Shown: piece by piece, positions 1 to 64,000 of the stretch
Numbering within the stretch: the first letter of the stretch is position 1
How the letters are laid out: each line of letters opens with the position of its first letter
Assembly (NCBI RefSeq): GCF_025140835.1
Contig: NZ_CP081153.1
Location: forward strand, 248,001 to 312,000
Reading direction: 5' to 3'
Source of the DNA: Aliiroseovarius sp. M344
GTDB taxonomy: Bacteria; Pseudomonadota; Alphaproteobacteria; Rhodobacterales; Rhodobacteraceae
DNA: 64,000 nt
The notes under the pieces: model-generated
Seen by the model: only the letters and a program-made list of their open reading frames with translations
What the model was told of the DNA's origin: nothing
Databases searched by the model: none
Made by a program: the position numbers and the translations under genes

Positions 1-416
1 CCTTTGGATACGCCTTGCACAGTTAAGGGGAACATCACATTTTGCAGAACACTCAGATGTGGCAACAGCGCAAAATGTTGAAACACCATTCCCATCTTGT
101 GACGGCGAAGCTGGATCAACTCAGCCTCGTTTGCTGCCAGCAGATCAACATCATCGAACAGCACTTGCCCGGCTGTGGGTTCAATCAGGCGTGACAGGCA
201 ACGCACCAGCGTCGATTTTCCTGATCCTGAAAGACCCATGATGATGAAAATTTCCCCCTCGGCGATCTCGATGCTTGCATCGCGGACCGCGCCGATCAGG
301 CCGGCACGTTTCAGATCCTCTTGGGTCGGTGCTGGATTTCGCTGCAGAAGCGCGTCAGCACCGGCGCCGTAAAGCTTCCAGACATTACGGCAGGCGAGTT
401 TGATCTTAGGGGGCAT
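1..416 (-). CDS. proV: Glycine betaine/proline-type ABC transporter ATP-binding protein (3' end outside window)
   Basis: ATPase subunit that would energise import of a compatible solute such as glycine betaine at the inner membrane. The N-terminal ~138 residues are present, beginning MPPKIKLACRNVWKLYG. A Walker A motif (GLSGSGKST) lies near residue 67, followed by the RCLSRLIEP stretch and a Q-loop (MVFQHFALLPH) characteristic of the ProV/OpuAA family; the long insertion between the first strand and Walker A is also typical of that family. It lies 76 bp downstream of the binding-protein gene on the same strand, so the two are probably cotranscribed. The rest of the gene, and presumably the permease, lie to the left. 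Substrate is inferred from family, not proven. Confidence 0.85.
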   Translation of the reverse strand, partial: MPPKIKLACRNVWKLYGAGADALLQRNPAPTQEDLKRAGLIGAVRDASIEIAEGEIFIIMGLSGSGKSTLVRCLSRLIEPTAGQVLFDDVDLLAANEAELIQLRRHKMGMVFQHFALLPHLSVLQNVMFPLTVQGVSK

Positions 417-492
417 CGTTGTGGTCCAAAGCTGACAGAAGCGGCGTACCGGCGCGGGCTGGTGTTAAAGCGCCCGCGCCAACCAGATTAAG

Positions 493-1437
493 TTACTCGG
501 CAATCCAAGCAGACCAACGATCCTTGTTCGCAGTCATCCAATCTGCCACGACGGTGTCAATTTCGACCCCATCCAGATCGGCTGTTCCAACCATCGCGCT
601 CATCTCTTCGTTGCTCAGTTTGTAGTCTGCAACGATGTCGTAAGCGCCTGGCCATTTCTCCTGCATGCCAGCCCAAGCGGCTTTCCAGATCGGACCGCGT
701 GGCTTGCCACAGTCGTAAGCCATATCGGGATTTACGCCGACGGAGGGGTCAGAGTAGCATTCCGGCGAGTATGCTGGGAACTCGACAAATTCGCCTTCAT
801 ATTTTGCGGTCGCCCAATGCGGGACATAGACCCACAGGACGATTGGGTCCTGCCGCTGATAGGCCGATTCCAACTCAGCGAATAGCGCGGCATCTGTCCC
901 GGCATGAACCACTTCGAACCCCATATCCAAAGCTTCGACGCGCTCGTCATCAAATCCGCCCCACGTTACAGGCCCGCCAACATAGCGGCCATTCGGTGCT
1001 GTTTCAGCGGTGGAAAACTCCTCGGCACAATCGCGTAGGGCTTCCCAATTGGGAAGGCCAGGGCAGCGCTCTTTCATGTACATCGGGTACCACCATTCCT
1101 CGATCGCCTGCAGGCCGGTTTCGCCCACATTCACAACATTGCCAGAGCCGGTCGCGTCATCCAGAGCTTCGCGCCCGGTGGTTTCCCAGATTTCCATGGC
1201 CAGATGCAGGTCGCCGGATTTCAGCCCCGCAAACTGGGCGATATAGTCCGCCTGCACGTATTCGACGTTATAGCCAGCTTCCTGCAAGATGCTGCCCATG
1301 ATCTTTGTGTTGATCAACTGGCCGGACCAATCATGCAGAGTCAGCTTGATCGGATCAGTCGATTCGACGGCGTAGGCCATCGTTGACGAGGCGGCAAGCG
1401 CAAGGACCATCGCGCTGGTTTTCAGGTGTTTAGACAT
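493..1437 (-). CDS. proX: Glycine betaine/proline-type ABC transporter substrate-binding protein
   Basis: Periplasmic binding protein (314 residues) of the OpuAC/ProX type. A signal peptide is clear (MSKHLKTSAMVLALAASSTMAYA, cleavage near residue 23). The mature part starts with the typical pattern of a strand, then LHDWSGQLINTKIMGSILQEAGY, and has many Trp residues of the kind that form the aromatic box for quaternary ammonium ligands. An in-frame ATG lies 15 bp upstream, but the chosen start has a purine-rich ribosome site (GGGGGGAA) at good distance and gives a standard signal peptide. Binding protein precedes the ATPase here, unlike the proVWX order of enterics. Ligand could be betaine, choline, proline betaine or a related methylamine. 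Confidence 0.85.
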   Translation of the reverse strand: MSKHLKTSAMVLALAASSTMAYAVESTDPIKLTLHDWSGQLINTKIMGSILQEAGYNVEYVQADYIAQFAGLKSGDLHLAMEIWETTGREALDDATGSGNVVNVGETGLQAIEEWWYPMYMKERCPGLPNWEALRDCAEEFSTAETAPNGRYVGGPVTWGGFDDERVEALDMGFEVVHAGTDAALFAELESAYQRQDPIVLWVYVPHWATAKYEGEFVEFPAYSPECYSDPSVGVNPDMAYDCGKPRGPIWKAAWAGMQEKWPGAYDIVADYKLSNEEMSAMVGTADLDGVEIDTVVADWMTANKDRWSAWIAE

Positions 1438-1649
1438 GTGAATTCCCCCCACATTTGGTTTTTTTTGGTAATTTCGTGTTTGTGACTAAAAATTTGCGGA
1501 ATAAATCGAAAATAGTCAATAAAAAACACATTAAGCCAAAGAATGGTGCCATGTTTCAGACTTACACCTAGCTGACGCTTCATTTCGTTGCATTATGTGG
1601 ATATGCTGGATAGGTGAGACACCAAATCTGTCAGTTCGAGTAGGCTTTT

Positions 1650-2423
1650 ATGAACCACATTACGACCAATCAGCGGGAAGAAGAGATTCTGCGGGAACTC
1701 AGTCGAATTGGCGGATCTTGTCGCATTAGTGTTCTGGCAAGAGAACTTGGTGTGACCAATGAAACCATCCGCAGAAACATCAGGAACCTGGAAGACAGGA
1801 ATATCGTGCGCAAGGTGCATGGCGGCGTTCATCTGATCGAAGACCTTAAAGAACCCACCTTTGAAAGCCGGCTGGAGAACAAAGCCGAATCCAAAGAAGA
1901 CCTTGCCCGCGCCGTTGCTGAGACCATCAACGATGGCGACTCGCTGTTTCTCGATATTGGTTCAACTACCGCCTATGTTGCGTTGGCGTTGAAAAACCAC
2001 AGCAACTTATTTGTCGTAACAAACTCTGCCTTCGTGGCCAGCACGCTTGCGACCCGCAATAATAACCGGGTCTTCATGGCTGGCGGCGAGCTGCGACCGC
2101 ATGATGGCGGCGCTTTTGGCGTGGAAGCGCATGACCTTGTCCGGCGTCTGAACGTTCGCTTTGCGATCTTGTCAGTTGGTGCCATCAATGCAGAATTCGG
2201 CCTGATGCTGCATGATCTGCAAGAGGCCAACCTTGCGCAGCTGGCGATGGACAATGCCCAAGTTTGCGTGGTGATCGCAGATAGCGAGAAGCTAGGCAAA
2301 CGCGCGCCCGTAGTCATGGAAAAGATGTCACAGATTGACCTGCTCTTTACCGACAAGACCCCAACGCAAGAGATTGCCCAGATGCTGGAAAAACACGAAA
2401 TCGAAGTAGTCGTAACCGCCTGA
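1650..2423 (+). CDS. DeoR-family transcriptional regulator
   Basis: Cytoplasmic repressor of 257 residues. Residues ~8-60 form the DeoR winged helix-turn-helix (REEEILRELSRIGG ... ARELGVTNETIRRNIRNLED) and the wing ends in KVHGG, as in GlpR/DeoR. Residues ~75-235 form the sugar-phosphate-isomerase-like sensor domain, with the conserved LDIGSTT phosphate-binding loop. DeoR regulators usually respond to phosphorylated sugars. It is divergent from the betaine-type binding protein, with 212 bp between starts, so it may regulate itself and that transporter; a sugar-phosphate sensor controlling an osmolyte importer would be unusual, so its real target may lie elsewhere. Confidence 0.88.
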   Translation: MNHITTNQREEEILRELSRIGGSCRISVLARELGVTNETIRRNIRNLEDRNIVRKVHGGVHLIEDLKEPTFESRLENKAESKEDLARAVAETINDGDSLFLDIGSTTAYVALALKNHSNLFVVTNSAFVASTLATRNNNRVFMAGGELRPHDGGAFGVEAHDLVRRLNVRFAILSVGAINAEFGLMLHDLQEANLAQLAMDNAQVCVVIADSEKLGKRAPVVMEKMSQIDLLFTDKTPTQEIAQMLEKHEIEVVVTA

Positions 2424-2444
2424 CTGCCTGACTGCCTGACTGAG
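2421..2444 (+). repeat. Triple 8-bp tandem repeat over the stop codon
   Basis: TGACTGCC occurs at 2421 and 2429 and is followed by TGACTGAG at 2437. The first copy supplies the TGA stop of the DeoR-type gene. Probably slippage; no function is evident. Confidence 0.7.
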
Positions 2445-2959
2445 GAGAGTCGGCGTCCTGGCGAATTAACTGTGTAGGTCGACGCTGGTTCTTTTGAACC
2501 GTTGCTATTTGCAGCCAGCGCGATGCACAGCGACTTCGGCGGTAAGCGCTTCATAGGCGTGATAATCAGCCGCCCCGATCCACCCGTCACTTTGGTTCGG
2601 AAACGCGAAGTGAAGATCTATGCTACCTGACGTCTTACAAAAGGAGGGAGCGTCACGAACATTTGGCTCTTTTGGCAGTCAAAACTTCAGGAGACAAGAA
2701 ATCACGTCATTCAGTTCTAACCTATACGTCATGCATTTCGGACCCTGCATGAAAATCGGACCTTCGCCCAAGCAGCAGCGAATAGTCTGATTTGAGTTCA
2801 TTCTGCAGAATACAGCACCGTACACGAACTACGGCAAACACCGCAGGAACCAGCCTTTGGCAGAGGGGTCGACATTGGACTGGCGCGGTGTGACGCGCCG
2901 AACAGGAAAAAATACTGAAACCTGCAACACAGCTTCAGGTTCCGTTTCGGGCCAACCAG
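2424..2959. other. Non-coding region, about 535 bp
   Basis: No open frame with coding character on either strand; the antisense frame at 1973-2590 mostly overlaps the DeoR gene and has no family resemblance. The stretch carries a GCAGCGAA motif at 2775-2782 that recurs in other non-coding stretches of this window. It lies between convergent genes and no clear terminator hairpin was found. Confidence 0.5.
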
Positions 2960-3409
2960 CTACAGCACATCTAACGACACTTTCACCCGGTCCATCACAA
3001 CGGCCGTTTTGAACCGGCTGATATTGCTTTCGTCAAAGAAATACTCCTGCGTGAACGCCTCGTATTCCTGAATGTCCTTCACGGTGAGGATCAGGAAAAA
3101 GTCACCTTCCCCGGTGGTGTAGTAACACTGCTGCACACAGGGCGCCTTGCGCATCTTGCGTTTGAACGCGTCCAGATGGGCACGATTCTCGCGTTCTAAA
3201 ATGACCTCGACGATGATCGTCATCTCGCGACCCAGCTTGCCGGGCGACAGTACCGCGATCTCTTTCTCGATTACGCCGCTTGCGCGCAACTTCTGCAGCC
3301 GTTTTTGCACGGCGGGCGGGGACAGTCCAACATCCTGACCGATCGCCTCGGCGGTCAGGCGCATGTTGGATTGCACAAGGTGCAGAATCTCAAGGTCTTT
3401 GGTGTCCAT
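2960..3409 (-). CDS. Lrp/AsnC-family transcriptional regulator
   Basis: Small regulator (149 residues) beginning MDTKDLEILHLVQSN. Residues ~1-60 are an AsnC-type helix-turn-helix (GLSPPAVQKRLQKLRASGVI) and residues ~65-145 are the ligand-sensing RAM domain with the characteristic YYTTGEGDFFLILTV strand and loop. A much longer in-frame extension to 3820 overlaps the divergent hydrolase gene and has no regulator features, so the start at the canonical N-terminus is used. It is divergent from the amidohydrolase/ammonia-lyase/racemase operon (120 bp apart) and most likely controls it in response to an amino acid. Confidence 0.88.
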   Translation of the reverse strand: MDTKDLEILHLVQSNMRLTAEAIGQDVGLSPPAVQKRLQKLRASGVIEKEIAVLSPGKLGREMTIIVEVILERENRAHLDAFKRKMRKAPCVQQCYYTTGEGDFFLILTVKDIQEYEAFTQEYFFDESNISRFKTAVVMDRVKVSLDVL

Positions 3410-3529
3410 CTTCCGAATCCAATCGTCGCTGTTAGGAATTGCGATGAATTTCATCGCCAACTGCAAAATTGATACCACAAACGGATCAATTTCTGGATAT
3501 TCTTGCGCAATAAGGACCACGAGGACCCC

Positions 3530-4669
3530 ATGAGCGATTTTGCCGCCCGACTGACCGCGTTGCGCCGGGAGTTTCACCAAAATCCCGAACTTGGCTTTGC
3601 GGAGACCCGCACCAAGGCCGAGGTGGCAAAGCGTTTGCACGAAATCGGTATCGAGGTGCATCAGGGCGCAGGCGTCGTCGGCGTTTTGCGCATGGGCCAG
3701 GGCAACCGCGCCATCGGCCTGCGCGCCGATATGGATGCACTGCCGATCGTTGAAACTTCGACACATGATTACCCTTCGAAGACGTTCGGCGCGATGCACG
3801 CCTGCGGCCATGACGGGCACATGACCATGCTGCTGGGCGCGGCCCTACGGTTGGCCACCGAAGGTGGATTTGACGGCAATGTGGTGTTCATCTTCCAACC
3901 GAACGAGGAACACGGGCTGGGTGCCAAGGCGATGATCGAAGAAGGCATGCTGGACGCCCACCCGATGGACGAGGTTTATGCCATTCACAACCTGCCCGGT
4001 GCGCCACTTGGGCAGGTATCCTCACGCACCGGTCAGATTTGCGCCAGCGAAAGCCTGTTTGAAATCACGATCACAGGTCAGGGCGGCCATGCCTCGATGC
4101 CGCAGGTTGGGGTTGATGCCATCACCGTCGGGGCCGAGATGGTCACCGCCCTGCAAACCATCGTGTCGCGCAAACTTGCCCCTGATGCAGGTGCCGTGGT
4201 GTCCGTCACCGAATTCATCACCGACGGTCAGCGTAACGTTTTGCCCGGTCAAGCGGTGCTGAAAGGTGACGTGCGCACCCGCCAACCCCAAGACCGCAAA
4301 ACCGTGGATCGTTACATGCGCCAGATTGTGGGCGGCATCGCGCAGGCACACGGCGTCGAGGTATCCGTCACCTTCAACACCGAGTTTGTAGAGGTGATCA
4401 ACGCCCCCCATCCGACCCAAGCCGTCTATCGCGCCGCCGACGCCGCCGGGCTGGATCTGATCCGCGAACGCCCACCGATGAGCTTTTCTGAAGATTTCGC
4501 CCATCTTTCAAACACCGTTCCCGGCTGTTTTCTGTTGATGGGAAATGGACAGGACGGGCCACATGGCCAGCCGCTCCATGCCTCTGACTATGATTTCAAC
4601 GATGATTTGCTGCCCATCGGCGCAAATTTCTGGGTCGAGCTTGTGCGCGACCGCTTGCCCGTTCGATAG
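3530..4669 (+). CDS. M20-family amidohydrolase (hippurate hydrolase/aminoacylase type)
   Basis: Metal-dependent hydrolase of 379 residues that removes an acyl or similar group from an amino acid nitrogen. Di-metal site residues are visible: Asp67/Asp69 region (RADMDALP), His90, Cys92 and His94 in HACGHDGH, Glu126-Glu127 in PNEEHG. The insert dimerisation domain begins near residue 175 (ITGQGGHAS). A GAGG ribosome site 6 bp before the chosen ATG favours this start over one 27 bp upstream. It is the first gene of a three-gene operon (22 bp before the next). An M20 enzyme beside a diaminopropionate ammonia-lyase is also the arrangement of E. coli ygeY-ygeX, so the substrate may be an N-acyl diamino acid; that is inference. 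Confidence 0.87.
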   Translation: MSDFAARLTALRREFHQNPELGFAETRTKAEVAKRLHEIGIEVHQGAGVVGVLRMGQGNRAIGLRADMDALPIVETSTHDYPSKTFGAMHACGHDGHMTMLLGAALRLATEGGFDGNVVFIFQPNEEHGLGAKAMIEEGMLDAHPMDEVYAIHNLPGAPLGQVSSRTGQICASESLFEITITGQGGHASMPQVGVDAITVGAEMVTALQTIVSRKLAPDAGAVVSVTEFITDGQRNVLPGQAVLKGDVRTRQPQDRKTVDRYMRQIVGGIAQAHGVEVSVTFNTEFVEVINAPHPTQAVYRAADAAGLDLIRERPPMSFSEDFAHLSNTVPGCFLLMGNGQDGPHGQPLHASDYDFNDDLLPIGANFWVELVRDRLPVR

Positions 4670-4691
4670 GGCCCGCTCGAAAGGACAGACC

Positions 4692-5885
4692 ATGACAGAC
4701 GCTTTTGCCACCGCCCACCTGAACCACATTGCTGTAACCCCGGCCAGCGGCGATGCCGCCCAGCGGGTGTTGTCGAAACTGGACTTCGCTGACAGTTGGG
4801 CCGAGATCACCCAATGGGAGGGGTATGAACCGACCCCGCTGGTGTCCCTGTCCGGTCTGGCCGCGCAAATCGGCGTCGCGCGCATCGACTATAAACACGA
4901 AGGACCGCGGTTCGGTCTGGGCAGTTTCAAAGCGCTTGGAGGTGCCTATGCCGCGATGCGTGTGTTGCAACGCGAGTTGGCCAACCAGCTGGGCCACGCG
5001 GTGACGCTCGAAGATATCCGCAAGGGTGTTTATGCGGAGGCCTGCCACCACATCACCCTCAGCTCAGCTACCGATGGCAATCATGGCCGGTCACTGGCCT
5101 GGGGCTGCCAGCGCGTCGGCGCGCCGTGCAAAATCTATATCCATGCCGAGGTCAGCGAAGGCCGCGCGCAGGCGATGCGCGATCTGGGCGCGGACGTTGT
5201 GCGGATCGACGGCGATTACGACGACTCGGTGAACCTTGCCAAATCTGAAGCCGCCGATAACGGCTGGTTCGTGGTGTCCGACACCTCATGGGAGGGTTAT
5301 TCCGAACCGCCCCGCGATGTGATGGCCGGATATGGTGTGATGACCCGCGAAGCCTGCGAGGCTCTGGACCAAGCACCCACTCATGTCTTCTTGCAAGGCG
5401 GCGTTGGCGGCTTGGCAGCCTCGGTCGCTGCATTTCTGCGTCAGTATTGGGGCGACAAGGCCCCGCGTGTTGTGATCGTTGAACCTGACCTGGCCGCCTG
5501 CCTGTTTGAAAGCGCCCGCAAAGGTGTGCCGACCGCGGTGCAAATCGACGAAGAAACCATCATGGCGGGCCTGTCCTGTGGCGAGCCGTCGGAAATGGCG
5601 TGGGAGATCTTGCGCGAAGAAGCCAGCGACTTCGTGACCATGCCTGACAGCATCGTCGCCCCCACCGTGCGCCTGCTCGCCAATGGGGAAAGCGGCGACG
5701 CAAAAGTGGACGCGGGCGAAAGCGCGGTGGCTGGCTTGGCCACGCTGATTGCCGCCATGCGTGACGTCCACATGGCCCGTGCCCTTGGGCTCGACAAATC
5801 GTCGCGTGTGTTGCTGATTGGGTCAGAAGGCGTCACCGACCCCGCGATATTCGAGGCGATCATGAGTGGGGCGGATCACATCTGA
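4692..5885 (+). CDS. dpaL: Diaminopropionate ammonia-lyase
   Basis: PLP enzyme of 397 residues, almost the same length as E. coli YgeX (398). It converts 2,3-diaminopropionate to pyruvate and two ammonia. The fold-type II signature is present: Lys80 in GLGSFKALGGAY is the expected Schiff-base lysine, Asp128 in SATDGNHGRSLAWG corresponds to the catalytic acid for the D-isomer, and GGVGGLA is the phosphate-binding loop. The start is fixed by AAAGGACAG just upstream; it lies 22 bp after the amidohydrolase. Expected to act in the cytosol on the product of the upstream hydrolase and/or of the downstream racemase-like enzyme. A threonine-dehydratase-like activity cannot be excluded, but the length and motifs fit DpaL best. 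Confidence 0.87.
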   Translation: MTDAFATAHLNHIAVTPASGDAAQRVLSKLDFADSWAEITQWEGYEPTPLVSLSGLAAQIGVARIDYKHEGPRFGLGSFKALGGAYAAMRVLQRELANQLGHAVTLEDIRKGVYAEACHHITLSSATDGNHGRSLAWGCQRVGAPCKIYIHAEVSEGRAQAMRDLGADVVRIDGDYDDSVNLAKSEAADNGWFVVSDTSWEGYSEPPRDVMAGYGVMTREACEALDQAPTHVFLQGGVGGLAASVAAFLRQYWGDKAPRVVIVEPDLAACLFESARKGVPTAVQIDEETIMAGLSCGEPSEMAWEILREEASDFVTMPDSIVAPTVRLLANGESGDAKVDAGESAVAGLATLIAAMRDVHMARALGLDKSSRVLLIGSEGVTDPAIFEAIMSGADHI

Positions 5886-5915
5886 ACCGCAAATGTGGAC
5901 CAAAGGACGAACGAA

Positions 5916-6671
5916 ATGAAACTGGACTTCGACACAGATGACGGCATCGGCACCCGCGCCAATCTGGGTGTGATCGTTTTGGAAACCGACGAAACGCTGG
6001 AAAGCGAGTTTCGCCGGATGACCGATCTGGACGGCGTCGCGCTTTATCACTCGCGTATCCCGATGGTACCCGAAGTCCGGCCCGAGACATTGGCGCGGAT
6101 GCTGGATGATATGCCTGCCTCTGCCCGTCTTTTACCACCGTCGCTTGATTTCGACGTGATCGGATATGGCTGCACCTCGGCCTCGACCGTGATCGGGTCG
6201 GAAAAAGTGGCTAAGGCGATCCAATCCGTCTGTCCTTCGGCGAAAGTGACCGACCCGCTGGCCGCCATCATCGCCGCCGGTCACCACCTTGGCGCAAAGC
6301 GGCTTGGGTTCATCACGCCCTATGTCGCGTCCGTATCCGAGCAGATGCGCGACAGGCTGGAGGAGGCCGGGTTCCAGATTGTCGGCTTCGGATCCTTCGA
6401 AGAAGGCCGCGATCCGGTGGTTGCGCGGATCTCTGAAGCCTCGATCATCAAAGCCGCTGACCGCGTGGCAGCGCAAGCCCCCTGCGATGCCATCGTCATC
6501 TCGTGCACCAACCTGCGCTGCCTTTCGATCATCCCCGAGATTGAATTGCGCACCGGCGTACCCATGCTGTCCAGCAATCAGACATTAGCTTGGCATATGC
6601 TGAAGCTGGCGGGCGTCGATAGCACGCGAAAGAATATGGGCCGGTTGTTTGAGGATTGTGGTCTTGGTTGA
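5916..6671 (+). CDS. Asp/Glu racemase superfamily protein (maleate isomerase/arylmalonate decarboxylase-like)
   Basis: 251 residues of the two-cysteine racemase/isomerase superfamily. The two catalytic cysteines are visible: Cys86 in VIGYGCTSAS and Cys197 in IVISCTNLR. The N-terminal phase (LGVIVLETDETLESEF) and HSRIPM segment are those of the maleate isomerase/EutA branch rather than classical glutamate racemase. Third gene of the operon, 30 bp after dpaL, with an AAAGGACG ribosome site; an ATG 21 bp upstream lacks one. EutA in ectoine catabolism is also paired with a PLP lyase (EutB) and an AsnC regulator, so this protein may isomerise a diamino acid for DpaL. Function is inferred. Confidence 0.85.
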   Translation: MKLDFDTDDGIGTRANLGVIVLETDETLESEFRRMTDLDGVALYHSRIPMVPEVRPETLARMLDDMPASARLLPPSLDFDVIGYGCTSASTVIGSEKVAKAIQSVCPSAKVTDPLAAIIAAGHHLGAKRLGFITPYVASVSEQMRDRLEEAGFQIVGFGSFEEGRDPVVARISEASIIKAADRVAAQAPCDAIVISCTNLRCLSIIPEIELRTGVPMLSSNQTLAWHMLKLAGVDSTRKNMGRLFEDCGLG

Positions 6672-7204
6672 TTTAATGGCCGCTTTGATACGATTCTCTC
6701 TCTTGTCTCAACGTTACCAAGAAGCTCTGTCCAAAGTGTTTCGTTGATCCACAATTTTACAGATCAAAGTGGCGATGAGAGACACTTGCGGCGGTCCAGA
6801 GATCAGCAGCGTTCAATTTCGCTTAGAGAAGATGTCACACCCGGTGGAGGGCTTTTGCGTGTGTTTGGCTGGCATGACAACGAAAGGGGCTTTTCACATC
6901 GGATATGGGATGCGTCGAAGATGGTTGCAAACGCGGTTCAAAGTCACAGAAAATCGGTGTTCTAAGCCGAAACTCGGCGTTGATTGACGTGTGGGCAATT
7001 GTCCACACCCAACTCTATTATGCAGAGAACGTGAACAATGGTTAATCTGTCTGTTGTCTAGGTAGAGCTTTCTTACTAACAATTCCTAAAGCAAGTAGTT
7101 TTTGGCGTGCAAAGGTGTGTTTTGTAGATGGCCGTCGCCACTACTACCCAGTTGGACCGAAGAGAAGCCAACAGAAAAACGCGCAGTTTCGAGGTTGTGA
7201 GCAG
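6672..7204. other. Non-coding region before the giant gene, about 530 bp
   Basis: No credible gene on either strand. It must contain the promoter of the giant repeat-protein operon; AT-rich sequence at 7010-7100 is the most likely place but no clear promoter consensus was recognised. Confidence 0.45.
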
Positions 7205-10200
7205 ATGAATGAGTCCCGTGATAGACAGACGAGTAATCGGCTTGGACCCGTCTTCCGTGCAGCCGCAGCGATAAAGACTGCCCTGCTTGCTATTTTCATG
7301 GTTGCGTCGTTTGCGGGTGAGGCTGATGCATCCGACTTCACCCTGACCTCTGTGCCCAACAATTTCACCGCGATCCTTGAAGACGGCAACGGCAACTCGA
7401 TTACGGTCACTGTTTCGCCGCAAAACACGTCTTGCGCCAGCATTAGCGGTGCTGGCCGCATAACGCTGTTTCCCAGTCAGAACCGCGCTGCCTGTAACCA
7501 ATCCTCGATTATGACCTATACGACCAATGGGTTCTTGCTGGATCGGGCTGTCTTCGAAGATATCGACGATATGGACGGCACTGCGCCAAGGGATTCCTTC
7601 GCGGCAAACGTGCCGGGCACATGGACGTCGCCTACCATTGAGATTTATCCGCTGGTCGGACCGCTCCCCCCCTGGCTGTCAGCCGCCAATGATCAGCGCG
7701 GCCGATTGATCGCCTCGGGCGCTGTCGGAAGCTTCTTGGCAAACGCGAGCGGCAATAACCCGACAAACGAGTCTGCGACTTTCACGTTGGATACGCCGAC
7801 CACATCTTTCTCGATCATCATGGATGATGTTGAAGGCTCACGGAATGCGCGTGTTCAGTTTTCACTCGCCTCCATCACCATCGATATTTCACCTGAGCTG
7901 ACGTTGCAAAAGGTCGTCGACAATTCGCTTGGCGGCGATGCGGGGCCGGGTGACTTTACCTTGTCCTATACAAATGGCGGCACGGCATCCGGCAGCGGTG
8001 TCACCGGGGCTGCGTCCGTCACCGACGTCACGGTGCCGGTTGGCACATACACGATTTCAGAGACGAACGACCCGGACTATGCCTTGACGGCTACCTGTTC
8101 GGGCGGGGCGGACAGCAATCCGCTGGATGGTCTGGCTTTGGGGGACGCTGAAGATGTGACCTGCGTTCTGACCAACACCTTTGTTCCCGCCCCCGCGCTG
8201 GAGGTGACCAAGACCGTCCCGGCGACCAATCTGTCAAACCCTCCATCGGTGGGCGACACGATTGCCTATCAGGTGGTGGTTGAGAATACCGGCAACGTGG
8301 ATATGTCCAGCGTGGCCCCGGTTGATACCGGCCCGACCTTTGACGGAAATGCCCATGCGGGTGCTGATCTAAGTTGGGTGACGGGCGACAGCACGACACT
8401 TGCGCCGGGTGATACGGCGACGTTCACCGCGACCTATACGTTGGCGGCGGCAGATGTCGCAGCACTGACCAGCGCGGCGGACCCAACCAACGCAATAGCC
8501 AACAGCGCGACCGCAACCGGCACGCCTGCGAACGGAACGCTGCCCCCCGTGACGCCCAGCACGGCCACGACCGGATACAGCGCCGCCCCGGGTTTGAGTG
8601 TTGCCAAGTCCGTGCCAGCCACCAACCTGTCGACACCGCCCACGGCGGGCGACACGATTAACTATCAGGTGGTGATTGAGAACACCGGCAACGTGGATAT
8701 TGCTGGCGTGGCCCCGGTTGATACCGGCCCGACCTTTGATGGAAGCGCCCATGCGGGTGCCGATCTAAGCTGGACGACCGGTGACAGCACGACGCTGGCC
8801 CCCGGCGCCTCGGCGACGTTCACGGCAACCTATACCTTGGTGGCGGCAGATGTGACGGCGCTGACAGGTGCGGCAGACCCGACCAACGCGATTGCCAACA
8901 GTGCAAGTGCAACCGGCACGCCGACCTCTGGCAGCTTGCCTCCGGTCACGCCGAGCACCGCGACGACGGGTTACACGGCCGCGCCCGGTATGAGCGTGGC
9001 GAAAAGCGTTGGGGCCAACAATCTGTCCACCCCACCCGTTGCGGGCGACACGATTGAATACGAGGTTGTCGTCACCAACACCGGCAACGTGAACATCGAC
9101 GGGGCAACGCCGGTGGACACCGGGCCGACCTTCGATGGTGATGCTCATGCCGGGGCAGATTTGTTCTGGTTTACGGTTGGCAGTACGACACTGGTGCCGG
9201 GCGAGGCCAAGACCTATTTCGCGACCTATACGCTTGTGGTCGCCGACGTCGCTGCGTTGACCAGTGCGGCAGACCCGACCAATGCGATTGCCAACAGCGC
9301 AACCGGCACCGGCACGCCGACCAGTGGCACCTTGCCGCCGGTGACGCCCAGCACGGCGACAACGGGCTATACAGCCGCGCCGGAACTGAGCGTTGCGAAG
9401 TCCGTGCCTGCGACCAACCTGTCGAACCCGCCCGCGATTGGGGATACGGTCGACTATCAGGTCGTTGTGACGAACAGCGGCAATGTGGACATCTCGGGCG
9501 TTGCCCCTGTGGATACCGGGCCGACCTTTGACGGTAACGCCCATGCCGGTGCTGATCTTGTCTGGACGACAAGCAACAGCACGACGCTAGCGCCCGCCGA
9601 CACGGCGACCTTCACCGCGACTTATACGCTGGTGGCGGCGGACGTAACTGCTTTGACCTCGGCCGCCGATACGGCGGCCGCGATAGCTAACAGTGCGACG
9701 GCGACCGGCTCGCCGACCTCTGGCAGCTTGCCTCCCGTGACGCCAAGCAGCGCGACCACGGGGTATACCGCAGCGCCCAGCATCAATGTTGAAAAGACAG
9801 CAGACACATCAGGGTTCAGCACGCCGGTCGCAGCGGGCGATCAGATCATCTTTACTATTCAGGTCGCCAACACCGGCAATACGGCGCTGACCAATGTGTC
9901 GCTGAATGACAGTCTGACCCGGCGCGACGGCGCGACGCTGACCTTGTCGGTTCCCGGCACGCCCAGCTCCGGCGATGGGGGCGTGACTGGCACGCTCGAT
10001 ATCGGCGAGACATGGGAATATCAGGCGACTTACACGCTTGTGCAGGATGACATTGACGCAGGTGGTGTGCAGAACACTGCAACCGGTAGCGCTGATGTGC
10101 CGGGCGGCGGAAACGTTTCGGATGTATCGGACGATGGCGATGATGGGGACGGCAACACCACCGACGACCCAACGCAGGTGAATATTGCCGCAACGCCCAC

Positions 10201-13200
10201 GATCACACTGGCCAAAAGCCTTGCCGTTAGCAGCCCCAACCCGTTTGATACGGTGGGGCAGGTGCTCGCCTATGAGTTCCTTGTTACCAACACCGGCAAC
10301 GTGACGATCACCGCGCCGGTCTCGATTAACGACCCCCTGATCGCCGGGCAGGGTAGCGGACCTGTCACTTGCCCGACCGGACCGATCCTACCAACTTCCA
10401 GCATCACCTGCACCGGCAGCTATCAGGTCACGCAGGACGATCTGAACGCAGGGCAGGTCGTGAACGCGGCCACCGCAAGTGTCACCCAGCCGGTTGTGCC
10501 GGTAACCCCCGGCGGGCCAACATCAGTGACCGCGACCGATGGGCCGTCCGGTGTGACAGTTCCGGCCGACACGACGCCATCCATCAGCTTTGGCAAGGCG
10601 TTGGCATCCTCATCAGCCCTGACCTATGCGGCGGTTGGCGATCAACTGACATATGAATTCACCGTCACCAATGACGGCAACATCACTTTGGATGGGCCGT
10701 TTACCGTGGATGACGACCAGATCGGTAATGGTCTGGCCTGCGGCACCGGCCCGCTTTTGCCCGGCGCAAACGTGACCTGCACCCATGTCTGGACCGCCGC
10801 TCAGGAGGATCTGGACGCGGGATCAGTGACCAATATCGCGTCCGCTGCCACAACGCAGGGTGGCAGCCCGGTTCAGTCGCCAACCGACACGCTGACGGTC
10901 AATGCCTCGACCAGCCCCGCGCTGACGGTTGACAAAACGCTGCAATCCGCCACGCCGGACGTGTTCGATGAAGGCACCGTGCTAAGCTATCAGTTCGAAG
11001 TGACGAACACCGGCAACGTCACCATCGACGGGCCAATCACCATCACCGACAACAAGGCTACGGGCATCACCTGTGCGCCGTTGACGAATGGAGAATTGCT
11101 GCCCACCGAAAACGTCATCTGCACCGGTTCCTATACGATGGTTGCGGGCGATGTGGGCTTTGGGTCCGTCACCAACGTCGCCACCGCGACGGGTGATTAT
11201 AACGGCACCCCCGTCACCTCGCCGTCTGATGATGCGATTTATCCGGTCAGCGCGGCGCCTGCCATCTCGTTGACCAAGGACAGTGACCCGACCGATGTGA
11301 CCTTTGCGGCAGCGGGCGACGTGATTACTTATTCTTATGAAATCACCAACGGTCCGACCGTCGCCCTGTCGGAAGACATCTCGATTGATGATGACAAGAT
11401 CGGCGCGCCTTTCGTGTGTTACGATGCGTCGGTCAGTGGTGTGTTTGGGGTGAATGAAACCGCGACCTGTACCGCGCAATATACCGTCACGCAAGATGAT
11501 GTGGACGCGGGCGAGGTTACCAACCTCGCCGTCGGCTCGACCACCTTCGCGCCGGGCACGCCGGATGAAACGCTGGTGTTGTCGGGTCAGGCCACCAAAA
11601 CCGTTCCCGCAGTGACCGACCCGTCGCTGTCGATTGCCAAGACCATCTCGAACGGCCCGCAACCTGCCGCCGCGGGTGATGTGATCGAATTCACCATCAC
11701 CGCGACCAATGATGGCAACCAGACCATCGCGAATGCTTCGATAAGCGACCCGGATGTGGCCGCGCTGACCTGCACCCATCTTGGATCGACCGTCACCGGG
11801 CCTGTCACCCTGTTGCCGACCGAGACGATCACATGCGTTGGTGACTATACCGTGACGCAAGACGACATTGACGCGCAAAGCAAGATCAACATCGCGAACG
11901 TGTCTGGCACCGATCCCACCGGGGCGACGGTTTCGGTTGACGGGCAGGTCACTGTTGCGCTGGTGGACAATACCGCAGCGCTTGAGTTGGAGAAATCCGT
12001 CACCCCCGCTGTGGCCCCCGGCACGCCGGTCTTCACGCAGGCAGGCGATACCGTCACCTTCTCGGTTCTGGCGCGCAACACGGGCAACGTGTCGCTGGAA
12101 AATGTGGTGATCACCGATGACCTTCCCGTGACGCCGACAAGCTGCACGGTGGGCGACCTTGCCGTCGGTCAGGCGCTGACCGTTTGCACCTTTACCTATA
12201 CCGTGACGCAAGATGACGTGGATGCCGTGAACGGAGCCGCCCCGACCTATGGCGGGTTCACCAACATCGCGCGTGCCACGGCCAATGACGTGACGCCGGA
12301 TGCCACGCCGATCACTGCGCAAGACGACGTGTTCGTGCGCGGCCCGGATCAGGCGCCCAGCTTCTCGCTTGCCAAATCGGCAGATGCGGCGCAGATCGCA
12401 TCCGTTGGGCAGGTGGTGAATTACAGCTATCTGGTGACCAACACGGGCAATATCACGCTGACCGCCTTGCCGATCGTGGCGGACGACAAGATCGCCAGCG
12501 TTTCCTGCCCTGCGCTGCCGGGTGGAGAACTTGCACCGGGCGACGATCTGACCTGCACCGGCAGTTACACGGTGACGCAGGCCGACCTGAACGCAGGCAG
12601 CCTGACCAATATCGCGCGCGTGTCCTCGCCCGAAGTGCCTTTGCCTGTCACACCGGGTCCTGAAACGGACACCGTGACCTTGCCCGCCAACCGCACCGCG
12701 TCGGTGGATTTCGCCAAAACGGCCTCGATCACCTCAGGCGCGGCTGTTGGCGATGTGATCACCTATACCTACAGCGCGACCAACACCGGCAATGTGACAT
12801 TGACCGATGTGGCGGTCAGCGACCAGCACACAAGCGCGGCTGGCACCGTGGCGCTGAGCGTCGGTGGTGATGCGATTGATACGGATGTCGCACCAGCCGG
12901 GGACAGCACAGATGCCGCCGCCGATGGCAGCTGGGATACGCTCGCGCCGGGCGACAGTGTGACCTTCACGGCCAGCTATACCGTCACGCAGGATGACGTG
13001 AACCAACAGGGGTCGCTGGACAACACAGCAAGCTTGACTGCCACACCGCCCGCAGGGCTTCCCCCTGTTAATGAAACCGACGGGCTGTCGATCCCGGTCA
13101 CCGCCCCGACGCCGGGGATTACTGCGCTTAAGACGCTGGCGACCGGTGGGTTGTCTTCGCCCCCCGTGGCGGGCGAGACACTGGATTACACCATCACCGT

Positions 13201-16200
13201 CACCAACTCGGGCAATCAGGATCTGAGCAATATCAGCCTGATCGACGTGTTCCAACGGCTTGACGGATCGACCATCACCCCCGCCGCCCCGCCGCAATAT
13301 GTCAGTGGCGATGTTGGCACGGCCAATGTGTTGGATGTGGGCGAGGCATGGACCTATTCCTTCCAACACGTGCTGACGCAGGCGGATATCGACGCAGGTG
13401 GCGTCAGCAACCAAGTCACCGCGCGCGGCCAGTCGCCCAGCAATGCGCTGGTGTCGGATGCGTCCGACGATGGCAACCCGGCCAATGGTGACGACAACCC
13501 GACCGTTTTGCCAATCGCCGTGACACCGGGGATCGAGGGGCAGAAAACCCTGACTTCGGGCAGCGGCGTGGTGGGCAGTCAGCTGGTCTTCCTGATCGAG
13601 GTGACGAATACGGGCAACGTGACGCTGACCAGTACCGGCATCCAATCTGACACGCTGACGCGAGTGGATGGCACACCGCTGACGCCCTCGGCCCCGTCGT
13701 TCGTTGGATCGACGCAAGGGTCTGGCGCAGGCACTCTGTTGCCCGGCGAGGTTGCCAGCTACGAGGTCCGCTATACGCTGATCCAAGACGATATTGACGG
13801 CGGCGGCGTGCGCAACAGCGCGACCGTCACCGGCACCCCGCCCAGTGGCGTGCCGATCACCGATGTAACCGATGACGGTGACGACGGTGACGGCAACACA
13901 ACCAATGACCCGACCGAGGTTCTGATCACCCCGACCCCGGCGCTGTCGATGGTCAAGACGGTTGGGGCGGGATCGTCCAACCCCTATGACACCGTCGGCC
14001 AGCAGATCAATTATGACTTCGCCGTCACCAATGATGGCAATGTCACCCTGACCGATCCGATCACCATCGCGGATGATTTGATTGACGGGGCAGGGGGCAG
14101 TGTCACCTGCGATCCTTTGCCAGTTGGCGGTTTGGCTCCCAACACGACGCTCAGCTGTGCCGGCAGTTACCTTGTCACACAAAACGACATCGACGTCGGG
14201 TCGGTGGTCAATACCGCAACGGCCTCTAGCGGAGTGACGACCTCAGCGCCTGACAGTGTGACCGTTCCCGCCAGCCAAACCGATGCCTTGACCCTCGTGA
14301 AAGTGGCGGACCCATTGGCGGGCGCGGACTTCTTTGTCGGTGCCACTGCGACGTATACCTATACCCTGACCAACACCGGTAATACGACGCAGGTCGGACC
14401 ATTCAGCGTGGACGATAATCTGATCGACGCAGGCGATATCACCTGCCCGATTCCCGTGGGCAACGAGCTTGCGCCAGGTGATGATCTGGTCTGTGCGGGC
14501 ACGTATCTCATCACCGCGACAGATGTGGATCTGGGTGTCGTGACCAACCTTGCCAGCGGAAGTTCATCCGCGACCACCTCGCCGCTAACATCCGAGACCA
14601 TTCCTGATCAAGGTGTGGCAGCGCTGACGATTGACAAGCAACTGGTAGCAGGCCCCGATTTCTCAGAGATTGGTGATGTGATCGGGTATCAGTTCATCGT
14701 GACCAACAGCGGCACCCGGACTCTGATCGACCCGATCATCGTGCGTGACAGCATTTTGGGTGATATCACCTGCTGGACCCCCGACCCGCCCACCGATCCC
14801 GATTTCCAAGTCGGCGAGGACGCATTCTGTATCGCTGATTATGTCGTGACGCAGGCCGATCTGGACCGCGGTTTCGTTTTCAACGAGGCCTACGGCGAAA
14901 CTACCTATGGCCCTGGTGACACACCGGTGGTCAGCCCGCCGGACAGTGTGACGGTGGCTGGTGACCTGATGCCGGGCCTGACGCTGACCAAAACGGCCGC
15001 GACCTTGCCCGTCACATCAGTTGGTCAGGTGCTGACCTATACTCTGACGGCGGAAAACACTGGCAATCAAACCCTGTCGAACGTGTCGATCACCGACCCG
15101 CTTCTGCCCGGTTTCAACTGCGAAACGTCGTCACTTGTGCGTGGTGACACGCTGCAATGCACCGGCACCTATACCGTCACGCAACCCAATGTGGACAGTG
15201 GCACCCTGTCGAACCGCGCCGATGTTACAGCGCAGAATCCGCAAGGGGCGCCGGTGGCCACTTTTACCACATTGGACATTCCGATGCCCGCAGCAGCCCC
15301 GGCGATGGACTTAAACAAGGTCGCCACGCCATCCCCCTTTGGGGCGGTTGGCAGCACGCTAACTTATCAATTGTCAGTCACCAACACCGGCAATGTGACC
15401 CTGACGAATGTCGCAGTGGATGACCCCATGGGCGGCGGGCAGATTTGCACCATTGCGTCGATCGCGCCGGGCGTGACGGCGGGCGGGTGCAATTTTGATG
15501 TGACCGTCACTCAGGATATGGTTGATGCAGGCGAGATTGTGAACAACGCCTCTGCCGCCGCGACCGACCCTTTCAACACGCCGGTAAGTGACACCGTCGA
15601 ACTGACAACCCCCGGCGCAGCACGCAATCCGGCGCTTGAAGCGACCAAGGTGGTGCTGGGCGGACAATCGGTGGTTGGCGGGCTGGTGGATTACAGCCTG
15701 TCGGTAGCAAACACCGGCAACGTCACGCTGCGCAATGTCAGTGTCGTTGACCAGATGCAATCGCTTCTGGGTGCAGTCACCGCGTTGGATGCGCCCTTTG
15801 CACTGGACCCTGCCAGTGACACCGATAGTGATGGCGAATTGGATGTGGGCGAGGTCTGGACCTATGCCGCCTCGGTCACGCTGCGCCAGATTGATCTGAA
15901 CCATGCGGGCTTGTCCAACCAAGTCACCGTCACCGCCGATGGCCCCGCTGGCAGCGGGCAGGCAACCGATGTGTCCGATGATGGCGATGACAGTGACGGC
16001 AACACGGTCGATGACCCAACCATTTTCAATGTGGTTGTGGACCCGCAACTGACTGTTGTCAAAGCCGTTTTGACCCCCGGAACCCGCGCTGGTGATCAGG
16101 TGGTGTTCGAGATTACGGCGACCAACACCGGCAACCAGGACCTGACCGATCTAAGCGCCAGTGACACGCTGCTGCGCGCCGATGGCACGCCGATTCCGGC

Positions 16201-18760
16201 CATCGCCACGCCGTTGTCGGTGCCCGCGACGCTATCGCCAACCGAGGAAGCGGTTTGGCGCGTGACCCACAACCTGATCCAAGCGGATGTGGATGCTGGC
16301 GGGTTGCGCAACAGCGCGGTGGTCAGCGGCCTGTCGCCCGATAACACACCCATCAGCGATCTGTCTGCCGATGATGATCCGTTGGACGGCAACAACACCG
16401 ACGACCCGACCGAGATGCTGATCCCGCCCGCGCCGGGCATGGAGGTCATCAAGCGCGAGGTCTCAGCCGGGACGCGCGCCGGCGACAGCGTGGACTATGA
16501 GGTCACGGTCGAAAACACCGGCAATGTGACGCTGACGGGTATCGCGCTGGCGGACCAACTGACTGCCATTGATGGGACCGACCCGCGCGCCCTGACGCCG
16601 GTCTTCAACAGCGCGGATGGCACGCCGCCGTCACCCGCTGGCACATTGCTGCCAGGCGAGACCGCGACCTATAATGTGTCCCACGTGCTGACGCAGGATG
16701 ACGTGAACAAGGGCGGGGTGATCAACGTAATCACCGCAAGCGCGGCTACGCCGCTTGGTGGCTCGACCTCTGATGTGTCCGATGATGATGGAGTGGGGAC
16801 GGACGACCCAACCGTCACGCCGATCGCCGCCGCTCCTGCGCTGGATGTGACGAAAACCGCCGGAGCGCCCTCGCGCCTGTTCCACACGGTTGAGCAATCG
16901 ACCTTCACGATCACTGTGACCAATACCGGCAACATCACCCAGACGGGCATTCAGGTAGTGGACGATCTGGTCACTTTCCTTGCGCCGGCAACACTGTTGT
17001 CTGCCGACTATCCGGTCACGACCACAGCAGCGGACTTCACCAGCGGGGCCGCCAGCGCAACCTTTGACGGGGTCGGTGACACGGCGCTTTTGTCTGGCGA
17101 CCCGACACTCGATCCCGGCGAAACCGGTACGATCACGATCACTATGGTCTATTCCACCGCGAATGGCTTCCCGACCGCACCGAACACGGCCAGTGCGACC
17201 TCGACCCAGTTGACCACGCCCAGCATCGGGCAGGGACCGCTGACCCCGAATGACAATGATGGCGACGGGATCCCGGACTATCAGGATTTCGACCCGACCG
17301 GCTATTTCTATTGCGAACAGGACGGGTCTGTTCTGACAGGCGGTCAAGTTAGCATCTCGGGTGGCGGATTCACGCAAACCGGTGTGGGGACCAATGGGCC
17401 GATTGTCGTCACCGATGACGGGTCGGACGGGTTCTATCAGTTCTTTGTCACTTCGCCGGGGACATACACATTGGCCGTGACCTATCCGCCGATTGGCACG
17501 CCGTCGACGACGCGCGCGCCGGGTGGCACGCTGGATACGACCACGCTGTTGCCGGCAAATCCGGCGCTGATCGGGTCGGGGACAACGGCAGACGGATTGA
17601 CGCTGACCGACTATTCGGCCGGGGGCAATCCGTTCTACTTCACATTTGATATCGAAGCGGGCGATCCCGAGGTTCAGAACAACAACATCCCGTTGATGGA
17701 TTGCCGCCCCAGCGTGCCGATTGTCGCCACCAAATCGGCAGATCGTGATACCGCGGTGTTTGGCGAGACTGTGAATTTCACTCTGACCTTTGAGAACCTG
17801 TCCGGCGCGACGTTCCCTGACACGCGTTTGGTAGACGAGCTGCCGCCGGGCTTGCTGTATACCCCCGGCACCGCGAGGGTGAACGGAACAGCAGTGGAAC
17901 CGAACGTATCTGGCCGCCAGTTGCGCTGGATCGAAACGCTCAGCGCGTCTGAGAAGGTGACGATCACCTTTGCCGCCCGCATCGCGTCGCGCGGAAACTT
18001 CGGAACTCTGACCAACCGCACATGGGCGCAGGATGCAAACGGAAACGTGCTGTCGAATGTCGCAATGGCCGATATCGAAATCCGGCCCGAGCATGTGTTC
18101 GATTGCTCGGATGTGATCGGCAAGGTGTTCGACGACAAAAACCGCAATGGTTATCAGGATGGACCAGGCACCTTGCCCGAGGCGATCCTTGACGACAACA
18201 TCTATGACGGAAGCAAAGGCAAGCTTGCCCCGACAATTGAACGCCCCAACACGACCGAGCCGGGCTTGCCTGATGTGCGCCTTGTGTCGCCCAATGGCAC
18301 GATCATAACTACAGATGAATATGGCCGCTTCTCGGTCCCCTGTGCTGCGCTTCCCCGCACGATCGGGTCGAATTTCATGCTGAAGCTCGACAAGCGCAGT
18401 TTGCCGACAGGTTATCGCGTCACCACAGAAAACCCGCGGGTGATCCGCTTGACACCGGGCAAGATCGCCAAGCTGAACTTCGGAGCCGCGATTGGAAATG
18501 TGGTCGATATCGACCTGACCCGTGCAGCCTTCGCCAACGGAAAGACGCAGCCAAGCGCAGGGCTTGCGCGGGCTCTGACGGCGCTAATCAACCAGATCAG
18601 TGGCACGGAGACTGCGATCGAGCTGACATATGTGCTAGGCGCGGGTGAAGACCCGGCCACAGGACGCGCACGTCTGAGGGCCGTCAAGCAAGTGCTTGAA
18701 AGCCAGTGGCACGGATACTATCGCCTTGATGTGGGCACCAATGTGGTGCGCAAACAATGA
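7205..18760 (+). CDS. Giant secreted repeat protein (DUF11/DUF7507-like repeats, adhesin-like)
   Basis: A 3851-residue exported protein. Residues ~1-40 form a signal peptide with a long n-region (hydrophobic core ALLAIFMVASFAG, then EADA). Residues ~42-230 are a unique beta-rich domain; ~231-327 resemble a SpaA-like prealbumin domain; 329-856 are four tandem repeats of exactly 132 residues; ~857-3340 are many diverged repeats of the DUF11/DUF7507 type, recognised by the recurring K-T...G..V.Y...VTNTGN pattern and VTQDD(V/I)DAG. A DNDGDGIPDYQD calcium-loop-like segment lies near 3353, another DUF11-like domain near 3500-3626 and an SdrD B-like domain (VFDDKNRNGYQDG) near 3632-3760. The composition is Thr/Asp/Gly-rich and acidic. 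The next gene, encoding a barrel, overlaps or closely follows. Likely a surface fibre or adhesin. The start with a signal peptide is preferred to one 90 bp upstream. Confidence 0.85.
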   Translation: MNESRDRQTSNRLGPVFRAAAAIKTALLAIFMVASFAGEADASDFTLTSVPNNFTAILEDGNGNSITVTVSPQNTSCASISGAGRITLFPSQNRAACNQSSIMTYTTNGFLLDRAVFEDIDDMDGTAPRDSFAANVPGTWTSPTIEIYPLVGPLPPWLSAANDQRGRLIASGAVGSFLANASGNNPTNESATFTLDTPTTSFSIIMDDVEGSRNARVQFSLASITIDISPELTLQKVVDNSLGGDAGPGDFTLSYTNGGTASGSGVTGAASVTDVTVPVGTYTISETNDPDYALTATCSGGADSNPLDGLALGDAEDVTCVLTNTFVPAPALEVTKTVPATNLSNPPSVGDTIAYQVVVENTGNVDMSSVAPVDTGPTFDGNAHAGADLSWVTGDSTTLAPGDTATFTATYTLAAADVAALTSAADPTNAIANSATATGTPANGTLPPVTPSTATTGYSAAPGLSVAKSVPATNLSTPPTAGDTINYQVVIENTGNVDIAGVAPVDTGPTFDGSAHAGADLSWTTGDSTTLAPGASATFTATYTLVAADVTALTGAADPTNAIANSASATGTPTSGSLPPVTPSTATTGYTAAPGMSVAKSVGANNLSTPPVAGDTIEYEVVVTNTGNVNIDGATPVDTGPTFDGDAHAGADLFWFTVGSTTLVPGEAKTYFATYTLVVADVAALTSAADPTNAIANSATGTGTPTSGTLPPVTPSTATTGYTAAPELSVAKSVPATNLSNPPAIGDTVDYQVVVTNSGNVDISGVAPVDTGPTFDGNAHAGADLVWTTSNSTTLAPADTATFTATYTLVAADVTALTSAADTAAAIANSATATGSPTSGSLPPVTPSSATTGYTAAPSINVEKTADTSGFSTPVAAGDQIIFTIQVANTGNTALTNVSLNDSLTRRDGATLTLSVPGTPSSGDGGVTGTLDIGETWEYQATYTLVQDDIDAGGVQNTATGSADVPGGGNVSDVSDDGDDGDGNTTDDPTQVNIAATPTITLAKSLAVSSPNPFDTVGQVLAYEFLVTNTGNVTITAPVSINDPLIAGQGSGPVTCPTGPILPTSSITCTGSYQVTQDDLNAGQVVNAATASVTQPVVPVTPGGPTSVTATDGPSGVTVPADTTPSISFGKALASSSALTYAAVGDQLTYEFTVTNDGNITLDGPFTVDDDQIGNGLACGTGPLLPGANVTCTHVWTAAQEDLDAGSVTNIASAATTQGGSPVQSPTDTLTVNASTSPALTVDKTLQSATPDVFDEGTVLSYQFEVTNTGNVTIDGPITITDNKATGITCAPLTNGELLPTENVICTGSYTMVAGDVGFGSVTNVATATGDYNGTPVTSPSDDAIYPVSAAPAISLTKDSDPTDVTFAAAGDVITYSYEITNGPTVALSEDISIDDDKIGAPFVCYDASVSGVFGVNETATCTAQYTVTQDDVDAGEVTNLAVGSTTFAPGTPDETLVLSGQATKTVPAVTDPSLSIAKTISNGPQPAAAGDVIEFTITATNDGNQTIANASISDPDVAALTCTHLGSTVTGPVTLLPTETITCVGDYTVTQDDIDAQSKINIANVSGTDPTGATVSVDGQVTVALVDNTAALELEKSVTPAVAPGTPVFTQAGDTVTFSVLARNTGNVSLENVVITDDLPVTPTSCTVGDLAVGQALTVCTFTYTVTQDDVDAVNGAAPTYGGFTNIARATANDVTPDATPITAQDDVFVRGPDQAPSFSLAKSADAAQIASVGQVVNYSYLVTNTGNITLTALPIVADDKIASVSCPALPGGELAPGDDLTCTGSYTVTQADLNAGSLTNIARVSSPEVPLPVTPGPETDTVTLPANRTASVDFAKTASITSGAAVGDVITYTYSATNTGNVTLTDVAVSDQHTSAAGTVALSVGGDAIDTDVAPAGDSTDAAADGSWDTLAPGDSVTFTASYTVTQDDVNQQGSLDNTASLTATPPAGLPPVNETDGLSIPVTAPTPGITALKTLATGGLSSPPVAGETLDYTITVTNSGNQDLSNISLIDVFQRLDGSTITPAAPPQYVSGDVGTANVLDVGEAWTYSFQHVLTQADIDAGGVSNQVTARGQSPSNALVSDASDDGNPANGDDNPTVLPIAVTPGIEGQKTLTSGSGVVGSQLVFLIEVTNTGNVTLTSTGIQSDTLTRVDGTPLTPSAPSFVGSTQGSGAGTLLPGEVASYEVRYTLIQDDIDGGGVRNSATVTGTPPSGVPITDVTDDGDDGDGNTTNDPTEVLITPTPALSMVKTVGAGSSNPYDTVGQQINYDFAVTNDGNVTLTDPITIADDLIDGAGGSVTCDPLPVGGLAPNTTLSCAGSYLVTQNDIDVGSVVNTATASSGVTTSAPDSVTVPASQTDALTLVKVADPLAGADFFVGATATYTYTLTNTGNTTQVGPFSVDDNLIDAGDITCPIPVGNELAPGDDLVCAGTYLITATDVDLGVVTNLASGSSSATTSPLTSETIPDQGVAALTIDKQLVAGPDFSEIGDVIGYQFIVTNSGTRTLIDPIIVRDSILGDITCWTPDPPTDPDFQVGEDAFCIADYVVTQADLDRGFVFNEAYGETTYGPGDTPVVSPPDSVTVAGDLMPGLTLTKTAATLPVTSVGQVLTYTLTAENTGNQTLSNVSITDPLLPGFNCETSSLVRGDTLQCTGTYTVTQPNVDSGTLSNRADVTAQNPQGAPVATFTTLDIPMPAAAPAMDLNKVATPSPFGAVGSTLTYQLSVTNTGNVTLTNVAVDDPMGGGQICTIASIAPGVTAGGCNFDVTVTQDMVDAGEIVNNASAAATDPFNTPVSDTVELTTPGAARNPALEATKVVLGGQSVVGGLVDYSLSVANTGNVTLRNVSVVDQMQSLLGAVTALDAPFALDPASDTDSDGELDVGEVWTYAASVTLRQIDLNHAGLSNQVTVTADGPAGSGQATDVSDDGDDSDGNTVDDPTIFNVVVDPQLTVVKAVLTPGTRAGDQVVFEITATNTGNQDLTDLSASDTLLRADGTPIPAIATPLSVPATLSPTEEAVWRVTHNLIQADVDAGGLRNSAVVSGLSPDNTPISDLSADDDPLDGNNTDDPTEMLIPPAPGMEVIKREVSAGTRAGDSVDYEVTVENTGNVTLTGIALADQLTAIDGTDPRALTPVFNSADGTPPSPAGTLLPGETATYNVSHVLTQDDVNKGGVINVITASAATPLGGSTSDVSDDDGVGTDDPTVTPIAAAPALDVTKTAGAPSRLFHTVEQSTFTITVTNTGNITQTGIQVVDDLVTFLAPATLLSADYPVTTTAADFTSGAASATFDGVGDTALLSGDPTLDPGETGTITITMVYSTANGFPTAPNTASATSTQLTTPSIGQGPLTPNDNDGDGIPDYQDFDPTGYFYCEQDGSVLTGGQVSISGGGFTQTGVGTNGPIVVTDDGSDGFYQFFVTSPGTYTLAVTYPPIGTPSTTRAPGGTLDTTTLLPANPALIGSGTTADGLTLTDYSAGGNPFYFTFDIEAGDPEVQNNNIPLMDCRPSVPIVATKSADRDTAVFGETVNFTLTFENLSGATFPDTRLVDELPPGLLYTPGTARVNGTAVEPNVSGRQLRWIETLSASEKVTITFAARIASRGNFGTLTNRTWAQDANGNVLSNVAMADIEIRPEHVFDCSDVIGKVFDDKNRNGYQDGPGTLPEAILDDNIYDGSKGKLAPTIERPNTTEPGLPDVRLVSPNGTIITTDEYGRFSVPCAALPRTIGSNFMLKLDKRSLPTGYRVTTENPRVIRLTPGKIAKLNFGAAIGNVVDIDLTRAAFANGKTQPSAGLARALTALINQISGTETAIELTYVLGAGEDPATGRARLRAVKQVLESQWHGYYRLDVGTNVVRKQ
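8189..9772 (+). repeat. Four tandem 396-bp (132-codon) repeats inside the giant gene
   Basis: Unit starts are at 8189, 8585, 8981 and 9377, each exactly 396 bp apart, ending at 9772. Each unit encodes a domain starting AP-x-L/M-x-V and ending TPSTATTGY-x-A (TPSSATTGY in the fourth). The units are much more alike than the diverged repeats that follow, which suggests recent duplication. Confidence 0.9.
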
Positions 18761-18777
18761 GCGCGGTGAGGTATAAG

Positions 18778-21700
18778 ATGATGTATCGATTGACCAAATT
18801 CACCTTGGCCTGCGGCGCTTCAGTGCTGGCGCTGATCGGGACTGCGCGCGCGCAGGACGGGTACAGCATCACCATCAATGACGAACAATTTGCAGGTGAT
18901 CCGGCGGTGCAGACTGCCGTTCGCCAGATTGACCAGTCGTTGGCGGCGGCAGACTTGCAGGTTAAGTTCGACGGGCTTGGCGTGGTGCCGCGCTTGACGC
19001 TTTTGGTTCTGAACGACACGCTGCCCAAACCCGGTGAAACCGTCGCTGTGCGCAGCCAGCTGAACTACCCGGCTTTTGTGACCTGGGCCGAGCTGCGGGT
19101 GATTGACCCGCGCGCTTTGGGAGGAGCGCGCACGGTTTTGGTAGCGCCGATCGCCCCCAATGGGGATGCGAGCTTCACCATGCCCGAGGGACGAGATCTT
19201 TTAGTCGTGCATCGCGTTTACGACCAGTTCGGACGCTACGATGAAACCAACCCGATCAACATCGGGCCGCTGTCCGACAGCCGCGCGGAAACCACCGAGG
19301 CCGAGGCGGGCGTTGACAATTCCGCGCGCCGCCGCATCCCCGTACGTGGCGGTGCCGTGACCGTCAGCGGCAGCAGCGTTGCCCCCGGTGCGACGGTGCA
19401 AACCCTTGGCGAACAAGTCAAAGCCGACCCCTCTGGTAGTTTCGTCATTCAACGCATTCTGCCCCCTGGCGAACACCCGATCGGCGTGCGCGTCGCGGGT
19501 GGCGGTACGGGCTATATCGAACGCGAGATATCAATCCCCAACACCGAATGGTTTGGCACGGGGTTGATCGACCTGACCTTCGGGCGCAAGCTTCAGGGCG
19601 GGGTGGGTGCCGCAGGTGGGCCGTTTGAGCGCGACTATGGTTATGGGCGCATCGCGGGCTATGTCACCGGTAAAACTGCGACCGGGTGGGACCTGACCGC
19701 ACGGATCGACACTGGCGAAGACGAGTTCAAGAACCTGTTCAGCGGGCTGGACAAGAAAGACCCGCAATCGCGGTTGCGCCGGATGCTGATCGAAGACGGC
19801 TATCCGACCTATGGCGACGACAGCACGCTGATCGACGGCGCGCCGTCAGACGGCAAGATCTATCTAAAACTGGCCAAGGCTGGCAGCCACATCCTATGGG
19901 GCAATTACAAAAGCCAGATTGAAAACAGCACCTATCTGCGCAATGAGCGCACGCTATATGGGGCGCAGGCGGTGTATCGGTCGCAGGCGCAAACCTCCGA
20001 TGGCGAAAGCCGACTGGCCGCCGAAGTCTATGCCGCCAGCCCCGACCGTCTGCCCGGACGCGAGTATTTCGACGGCACTGGCGGGTCGATCTATTTCCTG
20101 ACGCGCGATGACCTGACGCTTGGGTCTGAAACTGTCTCGGTCGAACTGCGCGACAAACGCACGGGGCGGGTGATTTCTACAACGCAACTTGTGCATGGCG
20201 TGGACTACGAGATTGACTATAGCCAAGGCGTCGTCACCCTTTCTGCGCCGTTAAGCGGATTTGGAGCGTCGAGAAATCTGGTCACCGAACCCGGCGGGGA
20301 TCAGGTTCTGCGCCTTGCCGTGCAATATGAATACACCCCCAGCGCCACCGAAATCGACGGTGTTTCCTATGGTGGCCGGGTGGAGAGCTGGGTCAGCGAC
20401 AGCGTGCGCGTTGGGCTGACGGGCATGGTTGAACAGACCGATATCGCCGACCAAACCGCGATCGGTGGCGATGTGCGTCTACAATTCGGCGACGACAGCT
20501 TTGTCGAGGTCGAATACGCCGAAACCAAAGGGCCGGGTTTTGGCTCGTCGATCAGCTCGGACGGTGGGTTGATCGTGACGACCTCGACCACCGCGGGCAC
20601 TGTCGGCGGTACCGGCGAGGCATGGCGGTTGCGCGGACAGGCCGAGTTTGCCGATCTGGGTGTAGATACGCCTGGCCGCGCAACCGGCTATTACGAAAAG
20701 CGCAGCGCGGGTTTTTCGACGCTAGATTACCAGATCGTCAATGACGAAGAACTTTGGGGCGTCACGCTAGAGATTGAACCGACCGAAAGGCTGGCCTTCC
20801 GGCTTTATGCCGATGACTACAAGGACAGCACCGGCAAGACTTTGACCGAGGTCGGGGCGGAGTTGACCTTCAAGGCGACCGAGCGGATCACGCTGGATTT
20901 CGGGGTCGAGCATCTGGATCAGGTGACGCCCGGCGGCGACGCGGATGAAACCGGAACACGCACAGATGCAGCGGTTCGTCTGACCTATAAGGTCAGTGAT
21001 GACCTAAGCTGGCATGTGTTCGGCCAGCACACGCTTAGCCGCGCGGGCGGGCTGCGCCGCAATGACCGGTATGGTGCCGGGGCCGCGCTGCGGTTTGCGC
21101 AGAACTGGACCGTTGAAGGCGAAGTGTCAGACGGCACCCTTGGCATCGGTGGAAAGCTGTTGCTGACCTATCAAAGCGATGGCTATGACAGCGCCTATTT
21201 TGGCTACGAGCTTGAACCGGGACGAGATCTTTCAGGTATTACCCTGAACGGAGCGGACAGCGGACGGTTCGTGCTTGGCGGCAAGCGGCAGGTAAGCAAT
21301 TCAGTCAAGCTCTACGGTGAAAATACATATGATATCTTTGGCCGCCACCGGTCGCTGGTCAGCGCCTATGGCGTCGAATACGCCTATGACGAAGCGCTTA
21401 GCTTTTCGGCTGGGTTCGAGACAGGCCGCATAAATGACAGGACCGAAGGCGACTATGACCGCAATGCCTATTCCGTGGGTGTGCTGTATGACGACGGCAA
21501 CGCGCTGAGCTTTGCGGCCAAGGCCGAATACCGTCGCGACCGGGGCGTTAGCGGGGGAACGGTCCGCGATGCGGACGCGTGGCGCGTTGCGGCGTCGGGA
21601 CAATACAAGTTCAACGAAAGCCACCGGCTGGTTTTCTCGGCCGACCACACCAATGTGGACAGCGTTAGCCCCACGCTGGACAATGGTGTCTATACCGATG

Positions 21701-22200
21701 CCGTTTTGGGCTATGCTTACAGGCCTGTTGATCATGACCGGCTGAACATGTTGTTCCAGTACCGCTATTTCCACGACTCGCTGGGGCAGGTGATTGACCA
21801 GACCGGCGAACGTGGACAGCGTCAGGAAAGCCATATCCTGTCGTTTGACGTAGAATATGACCTGAACCGGTTCTGGACAATTGGCGGCAAGTTGGGCCTG
21901 CGCAAATCGGTATCGTCACCCAGTTCAGGCGTCGCCTTCCAACAGAACGATGCAGGTCTGGCGGTCGTAAACGCCCGCTATCACGTTGTGCACAAATGGG
22001 ATTTGTTACTGGAAGCCCGCCATCTGGAAGCCAAACAGGCGGGCCTGTCGGAAACAGCGTTCTTGGGGGCGGTCTATCGTCAGATCGGGGACAACGCTAA
22101 AATCGGTGTCGGGTATAATTTCGGCAGTTTTAGTGACGATTTGACCGACCTGACCTTTGACGATGAAGGCGTGTTCATCAATGTGATTGCCAAGTTCTGA
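18778..22200 (+). CDS. Large outer-membrane beta-barrel protein, partner of the giant repeat protein
   Basis: About 1140 residues. A signal peptide is clear (MMYRLTKFTLACGASVLALIG, ending ARA before Gln). Residues ~25-260 are periplasmic beta domains, including a carboxypeptidase-regulatory-like segment (GSFVIQRILPPGEHPIGV). From about residue 265 to the end there are alternating amphipathic strands (for example RIAGYVTGKTATGWDLTARID, YEYDEALSFSAGFETGRI-type) and the protein ends in Phe (VFINVIAKF), a C-terminal signature of BAM-inserted barrels. The first possible ATG overlaps the previous stop (ATGA at 18757), but GGTGAGGT sits 5 bp before 18778, favouring that start. No TonB box or plug domain was recognised, so it is not a standard TonB receptor. 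Probably anchors or exports the giant protein; this rests on operon context. Confidence 0.8.
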   Translation: MMYRLTKFTLACGASVLALIGTARAQDGYSITINDEQFAGDPAVQTAVRQIDQSLAAADLQVKFDGLGVVPRLTLLVLNDTLPKPGETVAVRSQLNYPAFVTWAELRVIDPRALGGARTVLVAPIAPNGDASFTMPEGRDLLVVHRVYDQFGRYDETNPINIGPLSDSRAETTEAEAGVDNSARRRIPVRGGAVTVSGSSVAPGATVQTLGEQVKADPSGSFVIQRILPPGEHPIGVRVAGGGTGYIEREISIPNTEWFGTGLIDLTFGRKLQGGVGAAGGPFERDYGYGRIAGYVTGKTATGWDLTARIDTGEDEFKNLFSGLDKKDPQSRLRRMLIEDGYPTYGDDSTLIDGAPSDGKIYLKLAKAGSHILWGNYKSQIENSTYLRNERTLYGAQAVYRSQAQTSDGESRLAAEVYAASPDRLPGREYFDGTGGSIYFLTRDDLTLGSETVSVELRDKRTGRVISTTQLVHGVDYEIDYSQGVVTLSAPLSGFGASRNLVTEPGGDQVLRLAVQYEYTPSATEIDGVSYGGRVESWVSDSVRVGLTGMVEQTDIADQTAIGGDVRLQFGDDSFVEVEYAETKGPGFGSSISSDGGLIVTTSTTAGTVGGTGEAWRLRGQAEFADLGVDTPGRATGYYEKRSAGFSTLDYQIVNDEELWGVTLEIEPTERLAFRLYADDYKDSTGKTLTEVGAELTFKATERITLDFGVEHLDQVTPGGDADETGTRTDAAVRLTYKVSDDLSWHVFGQHTLSRAGGLRRNDRYGAGAALRFAQNWTVEGEVSDGTLGIGGKLLLTYQSDGYDSAYFGYELEPGRDLSGITLNGADSGRFVLGGKRQVSNSVKLYGENTYDIFGRHRSLVSAYGVEYAYDEALSFSAGFETGRINDRTEGDYDRNAYSVGVLYDDGNALSFAAKAEYRRDRGVSGGTVRDADAWRVAASGQYKFNESHRLVFSADHTNVDSVSPTLDNGVYTDAVLGYAYRPVDHDRLNMLFQYRYFHDSLGQVIDQTGERGQRQESHILSFDVEYDLNRFWTIGGKLGLRKSVSSPSSGVAFQQNDAGLAVVNARYHVVHKWDLLLEARHLEAKQAGLSETAFLGAVYRQIGDNAKIGVGYNFGSFSDDLTDLTFDDEGVFINVIAKF

Positions 22201-22742
22201 CAGTTTTCAGTTGTTCTGGCTTCCAATGATTGGATTGGTATTTTTGATCCTCAGCATGTTTTTCGCGGCCATCATGCTCTAGGTCTGCATCGATTGCGAT
22301 GAGCGCGTTCACGAATACTTTTTTCTTACCACATAGTGATTGGCGGCTTTTTTGGCTGCAACCGCAGGCTTGAGACACAGTGTTCAAATTCTGAATTAGG
22401 CCGAGTGACGCCATTCGGATTAGATGAAACGGTCGATGCTGAAAAGTGTAGAAAGTCGTCGTTTAGCCTTTACTGGACCTTGTTTTTCGTGCCGCAAGCG
22501 CTCGCGGCGGTAGAACGCTGCACATGCAAGGGTCGGAGTGCTGTCAGTGGCGGGGAAAACCGACTATTCGATCAAAACGCAGCGAGATTTGCTGCACGAA
22601 TAGACCGGCCGCGGATGAAGTAGTCGTTTGCTGCGGCTTCGCCAATGACAGCTTTCGGAAAAACACCAAATCCCCAAGCAACGGTGACGCTATGGAAAAC
22701 ACGTGCTACGGTTTGGGACGACATTCTGAAAGGCTCTGCGCG
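22201..22742. other. Non-coding region, about 540 bp
   Basis: Follows the barrel gene. It contains one 18-codon hydrophobic frame at 22226-22282 (MIGLVFLILSMFFAAIML) with no ribosome site, and otherwise degenerate sequence. No terminator hairpin was recognised. Confidence 0.45.
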
Positions 22743-23678
22743 ATGGCAATTAATCAAGGCGCTTTTCCTGCAGCGAGTGCCGATTTGTTTTTGGTATATG
22801 TGGGTATGGAAACAGATTTGATTTTCAACCGCGGCGTGGAATTGCCCGGCTTTGCTTCATACCCACTGTTGGAAAGCGCCGGCGGTCAGGAGTTTCTGCG
22901 AGGCTACCTGACGGACATGGTGACTTTGGCAAAGGACACTGGCACAGGTGTAATTCTTGAAAGCCCGACCTGGGTTGCAAATCGAGACCGTGCGGCTGCC
23001 CTTGGCTATACCCCCAAAGCTTTGAAAGAGCTCAATCAGCGAGCCATCGCCTTGATGCAAGACGTTCGGACGGCCAACAGCCATATGCCGACCATCATCA
23101 GCGCCAACCTCGGACCACGTGACGATGCCTACAAGCCTTCGGAACAAATGACTGCCGAAGAGTCAGAGCGTTACCATTCCGAACAGATCTCGTTTTTGGC
23201 GGAGACGGATGTTGACGTTATCAGCGGTTACACGATCGCCTATCCGGCTGAGGCGGTCGGAATCGTACGTGCGGCGCAGCGTTTCGAGCTGCGTGTTGTG
23301 ATTGCGTTTACAGTCGAAACCAACGGCAGGCTGCCGACGGGGATTAGCCTTGAGGATGCTATATCTCAGGTCGATGCCGCAACCGACGGTTACCCCGCCT
23401 ATTTCATGATAAATTGCGCGCACCCTGAGCATTTCAACTCCGTTCTTGAGGATGCGCCTTGGATGCAACGTATCAGAGGAATTGTCGCTAACGCGTCACG
23501 CTGCAGCCATGCAGAGCTTGATGAAGCCGAGGAGCTTGATGACGGCAACCCAACCGAGTTGGGAACGCAGTTGGCTGAAATCAGGAGGCGGTTCCCACAC
23601 ATTCAAGCCTTGGGAGGGTGTTGCGGAACGGATATGCGACACATGGCTCAAATTGCGAAAGCCGCGCGCGCAACCTAA
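22743..23678 (+). CDS. Homocysteine S-methyltransferase family protein
   Basis: 311 residues, cytosolic TIM-barrel methyltransferase that would pass a methyl group from a methyl donor (for example a betaine or S-methylmethionine) to homocysteine. The three zinc-ligand cysteines of the family are present: Cys225 in INCAHP and Cys293-Cys294 in GGCCGT. The N-terminal segment DLFLVYVGMETDLIFNRG aligns with the family start, but the usual DGG is replaced by YVG. The chosen ATG gives the usual N-terminal length; in-frame starts at 22692 and 22524 would add unsupported residues. It converges on the MttB/flavoprotein pair, which suggests a shared methylated-amine pathway. Confidence 0.82.
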   Translation: MAINQGAFPAASADLFLVYVGMETDLIFNRGVELPGFASYPLLESAGGQEFLRGYLTDMVTLAKDTGTGVILESPTWVANRDRAAALGYTPKALKELNQRAIALMQDVRTANSHMPTIISANLGPRDDAYKPSEQMTAEESERYHSEQISFLAETDVDVISGYTIAYPAEAVGIVRAAQRFELRVVIAFTVETNGRLPTGISLEDAISQVDAATDGYPAYFMINCAHPEHFNSVLEDAPWMQRIRGIVANASRCSHAELDEAEELDDGNPTELGTQLAEIRRRFPHIQALGGCCGTDMRHMAQIAKAARAT

Positions 23679-23960
23679 GCAGGCGTTCGTGCAAAGCGCA
23701 GCATTGGCAGAAGCGGGCTGTTCGCTGTCATGCGGTACCGAAGTTATTGGCCACAAGAACACAAACTCAATCCGGACAAAGGCTGTGAAAATCAAAAAAG
23801 CTTATGAGAGCGCAGGAATCTGCTCCTACCGGCATTCGACCCTCTGAACACCATATTCACCAGAAAACCATTACCCGTTTTGTCCACCCCAGCACCAACC
23901 AAATGGCCTTGGTATGCGTCCTGAGTTACTCAAACTAGATGTGAGTTTACATCCCAATCA

Positions 23961-25502
23961 TCAAGCGTCGCTTTTGGATTGGTATTCTGCCGTCCGCTTG
24001 GCGACGAACTCGCTCAACGAGCCGGTTTGATCGCTCGGCATCGGCGGCTGGACGTAATTCTCAATCATTTCTTTAGCCGCTTTACGGCCGACTTCATCTG
24101 CATTCGCGCTGCCTTCAATTTCCCATTGTTCGAAGCTGTCGTTATTTTGCAGCGGATTCATAACCATAGGGTTTTCCCGCGTGTGGTCCGTTCCAAGGAA
24201 ATGCCCACCCGGGCCGATATTTGAAATATCCTCAAGGATCGCGTCGATGTTTTCTTCCTGCAAACCCGAGAAGAAACGATGAAAGCTCTCTAATTGATAG
24301 CTGTCATGAATCCATTTCGAATAGCTTACTCCCAACGCGCCCTCTACAAAACCAGCAGAGTGCACAACGAAATTGCAGCCCCCCAGCAAGACCGGCCACA
24401 TTGAGTTGGCGCTGTCAAACCCTGCCTGCAGGTCCGGTGATTTCGAACCCGACCACATGGTACATGAGCGCCAGGGCACGCCATAAAAACGCGCCATCTG
24501 ACCTACAAGCAAGTTCATGAGTCCGGGTTTAGGCGACCCCATCATCGGCGCGCCGGTTTTCATGGACACCCCCATGATTGCCACACCCAGCACCATCGGG
24601 CAGCCTCGACGGATGATTTGCGAGTAGGCCATTCCGGCGAGGCTCTCGGCGATGAGTAAAGCAACCCCGCCCGTTGGGCTTGCCGGTGTTGACGCCCCTG
24701 CCAGTACGAAAGGCGATAACAGGCAGGGTTGATTGGCCGCCGCATAAACCCGCAGGCTTTGTAGCATCGTGTCATCCCAAACGAGCGGCGTATTGCAATT
24801 CAACAGAGCCGCGACAACTACGTTCTCGTCCACAAATTGCTCACCATGGACAATGCGTAGCATATCCATCGTATCCCGCGCCGCAGTTTCAGACAGCACC
24901 GACCCCTTGATAGGTTTGTCGGTCAAAGTCAGCGCAGCGCTTACCAATTCAAGATGGCGCAAAGGAACCGGCACGTCCTGCGGCTCAGCCGGCAGGATGC
25001 CGGGCACGTGCATGCTTTGGCTCATTTGTGCGAGCTTGAAGAAGTTGCGAGCGTCCTCGAGCGTAGAGGGGCGCCGGACGCCGTCGAGGCCATAGACAAA
25101 CGGCGCACCATAGGCATTTGCGAAAACCGTGTCGCGCCCGCCAACTTTGGTTGACCGGTTGGGATTGCGGCCGTGATAGGCCCAATCGGTGGGCACTGTG
25201 GAAATCAAGTCCATCAACATTTCTCGACCTATGCGCACCCGCTGATCGTGCACATCCGCACCAAATTTCTTCCATTGTGCCAGCGCTACAGGATCGCGGA
25301 ATTCGATCCCAATACTCTCGAGTATGGTTATTGCGGCGTTGTGGATTTTTTCGACACCTTCTGGACCTAAAAGGTCCATCGGCCCAACGGAACGGTGCAA
25401 CGTCGGAAGATAGACCGGTGTCGGATTTGTACGGGCCGCAACACGGGCAGAGCGCCCGCCACTACGTCCACCACGACGATTTTTCGTCTGATCCTTACTC
25501 AT
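23961..25502 (-). CDS. MttB-superfamily trimethylamine methyltransferase-like protein (non-pyrrolysine)
   Basis: 513 residues covering the whole MttB family fold, read without any in-frame amber codon, so it belongs to the non-pyrrolysine branch, whose characterised members (MtgB type) demethylate glycine betaine or related quaternary amines onto a corrinoid protein. A basic N-terminal tail (KNRRGGRSGGRSARVAAR) precedes LLGPEGVEKIHNAAITILESIG, the usual start of the domain; GGHFLGTDHT near residue 440 is typical. An AGAGG site lies before the ATG. It is 15 bp downstream of the flavoprotein gene, so both are one operon. No corrinoid protein gene is in the window. Substrate unknown. Confidence 0.87.
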   Translation of the reverse strand: MSKDQTKNRRGGRSGGRSARVAARTNPTPVYLPTLHRSVGPMDLLGPEGVEKIHNAAITILESIGIEFRDPVALAQWKKFGADVHDQRVRIGREMLMDLISTVPTDWAYHGRNPNRSTKVGGRDTVFANAYGAPFVYGLDGVRRPSTLEDARNFFKLAQMSQSMHVPGILPAEPQDVPVPLRHLELVSAALTLTDKPIKGSVLSETAARDTMDMLRIVHGEQFVDENVVVAALLNCNTPLVWDDTMLQSLRVYAAANQPCLLSPFVLAGASTPASPTGGVALLIAESLAGMAYSQIIRRGCPMVLGVAIMGVSMKTGAPMMGSPKPGLMNLLVGQMARFYGVPWRSCTMWSGSKSPDLQAGFDSANSMWPVLLGGCNFVVHSAGFVEGALGVSYSKWIHDSYQLESFHRFFSGLQEENIDAILEDISNIGPGGHFLGTDHTRENPMVMNPLQNNDSFEQWEIEGSANADEVGRKAAKEMIENYVQPPMPSDQTGSLSEFVAKRTAEYQSKSDA

Positions 25503-25517
25503 AGTACTGGCCTCTCT

Positions 25518-27971
25518 CTACATGCGAGTGCGGATGCCCTTGGGGTCGTAGGCACATATGTCGATCACTTCGCCATCTCGTATCTCATTGTGGATTTTGA
25601 CCTGAAGCTGCGTGCCCGAGACTGAAAGTTCTTGAGGAACCAGAGCCATGGCAATGTCGTGCTGCAAGTAATACGAGAACCCGCCCGAAGTCACACGACC
25701 TACAAGGCGGTCATTCTTATAGACAGCCTCATCCGCGATGACGGACGTGTCACAATAGGGAAGTTTTAGGGTGACAAGGACCCTATGGCCCCCCTTCTTT
25801 TTCTGTTCAAGTAACGCTTCTTTGCCAATGAAATTGCGATCTTTGACAACACCCTGAACCTTTTCGGTCAAAGCAACGAAGCGACCAAGGTCGGCCTCAT
25901 ATGGCGTCATATCCTTGCGTATTTCTTTGTTAATTGCGCGGTATGATTTCTCTAGCCGCATGGATTCAAGTGCCAGCGCCCCGAAGGGCCGAACGCCAGC
26001 TTTCAGCAATTGATCAACGATGTGGCGATTGTAGTTTGCCGGGTGGTGGATTTCCCAGCCGAGTTCACCAGTGTAGCTGACCCTGAGCAGGCGCACGCCC
26101 TTGGCATATCCAACCTCACCCATTTGGGCGGAAAGCCAGGGAAATGCCTCGTTCGACAGTTCGTTATCCGTCAGGTTTTGCAGGATTTCACGCGATTTCG
26201 GTCCGGCCAAGGCGACGACGCCGAACTGTTCCGAGACATCTTGCATCTGCACAGAGCCATCTGTGGGCAACAGCTTGGACAGCACATCCCAATTGTAGAC
26301 CTGTCCGTTGGGCGTGGACACCAAATAGAAATCGTTCTCACCTTCGCGGACGATTGTGAATTCGGCGTCCATGCCGCCACGGGTGTTCAACATCAGCGAC
26401 AGTGTCATACGCCCGAATTTGGGCAGTTTGTTTGCCATCAAGCGGTCGAGCCATGTCGCAGCACCCACACCGCGCACATTGAACTTGGTCATCGGCGACA
26501 TCTCGATGAAACCAACTTCCTCTCGGGTGGTTCTTACTTCTTGCGTGACATAGTCCCAGGCGTCAGTGCGTCGGAAACTATGAACCGGAATCGCCTCCTC
26601 TGGCGTTGGTGCGAACCATTTTGGAAATTCGTAGCCGTTATAGAGCGTCCAGACCGCGCCTTTTGCGTTCAACAAATCGTAGGATCCGACAGTGCGCATC
26701 GGCCGGGCTGACGGAAAATCTTCACCCGGAATGTGCGCATGCATGTGGTTGCCCCATGTTTCGCGCACCTTGTCCATCGTCCAGCGCTTTGCGGCATAAT
26801 CACCAAAGCGACGCGGATCGAGCTCGGACATATCGATAGAAGGCATTCCTTTGAGTATCCACTGCGCCAGTTGATTGCCAACGGTTCCCCCCCACAAAAT
26901 TCCGCCGGGCATACCTTCGGCTAGCCAAAGATTGTCGTGACCGGGGGCGGGGCCTGCCAGCGGCAATTCATCTGGTGTCATCTGGAACGGACCGCGGGTA
27001 TTAGCCTTGATGCCCACCTCGCCCAGCACAGGCACACGCTCGATTGCGCGTTCCCACTGGGTTTCCACCGCGTCGAAATCTTCGGGCAATAAATCTGCCC
27101 CGAATTCTGGCGGGACCCGATCTTCGGCAAAGAGTTTCAGGTCTTTTTCAAATTCATAGGGGCCAAATTGGAGTCCACCCACATCTTCGCGCAAATATGC
27201 GCCATAATCCTCATCCCGAAGGATCGGATACTCTCGCAGTCCCCGTTTCCTGCGTTCTATGAGCTGTGGCACATGGTCTGTGGTCCAGTATTGGTGAACG
27301 ATCGGAATACATGGCAGGTCAAGCCCAACGCGCCGGGCGTTTTCGCGGGCATAGTTTCCGGTTGCGAAGATCAGATGCTCGCAGGTGATTTCACCCTGAG
27401 TGGTAAAAACTTTCCAAAGGCCATTGGGCAGCTTTTCATACTTTTGTGCTTCAGTGTTTTGATAGATTTTCGCACCCTGATCGCGCGCAAGTTTGGCCAT
27501 CGCCTGTGTTATGTCTGCAGGGTTCACATAGCCGTCTTCAGTGTGCAGAATTCCACCTTCAATATTCTCATTTTGATTAAGGAGCGGGTGGACCTCAGCG
27601 ACTTCTGCGGGGGTCAGAAGCTTGCAAGGCACGCCGGCCGCTTCAGCCACGGACAGATAGCTCTGAAACTCATCCCAACGTTCGGGCGTATTTGCGACCC
27701 GCAATTGCCCCACTTTGCGTAGCCCTACGGAGCTACCAATCTTTTCTTCCACCTCGGTGTAGATTTGAATCGTCTCGAGGGTCATCTTCGAGACGTTGTG
27801 TGATCGAACAAAAGTGACGAGTAGACCCGCAGCGTGCCAAGTAGAGCCAGCGGTCAATTGTGTCCGCTCTAACATGACAGCGTCCGAACAACCATGTTGG
27901 GTTAGGCCGTACAATATCGACGCGCCCACGCACCCTCCACCAACGACAACTACCTTTGCGTGTGACTTCAT
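25518..27971 (-). CDS. Dimethylglycine dehydrogenase-like FAD/GcvT oxidoreductase
   Basis: 817 residues with the layout of dimethylglycine/sarcosine dehydrogenases. Residues ~5-380 are the FAD-binding DAO domain with dinucleotide motif VVVGGGCVGASI and the STWHAAGLL segment, where the His is the usual covalent flavin attachment point. Residues ~390-440 are the FAO central linker and ~450-810 the GcvT (aminomethyltransferase, folate-binding) N and C domains. It would demethylate an N-methyl amine oxidatively and pass the one-carbon unit to tetrahydrofolate. A strong GGAGGG site precedes the ATG. First gene of an operon with the MttB-like gene. Confidence 0.88.
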   Translation of the reverse strand: MKSHAKVVVVGGGCVGASILYGLTQHGCSDAVMLERTQLTAGSTWHAAGLLVTFVRSHNVSKMTLETIQIYTEVEEKIGSSVGLRKVGQLRVANTPERWDEFQSYLSVAEAAGVPCKLLTPAEVAEVHPLLNQNENIEGGILHTEDGYVNPADITQAMAKLARDQGAKIYQNTEAQKYEKLPNGLWKVFTTQGEITCEHLIFATGNYARENARRVGLDLPCIPIVHQYWTTDHVPQLIERRKRGLREYPILRDEDYGAYLREDVGGLQFGPYEFEKDLKLFAEDRVPPEFGADLLPEDFDAVETQWERAIERVPVLGEVGIKANTRGPFQMTPDELPLAGPAPGHDNLWLAEGMPGGILWGGTVGNQLAQWILKGMPSIDMSELDPRRFGDYAAKRWTMDKVRETWGNHMHAHIPGEDFPSARPMRTVGSYDLLNAKGAVWTLYNGYEFPKWFAPTPEEAIPVHSFRRTDAWDYVTQEVRTTREEVGFIEMSPMTKFNVRGVGAATWLDRLMANKLPKFGRMTLSLMLNTRGGMDAEFTIVREGENDFYLVSTPNGQVYNWDVLSKLLPTDGSVQMQDVSEQFGVVALAGPKSREILQNLTDNELSNEAFPWLSAQMGEVGYAKGVRLLRVSYTGELGWEIHHPANYNRHIVDQLLKAGVRPFGALALESMRLEKSYRAINKEIRKDMTPYEADLGRFVALTEKVQGVVKDRNFIGKEALLEQKKKGGHRVLVTLKLPYCDTSVIADEAVYKNDRLVGRVTSGGFSYYLQHDIAMALVPQELSVSGTQLQVKIHNEIRDGEVIDICAYDPKGIRTRM

Positions 27972-28906
27972 AAGACCCTCCGTTCAAATCCATGCCATTT
28001 TCGACTGAGTTGATCTTGGCTACCCCAACACGATCACCTCCCTCAGCTTTCTTATGCGGATATCCTGTCTGTTGCATGGATATGTTTCTCAGACGCTAGT
28101 CTGCCCTCGATCTATTACAATAGCGTCATGAAATTCTCAGCCAGCTCTCTACCCTGCAATCTTTTTGAGCCGGATAGTCAGGTAGGTCACACAACCGGAA
28201 TATGGGGCCATTGCTCGCCGCGAAAAAAAGCGGCCATTGGCGCAACTGCAGCGAAAACTCACTTGGCCCGTGTCTCGTTCGCCTGATTTGCCCCCAGCGA
28301 AATGTCAGTTTGAAACTCGCCAGAATTGACACTGCCGAAGGCTCGGTTTGAGGACAATTGCTGCATCGTTGAAATTTATCAGCCGCAAGTGCGAAGCGAT
28401 GCTTTTTCAGCGAGGGTCGAATAGCCAAGGTCGATTTTGCCCGCAGTGCAGTCAAACGAAGAGTCCGGGATGTGTGGCGTCTTCCGGTCGTAAGCGACCG
28501 CGCAAGGCTGACGCCATAACCCGACATCGTGTCCTATTTGACGGTATGTCGCAGAATGGAACTTATCAGAAAGTGGAGCAAGGGATTTAGCTGATCCAGC
28601 TCCAAGCTGAATTTTCTCAATGAAAAGTTAAAATAGTGGCCCAAAAGGCAACTTACGTTGGTGTCCGACAAAAAGTGTGGGGCGACACATAGTTTTGCCA
28701 TTGGCACGCGGCCAAGTCATTGATTTTGAATCAACTGTATTTTCCTCGGTGCACTAGTATTACCTTTTGCGACTCAAAGGTTTTCCATCGCATCAGAGCA
28801 GCGTGATAGCTGCCATTGGCCCCGGGTGCAGAGAACGATCGGAAAGAGCCCAATATGACCGATGCAGCAAGAAACACGAATGGCTGCTTCAGCAAAAGCT
28901 TTTCAG
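27972..28906. other. Non-coding region of about 930 bp with degenerate repeat-like sequence
   Basis: Open frames here lack coding character. CATTGGCGCA (28235-28244) followed three bases later by GCAGCGAA (28248-28255) is repeated with the same spacing at 33331-33351, 5 kb away. GGCCATTG occurs twice (28207 and 28232). The part nearest 27972 should hold the promoter of the flavoprotein/MttB operon. Confidence 0.5.
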
Positions 28907-30115
28907 TTAAACCGTCATCCCAACACTGGCCTGCATCATGAATTGGGCACCAATAGGCCGCGTTGCTGCACCAATGGCCCTTGCCTTCCCGCCGATGCTA
29001 CCACCTTCGATCCGGGGTTGGATCAGACCGCGTGTGTCTTGGGTCACGACATATCGGCGGACTCGACTGACAAGATCGTCGCGGACGCTGGCAGGGAAGG
29101 CACCGTCGATCAAGATCGCTTCAAAATCAATGACCGAACAAGTGGAAAGGGCAGCCTTAGCCAGTTCTTGGGCGGTCTGTCCAAGCCATGGATCAACGTA
29201 GCGGGACAAGTTGTGCCAGCTACCAGGATCAGACCAGAGTTGCTGTGGATCGAGGTCAACTTCACGTAGGCGCAATTCCAACTGGTGGATCGACGCCATA
29301 TCGACCAACTGCATACTCTCACCGTGGGGGCCGATGCTTCGCAACGATCCGAGTGCGCCCGCATTCCCTTGGCGTCCTTCAAAGACAGAGTTGTTCAATA
29401 CAATGCCACCGCCGATGAATGCCCCAATAAAGAAGTAAGCGTAGTCCCGAAATTCTTTACCACGACCGTAGGTGTGTTCGGCCTGACAGGCGGCAGTCGC
29501 ATCGTTCAGCAGGAGCACTGGCAGTTGCGTTCGTGCCTGCGCCTCTGTCTTTAGATCAATGCCTTTCCATGGCGCGAACGCTGCCGACATGTCCATGGAT
29601 GGGTCTGGCCAGTTCCACATCTCAAAGGGTGCCGCAATTCCAATGCCGCAAATACGCTCAGCATGATCAGGGTCCATCGCGTCGGTGATGCTCCGGACAC
29701 CCTCCTCAAGAAAGGCAAAAATGTCTGCCGGTACTGGAAACGGGTAGGTCAACTGCCGTTCTTCACGCAACTCGCCATTCAGGTCGATCAACACTAAATC
29801 GGTAGATCTGCGCCCGATCTTGAGGCCAAATGAAAACACACCATTTGATGCCAAACGCATCGGGATCGAGGGCTTGCCCACCTTGCCACGCACTGGGTCT
29901 CCACGTTCAAGAATCCCTTCACTTTCAAGGCGTCGAAGGATGCTTGAAACCGTTGGTGGAGATAGCTCTGCCAGCTTTGACAGATCGCTTCCCGGCATAG
30001 GACCATTGCGCTGCAACAGCGACAGCAAAAGCCGTTCGTTATGATCGCGAACGCCCTTCTGGCTTAGGCCAGTGCTGATTGATCTGATGAGTCCGTCGTC
30101 CATAGACTGCACCAT
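28907..30115 (-). CDS. frcR: ROK-family transcriptional regulator of fructose uptake (FrcR-like)
   Basis: 402 residues. Residues ~18-80 form a MarR-like winged helix (NERLLLSLLQRNGPMPGSDLSKLAELSPPTVSSILRRLE) and ~90-395 a ROK sugar-kinase-like domain. The ROK domain keeps LLLNDATAAC, with the equivalent of the kinase Asp, and a glycine-rich FIGAFIGGGIVLNN. The usual CxxGxxGC zinc motif is not evident, so it is a sensor rather than a kinase. AAGG 6 bp upstream supports this ATG over one 27 bp further up. It is divergent from frcBCA, as FrcR is in Sinorhizobium, which is the basis for the symbol. Confidence 0.85.
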   Translation of the reverse strand: MVQSMDDGLIRSISTGLSQKGVRDHNERLLLSLLQRNGPMPGSDLSKLAELSPPTVSSILRRLESEGILERGDPVRGKVGKPSIPMRLASNGVFSFGLKIGRRSTDLVLIDLNGELREERQLTYPFPVPADIFAFLEEGVRSITDAMDPDHAERICGIGIAAPFEMWNWPDPSMDMSAAFAPWKGIDLKTEAQARTQLPVLLLNDATAACQAEHTYGRGKEFRDYAYFFIGAFIGGGIVLNNSVFEGRQGNAGALGSLRSIGPHGESMQLVDMASIHQLELRLREVDLDPQQLWSDPGSWHNLSRYVDPWLGQTAQELAKAALSTCSVIDFEAILIDGAFPASVRDDLVSRVRRYVVTQDTRGLIQPRIEGGSIGGKARAIGAATRPIGAQFMMQASVGMTV

Positions 30116-30139
30116 AGCAGCCTTATAATACAGGTAAAC

Positions 30140-30170
30140 CAATTAATAAGAAAAGTTAACTAACTAATTG
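30140..30170. promoter_or_regulatory. Candidate FrcR operator between divergent genes
   Basis: Inverted repeat CAATTA (30140-30145) / TAATTG (30165-30170), enclosing the palindrome AGTTAACT (30154-30161). It is AT-rich and just upstream of the regulator start, about 107 bp before frcB. Position and symmetry suit a repressor site; binding is inferred. Confidence 0.45.
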
Positions 30171-30276
30171 ACAGGTGATTGAGAATCACGTCACTTAGGG
30201 TCAAGCGGCTGGCAAATGCGGGTCGTATCAATGTCGGGGTGGAGGCTCTGACCTATCAATTGTCTGGGAGGACATC

Positions 30277-31290
30277 ATGAAAAAGTTGCTCATCGGCACT
30301 GCTCTTGCGGCCATTACATCTGCTGGTTCCGCTATGGCGCAGGACGTATCCGCCTGCCTTATTACTAAGACGGACACCAACCCATTCTTCGTTAAGATGC
30401 GCGAAGGCGCTGAAGCTGCCGCGGCTGAGGCTGGCATCACGCTGCGTTCCTTCGCAGGTCAGGTTGATGGTGACCACGAAACACAAGTTGCTGCGATCGA
30501 AACATGCATTGCAGACGGCGCGTCCGGCATCCTGCTGACCCCGTCCGACACATCGTCCATCGTTGGCGCTGTGACACAGGCCCGCGAAGCTGGCCTGCTG
30601 GTTATCGCATTGGACACGCCGCTTGACCCGATCGACGCGGCTGATGCGACGTTCGCAACTGACAACTTCCTTGCGGGTGAATTGATCGGTCAGTGGGCTG
30701 CGGCGCAATTGGGCGACGACGCTGCAAACGCAAAAATTGCCATGCTTGATCTGGCTGTCAGTCAGCCAACTGTTGGCGTTCTGCGCGATCAGGGCTTCTT
30801 GCAGGGCTTCGGCATTGATCTTGGCGACCCAAACAAATGGGGCGACGAAGATGACGCGCGCATCGTCGGCAACGACGTGACTGCAGGCAACGAAGAAGGC
30901 GGGCGTACCGCGATGGAGAACCTCCTCGCTGTCGATCCTGAGATCAACGTTGTTTATACCATCAACGAACCAGCAGCAGCGGGCGCATACGAAGCCCTGC
31001 GGTCTATCGGTCGTGAAGACGATGTTCTTATCGTATCGGTCGATGGCGGTTGCCCCGGTGTTCAGAACATCGCTGACGGTGTGATCGGTGCAACGTCCCA
31101 GCAGTATCCACTGCGCATGGCGGCCCTCGGCATCGAAGCAATTGCCGCTTACGCCGCAGATGGGACATTGCCAGAGAACACACCTGGCAAGGACTTCTTT
31201 GACACGGGCGTTGCCTTGGTCACAGATCAGCCAGCAGACGGTGTGGAAAGCATCTCCGTCGCTGAAGGCACTGAACTTTGCTGGGGCTAA
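30277..31290 (+). CDS. frcB: Fructose ABC transporter substrate-binding protein
   Basis: 337-residue periplasmic binding protein (type I fold). Signal peptide [21 protein letters not shown] with cleavage before Gln. The mature start [19 protein letters not shown], the stretch [26 protein letters not shown], and the end [12 protein letters not shown]...GATSQQYP and CWG closely follow FrcB of Sinorhizobium meliloti as I remember it. GGGAGG lies 6 bp before the ATG. First gene of frcBCA; a strong hairpin follows it, which commonly keeps binding-protein mRNA more abundant than that of the membrane parts. Imports fructose, possibly also mannose or ribose as in rhizobia. Confidence 0.9.
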
Positions 31291-31324
31291 TCTAACCTCC
31301 CGCATCTCATCGTAGGTGCAACTC

Positions 31325-31352
31325 AAGGGGCGGGTCATTTTCCCCGCCCCTT
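31325..31352 (+). terminator. GC-rich hairpin between frcB and frcC
   Basis: Perfect 10-bp stem AAGGGGCGGG (31325-31334) / CCCGCCCCTT (31343-31352), 8-nt loop, no T-run after it. More likely a partial terminator or 3' stabiliser for frcB mRNA than a full stop, since frcC and frcA follow. Confidence 0.75.
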
Positions 31353-31409
31353 ATTACAAAGTGGGATAAGGTCCTACTGACATCCAATTCAAGACAAGGG
31401 GATCGAACA

Positions 31410-32495
31410 ATGTCTGGCAACGCCGACGATTTTGAAGCCGCCATCAAGCCACCAGCAGCCGACACCGTGGCTTCGTTCGCCGAACGCAAAGGCTTTCTTG
31501 CTAGGCTGCAACACGCCCTGCATGTGAACCCTGCACTTGTGCCGCTGTTCGTCCTTCTCGTCTCTATTACCCTTTTCGCTCTCTTGCTGGGGTCGAGATT
31601 CCTCTCCCCCTTTGCGCTGACATTGATCCTTCAACAGGTGCAGATCGTCGGCATCGTCGCCGCCGCTCAAAGCCTTGTTATCCTCACCGCTGGAATCGAT
31701 CTCAGCGTTGGGGCGATTGCCGTCCTGTCCAGCGTCATCATGGGGCAGTTTACGTTCCGTTACGGCGTCCCCGTCGAAGTTTCTGTCGCACTTGGGCTGG
31801 CCTTTGGCACACTCATCGGGTCGATCAATGGCTGGCTTGTCGCGGTGATGAAACTGCCACCCTTTATCGTAACGCTCGGCATGTGGCAGATCGTTCTGGC
31901 CGCAAACTTTCTTTACTCGGCTAACGAGACCATCCGCAGTCAAGACATCGAACAAAATGCACCCTTGCTTCAATTCCTCGGATCCACTTTCAAAGTTGGC
32001 GCGGACGAGGCAGGGCGCGGCGGTGCGACATTCACCTTTGGCGTCATCGCAATGGTCCTGATCTTTGCCTTCCTTGCTTATGCATTGAAACATACTGCTT
32101 GGGGGCGACACATATACGCCGTGGGCGATGACCCCGAAGCAGCACAGCTTTCTGGTGTAAACGTCAAATTCACTTTGATTTCGGTCTATGCCGTCACCGG
32201 CTTCATTTGCGCCATCGCGGGCTGGGCCCTGATTGGCCGCATCGGCTCCGTTAGCCCGACGTCCGGCCAACTCCTGAATATTGAAAGCATCACGGCTGTG
32301 GTGATTGGCGGCATCTCGCTGTTCGGTGGGCGTGGGTCGATCATGGGGCCGCTCTTCGGTGCCCTCATCGTGGGTGTTTTCACCCTTGGTCTTCGCCTTG
32401 CAGGTGCTGACGCACAATGGACATTCCTTCTTATCGGCGCACTTATCATTGGTGCTGTCGCAGTAGATCAGTGGATCAGAAAGGTCTCAGCATGA
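31410..32495 (+). CDS. frcC: Fructose ABC transporter permease
   Basis: 361-residue inner-membrane permease of the ribose/xylose (BPD_transp_2) family. After a ~50-residue cytoplasmic tail there are about nine to ten hydrophobic segments (for example LVPLFVLLVSITLFALLLGS, VQIVGIVAAAQSLVILTAG). The signature GIDLSVGAIAVLSSVIMG and GRGSIMGPLFGALIVGV near the end are conserved in this family. It follows frcB after 119 bp containing a hairpin and overlaps the ATPase start by 4 bp (ATGA), so the two are translationally coupled. Confidence 0.9.
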   Translation: MSGNADDFEAAIKPPAADTVASFAERKGFLARLQHALHVNPALVPLFVLLVSITLFALLLGSRFLSPFALTLILQQVQIVGIVAAAQSLVILTAGIDLSVGAIAVLSSVIMGQFTFRYGVPVEVSVALGLAFGTLIGSINGWLVAVMKLPPFIVTLGMWQIVLAANFLYSANETIRSQDIEQNAPLLQFLGSTFKVGADEAGRGGATFTFGVIAMVLIFAFLAYALKHTAWGRHIYAVGDDPEAAQLSGVNVKFTLISVYAVTGFICAIAGWALIGRIGSVSPTSGQLLNIESITAVVIGGISLFGGRGSIMGPLFGALIVGVFTLGLRLAGADAQWTFLLIGALIIGAVAVDQWIRKVSA

Positions 32496-33286
32496 CTTTG
32501 ATGGAAAACATCGCCAATGGGTCGATTGAACCCATCCTCAAAGGCCGTGGCTTGGTCAAGCGTTATGGCAAGGTCACAGCACTCGATCACTGCGATTTCG
32601 ATCTCTACCCCGGTGAAATCCTCGCGGTGATTGGCGACAACGGGGCAGGTAAATCATCCCTGATCAAGGCTGTCTCCGGGGCTGTTATCCCTGATGAAGG
32701 AGAAGTGTTCCTCGAAGGCAAAGAGGTGAACTTTGCGTCCCCCATCGATGCCCGCAAGGAGGGGATCGAAACGGTTTACCAGACCCTTGCTATGTCGCCC
32801 GCTTTGTCCATCGCGGATAATATGTTCATGGGGCGAGAAATCCGCAAACCGGGTTTTCGCGGAAAATGGCTGCGCCAGTTGGACCGCCCAAAGATGGAGC
32901 AGGTTGCCCGCGACAAGCTGTCAGAACTTGGCTTGATGACGATCCAGAACATCAACCAAGCGGTTGAGACGCTTTCTGGTGGCCAACGTCAAGGTGTGGC
33001 CGTGGCCCGTGCTGCGGCGTTCGGATCAAAGGTCATCATCTTGGATGAACCTACGGCGGCCCTTGGTGTTAAAGAATCTCGTCGTGTGTTGGAACTCATC
33101 CTTGATGTTCGATCTCGCGGCATCCCGATCATTCTGATCAGCCACAATATGCCTCATGTGTTTGAAGTCGCGGATCGCATCCACGTCCACCGTCTTGGCA
33201 AACGTCTCTGCGTGATCGACCCAAAGGACTACACTATGTCAGACGCGGTCGCATTCATGACGGGAGCGAAGGAAGCACCGGCCTGA
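32492..33286 (+). CDS. frcA: Fructose ABC transporter ATP-binding protein
   Basis: 264 residues, a single ABC domain rather than the doubled RbsA/XylG type, as in FrcA. Walker A GDNGAGKS at residues 48-55, ABC signature LSGGQRQGVAVARA, Walker B VIILDEPTAAL and the switch His in ILISHN are all present. Starts within the frcC stop codon. In Sinorhizobium the operon continues with the kinase frcK; here no kinase follows, only non-coding sequence, so fructose phosphorylation must be done by an enzyme encoded elsewhere. Confidence 0.92.
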   Translation: MTLMENIANGSIEPILKGRGLVKRYGKVTALDHCDFDLYPGEILAVIGDNGAGKSSLIKAVSGAVIPDEGEVFLEGKEVNFASPIDARKEGIETVYQTLAMSPALSIADNMFMGREIRKPGFRGKWLRQLDRPKMEQVARDKLSELGLMTIQNINQAVETLSGGQRQGVAVARAAAFGSKVIILDEPTAALGVKESRRVLELILDVRSRGIPIILISHNMPHVFEVADRIHVHRLGKRLCVIDPKDYTMSDAVAFMTGAKEAPA

Positions 33287-33306
33287 CGCGACTAGACTTG
33301 GATCGC

Positions 33307-33342
33307 TCTGCGCCAATCTTCAAAACCGGTCATTGGCGCAGA
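33307..33342 (+). terminator. Inverted repeat after frcA
   Basis: Perfect 11-bp arms TCTGCGCCAAT (33307-33317) and ATTGGCGCAGA (33332-33342), loop 14 nt, starting 20 bp after the frcA stop. There is no T-run, so it may be part of a dispersed repeat rather than a true terminator. Confidence 0.5.
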
Positions 33343-33927
33343 CGCAGCGAAGGTCTGAAGAGTCCGCACCATGCTAGATGGTGGCCGACGCAGCGAACGG
33401 CGGGTGATTTGGGACTTGCCATTCATGACCGGCGCGGCGAAAGTGTCGGGAGAGCCCATTGCTGACCCTATCAAAACTCTGCTGCGCGCGCTCGCAGCGA
33501 AATCCATGCTACTTCGGAGTGATAATTCATGCTGTTCGGCAAAAACCAATGCAGCCACTCAAATCAGGCGCGCATGTCTTAAGTCATTGTAATTGGAACA
33601 GAAGAGTGTAATTAGAAACGGAAAGCTTCTGGTTCATCGTAAGCTTCACGGTGTGAAGAAAAATAGAAAGCCTTGTAGAAGCCAAGCTTCCTGTAGGTGA
33701 GTTGGTAAAGAAAACCCGTCGTATAAACACGGCAAGCAAAAGCGGCTAATGAGAAGTTCCACATCGTTTTAGTAGGGATGCGTTGTGGTGAAAGCATTTC
33801 GGATTGGTACGAATATAGCCTTGTGCTCTTGATCAAGAGTGATCGTGCAGATCATGAGCACGTCTATTGTTTTGGCGTTGAAGCGATCGCAATTGCTGCT
33901 TCGCCACCCGGAAAGGCTTCGAACACC
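33343..33927. other. Non-coding region with repeated GCAGCGAA motifs
   Basis: About 585 bp without a gene. GCAGCGAA occurs at 33344, 33390 and 33494. The same motif with the same upstream CATTGGCGCA is found at 28235-28255. The right part (33600-33900) is AT-richer and shows nothing recognisable. Confidence 0.5.
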
Positions 33928-34926
33928 TTACGTTCCTGCCTGAGCGGCGGTCACGGCAATCATATGAAGGATATCTTCGGAACTGCAGCCACGCGACAAA
34001 TCATTGGCGGGCTTCTCTAGTCCTTGAAGCACTGGGCCAATGGCCACTGCCCCGCCAATGCGCTGTGCAATCTTGTAACCAATATTGCCGCTTTCCAAAT
34101 TGGGAAAGACAAAGACGTTCGCGTCTCCGGCCAGTGGGGAGTCTCCGGCTTTAGATGCTGCAACGTCAGGGACAAACGCGGCATCAAATTGAAGCTCTCC
34201 GTCAATCAGCAGTTCTGGATCAACCATTTTGGCTATCTTGGTTGCTTCCACAACTTTAGATACTTTTTCATGTTGCGCACTTTGCCGGGTCGAGAAGGAC
34301 AACATGGCTACGCGCGGACACTCTCCAGTAAGCGTTGAGAAAGACGCAGCTGAATCCAGAGCGATTTGCGCCATTTCTTCAGCCGATGGGTCCACCACCA
34401 AACCGCTATCTGCGAATATATGCGCGCCCTTCTTGACGTGGTGGGTTTGACAAAACAGCATCAGAAAGAAGGACGAGATAAGTTTCGAACCTGGTTGGGG
34501 CCCAATCACCTGAATGGCTGTTCGCACTATCTCGGCAGTGGTCGCGACAGCACCGCCAACGGTCCCATCGGCATGACCGGTTTTGACCAGAAGCGCGGCA
34601 AAGACTTGTGATTTGCGCGCTTCACGCACTGCGACATCCATTGAAATGCCCTTGTGCTTGCGGAGTTCAAAATAGGCCTGAACCAACTCATCCGAGAGAG
34701 GAGATATGGCAGGGTCGTGTAACTCGACGCCATCGTCGGGTTTGGCGTCGAAAGCAGCATATTGATCGAGGATATCTTTCTGTGGACCAATCAAGATGAT
34801 ACGCGCGATACCTTGCTCTCGTGCGTCAATTGCGGCCTGTACAACGCGTGGATCACTTCCTTCGCTCAGGACAATTTTCTTTTGTGACCGGGCGGCGTTC
34901 TTCAAAAGCATTTCTAACGGCTTCAT
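33928..34926 (-). CDS. pta: Phosphate acetyltransferase (single domain)
   Basis: 332 residues, the short Pta form that lacks the N-terminal regulatory domain. It converts acetyl phosphate plus CoA to acetyl-CoA. Family segments: KIVLSEGSDPRVVQAA at the N-terminus, GTVGGAVATTAEIVRTA mid-protein and the substrate-binding C-terminal part GDANVFVFPNLESGNIGYKIAQR. Ribosome site AAAAGGAAG before the ATG. It starts 11 bp after yeiH and, in roseobacters, pta next to xsc recovers the acetyl phosphate made by Xsc. Here xsc and yeiH are broken but pta is intact; it may now be poorly expressed because its operon promoter lies beyond two insertion sequences. Confidence 0.92.
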   Translation of the reverse strand: MKPLEMLLKNAARSQKKIVLSEGSDPRVVQAAIDAREQGIARIILIGPQKDILDQYAAFDAKPDDGVELHDPAISPLSDELVQAYFELRKHKGISMDVAVREARKSQVFAALLVKTGHADGTVGGAVATTAEIVRTAIQVIGPQPGSKLISSFFLMLFCQTHHVKKGAHIFADSGLVVDPSAEEMAQIALDSAASFSTLTGECPRVAMLSFSTRQSAQHEKVSKVVEATKIAKMVDPELLIDGELQFDAAFVPDVAASKAGDSPLAGDANVFVFPNLESGNIGYKIAQRIGGAVAIGPVLQGLEKPANDLSRGCSSEDILHMIAVTAAQAGT

Positions 34927-34937
34927 GAGACTTCCTT

Positions 34938-35515
34938 TTAGTGGCCCAGAAGGGCGACGCCTGCCAAAACAAACAAGGCGATGAAAACTGTTTCGACGAC
35001 AATCAGCGCAATCGCCTGCCCACCAACCTCAAGAATGCGTTTGAGCGATGTTTTCATGCCGACCGCAGCGATTGAGATCAACAAAGCCCACCGGCTGAGT
35101 GACGACATGGCTTCAACGATAATCGTTGGGATAAGACCGAAAGAATTCAGGGCAGCAAAGATCAGAAAACCAATAACAAAGGTGGGCAGAATTGGAGGGC
35201 GCTTGCCGTCTGTGCCACCGTCCTCTGCGTGACGGCGAACCAACATAGAAATGATCAAAACCACCGGTGCCAGCATGGCAACACGGATCAGTTTGACCAG
35301 CGTCGCGACCTCTCCAGCCTCATCCGACACCGAAAACCCTGCACCGACAACTTGAGCAACGTCGTGAATCGTGCCGCCAAGAAATACTCCCGAGACTTCG
35401 TCGTTAAAATCGAATGTCTCGGTCAGGATCGGATAGACGATCATCGCAATTGTAGACAATACGGTGACTGATAAGACGGTGAAAATGAGGTTGCGTTCAG
35501 AGTGCTCGTTTTTGG
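34938..35515 (-). pseudogene. yeiH: YeiH-family putative sulfate/sulfite exporter, 3' part (split by IS21)
   Basis: C-terminal ~192 residues of a YeiH-family membrane protein. Joined to the other piece at 38087-38547, with one copy of the 7-bp duplication removed, it gives an open frame of about 343 residues across the junction (AMAISAVLPK + NEHSERNLIF). YeiH-family proteins near xsc are thought to export the sulfite released by Xsc. The hallmark segment EVSGVFLGGTIHDVAQVVGAG is in this part. In the present state the gene should be non-functional. Confidence 0.9.
35509..35515. repeat. IS21 target-site duplication, left copy
   Basis: TTTTTGG, repeated exactly at 38087-38093 on the other side of the element. 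Confidence 0.9.
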
Positions 35516-35610
35516 TGCGTATTCCGGGGTGATCCGCCCACCTATTCCGATTTGATGCGCCCACCCGTTCCGATTTTATCCGCCCACCGATTCCGGGGTA
35601 TTCGCCCACC
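35516..35610 (+). repeat. Four ~22-bp repeats at the left end of the IS21 element
   Basis: Consecutive units of the form xATTCCG-(6 to 7 bases)-CGCCCACC begin near 35520, 35543, 35566 and 35589. The same unit is present about three times at the right end (38020-38086, inverted). Multiple terminal repeats are known transposase-binding sites in IS21-family elements. Confidence 0.85.
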
Positions 35611-35680
35611 CCTGTGACGTGCTGCTGCGAGGCAATCTGTAACCGGCTACCCTTCGTCTTTTTGGCATGAAGGAAGCCCG

Positions 35681-37210
35681 ATGAAGAGATTGCCGATGCG
35701 GAAGATACGAGATGTTTTGCGGCTCTCAGCCGAGGGCCTATCAACCCGCCAGATCGCAACGAGCCTGGCGATTGGGCGGACAACCCTTCGGGGCTACCTT
35801 GATCGCGCTACTGAGTTGGGTCTGGGCTGGCCGCTGCCAGCGGAGATGTCTGATACGGACCTTGAGCGATGCCTATTTCACCGAGCTCACCAGAACACCC
35901 AACGGATAGAGACGCAGCCTGACTGGTCGTATATTCACCGCGAGTTGCGTCGGAAGGGTGTGACGCTGTCACTCTTGTGGGAGGAACATCGCGCCGACCA
36001 CCCCGAGGGATACGGCTACTCCCGATTTTGCGAACTTTACACGCGGTGGGAGGGCAAGCTGTCGCCTGTGATGCGACAGCGTCACCCGGCGGGCGAGCGG
36101 CTGTTCGTCGATTACGCGGGGCACACCATCGACGTGATTGACCCCGAGACCGGGGAGGTGCGCACGGCACAGCTGTTCGTCGCGACGCTTGGGGCCTCAA
36201 GCTATACCTTTGCGGAGGCGACCTGGACGCAATCGCTGCCGGATTGGATCTTGAGCCATGTGCGTGCCTTTGGCTTCCTTGGTGGTGTGACGGCGCAGGT
36301 CGTGTCCGACAACCTGAAGGCCGGGGTCACCAAAGCGTGCTTCTACGACCCTGTGATCAACCGAACCTATGCGGATCTCGCCACACATTACGACACAGCC
36401 GTTGTGCCCGCGCGGCCGCATAAACCAAAGGACAAGGCAAAGGTCGAAGGGGCGGTCTTGCTGGTCGAGCGCTGGATTCTGGCGCGGTTGCGCAATCGGC
36501 AGTTCTTCAGTCTCGGGGATGTGAACGCTGCCATTCGCCCGTTGCTTGATCGGCTCAACGACAAAGTCTCGCGACATCTCGGGGCCAGCCGCAGGCAGCT
36601 GTTCGAGCAGTTGGATAAGCCCGCTCTGAAGCCGCTACCGACGGCTCCCTACGTGTATGCGGAATGGAAGAAATGCCGCGCGGGGCTCGATTACCACGTC
36701 GCAATCGACAAACATTACTACTCCGTGCCCTATCAGTTGCTGAAGAAAGAGCTGTGGGCCCGCATCACCGCCCGCACGGTCGAAGTCTTTCACGTTGGAC
36801 AGCGTGTTGCTTCCCATATGCGCACCTCTGGAAACGGCAAACATTCGACACAGCGCGACCACATGCCGGCGCACCACAAGTTCCGCGAGGATTGGACACC
36901 ACAACGTATTATCGCACGGGCCGCTCGTGTCGGGCCGAATGTCGCCACCTTCGCAGAGGTTGTGATGCGCGAACGCAAGCACCCCGAACAGGGCTACCGG
37001 AGCTGTCTGGGCGTCATCCGGCTGGCCGACAAGTTCGGTGCCGCCCGCCTTGATGCGGCGTGCCGCCGCGCGCTCGAGATCAACGCCCGTTCTTACTCGT
37101 CACTCCAATCCATTCTCAAGAATGGGCTGGAGAGCAAGCCCCGCACCCGCGCCACGGAGGAGCCTGCCATCACCCATCCCAACATCCGTGGCGCCGATTA
37201 TTTCCATTGA
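35681..37210 (+). CDS. istA: IS21-family transposase IstA
   Basis: 509 residues. An N-terminal helix-turn-helix (MRKIRDVLRLSAEGLSTRQIATSLAIGRTT) binds the terminal repeats. The rve catalytic core has Asp144 (FVDYAGHT), Asp210 (VVSDNLKAGV) and Glu256 (KAKVEGAV), a complete DDE triad with the long second spacing typical of IS21. The C-terminal part holds the Mu-type beta-barrel domain (KHYYSVPYQL). No frameshift. istB starts 10 bp downstream. Confidence 0.95.
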   Translation: MKRLPMRKIRDVLRLSAEGLSTRQIATSLAIGRTTLRGYLDRATELGLGWPLPAEMSDTDLERCLFHRAHQNTQRIETQPDWSYIHRELRRKGVTLSLLWEEHRADHPEGYGYSRFCELYTRWEGKLSPVMRQRHPAGERLFVDYAGHTIDVIDPETGEVRTAQLFVATLGASSYTFAEATWTQSLPDWILSHVRAFGFLGGVTAQVVSDNLKAGVTKACFYDPVINRTYADLATHYDTAVVPARPHKPKDKAKVEGAVLLVERWILARLRNRQFFSLGDVNAAIRPLLDRLNDKVSRHLGASRRQLFEQLDKPALKPLPTAPYVYAEWKKCRAGLDYHVAIDKHYYSVPYQLLKKELWARITARTVEVFHVGQRVASHMRTSGNGKHSTQRDHMPAHHKFREDWTPQRIIARAARVGPNVATFAEVVMRERKHPEQGYRSCLGVIRLADKFGAARLDAACRRALEINARSYSSLQSILKNGLESKPRTRATEEPAITHPNIRGADYFH

Positions 37211-37220
37211 AAGGAACACA

Positions 37221-37979
37221 ATGCTTGATCACCCAACCCTCGATCATCTGAAGGCCCTGCGGCTGGACGGTATGGCCGAAGCTTTTGCCGAGCTGCAGGC
37301 GCAGGATGCTGCAGCAGACTTCAGCCACGCAGAATGGCTTGGCTTGCTGGTTGACCGTGAGGTCGCCAGCCGTGAGACCAAGCGGTTTGAAGCCCGGATG
37401 CGCTCGGCCAGGCTGCGCCACGTCGGCGCCTGCCCGGAAGATGTCGATTACCGCGCGCGCCGTGGTCTCGACAAGGCGCTGTTCCAGAGCCTGCTCACCG
37501 GTAGATGGATCACTGACAAGCGCAATCTGATCATTACCGGCCCCTGTGGTGTTGGCAAAACTTGGCTCGGCTGCGCATTGGCGCAAACGGCCTGTCGCGA
37601 CGGTGTCACTGTGGCCTACAAGCGGATGCCGCGTCTCTTCGAAGAACTCGAACTGGCCCATGGCGACGGGCGCTTCCCCCGCCTGTTCCGCAGCATCACC
37701 AAAGCACAGCTGCTCATCCTTGATGACTGGGGCCCAGACCGACTGACCGCCACGCAACGCCGGGATCTCATGGAGATCGTGGAAGAACGCTACGGCCGCG
37801 GCTCAACGATGATCACCAGCCAATTACCCATCAAGGCTTGGCATGACGTCATCGGCGAACCAACCTTCGCTGATGCCATCCTCGACCGCATCGTTCACAA
37901 CGCTTACCGCCTCGAACTCGAGGGGCAGTCCCTCCGAAAAACCGTCACAAAAATGGATGACGAAAACCCTCAAACCTGA
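37221..37979 (+). CDS. istB: IS21-family helper ATPase IstB
   Basis: 252-residue AAA+ ATPase that remodels target DNA for IstA. Walker A GPCGVGKTW at residues 107-115; Walker B LLILDDWG; the arginine-containing DLMEIVEERYGRGSTMITSQLP is typical of IstB. An AAAGGAACA site precedes the ATG; longer in-frame starts would run back into istA. Ends 107 bp before the right end of the element. Confidence 0.95.
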   Translation: MLDHPTLDHLKALRLDGMAEAFAELQAQDAAADFSHAEWLGLLVDREVASRETKRFEARMRSARLRHVGACPEDVDYRARRGLDKALFQSLLTGRWITDKRNLIITGPCGVGKTWLGCALAQTACRDGVTVAYKRMPRLFEELELAHGDGRFPRLFRSITKAQLLILDDWGPDRLTATQRRDLMEIVEERYGRGSTMITSQLPIKAWHDVIGEPTFADAILDRIVHNAYRLELEGQSLRKTVTKMDDENPQT

Positions 37980-38019
37980 TAACCGAAATCCACTGCCTCA
38001 CGGCAACGCGTCACAAGTG

Positions 38020-38086
38020 GGCGGATACCCCGGAATAGGTGGGCGCATGTTGTCGGAATGAGTGGGCGGATCCTCCGGAATACGCA
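38020..38086 (-). repeat. Right-end repeats of the IS21 element
   Basis: About three inverted copies of the ~22-bp unit seen at the left end, the outermost ending at 38086 with CA. The last copy is the terminal inverted repeat. Confidence 0.85.
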
Positions 38087-38547
38087 TTTTTGGGTAGTAC
38101 GGCAGAAATAGCCATGGCAGCAGACGCGCCGCAAATGGCAACAGATCCGCCTGTGAGCAACCCAAACCGCCATCCGCGTCCCAAGAAACGGGCGCACAGA
38201 ATTCCGAACAGAATGGTCAGGATCACACCCAAAATAACAACGGCAATCAGTCGCGGCCCCAGGCCAATCATCAACTCAACAGAGATACGCGCGCCAAGCA
38301 GCGCCACGCCAATCCGCAATACTGTGCGTGCGGTGAATTCGACACCAGGTTTGCAGGCTCCTTCTTCGGCAAGAAAGTGGAAAGCAATACCCAACAGCAA
38401 GGCCATCAACATTGCCGGAGCACCGTAATGCTCTGAAAGGAATTGTGCGGCGGCGGCCACAACAATCGATACGAGGAAACCTTTCCAGTTTTCCTGCGCA
38501 AACTCCGCTGCGCGAGGAAAGCGCTCCGTTAACGTGTATTCCGACAT
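38087..38547 (-). pseudogene. yeiH: YeiH-family exporter, 5' part (split by IS21)
   Basis: N-terminal ~153 residues beginning MSEYTLTERFPRAAEFAQENW, with hydrophobic segments (FLVSIVVAAAAQFL, AMLMALLLGIAFHFL, LIAVVILGVILTILFGILCA) and the family motif TGGSVAICGASAAMAIS at its end. The seven bases at 38087-38093 (TTTTTGG) are the right copy of the target duplication. It starts 109 bp after xsc, and with that gene and pta forms one operon. Beyond the junction the frame continues into the IS end, adding foreign residues. Confidence 0.9.
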
Positions 38548-38575
38548 GATTTTGAAACTCTTCGTGGGAGAAAGT

Positions 38576-38610
38576 GCCTCCTCTCTCAAAAGGTGGAAGA
38601 AAGAGGAGGC
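38576..38610 (-). promoter_or_regulatory. Hairpin between xsc and yeiH
   Basis: 9-bp arms GCCTCCTCT (38576-38584) and AGAGGAGGC (38602-38610), 17-nt loop, no T-run. Possibly a processing or attenuation element separating highly expressed xsc from the exporter. Confidence 0.45.
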
Positions 38611-38656
38611 GTGGACGCAACAGGAGCGTAGGCCAGCTCCGGCTGCAGTCGTTTTT

Positions 38657-39855
38657 TTAAGCTGACCGGTGATTGGTTCGCATGTCGCTTGCGTTGATCC
38701 CTGCCACGCTGACGGGTTTTTTCATTGCGTCACGGCGGAAGGGCTCTCCCAGTTCTTGATTCAGAAGAATTTCGATGAATGTGGTTTTACCCTCGTCCAT
38801 CTGGCGCTTGACGGCCTTATTCAACTCGTCGGTCAGTTCTTCCATCGTGGTGACTGCGATACCTTCGACACCGCAGGCACGTGCGATCCCGGCATAGCTC
38901 ACTTCTTGCGACAATTCGGTTCCGACAAAGTTGTCTTCAAACCACAAAGTCGTGTTCCGCTTTTCAGCACCCCACTGGTAATTACGGAAGATCACCATGG
39001 TTATGGCAGGCCAATCATCACGATTGATGGAAACCATCTCATTCATCGAGATGCCGAATGCTCCATCACCTGCAAACCCAACAACAGGCGTGTCAGGGCA
39101 GGCAATTTTTGCACCGCAGATTGCTGGAAATCCATATCCGCAAGGACCGAACAAGCCTGGTGCCAGATATTTCCGAGTTTCTTCGAAAGTTGGGTACGCA
39201 TTGCCGATCGCGCAGTTGTTACCAATATCAGACGAGATGATCGCATTTTTGGGCAAGGCCGACTGAATAGCGCGCCAAGCCATACGAGGGCTCATTTTTT
39301 GTGGTTCACGCCCACGCGCGCGTTCGTTCCAAGTGGTGCCTGGGTCATCATCCTCGTGATCCATCGACGTTAGCTCTTGTGCCCAACGTGATTTCGTTTC
39401 CGATATCGCTGTTTCACGCGCTTTGCGACCTTCGTCGCCCGCACCATCGGTAAGTTGCGCCAAGATACTCTGAGCCACTTTCTTGGAATCTCCAACGATG
39501 CCCACAGAAACGGTTTTGGTCAGTCCGATGCGGTCGGGATTGATATCAACCTGAATGATCTTGGCGTCACGCGGCCAGTAATCGATCCCATAACCCGGAA
39601 GGGTCGAAAATGGACTAAGCCGAGTACCTAGGGCCAACACGACGTCTGCTTTCGAAATTAGCTCCATCGCAGCTTTCGACCCGTTATATCCCAGAGGGCC
39701 GGCAAAAAGCGGATGCGAACCCGGGAAAGCATCGTTGTGCTGATACCCCACACAGACAGGAGCGCTCAGACGTTCGGCAAGGGCCATTGAATCGTCGATC
39801 GCATCGCCCAAAACAACGCCAGCACCGTTTAGAATTACTGGGTTTTTCGCATTCT
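38657..39855 (-). pseudogene. xsc: Sulfoacetaldehyde acetyltransferase, 5'-truncated
   Basis: C-terminal ~399 residues of Xsc, the thiamine-diphosphate enzyme that turns sulfoacetaldehyde and phosphate into acetyl phosphate and sulfite; full-length Xsc is near 590 residues. The central domain (VILNGAGVVL ... HPLFAGPLGYNGSKAAMELI) and the C-terminal ThDP-binding domain (FAGDGAFGISMNEM) are intact, but the whole N-terminal PYR domain with the essential Glu is missing, so the enzyme cannot be active. Resemblance fails at about 39848-39855, where the IS3-family element begins. No start codon with ribosome site remains. Confidence 0.9.
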
Positions 39856-39928
39856 GTCCGTCGTCAGAGTTTTTCGGAATGCTGAGGCGTTTTCGTAACG
39901 GAGGCTCTGGTTCGGTTTCTGTTTGAGT

Positions 39929-40909
39929 TTAGGCGGCCGCGGCTTGGTGCTGCAACCGGCGTTTTTGGATTGTCTGTTTCTTGATCTCCTCTCTCCTCTT
40001 CAGGATCTTCGCGCCTCGTCCTTGGTAGACATCGGCGGGCGTCAGATTTTTCAGGCTCTCGTGGTAGCGGTGGTTGTTGTAGTGATCGACGAAGGCGCTG
40101 ATCTGGCGTTCCAAGTCGCCGGGCAGGAAGTAGTTTTCCAAGAGAACACGATTCTTCATCGTCTGGTGCCAGCGCTCGATCTTGCCCTGGGTTTGGGGAT
40201 GGTGCGGCGCACCACGAACGTGAGCCATGCCTTTACCCTCGAGATAATTAGCCAGATCGGCGGCGACATAGGATGAGCCATTATCACTGAGCAGCCGTGG
40301 CTTGTGCACGACGTTCGCGCTGTTGCAGCCAGATGCATCCAACGCCAGTTCCAGCGTGTCGGTGACATCAGCCGCTTTCATGGTGGTGCAGAGCTTCCAG
40401 GCGATGATGTATCTGCTGTAATCGTCCAGGATCGTGCTGAGATAAAACCAACCCCAGCCGATGACCTTGAGATAGGTGAAGTCGGTCTGCCACAGCTCGT
40501 TCGGTCTGGTTGTCTTGTCACGGAACTCATCGGCGGCGCAGATCACCACATGGGCTGGTGCCGTGATAAGGTCTTCGGCCTTGAGGATACGATAGGCCGA
40601 AGATTCCGAGACAAAATACCGTTTCTCATCGGTGTATTTGACCGCCAACTCACGCGGCGTTAGGTCCTCGTGGTCAAGTGCAAAGTCGACAAAGGCCTTG
40701 CGGATGGTGTCCGGGATGCGGTTCCATACCGACCTTGGCCGGTGTGAGCGGTCTGCCAGTGCGTCAACGCCACCTTCGACCCACCGCGCATACCAATCGT
40801 AGTAGGTGCTGCTGGGGATACCGATCATCTTCAGGGTCTGCCGGGTCGGCAAATGCGAGGCCTCGACCGTACGGATGATCTCAAGCTTCTCAGAGGCGGG
40901 GTATCTCAT
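39929..40909 (-). CDS. IS3-family transposase OrfB
   Basis: 326 residues. The integrase core has Asp143 (WQTDFTYLKV), Asp209 (LLSDNGSSY) and Glu245 (GKIERWHQ) with exactly 35 residues between the last two, a complete D,D(35)E triad. N-terminal HTH_21-like segment (ESSAYRILKAEDL). Its ATG overlaps the OrfA stop by 4 bases, so expression may be by coupling or frameshifting. No disruption seen. Confidence 0.93.
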   Translation of the reverse strand: MRYPASEKLEIIRTVEASHLPTRQTLKMIGIPSSTYYDWYARWVEGGVDALADRSHRPRSVWNRIPDTIRKAFVDFALDHEDLTPRELAVKYTDEKRYFVSESSAYRILKAEDLITAPAHVVICAADEFRDKTTRPNELWQTDFTYLKVIGWGWFYLSTILDDYSRYIIAWKLCTTMKAADVTDTLELALDASGCNSANVVHKPRLLSDNGSSYVAADLANYLEGKGMAHVRGAPHHPQTQGKIERWHQTMKNRVLLENYFLPGDLERQISAFVDHYNNHRYHESLKNLTPADVYQGRGAKILKRREEIKKQTIQKRRLQHQAAAA

Positions 40910-41280
40910 TCGTCGAACTCCCCATCCCCGATCATGCTTTTTTTGAGCAGGCGGTTCTCAAGCGTCAGCTCAGCAACCACCTCTTTCAGAGCGGCAGATT
41001 CCGACCGCAGGTCTTTGACTTCAGGAGATGTCGCTTGTCGCGCCGTGTCACCCGCCAGCCGGTTCTTGCCCGCTTCAAGGAACTCCTTCGACCAGGAGTA
41101 ATACAGGCTCTCTGCAATCCCTTCGCGACGGCACAGCGCGGCGATGCTCTCCTCACCACGTAGACCAGCAAGGACGATCCTGATCTTCTCTTCGGCTGAG
41201 TAGTGTTTGCGTGTTTTACGTTTGATACCCCTGACCAGCTTGTCAGCGGCATCCTTCGATGTTCCGGACTTCTTGTTCAT
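40906..41280 (-). CDS. IS3-family transposase OrfA
   Basis: 124 residues. HTH_Tnp_1 domain (HYSAEEKIRIVLAGLRGEESIAALCRREGIAESLYYSWSKEF) followed by a leucine-zipper-like coiled coil (LRSESAALKEVVAELTLENRLLKKSM), the standard OrfA plan. Overlaps OrfB by 4 bp. Confidence 0.93.
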   Translation of the reverse strand: MNKKSGTSKDAADKLVRGIKRKTRKHYSAEEKIRIVLAGLRGEESIAALCRREGIAESLYYSWSKEFLEAGKNRLAGDTARQATSPEVKDLRSESAALKEVVAELTLENRLLKKSMIGDGEFDE

Positions 41281-41365
41281 CTTCGCTCCTTAATAGCTTC
41301 GATGAACCAGAATTCCTCCGTTGTTCAAACCCTCAAATCTGTCCGGTAGGCGCTGACGTCAGACA

Positions 41366-41770
41366 TGTGGCACTGAGCACACCTCCATGAGCTCTTCGGT
41401 ATTCGATAGCCTTGATGGTCATCTGCAAGATGCCGTAATGGAATCGTCCTACTGGGCACAAACCCACGTGCAGGCAGCAAACGAGGCAGCACTTGTAAAA
41501 ACAGTTGGTCACTCTGATCCGCAACTGCCTGGTACAATCTTTGCTGAAAACAACGTCCGCAATGCTTTCCTGGCAGATGATCAGATCAAGATGGCAGAAG
41601 AGATGTGTTCGCCAGAGTTCCAACCACAACTTTGGGAAGATTGGCGCGAACGTCTGAACGGCTGGGCCGGTGGCATCGACACTTATCAGGAAATCTATGA
41701 CATCGCGCGTCAGGTTCCCGCAGATATGAAACCTGAAAATGTCGAACCCCGCCGCTGGTGGAAAGGGTAA
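41366..41770 (+). pseudogene. TRAP transporter substrate-binding protein (DctP), 5'-truncated
   Basis: C-terminal ~134 residues of a DctP-type periplasmic receptor (SSVFDSLDGHLQDAVMESSYW ... PENVEPRRWWKG), about 40% of a normal 330-residue protein. The open frame enters directly from the IS3 end; no signal peptide or proper start remains. dctQ and dctM follow on the same strand. Its position beside xsc/pta suggests it was a taurine/sulfonate receptor like TauK, which is inference. The ATG at 41387 is internal, not a real start. Confidence 0.82.
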
Positions 41771-41868
41771 CCAAAGCTGCATTACAGAGGCTGGCGCCGA
41801 TTTGTGCGTCAGCCAACCAATTTGTGTCTTAGTCAAGATCAACTGGCAGGCACGTCAGGGAGGAAAAT

Positions 41869-42537
41869 ATGGCAATCTGGTCAGAGATCGGAGAAATCCT
41901 TAGTGCATTTGCATCACAGGATAGCTTCGAAATCCGTAACGCACTGAAATCAGATGCTGCTTGGCTTTTCGGAGCTTTCGCTACGGTGGCAAGTGGACTG
42001 CTTGTTTTGTGGATCTACAAAAAGGTACCTTGGCTTGATCGTCATCTGGAACGCACGATCATGGTATACAGCTATCTTGCGATTGCGTTTATCATTTTTT
42101 GGGGCGTTATCGATAGGTTTGTATTTGCCAATCAACAGCCTTGGTCGACAACCATCCCTCCTTTGTTGTTCATGATTATGGCGTGGTTTGGCGCAGCCTT
42201 TAACGTGCGTCTTAGGACCCATTTGAGCTTTGCCGAATTCAGATCCGTTATGCCGCGCGCTGGCCAGATGGCCTGTCTGACTTTGGATGCGGTGCTGTGG
42301 TTCATCTTCTCTGTCATCGTTTTGGTGACAACCGCTCGGGTCACAGCGCTGTCAGCCTCTAATTTCCAGATCGTTCTGGGAACTGACAACATCATGCAGT
42401 GGTGGTTTCTTATTACCGCTCCCATGGCATTTGTGCTGATGGCTTCACGTGTTTTTGAAAACTTTTTTGAAGACATCAGAAACTTTCGCAGCGGCGAGCC
42501 GCTGATAAAACAAGCCGTAATCGGAGGAGATGTGTGA
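41869..42537 (+). CDS. TRAP transporter small permease (DctQ)
   Basis: 222 residues, four predicted membrane spans (about residues 35-52, 65-84, 92-108 and 145-190 region), the normal DctQ plan with a slightly long N-terminus. Follows the truncated receptor gene by 98 bp, with AGGGAGG just upstream of the ATG. Overlaps dctM. Intact, but useless without a receptor unless another DctP substitutes. Best guess is the TauL-like subunit of a sulfonate TRAP system. Confidence 0.85.
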   Translation: MAIWSEIGEILSAFASQDSFEIRNALKSDAAWLFGAFATVASGLLVLWIYKKVPWLDRHLERTIMVYSYLAIAFIIFWGVIDRFVFANQQPWSTTIPPLLFMIMAWFGAAFNVRLRTHLSFAEFRSVMPRAGQMACLTLDAVLWFIFSVIVLVTTARVTALSASNFQIVLGTDNIMQWWFLITAPMAFVLMASRVFENFFEDIRNFRSGEPLIKQAVIGGDV

Positions 42538-43895
42538 TGACCGATGGAACTCTTGTAACACTGATTTCTCTGGGCGTGACTGGCCTGTTCATGTTAGGGG
42601 TGCCGGTTCTGCTGGTCATTGCCTATTGGGTAATTGGCTGCTCCTTCGTGCTTGGTTTGACTCTCGATAACATGGGGGCTGAGTTGCTCAACGTGTTTAA
42701 CAAAGGCTTTGCGCTGCTTGCGATGCCGCTGTTCATTCTTACCGGAGATCTGATCAACCAATCTGGCATCGCGCGTCGGTTATCGGACTTTGCCTATTCG
42801 TGTTTGGGGTGGCTGCGAGGTGGGCTTGCCATGGCTTCGCTTGGCGCATGTGGGTTGTTTGCGGCCATATCAGGTTCAAATTCTGCAACAACGGCCACTA
42901 TCGGCTCAATGCTGCACCCCGAGATGGTCAAAGGGGGGTACGATGAGCGATTTTCTGCGGCAACAGCTGCAGCGGGCGGAACCGTCGGGATCATCATCCC
43001 GCCATCAATTATCTTTATCGTCTATGGTTTCTTGCTAAATCTGCCGATCTCGGATCTGTTTGTTGCGGGTATTTTGCCCGGCACGTTGATGGTTGTCGGA
43101 ATGCAACTCGCCTGCTGGATCATTTGTCGCATCAATGGTTGGGGCTACCTGATCCCTCTGCAGCTGAACCGGGTTTTGAAAACCGCCTTTGGCGCATGGC
43201 TAGGTTTCTTTGCCATCGGTCTTGTCCTTTGGGGGATCTACACTGGCAAGTTCTCTCCAACCGAAGCGGCGGGCGTGACCGTTGGTTTCTGCATTATCGC
43301 CGGGCTTATCAGTTATCCACTAAACAAAATACTTGGGACGGATCGGGAAAAGCCCGCCACCGAAAAGAGCTATCTCGAGATGTTCGTAGTCGAAGGGTTC
43401 ACCATTCCGCAAATCCCATCGATTGTAGTGCGTTCTGCACAGATCAGCGGCATCCTAGCACCTCTGATCGCGGTGTCTGTGGTCATGCAACAGATCCTAT
43501 CCCTATTAGGCGCTCAGCAAACCATCGGAGATTTTGTAACTGGTATGGGAGGGTACTACGCGGTGTTGTTTACCTCCATGGTTATCGTGTTCTTCTCAGG
43601 CATGGTTCTGGAAAGCTTGCCTGTTACAATCATCCTTGCACCGATCCTTGCACCAATTGCAGCATCGGTTGGCATTGACCCGATACACTTCTCAGTAATC
43701 TTCCTTGTTGGTGCATCCATTGGGTTTATTACACCCCCATATGGATTGAACCTCTATGTGGCTTCCGGTGTAACAGGTGTTCCCTACTTCCGATTGCTAC
43801 GTTATACGGTTCCTTACCTTGCAGCGTTGATCAGCGTTTGGGTCCTTGTTTCACTGGTTCCAGAGCTTGCGTTGATCCTATTGCCTAACAGATAG
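42537..43895 (+). CDS. TRAP transporter large permease (DctM)
   Basis: 452 residues, hydrophobic throughout, about twelve membrane spans, with family motifs FAAISGSNSATTATIGSMLHPEM, AGGTVGIIIPPSIIFIVYG and GFITPPYGLNLYVASG. It carries the sodium-coupled transport path. GGAGG lies 9 bp before this ATG; a GTG 3 bp upstream is an alternative. The ATG overlaps the dctQ stop. The next gene (IclR-type) begins 9 bp downstream. Confidence 0.92.
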   Translation: MTDGTLVTLISLGVTGLFMLGVPVLLVIAYWVIGCSFVLGLTLDNMGAELLNVFNKGFALLAMPLFILTGDLINQSGIARRLSDFAYSCLGWLRGGLAMASLGACGLFAAISGSNSATTATIGSMLHPEMVKGGYDERFSAATAAAGGTVGIIIPPSIIFIVYGFLLNLPISDLFVAGILPGTLMVVGMQLACWIICRINGWGYLIPLQLNRVLKTAFGAWLGFFAIGLVLWGIYTGKFSPTEAAGVTVGFCIIAGLISYPLNKILGTDREKPATEKSYLEMFVVEGFTIPQIPSIVVRSAQISGILAPLIAVSVVMQQILSLLGAQQTIGDFVTGMGGYYAVLFTSMVIVFFSGMVLESLPVTIILAPILAPIAASVGIDPIHFSVIFLVGASIGFITPPYGLNLYVASGVTGVPYFRLLRYTVPYLAALISVWVLVSLVPELALILLPNR

Positions 43896-43904
43896 GTGTC
43901 GTAA

Positions 43905-44687
43905 ATGCCCAATGATCAGGCTTCTTCAAAAGACAGTCAAATCCCGACCAACCTTCGGCTTTTGATGATAATTGAAGAAGTCGTCAAACGGGGTGTGTCA
44001 GTAAGGCCAGTCGATCTTATTGATGTGATAGAGCTTCCAAAACCGACAATTCATCGGCTTCTGCAGACTGCAGAAGCCGAAGGATTCTTGCAACGCGACA
44101 TTGATGGCCGTTCCTACGGTCCGGGTGACAGATTACGCGCTCTAGCGATCAATACCATGTCGTCAGAGCGCGTGCGTACAGCGCGTCTTGCTATCCTGAA
44201 AGGCTTGACCGAGGAAATTGGAGAAACCTGTAATCTGGCCACTCCCGACAGAGAAGGCATGACCTATCTCGACAGAGTTGAAACCAAATGGCCGATTAGA
44301 GTTCAACTACCTCGAGGCACACAGGTTCCATTCCATTGTACCGCAAGCGGGAAATTGTACCTATCTTCTCTGCGCTCGAACACACTAACGGGCGTGTTGT
44401 CAGCCAGGCCTCTTGAGAAATTGACCGAACACACGATTACATCGCCAGAAACTCTGCGCGATGAATTAGCCAAAACACGCCAAAGGGGATACTCGACAGA
44501 CAACCAAGAATTCATGACTGGGATGATCGCAATTGGTGTGCCTATTCTAAGTCCCAACGGTAGGCTTTTGGCCACGCTATCTACACATGCGCCAGTTATG
44601 CGTTGCTCGCTTGATCATATGAAAGAGTTTCTAGAGCCGCTTAGATTGGCGGCTAAAAAACTATCGGAACTCAACGGCAATCAATAG
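43905..44687 (+). CDS. IclR-family transcriptional regulator
   Basis: 260 residues. N-terminal winged helix-turn-helix (LRLLMIIEEVVKRGVSVRPVDLIDVIELPKPTIHRLLQTAEAEG) and C-terminal IclR effector domain from residue ~85 (GETCNLATPDREGMTYLDRVE ... PFHCTASGKLYLSSL). In the same operon as the TRAP permeases, 9 bp after dctM, so it probably senses the transported compound and controls the transporter and the neighbouring catabolic genes. Confidence 0.9.
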   Translation: MPNDQASSKDSQIPTNLRLLMIIEEVVKRGVSVRPVDLIDVIELPKPTIHRLLQTAEAEGFLQRDIDGRSYGPGDRLRALAINTMSSERVRTARLAILKGLTEEIGETCNLATPDREGMTYLDRVETKWPIRVQLPRGTQVPFHCTASGKLYLSSLRSNTLTGVLSARPLEKLTEHTITSPETLRDELAKTRQRGYSTDNQEFMTGMIAIGVPILSPNGRLLATLSTHAPVMRCSLDHMKEFLEPLRLAAKKLSELNGNQ

Positions 44688-45210
44688 ATAATGCAAGCAG
44701 AAGTGAGCTTGTAGCGGTAATGCGAGCGCAGTTTTAAACCGCGTATGCTTTTGCCGTGAACACTGAATTTTTTCACGGTCTGTTTAAAGCCCTTGCAACT
44801 GGTTGTAACGTCATCAAAAGGCCGCCGCGCTATCTGAAACTCGGGGTGAGACATGGCCGCTCGCAGCAGAAAACTCGTGGCGGAGCAGCGCCGCAGAGAA
44901 AGATTGGTTGATACCTCGTTCAGGTTGGTCTTAGGCAATGATCGGTCCGGCGGCTTCAGCTGAAATGCAAAGCAATCTCTGCTGCGCGGGCGAAGACTTT
45001 CTGCATCAGCGAACGCTGCAAGCGCGAGAGGCAGCTAATCCCGCGTAGCCGACTTCCAGACGCGCCCAGCTCAATGTCGGCTTATAAACCGCCCCGGACA
45101 ACCGTGGCTTGAATTTACCGATCGCAACAAACCAGGAACGTCGCGGAACGGGTGTTATGTTAACCGCCCTGGGGTTGAATCGCTCGGCGCAGCCTGCGCC
45201 GTGATCCGCC
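44688..45210. other. Non-coding region, about 520 bp
   Basis: A weak hairpin CCGTGAA (44754-44760) / TTCACGG (44772-44778) followed by TCTGTTT may end the TRAP/IclR operon. A 36-codon frame at 44853-44963 has a fair ribosome site but no recognisable product. The right part resembles the degenerate sequence of other gaps. Confidence 0.45.
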
Positions 45211-45546
45211 CTAGTCATCCCCCCACATTTCGTCCAGATAGGCCTTCATGTCGAAATCCGGATCCCCCGGTCCAAGCGCGTCAGCGCGGTCCAGAATGGG
45301 TTTTAAGCGTTCCATTAATGGCCTTGGGTTTTCAAGGCACCTGAGCTGGAAACGGACCGCTCCCAGGATCGCTTCGGCTTCGCTTTCAGCCCAGAACAAT
45401 CGCATTCGCAGTGAACTTCCGGTTCTCGCCCGACAAGCTAAGCGAAGAGCGGAGTATTCTTCATATTGACCCAATGGGATTTGGACAAGCCAAACGCCAT
45501 TAGACGTTAGGGGGAAGGCGCTGCCTTCCCCCTCGGGCAACCCCAT
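45211..45546 (-). CDS. Hypothetical protein, 111 residues
   Basis: Not recognised. Beginning MGLPEGEGSAFPLTSNG and ending KAYLDEMWGDD. Composition is ordinary for a soluble cytoplasmic protein; no signal, membrane span or known motif. Its ATG overlaps the stop (TAATG) of a 19-codon frame on the same strand (45544-45603 region, MLFDKSGAARRRSRGHGFV) that has a GGGGGCGAGG site, so translation may be coupled. Could also be spurious. Confidence 0.45.
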   Translation of the reverse strand: MGLPEGEGSAFPLTSNGVWLVQIPLGQYEEYSALRLACRARTGSSLRMRLFWAESEAEAILGAVRFQLRCLENPRPLMERLKPILDRADALGPGDPDFDMKAYLDEMWGDD

Positions 45547-45812
45547 TAGACAAAACCGTGTCCTCGGCTGCGCCTGCGGGCCGCACCACTTTTGTCGAAT
45601 AGCATTGCCTCGCCCCCATCCGCGTTCGCCACGTGGCAGATCAGCAGGAACAGGCGGCTTCGCCGTCTGACCTGCAAATCAGCCCTGATTTTCCGAAAAG
45701 GAACTCAGAAAACTCGAAACCAAAGGCAATGCGATGTGGCGTTCAGGGACACAAAAAAGGAAAGGTTCTGTCGCAAATGGAAGTACTATGTGTCGCCTGA
45801 CAAAAAGGAAAG

Positions 45813-45889
45813 TGGCGCTCTGGGGAGGATTCGAACCCCCGACCCCTTGATTCGTAGTCAAGTACTCTATCCAGCTGAGCTACCAGAGC
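45813..45889 (-). tRNA. tRNA-Arg (anticodon ACG)
   Basis: Full cloverleaf on the minus strand: acceptor GCTCTGG (45883-45889) pairs CCAGAGC (45817-45823); D-stem GCTC/GAGT; anticodon stem CTTGA/TCAAG with loop CTACGAA, giving anticodon ACG; T-arm GGGGG-TTCGAAT-CCTCC; discriminator G at 45816; CCA encoded at 45813-45815. A34 is expected to be edited to inosine. Confidence 0.97.
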
Positions 45890-46048
45890 GCGGTAGGCGG
45901 GGATTTAGCGGTCCCGTGCAGGGTTTGCAAGGGGCAAATTGGGAATCTGGGAAGTCTTTGTGGCGATCGCTGGGCCAGTGCCATGACATGGGTTTGGTCG
46001 AATGCGCTGAACCGAAGCGTCATTCATCTCGACAATGCAGATCGCGGT

Positions 46049-47146
46049 CTAAGACCATCGCGTCAGCACGTTTTTTGCTGTTTCTGGCTTTTGTTCATCC
46101 CCGGCAACAGCTTGTCCAGCCGACGGTGACAGTTTCGGAGCGGCTTCGGGCTGGATTACGGTTTGGATATTGGTAAATGCACTACGCGCTTTGTTGTGCG
46201 GGTGATTGGGTGCCTCCTCTAACGACAAGACAGGCGCGCAACAGGCATCTGTGCCTTCAAGTAAGGTTGCCCATTCATCTCGGGTTTTGTGTATGAAAGC
46301 GGCAGCAAAAGCGGCGCGCAACTTCGGCCAACCCTCAAGATCCATCTGGTCGGGTAGATCCGTTTTTTCCAATCCCAACCGGGATAACAGTTCTGCGTAA
46401 AACTGGGGCTCCAATGCGCCAACCGACATGTGGCCACCGCAGGCGCACTCATAAACAGTATAGAAGGGTGCGCCACCATCCAGCAGGTTCGCCTCGCGTT
46501 GGTCGACCCATATCCCTGATCCGTGCATGGAATAGATCATTGCCATCAGATGCGCTGTGCCGTCAGTGATAGCGGCGTCGACCACCGATCCATGACCTGT
46601 TTCGCGCGCAGCGTGAAGGGCGGCCAGCATTCCGGCGACAAGATACATGCCGCCGCCTCCAAAATCACCGAGCAGGTTCAGGGGCGGCACTGGGTGGTGC
46701 CCCCCTATGGCGTGCAGGGCGCCCGTGATCGCGATATAGTTGATGTCATGTCCGGCAGCGTGTGCCAGTGGACCGGATTGCCCCCATCCTGTCATCCGCC
46801 CATAAACCAACCTTGGGTTCGATTGACGGAACGCGTCAGGGCCAAGGCCCAAGCGCTCCATCACGCCGGGTCGCATCCCTTCGATCAACATATCGGCGCG
46901 TCTGATCAGCGCGCGGGCGGTGGCGCGACCAGCTTTGTCTTTCAGGTCCAGTTCGACGAAACCACGTCCCCGGTTCAAGACATCAACGTTCTGTGGGATC
47001 AGCGGTTTGAGGTTTGGGCGCTGGATGCGCACAACGTCTGCCCCCATATCCGCCAGCCACATTGCGGCAAAGGGGGTCGGGCCAAGACCTTGAATTTCAA
47101 TGACTTTGACGCCACACAGAGGGCCGCGTGCCGCTGCCTTACTCAT
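46049..47146 (-). CDS. Alpha-methylacyl-CoA racemase/CoA-transferase family III protein
   Basis: 365 residues of the CaiB/BaiF family. The pair of His133 ([18 protein letters not shown]) and Asp161 ([13 protein letters not shown]) matches the catalytic His/Asp of alpha-methylacyl-CoA racemase, so racemisation of 2-methylacyl-CoA esters is more likely than CoA transfer. Starts inside the end of the acyl-CoA dehydrogenase gene (8-bp overlap) and forms an operon with it, as expected for breakdown of branched-chain acyl-CoAs. Confidence 0.88.
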
Positions 47147-48296
47147 CGATCGACCGCGCGATCAGTTCCTTCATGATCTCGTTGGTGCCGCCGTAAATCA
47201 TCTGGACGCGCGCGTCAGCGTACAGTCGGGCGATGGGGTATTCCATCATGTAGCCATAGCCGCCGAACAGTTGCAGGCATTCGTGCATGACTTCGTTCTG
47301 CACCTCACTGCCCCAATACTTCGCCATCGAAGCGGTGGGCGCATCCAACGTGCCGTCGATCAACCGCGCGATCCCATCATTGACGAAGCTGCGCAAGACT
47401 TCGGCTTTGGTTTTGCATTCGGCCAATTTGAAACGGGTGTTCTGGAAATCCATCACCCGCTGGCCGAAGGCTTTGCGTTCCTGTGTATAGGCGATGGTTT
47501 GTTCCAACGCGAAATCGATCGCACCCAAAGCCTGGATCGCGATCAACAACCGCTCCCACGGAAGTTGTTTCATGAGTTGATAGAAGCCTTGCCCCTCTTC
47601 CGAGCCAAGCAGGTTGGTTTGGGGAACTTTTACGTCTTCATAGAACAATTCCGACGTATCGTTCGCTTTCATACCGAGCTTCTTGAGGTTCTGACCGCGC
47701 TTGAACCCTTCGCAGTGTTCCGGTTCGACCACGATCAGGGACACGCCCTTCGACCCGGCATCTGGGTCCGTTTTACATACTGTGATGATCAGATCGGCAG
47801 CTTGTCCATTGGTGATAAAGATCTTCGAGCCGTTGATCTTGTATTGGTTGCCATCTTTCTCGGCACGTGTGCGGACGGCCTGAAGGTCGGACCCGGTGCC
47901 CGGTTCGGTCATGGCGATCGCGCCGACAATCTCGCCTGAGGCAAGGCCGGGCAGCCAACGGGCTTTTTGCTCTTCAGTGCCGTACGCTGTGATGTAGTGG
48001 ACCACGATGGATTGGATCCCATAGCCCCAACCGCAGTCGCCTGTCCGAGTCTGTTCATAAATGACGATACTTTCGAAACCCATATCTGCACCGGCGCCGC
48101 CAAAATCTTCGGGAATGGCGCCGCCCATGATGCCAGCTTGCCCGGCCAAACGCCAAAAATCGCGATCGACGATGCCTTGTTCGACCCAGCGCTCAATGTT
48201 GGGTGTCAGTTCATCGGCAAAGAAGCGGTTTGTCATATTGGCGAACATGCGATGCTCGTCGCTGACCCAAGCAGCAGAAGGTGTGAAAAGGCTCAT
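47139..48296 (-). CDS. Acyl-CoA dehydrogenase (long-chain/branched-chain type)
   Basis: 385 residues with the complete fold: N-terminal helical domain, beta domain ([27 protein letters not shown]) and C-terminal helical domain ([31 protein letters not shown]). Glu248 in LPWERLLIA corresponds to the catalytic base of isovaleryl- and long-chain-type enzymes, and the usual medium-chain position reads YGGTNE with Gly, consistent with that subgroup. FAD-dependent, passes electrons to ETF. Upstream of the racemase-like gene. Confidence 0.9.
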
Positions 48297-48510
48297 TATC
48301 GGCTCCGAATATAGAGGGCTTTTCTGAACTATACCCGACCGGGAATTGTTAAGGCTGGTAACGTCGCGTTACAAAGGATAGACGATTTGCGAAGCAATCC
48401 GTGCATTTGCGCGACAATCCACTGCAAACCGTTGTTCCGTGACGGTTTTGCGTGATTTGTCCGCAAGGATCGCGTATTTGAACAAAAAAAGATGTTGAAC
48501 GGAGATGGCA

Positions 48511-50616
48511 GTGAGCATTTCTCGGGTGGATTTTTGTAAATTGGCAGCCCTTGGTCTGGCAGCGGCGGCGACGCCCGCAGCGGCAGAGGTTGGCACGTTA
48601 ACAACAAGCTATACAATTTATGGCACGCCCGGTCTTATCGCGATGCCAACAGCCGAAGCCGCAGCAGATAGTGAGCTGGCTTTTACCTATTCGCAATTCG
48701 GACCGAATGCGAACGGCACGTTGAGCTTTCAGATCACCCCGCGTCTTTCAGCCAGTTTCCGTTATGCCAAGATCGCCGATTTCCATCCCGTGGTTGGGGA
48801 TTACTTCGACCGTAGTTTTGATCTCCGGTATCGGGTGCTAAACGAAAGTAAATATTTCCCGGCAGTGTCAGTTGGTATTCGCGATTTCATCGGCACCGGC
48901 ATTTATTCCGGCGAGTATGTTGTTGCAACCAAATCCATCGGTGAACGCCTGCGTGTCACAGGCGGCATCGGCTGGGGGCGGCTAGGCAGTTACGAGCCTA
49001 TCGGCAATACCGGTTCGCGGCCCCCATGGGATTTTGGCCAGGGCGGCACCGTGAATGCAAGCCAATGGTTCAAAGGCGACTTGGCGCCGTTTGCCGGCGT
49101 GTCCTATAAAGTTAACGACAAGCTGACGCTGAAAGCTGAATACAGCTCGGATGCTTATGTGCAAGAAGTCGCGGCTGGAGTGATGGAACATAAGTCGCCG
49201 TTTAACTTCGCGGTCGACTATCAGGTCTCTCCCGCCATTCACGTTAACGCCTTCTATTTGGCAGGTGATACGATCGGGGCAAATGTCGTCATTCGACTGA
49301 ACCCGCGCCAACCCATTTCACGTTCCGGAAACGAACGGGCGCCATTGCCGGTCAAACCAAGACCCTCGCGCAGCAATGCAGATGCATGGAGCACTGGCTG
49401 GATATCTGATCCAACCAACGAAACCGGTATTCGCAAGGCTGTGGGTGATGCGTTGCACAAAGAAGGGATCACGCTACAATCCCTTGCGCTGGGCTCAACC
49501 CGCGCCGAGTTGGAAGTCGACAACCGCAAATACCATTCACAAGCACAGGCTATCGGGCGCACTGCACGGATTTTGACTCATGCCATGCCGCCCTCGGTCG
49601 AGACTTTCGTCATAACGCTGGTCGACAAAGGGATACCTCTTTCGACTGTCACCATGCGGCGCAGCGATATTGAGCGTTTGGAACACGCCCCGGCCATCGA
49701 TATGTTCGATCGCGTGTCTATTGATGAATCCACACCGCGTGCGGTGCGCAGTTCTGAAATGGTTCGCACCGACAGTCGGTTCCGTTGGGCCTTGGCCCCC
49801 TATATGGGCTTGAGCTTCTTTGACCCGACCAGCCCCATCCGCGCAGATTTCGGACTGAAGCTGAGCGGGTCATATGAGGTCGCCCCGAACATTTTCCTTT
49901 CGGGGGCAATTTCGAAGAGCCTGTGGGGCAACTTGGACGAAGATACGAATGGCAGCTCCTCGGCACTGCCGCCTGTGCGGACGCAGGCCGGGCGATATGC
50001 AGCGGAGGGTGATCCTGCGATCTCTCATTTGACCGCAAGCATGTATGGCCGTCCGGGCAAGAACCTCTATAGCCGCGTGACCGTTGGTTACCTTGAAAGC
50101 ATGTTTGGCGGTGTCTCGGCCGAGGTGCTTTGGAAGCCGGTCGACAGCCAACTCGCGATAGGTGCTGAAGTCGCTTGGGTGAAGCAACGCGCGTTCGATC
50201 AGCTGTTCAGTTTCCAAGATTACAGCGTCGTAACCGGGCATGTGTCCGCGTATTATGATTTTGGAAACGGGTTTACCGGCCAAGTTGACGTGGGTCGCTA
50301 TCTGGCTGGTGATTACGGTGCCACATTGTCCATCGACAGAACCTTTGACAACGGGTGGAAGATCGGCGGCTTTGTGACCAAGACGAATGTTTCGGCAGAG
50401 GATTTCGGCGAAGGGTCATTTGACAAAGGCATCCGCCTGTCGATCCCGTTCGAGTGGGCATTCGGCACGCCCTCACGCGGGGCATCAAACGCAGAGCTAC
50501 GGTCTTTGTCACGTGACGGTGGCGCGCGATTGGAAGTGGATGGCCGCCTGTTCGAATGGGTGGACGAAGGCCACGGAGATGCTTTGGCGTCCCGTTGGGG
50601 CAAGTTCTGGAGATGA
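48511..50616 (+). CDS. YjbH-family exopolysaccharide-associated outer-membrane protein
   Basis: About 701 residues. A signal peptide (cleavage after TPAAA near residue 28) precedes an N-terminal barrel half with GTPGLIAMPTAEAAADSELAFTYS, the typical YjbH opening, a middle domain (~residues 285-400) and a second barrel half (FRWALAPYMGLSFFDPTSP ... GNGFTGQVDVGRYLAGDYG). YjbH belongs to the yjbEFGH/gfc operons for polysaccharide export. GGAG sits 6 bp before GTG at 48511; an ATG at 48505 has no room for a ribosome site. Overlaps the yjbF-like lipoprotein gene by 4 bp. Confidence 0.85.
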   Translation: MSISRVDFCKLAALGLAAAATPAAAEVGTLTTSYTIYGTPGLIAMPTAEAAADSELAFTYSQFGPNANGTLSFQITPRLSASFRYAKIADFHPVVGDYFDRSFDLRYRVLNESKYFPAVSVGIRDFIGTGIYSGEYVVATKSIGERLRVTGGIGWGRLGSYEPIGNTGSRPPWDFGQGGTVNASQWFKGDLAPFAGVSYKVNDKLTLKAEYSSDAYVQEVAAGVMEHKSPFNFAVDYQVSPAIHVNAFYLAGDTIGANVVIRLNPRQPISRSGNERAPLPVKPRPSRSNADAWSTGWISDPTNETGIRKAVGDALHKEGITLQSLALGSTRAELEVDNRKYHSQAQAIGRTARILTHAMPPSVETFVITLVDKGIPLSTVTMRRSDIERLEHAPAIDMFDRVSIDESTPRAVRSSEMVRTDSRFRWALAPYMGLSFFDPTSPIRADFGLKLSGSYEVAPNIFLSGAISKSLWGNLDEDTNGSSSALPPVRTQAGRYAAEGDPAISHLTASMYGRPGKNLYSRVTVGYLESMFGGVSAEVLWKPVDSQLAIGAEVAWVKQRAFDQLFSFQDYSVVTGHVSAYYDFGNGFTGQVDVGRYLAGDYGATLSIDRTFDNGWKIGGFVTKTNVSAEDFGEGSFDKGIRLSIPFEWAFGTPSRGASNAELRSLSRDGGARLEVDGRLFEWVDEGHGDALASRWGKFWR

Positions 50617-51353
50617 GCGTGAAAGATCGTTTCACTAAGCAAGCCATGCGTGTGGCCGGCTGCGTTCTTGCCACCTCGCTTGTGCTTGGCGGATGCGGGT
50701 CGGACACGGATGCTGTTGAACTGCCGAAGATTACCGCCAGTCTTTTGAAAAACTCAGGCAAACAGCTGGGTGCAAAACTGGGCGGCTCGAAAGAAACTGC
50801 ACCAACCGCAGAGACGACCGCGCCGACCGATCCCAATGCCGTTGTGAGCAAGGCATTGGCAGCGACAAAGGGGCCAATCGCGCTGGTTGTACGCATCGAG
50901 ACCAAGGCGGTCTTGGCAATCAGTCCGGTCGGTCGGAACGGCGACTACGTCACCTGGGGCAGCGCCCCTGGTCAGGGTCTGACCTTCAAACGTGGGGTTT
51001 TGGCAAACACGCGTGGTCTTGGCGAAGACCTGATGGCATCACGTATTGATGCCGCTGTGTCTGCGATCACTGCGCGCCGCAATGCCACCTACAAGCGCGA
51101 ACATTTCTATCTTGGTAATTTGGGACAAAGCACAAGTCTTGTGTTGGACTGCTCGCTAACACGCGGCAAATCTGAGCAGGTGAAACTGGGCGCGATCAAT
51201 GCGAATGCCGTCATCATGAAGGAAAGCTGCAAGCGCGGCGAGATTGCTTTCAGCAACGTCTATTGGGTTGATGGAAACGGCCGCGTCCTGAAGTCCAGCC
51301 AATGGGTTGGTCAACGGATCGGCAGTCTGGCCATTCAGAATCTGCGTCTGTAA
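50613..51353 (+). CDS. YjbF-family lipoprotein (polysaccharide export)
   Basis: 246 residues. Lipobox LVLGGC with the acylated Cys near residue 23, then a Thr/Ala-rich linker (ETAPTAETTAPTDPNAVV) and a YjbF/GfcB domain (SPVGRNGDYVTWGS ... GVLANTRGLGEDLMASR). Starts inside the yjbH stop codon (ATGA), so it is translationally coupled. YjbF-type lipoproteins are thought to sit in the outer membrane with YjbH. Confidence 0.87.
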   Translation: MSVKDRFTKQAMRVAGCVLATSLVLGGCGSDTDAVELPKITASLLKNSGKQLGAKLGGSKETAPTAETTAPTDPNAVVSKALAATKGPIALVVRIETKAVLAISPVGRNGDYVTWGSAPGQGLTFKRGVLANTRGLGEDLMASRIDAAVSAITARRNATYKREHFYLGNLGQSTSLVLDCSLTRGKSEQVKLGAINANAVIMKESCKRGEIAFSNVYWVDGNGRVLKSSQWVGQRIGSLAIQNLRL

Positions 51354-51372
51354 ACCGCGCTGGCACTATTTA

Positions 51373-52806
51373 CTAACTGCGCGAATAGGCGTCCTCGTAT
51401 CGGACAATATCATCCTCTCCCAAGTAAGGGCCGGTTTGGACTTCGATAAGAACGGCATCAGTCTGGCCATTGTTTTCCAACCTGTGAACCTCACCTGTTG
51501 GCACGTATGCGGACTGGTTTGCCGACAACTCCACTGTATTGTTCCCGATAGTCACGCTTGCAACCCCCTCGACCACCACCCAATGTTCGGCGCGATACTC
51601 GTGTGACTGAAGTGATAAAACACCCCGCGGGTGCACAGTGATAAGCTTCACTTTGAACCCCGGTCCAGAGACCAGTTCTTCGAACCAGCCCCATGGCCTG
51701 AAGTCTTGCGGCCGAACAGTGGCTTGAGGCGTACCCCTGCTTTGCAACATCTCAACCACCGCGCCGATGTCATTAGAGCGCCCGCGATCTGCCACCAGCA
51801 CAGCATCCCTCATCGCCACGGCAACCAGATCGCGCAGCCCCAAGCCGACAATTGTTTGCTCGGGACTTTCGGACATAAGCAAGCTGCCTTCGCAGTCGAT
51901 GCTGTGCGCATTCCCAATCGCCACAACACCTGTTTGGGTGTCATCCGACACTACCTTTTCGCGCCAAAGCCCTTGCCAGCTTCCCAGATCGGACCAGTGA
52001 CCCTTATATGGCACCGCGTAGATATTGTCCGCGCGCTCCATTATCGCGAAGTCCAGCGAGATATCAGGAAGCATCTCCCACGCCTTTTTTTCGAGACGCG
52101 AGAAGCCAAGGTCCCGTTCCTTGTGTTCAAGCGCGGCGGAGACATGGGTGACAATTTCTGGCGCATAACGCGCAAACGCCTCTTTGATGGCGGCGCTTCT
52201 AAACATGAAAATTCCGGCATTCCACAGGTGCTTGCCGCTGGCCATCATATGTGTTGCGGCTTTGAGGTTCGGTTTTTCAGTGAAAGACAAAACAGGCGCG
52301 GGTTGATTGGCGGGCAGATTGTCATCGCATACTTCAAGATAGCCGTAACCAGTCTCGGGCCGATCGGGGGTGATGCCGAACGTCACCAACTTGCCGGAGT
52401 TCGCGACGGCAATGCCCTGCTTGACGGCGGCAAGAAACCCATCGGGAGCAGAAAGTAGATGGTCAGACGGCGCGACAATACAAAGTGCGTTGGCGTCGCG
52501 ATTGGCGAGCTCTGTGGCCGCAGCCAGGACGGCACCAGCAGTGTTTCTTGAAAACGGTTCGAGCAAAATGAGCTCGGGCAGGGTGCCTATTTCCCCCATC
52601 TGTTCGACGATATGGAAGCGATAGTTTTCGTGGGTTACGACGATTGGCCGCGCGAAAATTGGGGAGTGAAAGCGAAGCACAGTTTGTTGAAACAGGCTTG
52701 GCGCATTATCGATTTTCAGAAACTGCTTGGGGTAGCTTTCGCGAGATATTGGCCAAAGACGCGATCCAACGCCGCCTGCCAAAATGATCGGCGTAATTTT
52801 TTGCAA
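51373..52806 (-). CDS. manC: Mannose-1-phosphate guanylyltransferase/mannose-6-phosphate isomerase
   Basis: 477 residues, bifunctional type II. N-terminal nucleotidyltransferase domain with ILAGGVGSRLWPISRESYPKQFL (residues ~8-30) and FTEKPN; C-terminal cupin isomerase domain (RPWGWFEEL, QSHEYRAEHWVVVEG, TGEVHRLEN). Makes GDP-mannose from mannose-1-phosphate. The start appears to be TTG at 52806: no ATG or GTG lies between it and the upstream in-frame stop, and the family N-terminus begins exactly there; AAGGG is upstream. Convergent with the yjbF gene, 19 bp apart. Confidence 0.92.
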   Translation of the reverse strand: MQKITPIILAGGVGSRLWPISRESYPKQFLKIDNAPSLFQQTVLRFHSPIFARPIVVTHENYRFHIVEQMGEIGTLPELILLEPFSRNTAGAVLAAATELANRDANALCIVAPSDHLLSAPDGFLAAVKQGIAVANSGKLVTFGITPDRPETGYGYLEVCDDNLPANQPAPVLSFTEKPNLKAATHMMASGKHLWNAGIFMFRSAAIKEAFARYAPEIVTHVSAALEHKERDLGFSRLEKKAWEMLPDISLDFAIMERADNIYAVPYKGHWSDLGSWQGLWREKVVSDDTQTGVVAIGNAHSIDCEGSLLMSESPEQTIVGLGLRDLVAVAMRDAVLVADRGRSNDIGAVVEMLQSRGTPQATVRPQDFRPWGWFEELVSGPGFKVKLITVHPRGVLSLQSHEYRAEHWVVVEGVASVTIGNNTVELSANQSAYVPTGEVHRLENNGQTDAVLIEVQTGPYLGEDDIVRYEDAYSRS

Positions 52807-52874
52807 TTCAGAGCGCCCTTCGCACCGACGGGTGATAATTCATCCGATGGTGGAATCATGACCTCTGAAAACAA

Positions 52875-52903
52875 AAACGGCAAGCCCCGAGGACTTGCCG
52901 TTT
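52875..52903 (-). terminator. Rho-independent terminator of the small YjbE-like gene
   Basis: Perfect 10-bp stem AAACGGCAAG (52875-52884) / CTTGCCGTTT (52894-52903), 9-nt loop, followed on the minus strand by a T-rich tract (TTTTTGTTTTC). Lies 31 bp after the gene. Confidence 0.92.
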
Positions 52904-52934
52904 CAGTTTGAACGCTTCCTTAGAAGCGATCAAA

Positions 52935-53150
52935 TTAGTTCGATGTGTCGGTCGAGTCGTCCGAAGCAGCGATGATGCCAGCCACAACAGCCAGACCCAG
53001 CAGAGCCAGACCGGTGTTGCCCAGCGAGCTACCAGCTTCTTCAACTACAACTACTTCTTCTTCCACAACTGCGTCGCCGTATGCGCCAGCGAAAGCAGGT
53101 GCGGACAGAGCGATCATGCCAGCAGCGGCAAGGGTCATCACTTTTTTCAT
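52935..53150 (-). CDS. Small secreted YjbE/GfcA-like protein
   Basis: 71 residues. Signal peptide MKKVMTLAAAGMIALSAPAFA; then an acidic valine-rich stretch (DAVVEEEVVVVEE), a hydrophobic segment (NTGLALLGLAVVAGIIAAS) and an Asp/Ser/Thr tail. Organisation and size recall E. coli YjbE/GfcA, and yjbH/yjbF homologues are 2 kb away, but identity by sequence is weak. GGAG precedes the ATG and a strong terminator follows, both signs of a real, well-expressed monocistronic gene. Confidence 0.75.
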   Translation of the reverse strand: MKKVMTLAAAGMIALSAPAFAGAYGDAVVEEEVVVVEEAGSSLGNTGLALLGLAVVAGIIAASDDSTDTSN

Positions 53151-53308
53151 GTTTCATACTCCATAATTAATTAGCGGGCAGCGCCAATTCAGCGAGCCGT
53201 CCATGTTTGTTTTGCATACCACGAACACTATTGGAAGTCTGTTCTTGCATTCAACACCTCCTAAACGCAGAACTTTGCCGCCCTGTGGCAGCGATGCAAT
53301 AGTCATCA

Positions 53309-53947
53309 TTATCCAGCGAAGATATGGGTAAGGAAAACCGAACCGCAGTACTTCGAACCCGGCTGAACGCCTGCGCCTACGCCACTATAGCGAAGGTTTT
53401 TGCGAAGAATATTTTTTCTATGTCCGGGTGATTCCATCCATTTTCGAACAATCAGGCTGGCAAGGCTGTTATAGCTGTGGCGGCCAATTCTGCGACCTCC
53501 ATTTGTGGTGAAGTGGCATTGTTCGGACGAGCGAATCATGAACCGATTTCCGTCAATTCCATACAAATGCACCCACCCGATGTTCTCGGCTCCGGTCCGA
53601 AAGCGCACGCCAGAAGCCCGCAGGCGGTCGGTAAGCGAGCGATTGAACGATCCACTCGCTTTGTGGCTGAGTTTCTGACTGCGAGCCATCCACTGTGAAT
53701 GTCGTGCCGCCTGCTTTCGAAGACCGGACGCCGTGGTCAGAGCGGGAAGGCCGCGTCGACACCGTTCGGCATTCACCCGCGCAACAACCGCTTTATCGAG
53801 CAGGCCCTGATTTAACCCTTTGACAGGAATTACTTTTTCTGCACCTGAAGCCTTTGCAACAGAACAAGAAGTGGCCGCAGCGCTGGTTGGGTTGGCAAGC
53901 GATAGAAGCGCAGCGACGCTTAGTGTTTTAAGTACATTCCCAAACAT
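53309..53947 (-). CDS. Secreted CAP (SCP/PR1)-domain protein
   Basis: 212 residues with a signal peptide (FGNVLKTLSVAALLSLANPTSAAA). Residues ~50-210 are a CAP domain: AVVARVNAERCRRGLPALTTASGLRKQAARHSQWMA, then KLSHKASGSF, GAENIGW and KWMESPGHRKNILRKNLRYSGVG. These are the YkwD-type bacterial CAP motifs (His, Glu and His of the cavity retained). Several Cys suggest disulfides in the periplasm. Role unknown; not obviously linked to the neighbours. Confidence 0.87.
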   Translation of the reverse strand: MFGNVLKTLSVAALLSLANPTSAAATSCSVAKASGAEKVIPVKGLNQGLLDKAVVARVNAERCRRGLPALTTASGLRKQAARHSQWMARSQKLSHKASGSFNRSLTDRLRASGVRFRTGAENIGWVHLYGIDGNRFMIRSSEQCHFTTNGGRRIGRHSYNSLASLIVRKWMESPGHRKNILRKNLRYSGVGAGVQPGSKYCGSVFLTHIFAG

Positions 53948-54117
53948 GCTTCAGTCCTAAACATCCAGTCTCACCCCGAAGCGTACAAACTTGCCATGGC
54001 AAAGGCATGACGGGAATAGGGCGATGTCAGGATGGGCGGAGGTTCGCCGTCCGTTGACAGTGTTTGCGTGATGCATCATCTCGGCGTAGATTATTTAAAA
54101 AAAGAGGTTTCGAGCCA

Positions 54118-55452
54118 ATGAAGATAGCGATGATCGGCACCGGGTATGTGGGCCTGGTCTCTGGCGTGTGCTTTTCAGATTTTGGTCATGACGTCGTCTG
54201 TGTCGACAAAGATCCCAGCAAGATCAAAAAACTGGAGGCGGGGCACGTACCAATTTACGAGCCCGGCCTTGAAGAACTGATGGCGAAAAACGTCGCTGCA
54301 GGCCGACTTTCCTTCACCCAGAACCTAAAAGAGGCCGTGCAGGGTGCGAAAGCGATTTTTATTGCTGTTGGCACGCCGACTCGCCGCGGAGATGGCCATG
54401 CGGACCTGTCTTTTGTTTTTGCCGCTGCGGAAGAGATCGCTGATTCGCTCGAAGATTATGCCGTTGTGGTGACAAAATCGACAGTACCGGTTGGAACCAA
54501 TCGCAAGGTTAAACAACTGATCCAGAAGGCGCATCCGAAGCTTGAATTTGACGTCGCCTCGAACCCGGAATTTCTGCGCGAGGGCGCGGCAATCGACGAT
54601 TTCATGCGACCTGACCGCGTCATCGTTGGCGTCCAGAACGATCGCGCCACCGACATCATGGCCGAGATTTATCGGCCGCTTTTTCTTAGGGACTTTCCGA
54701 TTGTCACGACCGATCTGGAAAGCGCTGAGATGATCAAATATGCAGCGAACGCTTTCTTAGCGACCAAAATCACCTTCGTGAACGAAATTGCAGCTTTGTG
54801 CGAACGTGTCGGGGCGGACGTCAAGCAGGTGTCGAAAGGCATTGGTTTGGACGGCCGAATTGGCAACAAGTTCCTACATGCCGGACCGGGCTATGGCGGA
54901 AGCTGTTTTCCGAAAGACACCAAAGCCTTGGCGCGGATCGGCCAAGAAGCCGGAATGCCGATGCAAATCACAGAGACTGTGATTACCGTCAATGAAGAAA
55001 CCAAACGCCGGATGGTCGACAAGATTACTGATCTGTGTGGTGGCTCGGTCTCGGGCAAAACGATTGCAGTTTTGGGTGTGACTTTCAAACCCAACACAGA
55101 TGATATGCGCGATGCACCCAGTTTAACGATTGTTCCAGCGCTGATCGGCGGCGGCGCTAAAGTGCGCGTCGTGGACCCACAGGGATTAAACGAAGGCGAA
55201 TCTCTTTTGCCGGGTGCACATTGGTTCGAAGATGCGTATAAGGCTGCTCAGAATGCGGATGCTGTTGTGATTTTGACAGAATGGAACGAATTTCGCGCCC
55301 TTGATCTGAAACGGTTGTGTAAGCGAATGGAAACTCCAAGAATGGCGGATTTGCGCAATATTTATTCGCCAAAAGATGCAAAAAAGGCTGGCTTTGTCTC
55401 ATACTGCGCTGTTGGTCGGCGTGGATTTGGACCGGATGGTTGGGATGGTTGA
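54118..55452 (+). CDS. ugd: UDP-glucose 6-dehydrogenase
   Basis: 444 residues. NAD-binding motif MKIAMIGTGYVGLVSG at the N-terminus, GTPTRRGDGHADLS, and the active-site Cys263 in GPGYGGSCFPKDTKAL. Oxidises UDP-glucose to UDP-glucuronate for polysaccharide synthesis. The chosen ATG begins the Rossmann strand directly and has GAGG upstream; an in-frame start 54 bp earlier has none. The end overlaps the sugar transferase frame by 8 bp. Confidence 0.94.
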   Translation: MKIAMIGTGYVGLVSGVCFSDFGHDVVCVDKDPSKIKKLEAGHVPIYEPGLEELMAKNVAAGRLSFTQNLKEAVQGAKAIFIAVGTPTRRGDGHADLSFVFAAAEEIADSLEDYAVVVTKSTVPVGTNRKVKQLIQKAHPKLEFDVASNPEFLREGAAIDDFMRPDRVIVGVQNDRATDIMAEIYRPLFLRDFPIVTTDLESAEMIKYAANAFLATKITFVNEIAALCERVGADVKQVSKGIGLDGRIGNKFLHAGPGYGGSCFPKDTKALARIGQEAGMPMQITETVITVNEETKRRMVDKITDLCGGSVSGKTIAVLGVTFKPNTDDMRDAPSLTIVPALIGGGAKVRVVDPQGLNEGESLLPGAHWFEDAYKAAQNADAVVILTEWNEFRALDLKRLCKRMETPRMADLRNIYSPKDAKKAGFVSYCAVGRRGFGPDGWDG

Positions 55453-56134
55453 AGTCACGTATTCGAAGACCGTACAGAGCGAACGGGAAGCACTGGGGAT
55501 GAAGCGTCTTTTTGATATAGTTCTGGCGTTGATGTTGTGCATCCCTGTCATCCCAACGCTGCTTGTTCTGTATGTGGTCGTGACAATTCGTGACGGCCGA
55601 CCATTTATTTACCGCTCGGAGCGGAACACCACGTTCGACAAGACCTTCGATCTTTTGAAAATACGGACCATGCGCACTGTGCCCGATCATGAAAATGTCG
55701 GTATTACCGGGGGTCACAAACAAGATCGCATAACACCTATGGGAAAATTTCTGCGTGCCCATCGTCTGGATGAGCTGCCACAGGTCTGGAATGTGCTTAA
55801 AGGCGAAATGAGCTTCGTTGGTCCTCGCCCACCCGAGCCACGCTATGTTCAAGCGCGCCCGAACATCTACAAGCAGGTTTTGACGGACCGCCCCGGCATC
55901 ACCGGACTCGCGTCGATCGTTTTCCACAGCCATGAAGAAAAAATGCTGGCGGCGTGTGAAACGCAGAAAGAGTCAGAGGGCGTTTACCTACGTCGTTGTG
56001 TTCCCCGGAAAGCCGCGTTGGACCACATTTATCACAAGAATAAATCGCTGCGTTTGGATATCTATATCCTCTACCTGACCGCCGCCAAGTTGTTCCCTTT
56101 ACCCGGTCGACGCGCAAAACGCATTCGGGGTTAA
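55445..56134 (+). CDS. Initiating sugar transferase (bacterial sugar transferase family)
   Basis: 229 residues from this start. One N-terminal membrane segment ([24 protein letters not shown]) and the cytosolic catalytic part with [34 protein letters not shown] and [10 protein letters not shown]. These phosphoglycosyl transferases load the first sugar onto undecaprenyl phosphate; this is the short, single-domain form. Start is uncertain: ATG at 55445 overlaps ugd, while ATG at 55499 (MKRLFDIV) has GGGAAG upstream and matches the usual family N-terminus. Confidence 0.88.
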
Positions 56135-56210
56135 AACCAGTAACTTCCTGACTCCGCAGCCGATATCTGTCGGCATGCGGGGTCACAAAAAATTTGATGG
56201 AGCCGCATCC

Positions 56211-56789
56211 ATGAAGGTCGAAACAACCAAGCTAGACGGTGTTGTGATCGTGACACCAGCGCGCCACGGCGACAATCGAGGTTTCTTTAGCGAAACATTT
56301 TCGACCAACGCGATGGGGCAGGCAGGCTTGCCGTCAAAATTTGTGCAGGACAACCTATCGCGCTCGGCCAACAAGGGCACTGTGCGCGGGCTCCATTGCC
56401 AAGCACCGCCGCATGCGCAAGCCAAGCTTGTGCGTTGCCTTCGGGGCGCCATTTTGGATGTCGCCGTTGATGTGCGACACGGTTCGCCAACTTATGGCGA
56501 TTGGGTTGCGGTCGAACTGTCAGACGATAATGGCTCGGCCTTACTGGTACCCGAAGGGTACCTGCACGGGTTTATCACGCTAACTGACGATGTGGACGTA
56601 TTCTACAAGTGTTCTGATCACTACGCGCCCGAGACCGAAATGTCGGTTCGGTTTGATGATCCGGACATCGGTATAGAATGGGGGATGCCGTCGGACCAGA
56701 CCACGCTAAGCGGCAAGGATGCCGAAGCGGGATCGTTGTCCGCGTTTGCGACACCCTTTGGCCTAGATGGCGGCCCACGCACATCATGA
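56211..56789 (+). CDS. rmlC: dTDP-4-dehydrorhamnose 3,5-epimerase
   Basis: 192 residues. Cupin fold with DNRGFFSETF, RGLHCQAPPHAQAKLVRCLRGAILDVAVD and VPEGYLHGF, the RmlC signature including the catalytic His of RGLHCQ. Third step of dTDP-L-rhamnose synthesis; the other steps rmlA and rmlD lie 6 kb away on the opposite strand. GGAG 8 bp before this ATG; an in-frame start at 56175 lacks one. Followed by a terminator. Confidence 0.93.
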   Translation: MKVETTKLDGVVIVTPARHGDNRGFFSETFSTNAMGQAGLPSKFVQDNLSRSANKGTVRGLHCQAPPHAQAKLVRCLRGAILDVAVDVRHGSPTYGDWVAVELSDDNGSALLVPEGYLHGFITLTDDVDVFYKCSDHYAPETEMSVRFDDPDIGIEWGMPSDQTTLSGKDAEAGSLSAFATPFGLDGGPRTS

Positions 56790-56793
56790 CGAA

Positions 56794-56822
56794 AACGCCC
56801 GCAGAGTTAACAAGCGGGCGTT
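56794..56822. terminator. Bidirectional terminator between rmlC and the DUF2793 gene
   Basis: 9-bp stem AACGCCCGC (56794-56802) / GCGGGCGTT (56814-56822), 11-nt loop. Followed by CGTTTTTC on the plus strand and TTTCGTC on the minus strand; the two genes converge on it. Confidence 0.9.
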
Positions 56823-56848
56823 CGTTTTTCGATTGCGGAAACGTATGA

Positions 56849-57673
56849 TCAGACCGCGCTGCCATCACGGACCTTCAGCCATGACGTTCCATCGCTGTAA
56901 GCCAGCTGCGCGCCACCCGTGGCGTCAGAGACAAAGGCGATACCACCCGAGCCAACCGTGTTTGCTGCCGGCAGACCAGCGATCGCAGTCGGTGTCAGTC
57001 GTAAGACACCATTCACGTCAAGTTTCGCCACGGGGCTTTTCCCGATGCCGACATCGCCCGCACCGGTCGCGATAATCGCTTCGTTCCAACTGCTACCATC
57101 GGCACTGGTTTTGACGCGAAAATTGTCGTCCCCGGTCAAGCCGAATTCAGCGCGTCCAGACCAATTCGATTGAAACAACAGGGACGCGGTGTCGCCCGTG
57201 TTCGCCTTGTTGATCTTCACTTGATGCGATGTCCCATTATGCGAAAGAAGTGTAGCATCCGCCGCGACGGCCAGCTTGTTGGTTGCGTCTGCCGTCGTGT
57301 TCACGCCGACAAGATCCAGGTTATTTGTTGTACCCGCAGTGTCGACCCATTCGGTTCCGTCAAAGCGTATCTGTTGCGCAGTGCCTGTAATGTCTGCACG
57401 CCAACCATCCAATGGGGGGATGAATTGCCACGACCCATCCTGCAGCCAAGTAACGCTCTTCTCTTGCCCGGCCCAATCCCCGGTAGCTCCTGCCGGCACG
57501 ATGTAACGATCGCCTTCATTTGCCGCAGGGGGCGGGTTGAGTTCGTTGGCAGAGGTGACAGACAATTGCACAAGGATGTCCAATATCCTCACAGCTTCAT
57601 TGTGCGTGACGTGCTTCTGCGCCTGCGCGGCTTGGATCAGGGGAAGGGATAAAATGGGCGACGTGTCAGGCAT
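56849..57673 (-). CDS. DUF2793-domain protein (phage tail-like)
   Basis: 274 residues. The N-terminal ~110 residues are DUF2793 (LPLIQAAQAQKHVTHNEAVRILDILVQL ... PAANEGDRYIVPAGATGDWAGQE ... SWQFIPPLDGW), common in gene-transfer-agent and prophage tail regions of Rhodobacterales. The C-terminal part (GVLRLTPTAIAGLPAAN ... LAYSDGTSWLKVRDGS) resembles tail-fibre ends. CGGAG 8 bp before the ATG. No other phage genes are nearby, so it is probably a surface or exported protein acquired from a phage. Confidence 0.85.
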   Translation of the reverse strand: MPDTSPILSLPLIQAAQAQKHVTHNEAVRILDILVQLSVTSANELNPPPAANEGDRYIVPAGATGDWAGQEKSVTWLQDGSWQFIPPLDGWRADITGTAQQIRFDGTEWVDTAGTTNNLDLVGVNTTADATNKLAVAADATLLSHNGTSHQVKINKANTGDTASLLFQSNWSGRAEFGLTGDDNFRVKTSADGSSWNEAIIATGAGDVGIGKSPVAKLDVNGVLRLTPTAIAGLPAANTVGSGGIAFVSDATGGAQLAYSDGTSWLKVRDGSAV

Positions 57674-57787
57674 ATCGGAATCTCCGTTGCAAAAATTGCT
57701 CGCTACGATTGATCGCCCCAAAGGGTTTACGTTTACTAACGTCAGCGTTCGCGCACGATTTGATGAGTTTTAATGTCCGACTGGTTA

Positions 57788-60700
57788 TCACATCAGGAAG
57801 ACATTGTTGTGCAGATATTCGATCTGATCGATATCATCGACCGTCAAAATGTTGCCATTGCCAAAATCGAACACGGCATCTCCATCAATGATATTTGCGT
57901 AGGAGAGGATTTCCTGCTGCGTTTTATGCCCGCCGCCCCAGAGCTCTGACGAGAGCAAAATAGTTTCCTGGTCGTGGTCAAAATCAGTGATGCAGTCCTG
58001 CCCATCGGTGAAAATGAAGGTGTCGACCTGTTCGCCGCCCGTCAGCAGATCGTCACCATCGTCACCTGAAAGCACATCCATCCCGCTTCCTCCTGACAGG
58101 ATATCCGCGCCAGAATTACCATTAAGGCGGTCATTCCCCGAACCGCCAAACAACGCGTCGTTTCCCGCAGCACCCCACAATATGTCATCACCGTTTAGGC
58201 CCAGTAAGCGGTTGTCGGCTTCATTGCCGACAAATTTGTCGTCGAAGTCGGTACCGATCAGGTTCTCGACACTAAAAAAAGTGTCGCCAACCATACTTCC
58301 AAATCCTTTTCCAAGCGCGAGTGAGACCACAGCGCGCGAGGCGGCACCAGACATCAAAACGGTATCCTCGCCGTTTCCCCCGTCATATTTTGCTGTGCCC
58401 TGACCTGCAGCAATGAAGATGTCATCGCCATCACCGCCATACAATTTGTCGTTGCCCCCCATGCCTTTCAACTTGTCATTGCCCTGGCCGCCGAACAAAG
58501 AGTTGCTTCCTTTGCTGCCTATTATCGTGTCGTCGTGTTCCGATCCAAAAATATTCTCGATGGAAAATAGTTTGTCGCCAAACGCGCCCCCCGCATGCAC
58601 GTTGTGGATAAGATTGATGATCACTGCCGCGTCCGCGGTTGCATAGCTGGCTGTGTCCCAGCCAGTGCCTCCGAAAAGCCGATCATACCCGGCTCCGCCA
58701 TCCAGAATATCGTGACCATTGTCGCCTTTCAGGATGTCGTGGTGGTCACCGCCAAACAGCCGGTCGTTTCCGGTGCCGCCGGAAAGCCGATCCTGCCCGC
58801 CGTCGCCGTAAAGTTGGTCTGCACCGGCTTGGCCGCGAAGGTCGTCGTTTCCGCCGCGACCTTCGATACGATTGCTACCATTGCTCCCAATGACTAGGTC
58901 GTGAAAATCCGAGCCGATCGCGTTCTCGATCGAGTGGAAACGATCAGTCGAACTTGCGGCCATGCCCTTGCCATGAGCAAGTAAAATTTTCACTCGCGTG
59001 GCCAATGCCGAATAGTCGACGTAATCCCAACCGTTACCGCCCAGATATCGATCGCCGCCGCCGCCGCCGATAAACCTGTCGTGACCATTCCCGCCCCAGA
59101 TCACATCCTGTCCAGATCCGCCAACTAGTTGGTCATTGCCTTCCCCGCCGCTGATTTTGTCGTTTCCGTACCCACCGTAAATCCAGTCATCACCCGCGCC
59201 GCCAAGCAAGCCGTCATCACCGTCGTCCCCGAACAGCCTATCATCTCCACCGTCGCCTTGAATCCGATCCAAACCAGTGCCGCCATAAAGGGTGTCGCGA
59301 CCATCTCCGCCGACAAGGGTGTCGTTTCCGCCACCGCCTTGCAGGTTGTCGTCACCTGCCATGCCTCGAATATGGTTTGCCGCTGCATCGCCAATAATGG
59401 TGTCAGAAAAAAGCGAGCCCGTTACATTTTCGATCGAGATCAAGGTATCGCCAGGGACTACGGAAAACGATGATGTCGGTGCCAGATTGACCGAAATCGC
59501 GCTCGTATCACTGCGGAAATCAACCCAATCGAACCCCGACCCACCATCAAGAATATCAGTGCCCTCGCCACCGATCAGGGTGTCATTGCCCGCCCCGCCC
59601 AGTAGATGGTCATCACCGGCCCCACCAATCAGGGTGTCATCTCCAGCAAGACCGATAAGGGTGTTGGCATGAGCATTACCGGTTAGAGCGTCGTGGAAAG
59701 AAGAGCCGGTTACGGCCTCGATATCGACCAGTGTATGGCCATGGGCCGCGCCGGCTGCCAGGTTATCCAGCAACGAGATGATGACTGCCTGATCCATGGT
59801 CTCGTAACTGACGGTGTCCCAACCCGTCCCGCCATCCATCATGTCGGCACCGAGGCCACCGACAATGGTGTCGTCGCCAGAACCGCCATAGATTTCATTT
59901 GCCAAATTATTGCCGATCAGTATGTCGTCGAAGCCTGACCCGATGAGGTTTTCGATCGAGATGTATTGATCGCCAACAGCTGCGCCGTTTGAATCGTTTC
60001 TGGTCAGATCCACCGTAACAGCCGCAGGTGCAGAAACATACGACACCGTATCCTCGCCATTTCCGCCGTCAAAAAAGTCGGCGCCTTCAGACCAAAGAAA
60101 AGTGTCGTTACCGCTGTGCCCTTTCAATGTCTCGACGCCTTCGTCACCGGCGAGGATATCGTTACCTTCAGTGCCTTCGATGACCTCGGGAATGTAGTTG
60201 AAACCACTCGGAGGCCGATCCAGGGCCAATGTGTCTTTGGTTGTGAAATGCTGTGCCGTTAACGCAGCGCCAGAGGCGCTGAAAACGTGTACAACCTCGT
60301 TTCGATAGGTAATGTCCGCCCCCCAGCTGCGTGAGGTAATGTTAAGTTGACTGGCATCATACAGCATGAAGAAACCGGAAAGGTCCAAGCGGTCAATGCC
60401 GGGCTCGAAATCCTTTATTGTGTCAGGCACATCATCGGCGGTGAGTAAGAAAATATCCGCGCCAGCGCCACCGGTCAGCTGGTCCTGTCCTGTACCATCG
60501 TGCAAGATATCGTCGCCAGCTGCGCCATTGATCTGATCATTGCCAGAACCACCGTCTATCAGGTCGTTTTGGGCGGTGCCGGTGACTTGGTCGGCTGATC
60601 CATCAGCTTGCACTGTCAAGCCAACCGCACCGACGTCGACTTCAAACTGCGTAATCCCACTTTCAGTTTCGCTTGTTGCATAGACTTGAATCTTGCCTCC

Positions 60701-61717
60701 GACGAAACCGGCCGAAAGAGAGGCGATATTCTGTAGCGCTGTCGCGTGGCTGTCCGCAATAGTATCGAGCAAAACCAGTTTACCATCCGGCAGCAGTGTA
60801 AAAAGCGACAACCCGTCATCAGCGCCACCAGCGATAACATACATGCGGTCGCCAACTTGCACCGAGGTGATTTCCGACGTGTTTTGAAAACGAGTCCACA
60901 GGTTGTCGATAACGTGATCAACTGGTTCGAGCGTGCCGTCAGCATGGACTTTTAGAACTGTAAGGGACGAGCTTCCGCTACTTGCAACTACTGCAAAGGT
61001 CTGACCAGCGACAGTGCCAGTCGTCAGCGCGGTTGGTACCGCGACGGGTAGCATTTCACCAGACGACAACTCCGAGACTTGATCCGGGTTGCCATCGTTG
61101 TTCACAGCATAGCTCTTCAGCCCGTCAAGCTGTCGCGATAGCGAGAGAAGCACTTGGCTTCCTTCTACCATGACAACTTCAAGGGCGGCCATGTCTATTG
61201 CGCCGGCCGACGAAGGTGCGCTGAGGTTGTTCTGAACGACAAGCTGAAGCGACCCGTCAACCGTATAATGGGCGAAACCAGTGCTGTTGGCGTTGGCTGC
61301 ATAGACATGAGTAACACCATCTATCGAGGTAGATCCTAGCGCCGACAGATTGCCCAACCCGCCGGCACCCCAATTAAGCTGGACGCTGCTGCCAAGCTGT
61401 CCGCCGCTGTCGACCGGAAGACCCTCTAACAACCAATCATACCTGCCGTAGGCGACAAACTGCGTTTGGCCTGCAATTTCCAGAAACTCGATCTGAGCCG
61501 ATGGGGATGCCATCAGGTCGTAAGAATATTCAACCTGATCGACGACCTGCGTGATACCGCTGGACGCGATAGAAAAGACGGTTGCTCCGCCTCCATATCC
61601 GGTCGTCGAATAAAGGTATGCCGCCCCACCGCGCCATGAAACCTCTAGATCAGTCACACCCGATACATATTGCAACCCGGGGCCCATCAGGGTTCCGGAC
61701 AATACAAAACTGGTCAT
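57788..61717 (-). CDS. RTX-type calcium-binding protein
   Basis: 1309 residues. Residues ~1-370 are non-RTX beta-rich sequence with propeller-like repeats (TVAGQTFAVVASSGSSSLTVLKVHADG). From ~375 on there are more than 30 glycine-rich nonapeptides (GGxGxDxLx) in several blocks separated by GG-x-GWDTVSY...SIENIxGSxxDDxxIG units. The C-terminal ~80 residues (FIFTDGQDCITDF ... IEYLHNNVFLM) fit the uncleaved type I secretion signal; there is no N-terminal signal peptide. No type I secretion genes are in the window. Likely an extracellular matrix or surface protein. Start at the second methionine codon (MTSFVLSG). Confidence 0.9.
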   Translation of the reverse strand: MTSFVLSGTLMGPGLQYVSGVTDLEVSWRGGAAYLYSTTGYGGGATVFSIASSGITQVVDQVEYSYDLMASPSAQIEFLEIAGQTQFVAYGRYDWLLEGLPVDSGGQLGSSVQLNWGAGGLGNLSALGSTSIDGVTHVYAANANSTGFAHYTVDGSLQLVVQNNLSAPSSAGAIDMAALEVVMVEGSQVLLSLSRQLDGLKSYAVNNDGNPDQVSELSSGEMLPVAVPTALTTGTVAGQTFAVVASSGSSSLTVLKVHADGTLEPVDHVIDNLWTRFQNTSEITSVQVGDRMYVIAGGADDGLSLFTLLPDGKLVLLDTIADSHATALQNIASLSAGFVGGKIQVYATSETESGITQFEVDVGAVGLTVQADGSADQVTGTAQNDLIDGGSGNDQINGAAGDDILHDGTGQDQLTGGAGADIFLLTADDVPDTIKDFEPGIDRLDLSGFFMLYDASQLNITSRSWGADITYRNEVVHVFSASGAALTAQHFTTKDTLALDRPPSGFNYIPEVIEGTEGNDILAGDEGVETLKGHSGNDTFLWSEGADFFDGGNGEDTVSYVSAPAAVTVDLTRNDSNGAAVGDQYISIENLIGSGFDDILIGNNLANEIYGGSGDDTIVGGLGADMMDGGTGWDTVSYETMDQAVIISLLDNLAAGAAHGHTLVDIEAVTGSSFHDALTGNAHANTLIGLAGDDTLIGGAGDDHLLGGAGNDTLIGGEGTDILDGGSGFDWVDFRSDTSAISVNLAPTSSFSVVPGDTLISIENVTGSLFSDTIIGDAAANHIRGMAGDDNLQGGGGNDTLVGGDGRDTLYGGTGLDRIQGDGGDDRLFGDDGDDGLLGGAGDDWIYGGYGNDKISGGEGNDQLVGGSGQDVIWGGNGHDRFIGGGGGDRYLGGNGWDYVDYSALATRVKILLAHGKGMAASSTDRFHSIENAIGSDFHDLVIGSNGSNRIEGRGGNDDLRGQAGADQLYGDGGQDRLSGGTGNDRLFGGDHHDILKGDNGHDILDGGAGYDRLFGGTGWDTASYATADAAVIINLIHNVHAGGAFGDKLFSIENIFGSEHDDTIIGSKGSNSLFGGQGNDKLKGMGGNDKLYGGDGDDIFIAAGQGTAKYDGGNGEDTVLMSGAASRAVVSLALGKGFGSMVGDTFFSVENLIGTDFDDKFVGNEADNRLLGLNGDDILWGAAGNDALFGGSGNDRLNGNSGADILSGGSGMDVLSGDDGDDLLTGGEQVDTFIFTDGQDCITDFDHDQETILLSSELWGGGHKTQQEILSYANIIDGDAVFDFGNGNILTVDDIDQIEYLHNNVFLM

Positions 61718-61915
61718 GCCAACCACCCCACGTGTCAGCCCCGCAAGAAATACTTGCTTGTTCAGGGTGGCGAACAGACTCTAACAAGTGCTTTGCAAAT
61801 TGCGGCCAAGGTGGGGAAAGAACTGAAAACTGAAAGTTAACGCTTACAGTTTGACTGCTGAGAAACCGAGCCGCTGCTGCGCCCGTTCAATACGTCTGAT
61901 CTGAAAATCCGGTTG

Positions 61916-62851
61916 TCAGATCCGCTTGGTCAGTGTTGCAAACCATAACGCTAAGGTGCCAACCAAAGTCTGCCGGTATATTCCAATACGCCAAACCATT
62001 CTGAGGCGCTGCCCGGCAGGGAGTTGTGTTAAACGCGCGAAATCATCAAGGACTGCGCTGTTTTCGGTTAGAAGGCGATGCTTGGAACAGCGCAGTGCGG
62101 CGATGTTAGTCTTATTCCAGACAGCATAGTTTCCGCTGAGCAGCATAGAAACGCGTTTTAACTTGGCGCGAGCGCCGTCGTTTGCTCCGATTTCATTGTC
62201 GTCATGTTGCCGATACATCAGCGTTGGCTCGTTATCATGTATCAGCTTCCCGCCAACCCCAGAGATAATTTGGTACACCCACCAATCATGGACAACGACC
62301 GCTTTAGGTTCATGTGACGCGTCGGCCACCAGTTGTGATGCTGCAGGGTTCAGAAGGATCGTGTTACCGGAGGCCACGTTTTGAACGAGAGCATTGCGAA
62401 AGCTCAATCTTCGCGGACGCGGCGCGGACATCCGACGCACGTTCAGTCCAGCATCGGTCAGCCAAGTCCGGCTGCAATATAATGTCGGAACATTTTCTTC
62501 TAAAGATCCAAGCGCTGCGATACCGCGCGAAAGGCGGTCGGGAAGCCAAACATCATCTTGGTCGCAAAAAGCCAGGCAGGTTTGCGTCGTGATGTGATCG
62601 CGATATCGCTTGAGCAACGACATGAAGTTTGCGCCAGCGCCATGGTACGGACCGTCCAGTAAAGTGACATCGTGCCCTTCGCCTGCAAACTCTTCGATTA
62701 TCTTGCGAGTGTCATCTGTCGAATTGTCATCGCTTACGATTAGCGACCAGTCAGAGAAGTCCTGTAAAGCGATGCTTTCCAACTGTGCCTGTAAGTTTTT
62801 CGCGCCATTATGCGTGGCAAGCAGGATGGTGACGTGAGCGGTTTGCGCCAT
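61916..62851 (-). CDS. Family 2 glycosyltransferase
   Basis: 311 residues. GT-A fold with VTILLATHNGAKNLQAQLESI, SDDNSTDDT and FCDQDDVWLPDRLSRG, the pattern of rhamnosyl-type GT2 enzymes. No clear membrane span apart from a hydrophobic C-terminus (TLVGTLALWFATL). Neighbouring rmlA and rmlD suggest dTDP-rhamnose as donor; this is inference. An in-frame TTG 18 bp upstream is a less likely start. Lies 21 bp after rmlA in one operon. Confidence 0.88.
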   Translation of the reverse strand: MAQTAHVTILLATHNGAKNLQAQLESIALQDFSDWSLIVSDDNSTDDTRKIIEEFAGEGHDVTLLDGPYHGAGANFMSLLKRYRDHITTQTCLAFCDQDDVWLPDRLSRGIAALGSLEENVPTLYCSRTWLTDAGLNVRRMSAPRPRRLSFRNALVQNVASGNTILLNPAASQLVADASHEPKAVVVHDWWVYQIISGVGGKLIHDNEPTLMYRQHDDNEIGANDGARAKLKRVSMLLSGNYAVWNKTNIAALRCSKHRLLTENSAVLDDFARLTQLPAGQRLRMVWRIGIYRQTLVGTLALWFATLTKRI

Positions 62852-62872
62852 TTGCAGTTCTCGTTTCAAGCG

Positions 62873-63754
62873 TTAGCGTTTGCTATTTGCAAGGCGAAGC
62901 AGATACCGGCCATAGTCATTTTTTGCGAACAGATCACCACGTTCTTGCAAAGCGCGTGCGCTTATCCAGCCATTCTCGAATGCGATTTCTTCCAAACAAC
63001 CAACTTGTTGTCCTTGCCGCTTCTCCAGCGTGCGAACGAAGTTACCTGCATCAAGCAAACTGCCATGCGTGCCAGTATCCAACCAGGCATAACCTCGGCC
63101 CATCAGTTGAACCGACAGCTGGTCTTCTTGCAGGTACATCTCAAGTAAGGACGTTATTTCAAGTTCGCCGCGAGCAGACGGTTTCACCTTCTTCGCGCGC
63201 TCTGGCGCGGTTCCATCAAGAAAATATAGTCCCGTAACAGCATGGTTGGATGGCGGCACCTCTGGTTTTTCGATGATAGATACGACCTTACCGCTATCGT
63301 CGAAATCCACGACACCATAACGTTCCGGGTCTGCCACTTGATAGCCGAAGACTGTTCCACCAATTTCCCGTTCGCTGGCTTCAGCCAGCAATTGGGGAAG
63401 TCCGTGACCGAAGAAAATATTGTCACCCAGCACCAGCGCTGAAGGCGCGCCGTCCAGAAAGTCTTCGGCCAGGATATAGGCCTGTGCCAACCCGTCCGGT
63501 GAAGGTTGTTCGATATAGGTGAAAGACATGCCAAGCTGGCTGCCGTCACCAAGGACGCGGATGAATTGATCCTGATCCTGTGGCGTCGTGATGATTGCGA
63601 CCTCGCGAATTCCAGCCAGCATCAACGCACTAATGGGATAGAATATCATAGGCTTATCGTAAATCGGCAGCAGTTGCTTCGAGACCGACATGGTAATCGG
63701 ATACAGCCTTGTTCCCGAGCCGCCGGCGAGAATAATACCTTTTCGGTTGGTCAT
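62873..63754 (-). CDS. rmlA: Glucose-1-phosphate thymidylyltransferase
   Basis: 293 residues. [33 protein letters not shown] at the N-terminus, [22 protein letters not shown] and TGLYFLDG are all RmlA signatures. Makes dTDP-glucose, the first step towards dTDP-rhamnose. Its ATG overlaps the rmlD stop (ATGA). Confidence 0.95.
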
Positions 63755-64000
63755 AATTGTTTTCCTTCATAAAAAAGGGGGGCGGCACTTTTTTGGCCCA
63801 AATCTGTTAAGACCGCTGCCAAAGCGTGTTTCCAGTCGGGCGCGTTTATCCCAAAATCCTGAACCAAAGTTGAACAATCCAGTCGGGAGTTCAGCGGACG
63901 CGCTGCCGGCGTCGGATAATCAATTGTTGGGATGGCGCTGACTTTGGTCGGTCGACCCGCCTGTAAAAAGATCTCGTTGGCAAATTCGGCCCAGCTTGCG
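63751..64000 (-). CDS. rmlD: dTDP-4-dehydrorhamnose reductase, C-terminal part
   Basis: Last ~82 residues ([15 protein letters not shown] ... [12 protein letters not shown]). The segment [16 protein letters not shown] is the conserved RmlD C-terminal motif. The 5' part lies beyond the window. Stop overlaps the rmlA start, so the two are coupled: rmlD, rmlA, then the glycosyltransferase. Confidence 0.9.

Follow-up and report, generated by a model that had tools for sequence, protein, structure and literature searches.

The barrel of type Va autotransporters has 12 strands and that of the fimbrial usher has 24, with a plug between strands 6 and 7. The SprA barrel has been reported to comprise 36 strands and to measure about 7 nm inside (PMC7463736). 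How giant Ig-type fibrillar adhesins of Gram-negative bacteria are exported and held is largely an open question. In a survey of fibrillar adhesins extending beyond Gram-negatives, a known anchor or sortase motif was reported for 846 of 1,666 positive-set proteins, and the survey suggests that unknown anchors exist (PMC9210967). The CLIPPER adhesin B9T28_05395 of Acinetobacter silvestris (PDB 9IFR) has been ascribed an anchoring domain of OmpA-like type; words starting with secret-, export- or translocat- are absent from the main text of the corresponding report, as are the terms "beta-barrel" and "outer membrane" (PMC12617251).

We have analyzed a window of 64,000 nucleotides from Aliiroseovarius sp. 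M344 (GCF_025140835.1, NZ_CP081153.1, positions 248,001 to 312,000, forward strand), in which, as stated in an initial annotation, the gene of a 3851-residue repeat protein is directly followed by that of an outer membrane barrel protein. Like CLIPPER adhesins, the giant has a tandem DUF11-type stalk, isopeptide-type residues and an OmpA-like end (by topology only), but it is followed by a dedicated barrel gene, unlike the A. silvestris adhesin, for which the main text describes no partner barrel (PMC12617251). The locus is also reminiscent of two-partner secretion (FhaB/FhaC, type Vb), in that the genes of a large passenger and of a barrel lie side by side, the passenger being here presumably exported. 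In agreement with the initial annotation, which knew of no mechanism for this pairing, no description of the pair was found in the titles and abstract openings searched, among the matches listed and with few subscription journals covered.

Architecture of the giant repeat protein

The giant is encoded on the + strand, as are all features below, at 7205..18760, from an ATG at 7205 to a stop codon at 18758-18760; the mechanical ORF opens at a GTG at 7115. A Sec-type signal peptide of about 43 residues (7205..7333), read by eye, precedes an N-terminal region at the distal end (residues 44-228, 7334..7888), which lacks a best Pfam stretch and is possibly an adhesive domain, and a SpaA_2 prealbumin-like domain (residues 229-321, 7889..8167; PF19403, E 1.5e-11). 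Most of the protein is made of DUF7507/DUF11 ("CLIPPER") repeats according to Pfam, which returned 24 DUF7507 and 16 DUF11 stretches, partly overlapping, and no TPS-type domain among its matches. The repeat stalk comprises 24 domains of this type (residues 332-3281, 8198..17047; repeat profile and Pfam), the onset of the repeat profile being weak at residue 233 and clear at 332. Alignment of the 24 repeats revealed a Lys in 20, an Asp in all 24 and an Asn in 18 of them, the remainder being gaps at that column; these residues occupy isopeptide-type positions.

With some 25-30 Ig-like domains, the protein is estimated to exceed 100 nm when extended. This length bears on the hypothesis that the giant remains periplasmic and links the barrel to peptidoglycan. 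Such a tether would be in line with the OmpA-type domains that 11 of the 78 barrel proteins possess N-terminal to the barrel, but a chain of this size would far exceed the periplasm and CLIPPER stalks have been described in surface proteins (PMC12617251), so that we find it barely credible.

The C-terminal module (C-module) contains a DUF11 domain (residues 3508-3608, 17726..18028; Pfam and AlphaFold2 model), an SdrD_B-like domain at about residues 3636-3756 (18110..18472), placed from Pfam matches of homologues and fold matches, and a terminal beta-alpha-beta-alpha-beta domain (residues 3765-3849, 18497..18751; DSSP of the model, pLDDT about 90). SdrD_B was matched by the C-modules of 14 of 28 homologues, that of the window giant itself giving no such match. 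Fold searches were performed with residues 1-253 of the C-module model, without the last domain, and the integrin, pilin and SdrD matches therefore reflect its Ig-like part. The modelled topology of the last ~90 residues (DSSP) resembles that of the OmpA periplasmic domain, and the C-terminus can thus be regarded as OmpA-like by topology; profile comparison with OmpA domains gave a weak signal (10% probability, E 0.003 for a single comparison), and PF00691 (OmpA family) matched 0/28 C-modules at E <= 1. The A. silvestris structure 9IFR was recovered by the C-module profile via its DUF11 domain (E 6.7e-7).

The predicted barrel and known barrel families

The barrel gene (1147 aa, 18757..22200) shares an ATGA with the stop codon of the giant at 18757-18760. 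This overlap had been proposed in the initial annotation together with a strong ribosome site; the overlap is present, but the sequence that most resembles a ribosome site, GGTGAGG (18765-18771, by eye), lies 6-9 nt 5' of in-frame ATGs at 18778 and 18781, and the protein may therefore start at Met8 or Met9. A signal peptide (18757..18852, by eye; helix at residues 2-28 in the model) is followed by periplasmic-type beta domains (residues 33-261, 18853..19539; model and alignment) and by the barrel domain itself (residues 262-1147, 19540..22197; model and second structural look), with about 42 strands according to DSSP of the model. Its best conserved part (residues 319-515, 19711..20301; alignment and profile searches) consists of an inserted segment with a YPTYGDDST motif and a small beta domain, and is the part that distant fused relatives match. 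The C-terminal strand (22168..22197, alignment) ends in a Phe at a nearly invariant alignment column, which we take to be a BAM-type signal. AlphaFold2 predicted a single large barrel behind the periplasmic-type domains, with moderate confidence (pLDDT 76.9, pTM 0.68). The layout anticipated from the sequence, namely signal peptide, periplasmic beta domains, barrel-like strands and C-terminal Phe, was thus recovered, and if the strand count is right few barrels made of one chain would be larger, and folded domains would fit inside.

To what extent this barrel resembles described ones was addressed by several searches. The window barrel matched no NCBIfam model at E <= 1, a PDB sequence search returned nothing at E <= 10, and the same search with the barrel alignment gave two chance matches only. 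Foldseek listed SprA, LptD, Deinococcus SlpA, TonB receptors and ushers among its matches, with TM-scores of at most 0.21 on the query among the 50 matches listed, which we read as general barrel similarity. Like SprA/Sov of type IX secretion, the protein is a very large single-chain barrel, but the TM-score of SprA was low (0.14 on the query, E 1.6e-7) and the NCBIfam library, unmatched by the window barrel, presumably contains a SprA model. The TonB plug, POTRA, autotransporter and usher families of Pfam were without match in 28 barrel homologues at E <= 1, in line with the earlier statement that plug and POTRA features are lacking. The pair accordingly differs from FhaB/FhaC, intimins and autotransporters, as had been claimed: POTRA and ShlB/FhaC domains of two-partner secretion were found in 0/28 homologues, as was PF03797 of type Va autotransporters (all at E <= 1), whose strand number is also far from the ~42 predicted here; unlike in intimin and inverse autotransporters, the window barrel is C-terminal, and no intimin-type family was detected in the 28 homologues. 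DUF560 (PF04575) of Slam/type XI transporters likewise matched 0/28 at E <= 1.

Ushers deserve separate mention. Like FimD-type ushers, the window barrel is large and carries an inserted small beta domain in the model, and ushers were the best matches in the second structural look. The barrel family might accordingly be an usher-like platform which assembles or secretes several DUF11-type subunits, the giants being subunits merged into one chain. We consider this improbable: porins were within 1-2 Z units of ushers in that structural comparison, PF00577 was found in 0/28 barrel homologues at E <= 1, profile comparison with E. coli K-12 FimD was not significant (0.6%), and the two scanned genes adjoining the window pair are metabolic.

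Relatives of the barrel are labelled "TonB-dependent receptor", "OmpA family protein" or "hypothetical" in databases, the first of these on 7 of 24 plasmid matches. Such labels would suit a TonB-dependent or porin-like uptake channel for which the giant captures substrate. However, PF07715 and PF00593, which we take to be the TonB plug and receptor barrel domains, were absent from 28/28 homologues at E <= 1, and the partners encoded upstream, where the frame is complete and includes a C-module, measure 740 to 4215 aa, a range that would be easier to reconcile with a stalk than with a binding lid. An uptake receptor is therefore very improbable and the label probably misleading, which recognition of the pair would correct.

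Pairing and fusion of the C-module and the barrel

Homologues were collected by scanning genomes, among them one named genome, and from plasmid records. Of 56 unfused barrel homologues longer than 900 aa, 52 are immediately preceded by the gene of a protein with the C-module, at a gap of -205 to +37 nt; the others have the giant downstream (1/56), a broken locus (1/56) or a contig end (2/56). These 56 are not independent, L006-L009 and L111/L112 being closely related. Three fragments were left out of this set, L068 (contig end), L069 (273 aa, with ~3 kb upstream devoid of a giant) and L136 (frame of 91 aa containing a stop), and the phylum-sample matches L134 (E 4e-4) and L133 (E 6e-4) were discarded, no barrel or C-module being found by profile. 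The C-module was first counted with a profile including DUF11 and then recounted with one without it, which left 52/56 unchanged and brought the count of fused proteins from 22 to 16. In L055 the upstream frame is shorter than 740 aa and looks like a fragment, and L150 and L151 are C-modules without adjoining barrel, in two genomes having a complete pair elsewhere. Loci were viewed in 36 of the other 38 matching family genomes and in 40 of 59 phylum genomes, including these and the M344 genome; of the 19 phylum genomes outside this view, 17 come from a single family, and most contain frames of the size expected for fused proteins. Gene neighbourhoods around the pair differ among named example loci.

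Co-occurrence was then considered at the level of whole genomes. In the family sample the C-module was found in 29/248 genomes (E <= 1e-10), all 29 being among the 39 with a barrel, and in the phylum sample in 29/398 (E <= 1e-5), all 29 among the 59 with a barrel; these counts are lower bounds and absences are not firm, since two barrel candidates per genome and up to 12 or 7 C-module candidates were scored, that is, part of the first-look candidates. The co-occurrence check suggested in the initial annotation thus came out positive in both samples, with hypergeometric probabilities of ~1e-29 (family) and 6e-28 (phylum) that still include genome relatedness. Barrel and C-module distances are correlated (r 0.85, reached by 0/9999 permutations), shared ancestry being included in this value. 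Because the pairing is conserved, chance can be excluded, and there is good support for the notion that giant and barrel function together as one unit.

Fused relatives point in the same direction. At least part of the C-module was found in the same chain in 22 of 78 barrel proteins with the broad C-module profile, 16 of which also match the profile without DUF11, and profile comparison with eight fused proteins gave 99.8% for the C-module and 100% for the barrel. In 21 of the 22 the part shared with the C-module does not run through its terminal domain; in the fusion L120, nearly the whole C-module including the terminal domain runs straight into the barrel N-domain, without a signal peptide between. 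The order in fused chains is DUF11-type part, C-module and barrel, and so, as in type Va autotransporters, the surface-type domains precede a C-terminal barrel. Such an arrangement within a single chain indicates an autotransporter-like protein, which in the window is split in two. Taken together, these results suggest that the pair is a dedicated, so far undescribed route by which giant fibres are exported to the surface or anchored there.

Proposed export and display of the giant

We favour, with a probability of roughly 0.55, a two-gene export-and-display unit, equivalent to an autotransporter split in two, in which the repeats are exported by the barrel and the giant is retained through its C-module in the periplasm. 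The giant would be a fibrillar, rope-like surface protein with a probably adhesive N-terminal region, an isopeptide-type CLIPPER stalk and the C-terminal module. Judging from their signal peptides, both proteins would cross the inner membrane by Sec, and BAM would insert the barrel, as its C-terminal signal suggests. The barrel would next serve as exit for the repeats, whereas the C-module would remain on the periplasmic side and dock on the N-terminal domains of the barrel, which would keep the giant attached with its N-terminus outermost. The true OmpA domains that 11 of the 78 barrel proteins have N-terminal to the barrel also speak for this reading. The earlier proposal that the barrel anchors or exports the giant is partly supported: the dedicated unit is upheld by the conserved pairing, the fusions and the predicted folds, and export, its direction and the docking are what we infer beyond it.

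Pairing and fusions would also fit with a barrel that just holds the C-module at the surface or in the periplasm, the giant crossing the outer membrane otherwise. The A. silvestris adhesin, with its OmpA-like anchoring domain and a main text free of export terms, may be cited in favour of this (PMC12617251). The M344 genome, however, gave no usher match (0/1, E. coli control positive) and a single secretin match, in a 499-aa frame, and the size of the barrel would exceed the need of an anchor; a pure anchor is in our opinion unlikely. A search of the same genome for the TPS transporter ShlB gave no signal in any control genome and hence does not show that TPS is absent.

A broader extension of the export-and-display unit, which we put forward tentatively and regard as rather doubtful, is that of a new class of outer membrane secretion systems, widespread among Pseudomonadota and with distant barrel relatives in cyanobacteria. 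A ~40-strand barrel of at least SprA size would pass pre-folded, isopeptide-locked stalk domains and an OmpA-like periplasmic stopper would hold the fibre, the forms being a single chain, a pair divided into giant and barrel, and an operon of pilus-like type that encodes several small subunits. As the barrel is present in every sampled C-module genome and sometimes fused, the question of export or anchoring becomes directly testable.

Promoter and terminator scans were no better than shuffles (5 versus 5.5 and 9 versus 15, respectively). Passages retrieved for "DUF11" nearly all concerned DUF1194, the single one of an Asaia paper being on DUF1134.

The gene pair and its stalk repeats

On the plus strand of the window, which spans positions 248001-312000 of a 3.39 Mb genome, the gene for a 3851-residue protein (the giant; ATG at 7205, stop at 18758-18760) is followed by one encoding 1147 residues (the barrel, a putative outer-membrane protein; 18757-22200). 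The initial annotation had described these two reading frames and their ATGA overlap, and both ORFs and the overlap (18757-18760) are present. By eye, a better ribosome site, GGTGAGG, lies after the ATGA and precedes the in-frame ATGs 18778/18781. As far as scanned, the neighbours are metabolic, namely an Amdase/Asp-Glu racemase-type gene upstream (5895-6671) and a homocysteine S-methyltransferase gene downstream (22524-23678). A transposase resembling IS21 IstA was noticed by eye at 35681-37210.

Pfam assigned 24 stretches of the giant to DUF7507, 16 to DUF11 and residues 229-321 to SpaA_2, while NCBIfam returned TIGR01451 20 times together with an isopeptide-forming fimbrial domain. A profile built from the giant's own repeats delineated 24 domains between residues 332 and 3281 (E < 1e-5). 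In their alignment, the isopeptide-type columns hold Lys in 20, Asp in all 24 and Asn in 18 repeats, those lacking Lys or Asn having gaps there. An alignment of the C-terminal 340 residues matched, through the DUF11 domain, PDB chain 9IFR from the Acinetobacter silvestris CLIPPER adhesin (E 6.7e-7; PMC12617251, 2025). Owing to these repeats, columns and match, the giant is, as judged from its sequence, a CLIPPER-type stalk protein, and its stalk is of an already known kind.

Conservation of the pairing

Close relatives of the barrel were found in four named genomes, all Aliiroseovarius. Genome searches, whose counts are lower bounds since only part of the first-look candidates was scored, placed the barrel in at least 39 of the family's 248 genomes, all from different genera, and, with a profile, in at least 59 of 398 of the phylum; the C-module, i.e. 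the giant's last ~340 residues, was present in at least 29 family genomes (E ≤ 1e-10) and 29 phylum genomes (E ≤ 1e-5). The co-occurrence check proposed in the initial annotation was thereby run, and every genome in which a C-module was found also bears a barrel (29/29 at both levels).

The surroundings of the barrel matches were retrieved for 36 of the other 38 family genomes, and those of 40 of the 59 phylum genomes were inspected. Of 78 barrel proteins longer than 900 residues, 22 contain a match to a broad C-module profile as well. For 52 of the remaining 56, the gene immediately upstream runs in the same direction and encodes a protein with the C-module (gap -205 to +37 nt), a count unchanged when DUF11 was excluded from the profile. 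Of the exceptions, two stop at a contig edge (L065, L135), one has its pieces in order with broken genes (L079), and one has the giant downstream (L113, its C-module being seen in L152); in this reversed order, the barrel is followed by a giant of 3505 aa. Complete upstream partners measure 740-4215 aa, leaving out L055, a 727-aa frame without signal peptide that looks like a fragment. Across 27 loci, barrel and C-module distances correlate (Mantel r 0.85, reached by 0 of 9999 permutations), shared ancestry still being included in this value. Giant and barrel almost certainly work as one unit.

Two further C-modules lack a neighbouring barrel, in genomes having the pair elsewhere: a solitary 245-aa secreted protein, little beyond the C-module minus DUF11 (L150, 7983-8720), and one of four adjoining secreted DUF11-type proteins of 1009, 337, 342 and 359 aa (L151, 6241-12665), where no barrel match was found within the 13-kb stretch. 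The pair may be accessory, since no barrel match was found in G475, a congener genome rated 100% complete.

C-terminal module, natural fusions and proposed export

The last 340 residues were modelled with pLDDT 87.2 and pTM 0.51 (28 homologues in the alignment) as a DUF11 domain, an SdrD_B-like domain, matched by 14 of the 28 homologues, and a terminal beta-alpha-beta-alpha-beta domain (model residues 254-338). The latter has what we take to be the topology of the OmpA C-terminal domain. In this model the likeness is one of topology only, because none of the 28 C-modules matched PF00691 at E ≤ 1, a profile comparison with genuine OmpA domains of related proteins gave a weak match (10%, E 0.003, in register, against 0.1% for a control part), and fold searches covered residues 1-253 only.

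In a profile comparison with eight fused family proteins, the C-module (99.8%, E 2.7e-29) and the barrel (100%, E 2e-51, 792 columns) fell in one chain, with the C-module preceding the barrel. Sixteen of the 22 fused proteins match the C-module profile minus DUF11, mostly in the SdrD_B part. A near-complete match including the terminal domain was obtained for L120 only, whose frame of 2079 aa is still open where the contig begins; there this domain passes into the barrel's N-domain without signal peptide. No other finding hints as strongly as this direct junction at contact between the split proteins at these ends.

OmpA domains, from one to three per chain, were identified in eleven of the 78 barrel proteins; most have the GHTD and LSxxRAxxV motifs involved in peptidoglycan binding. 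In fused proteins these domains separate the C-module from the barrel, and in split ones they occupy the N-terminus. Three consecutive copies stand in front of the barrel in L115 and L119. Because these domains precede the barrel, its N-terminal part would be periplasmic, and so would the giant's C-terminus, as the C-module adjoins that part in fusions. That the pair forms a periplasmic tether is very unlikely; the stalk, estimated at some 25-30 Ig-like domains, would exceed 100 nm if extended, so the repeats should be outside the cell.

No usher match was found in the host genome, and a single secretin match fell in a 499-aa frame; a search for TPS transporters, whose control genomes gave no signal, was uninformative. 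Given the usher and secretin results, the barrel would be the only dedicated passage candidate we can report from searches covering ushers, secretins and TPS transporters. We favour, with a probability of about 0.55, a mechanism in which the barrel would export the giant's repeats while the C-module would be kept as a periplasmic stopper; that the barrel anchors the giant without exporting it is rather unlikely, and an usher-like assembly by the barrel is improbable. The pair resembles type V secretion in its logic, and the barrel falls, by sequence, in none of the families tested. There is a serious chance that the pair is a class of its own; no description was found among the literature matches listed (titles and abstract openings, most subscription journals being outside the scope).

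Plasmid-borne relatives and gene surroundings

Barrel matches occurred in 24 of 72,556 plasmid records, including Sulfitobacter, Roseivivax, Roseovarius, Loktanella, Sinorhizobium, Phyllobacterium, Devosia, Eleftheria, Vibrio, others and, weakly, two cyanobacteria. Seven of these 24 matches carry the label "TonB-dependent receptor"; an uptake role for the pair is very unlikely. In four of five regions inspected (Sulfitobacter guttiformis, Sinorhizobium meliloti, Eleftheria terrae, Roseovarius), a DUF11 or SdrD_B giant precedes the barrel. The fifth, cyanobacterial, encodes a 1543-aa protein that matched the barrel distantly and DUF11 not at all; its neighbours include DUF11-type proteins 187, 509 and 2018 aa long.

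The S. guttiformis giant (L153, record 24096-42683; 18,588 bp, about 6195 aa) occupies about one third of the 53-kb plasmid pSG53. In E. terrae, genes with FecR and CHASE2 domains (L155, 1-2871) lie immediately before the pair, and a FecR-like frame, read by eye (L137, 10376-12622), follows the fused gene of L137. At fused-form loci L070, L137, L139-L142 and L147 and cyanobacterial L156, barrel genes stand, pilus-operon-like, beside secreted DUF11-type proteins that are small (~160-210 aa, at most of these loci) or medium (330-510 aa); nine small ones, once aligned, revealed a common pattern. For three of the closest plasmid matches (H3-H5), the isolate source begins 'Surface of a polyethylene', which would suit a role in surface attachment.
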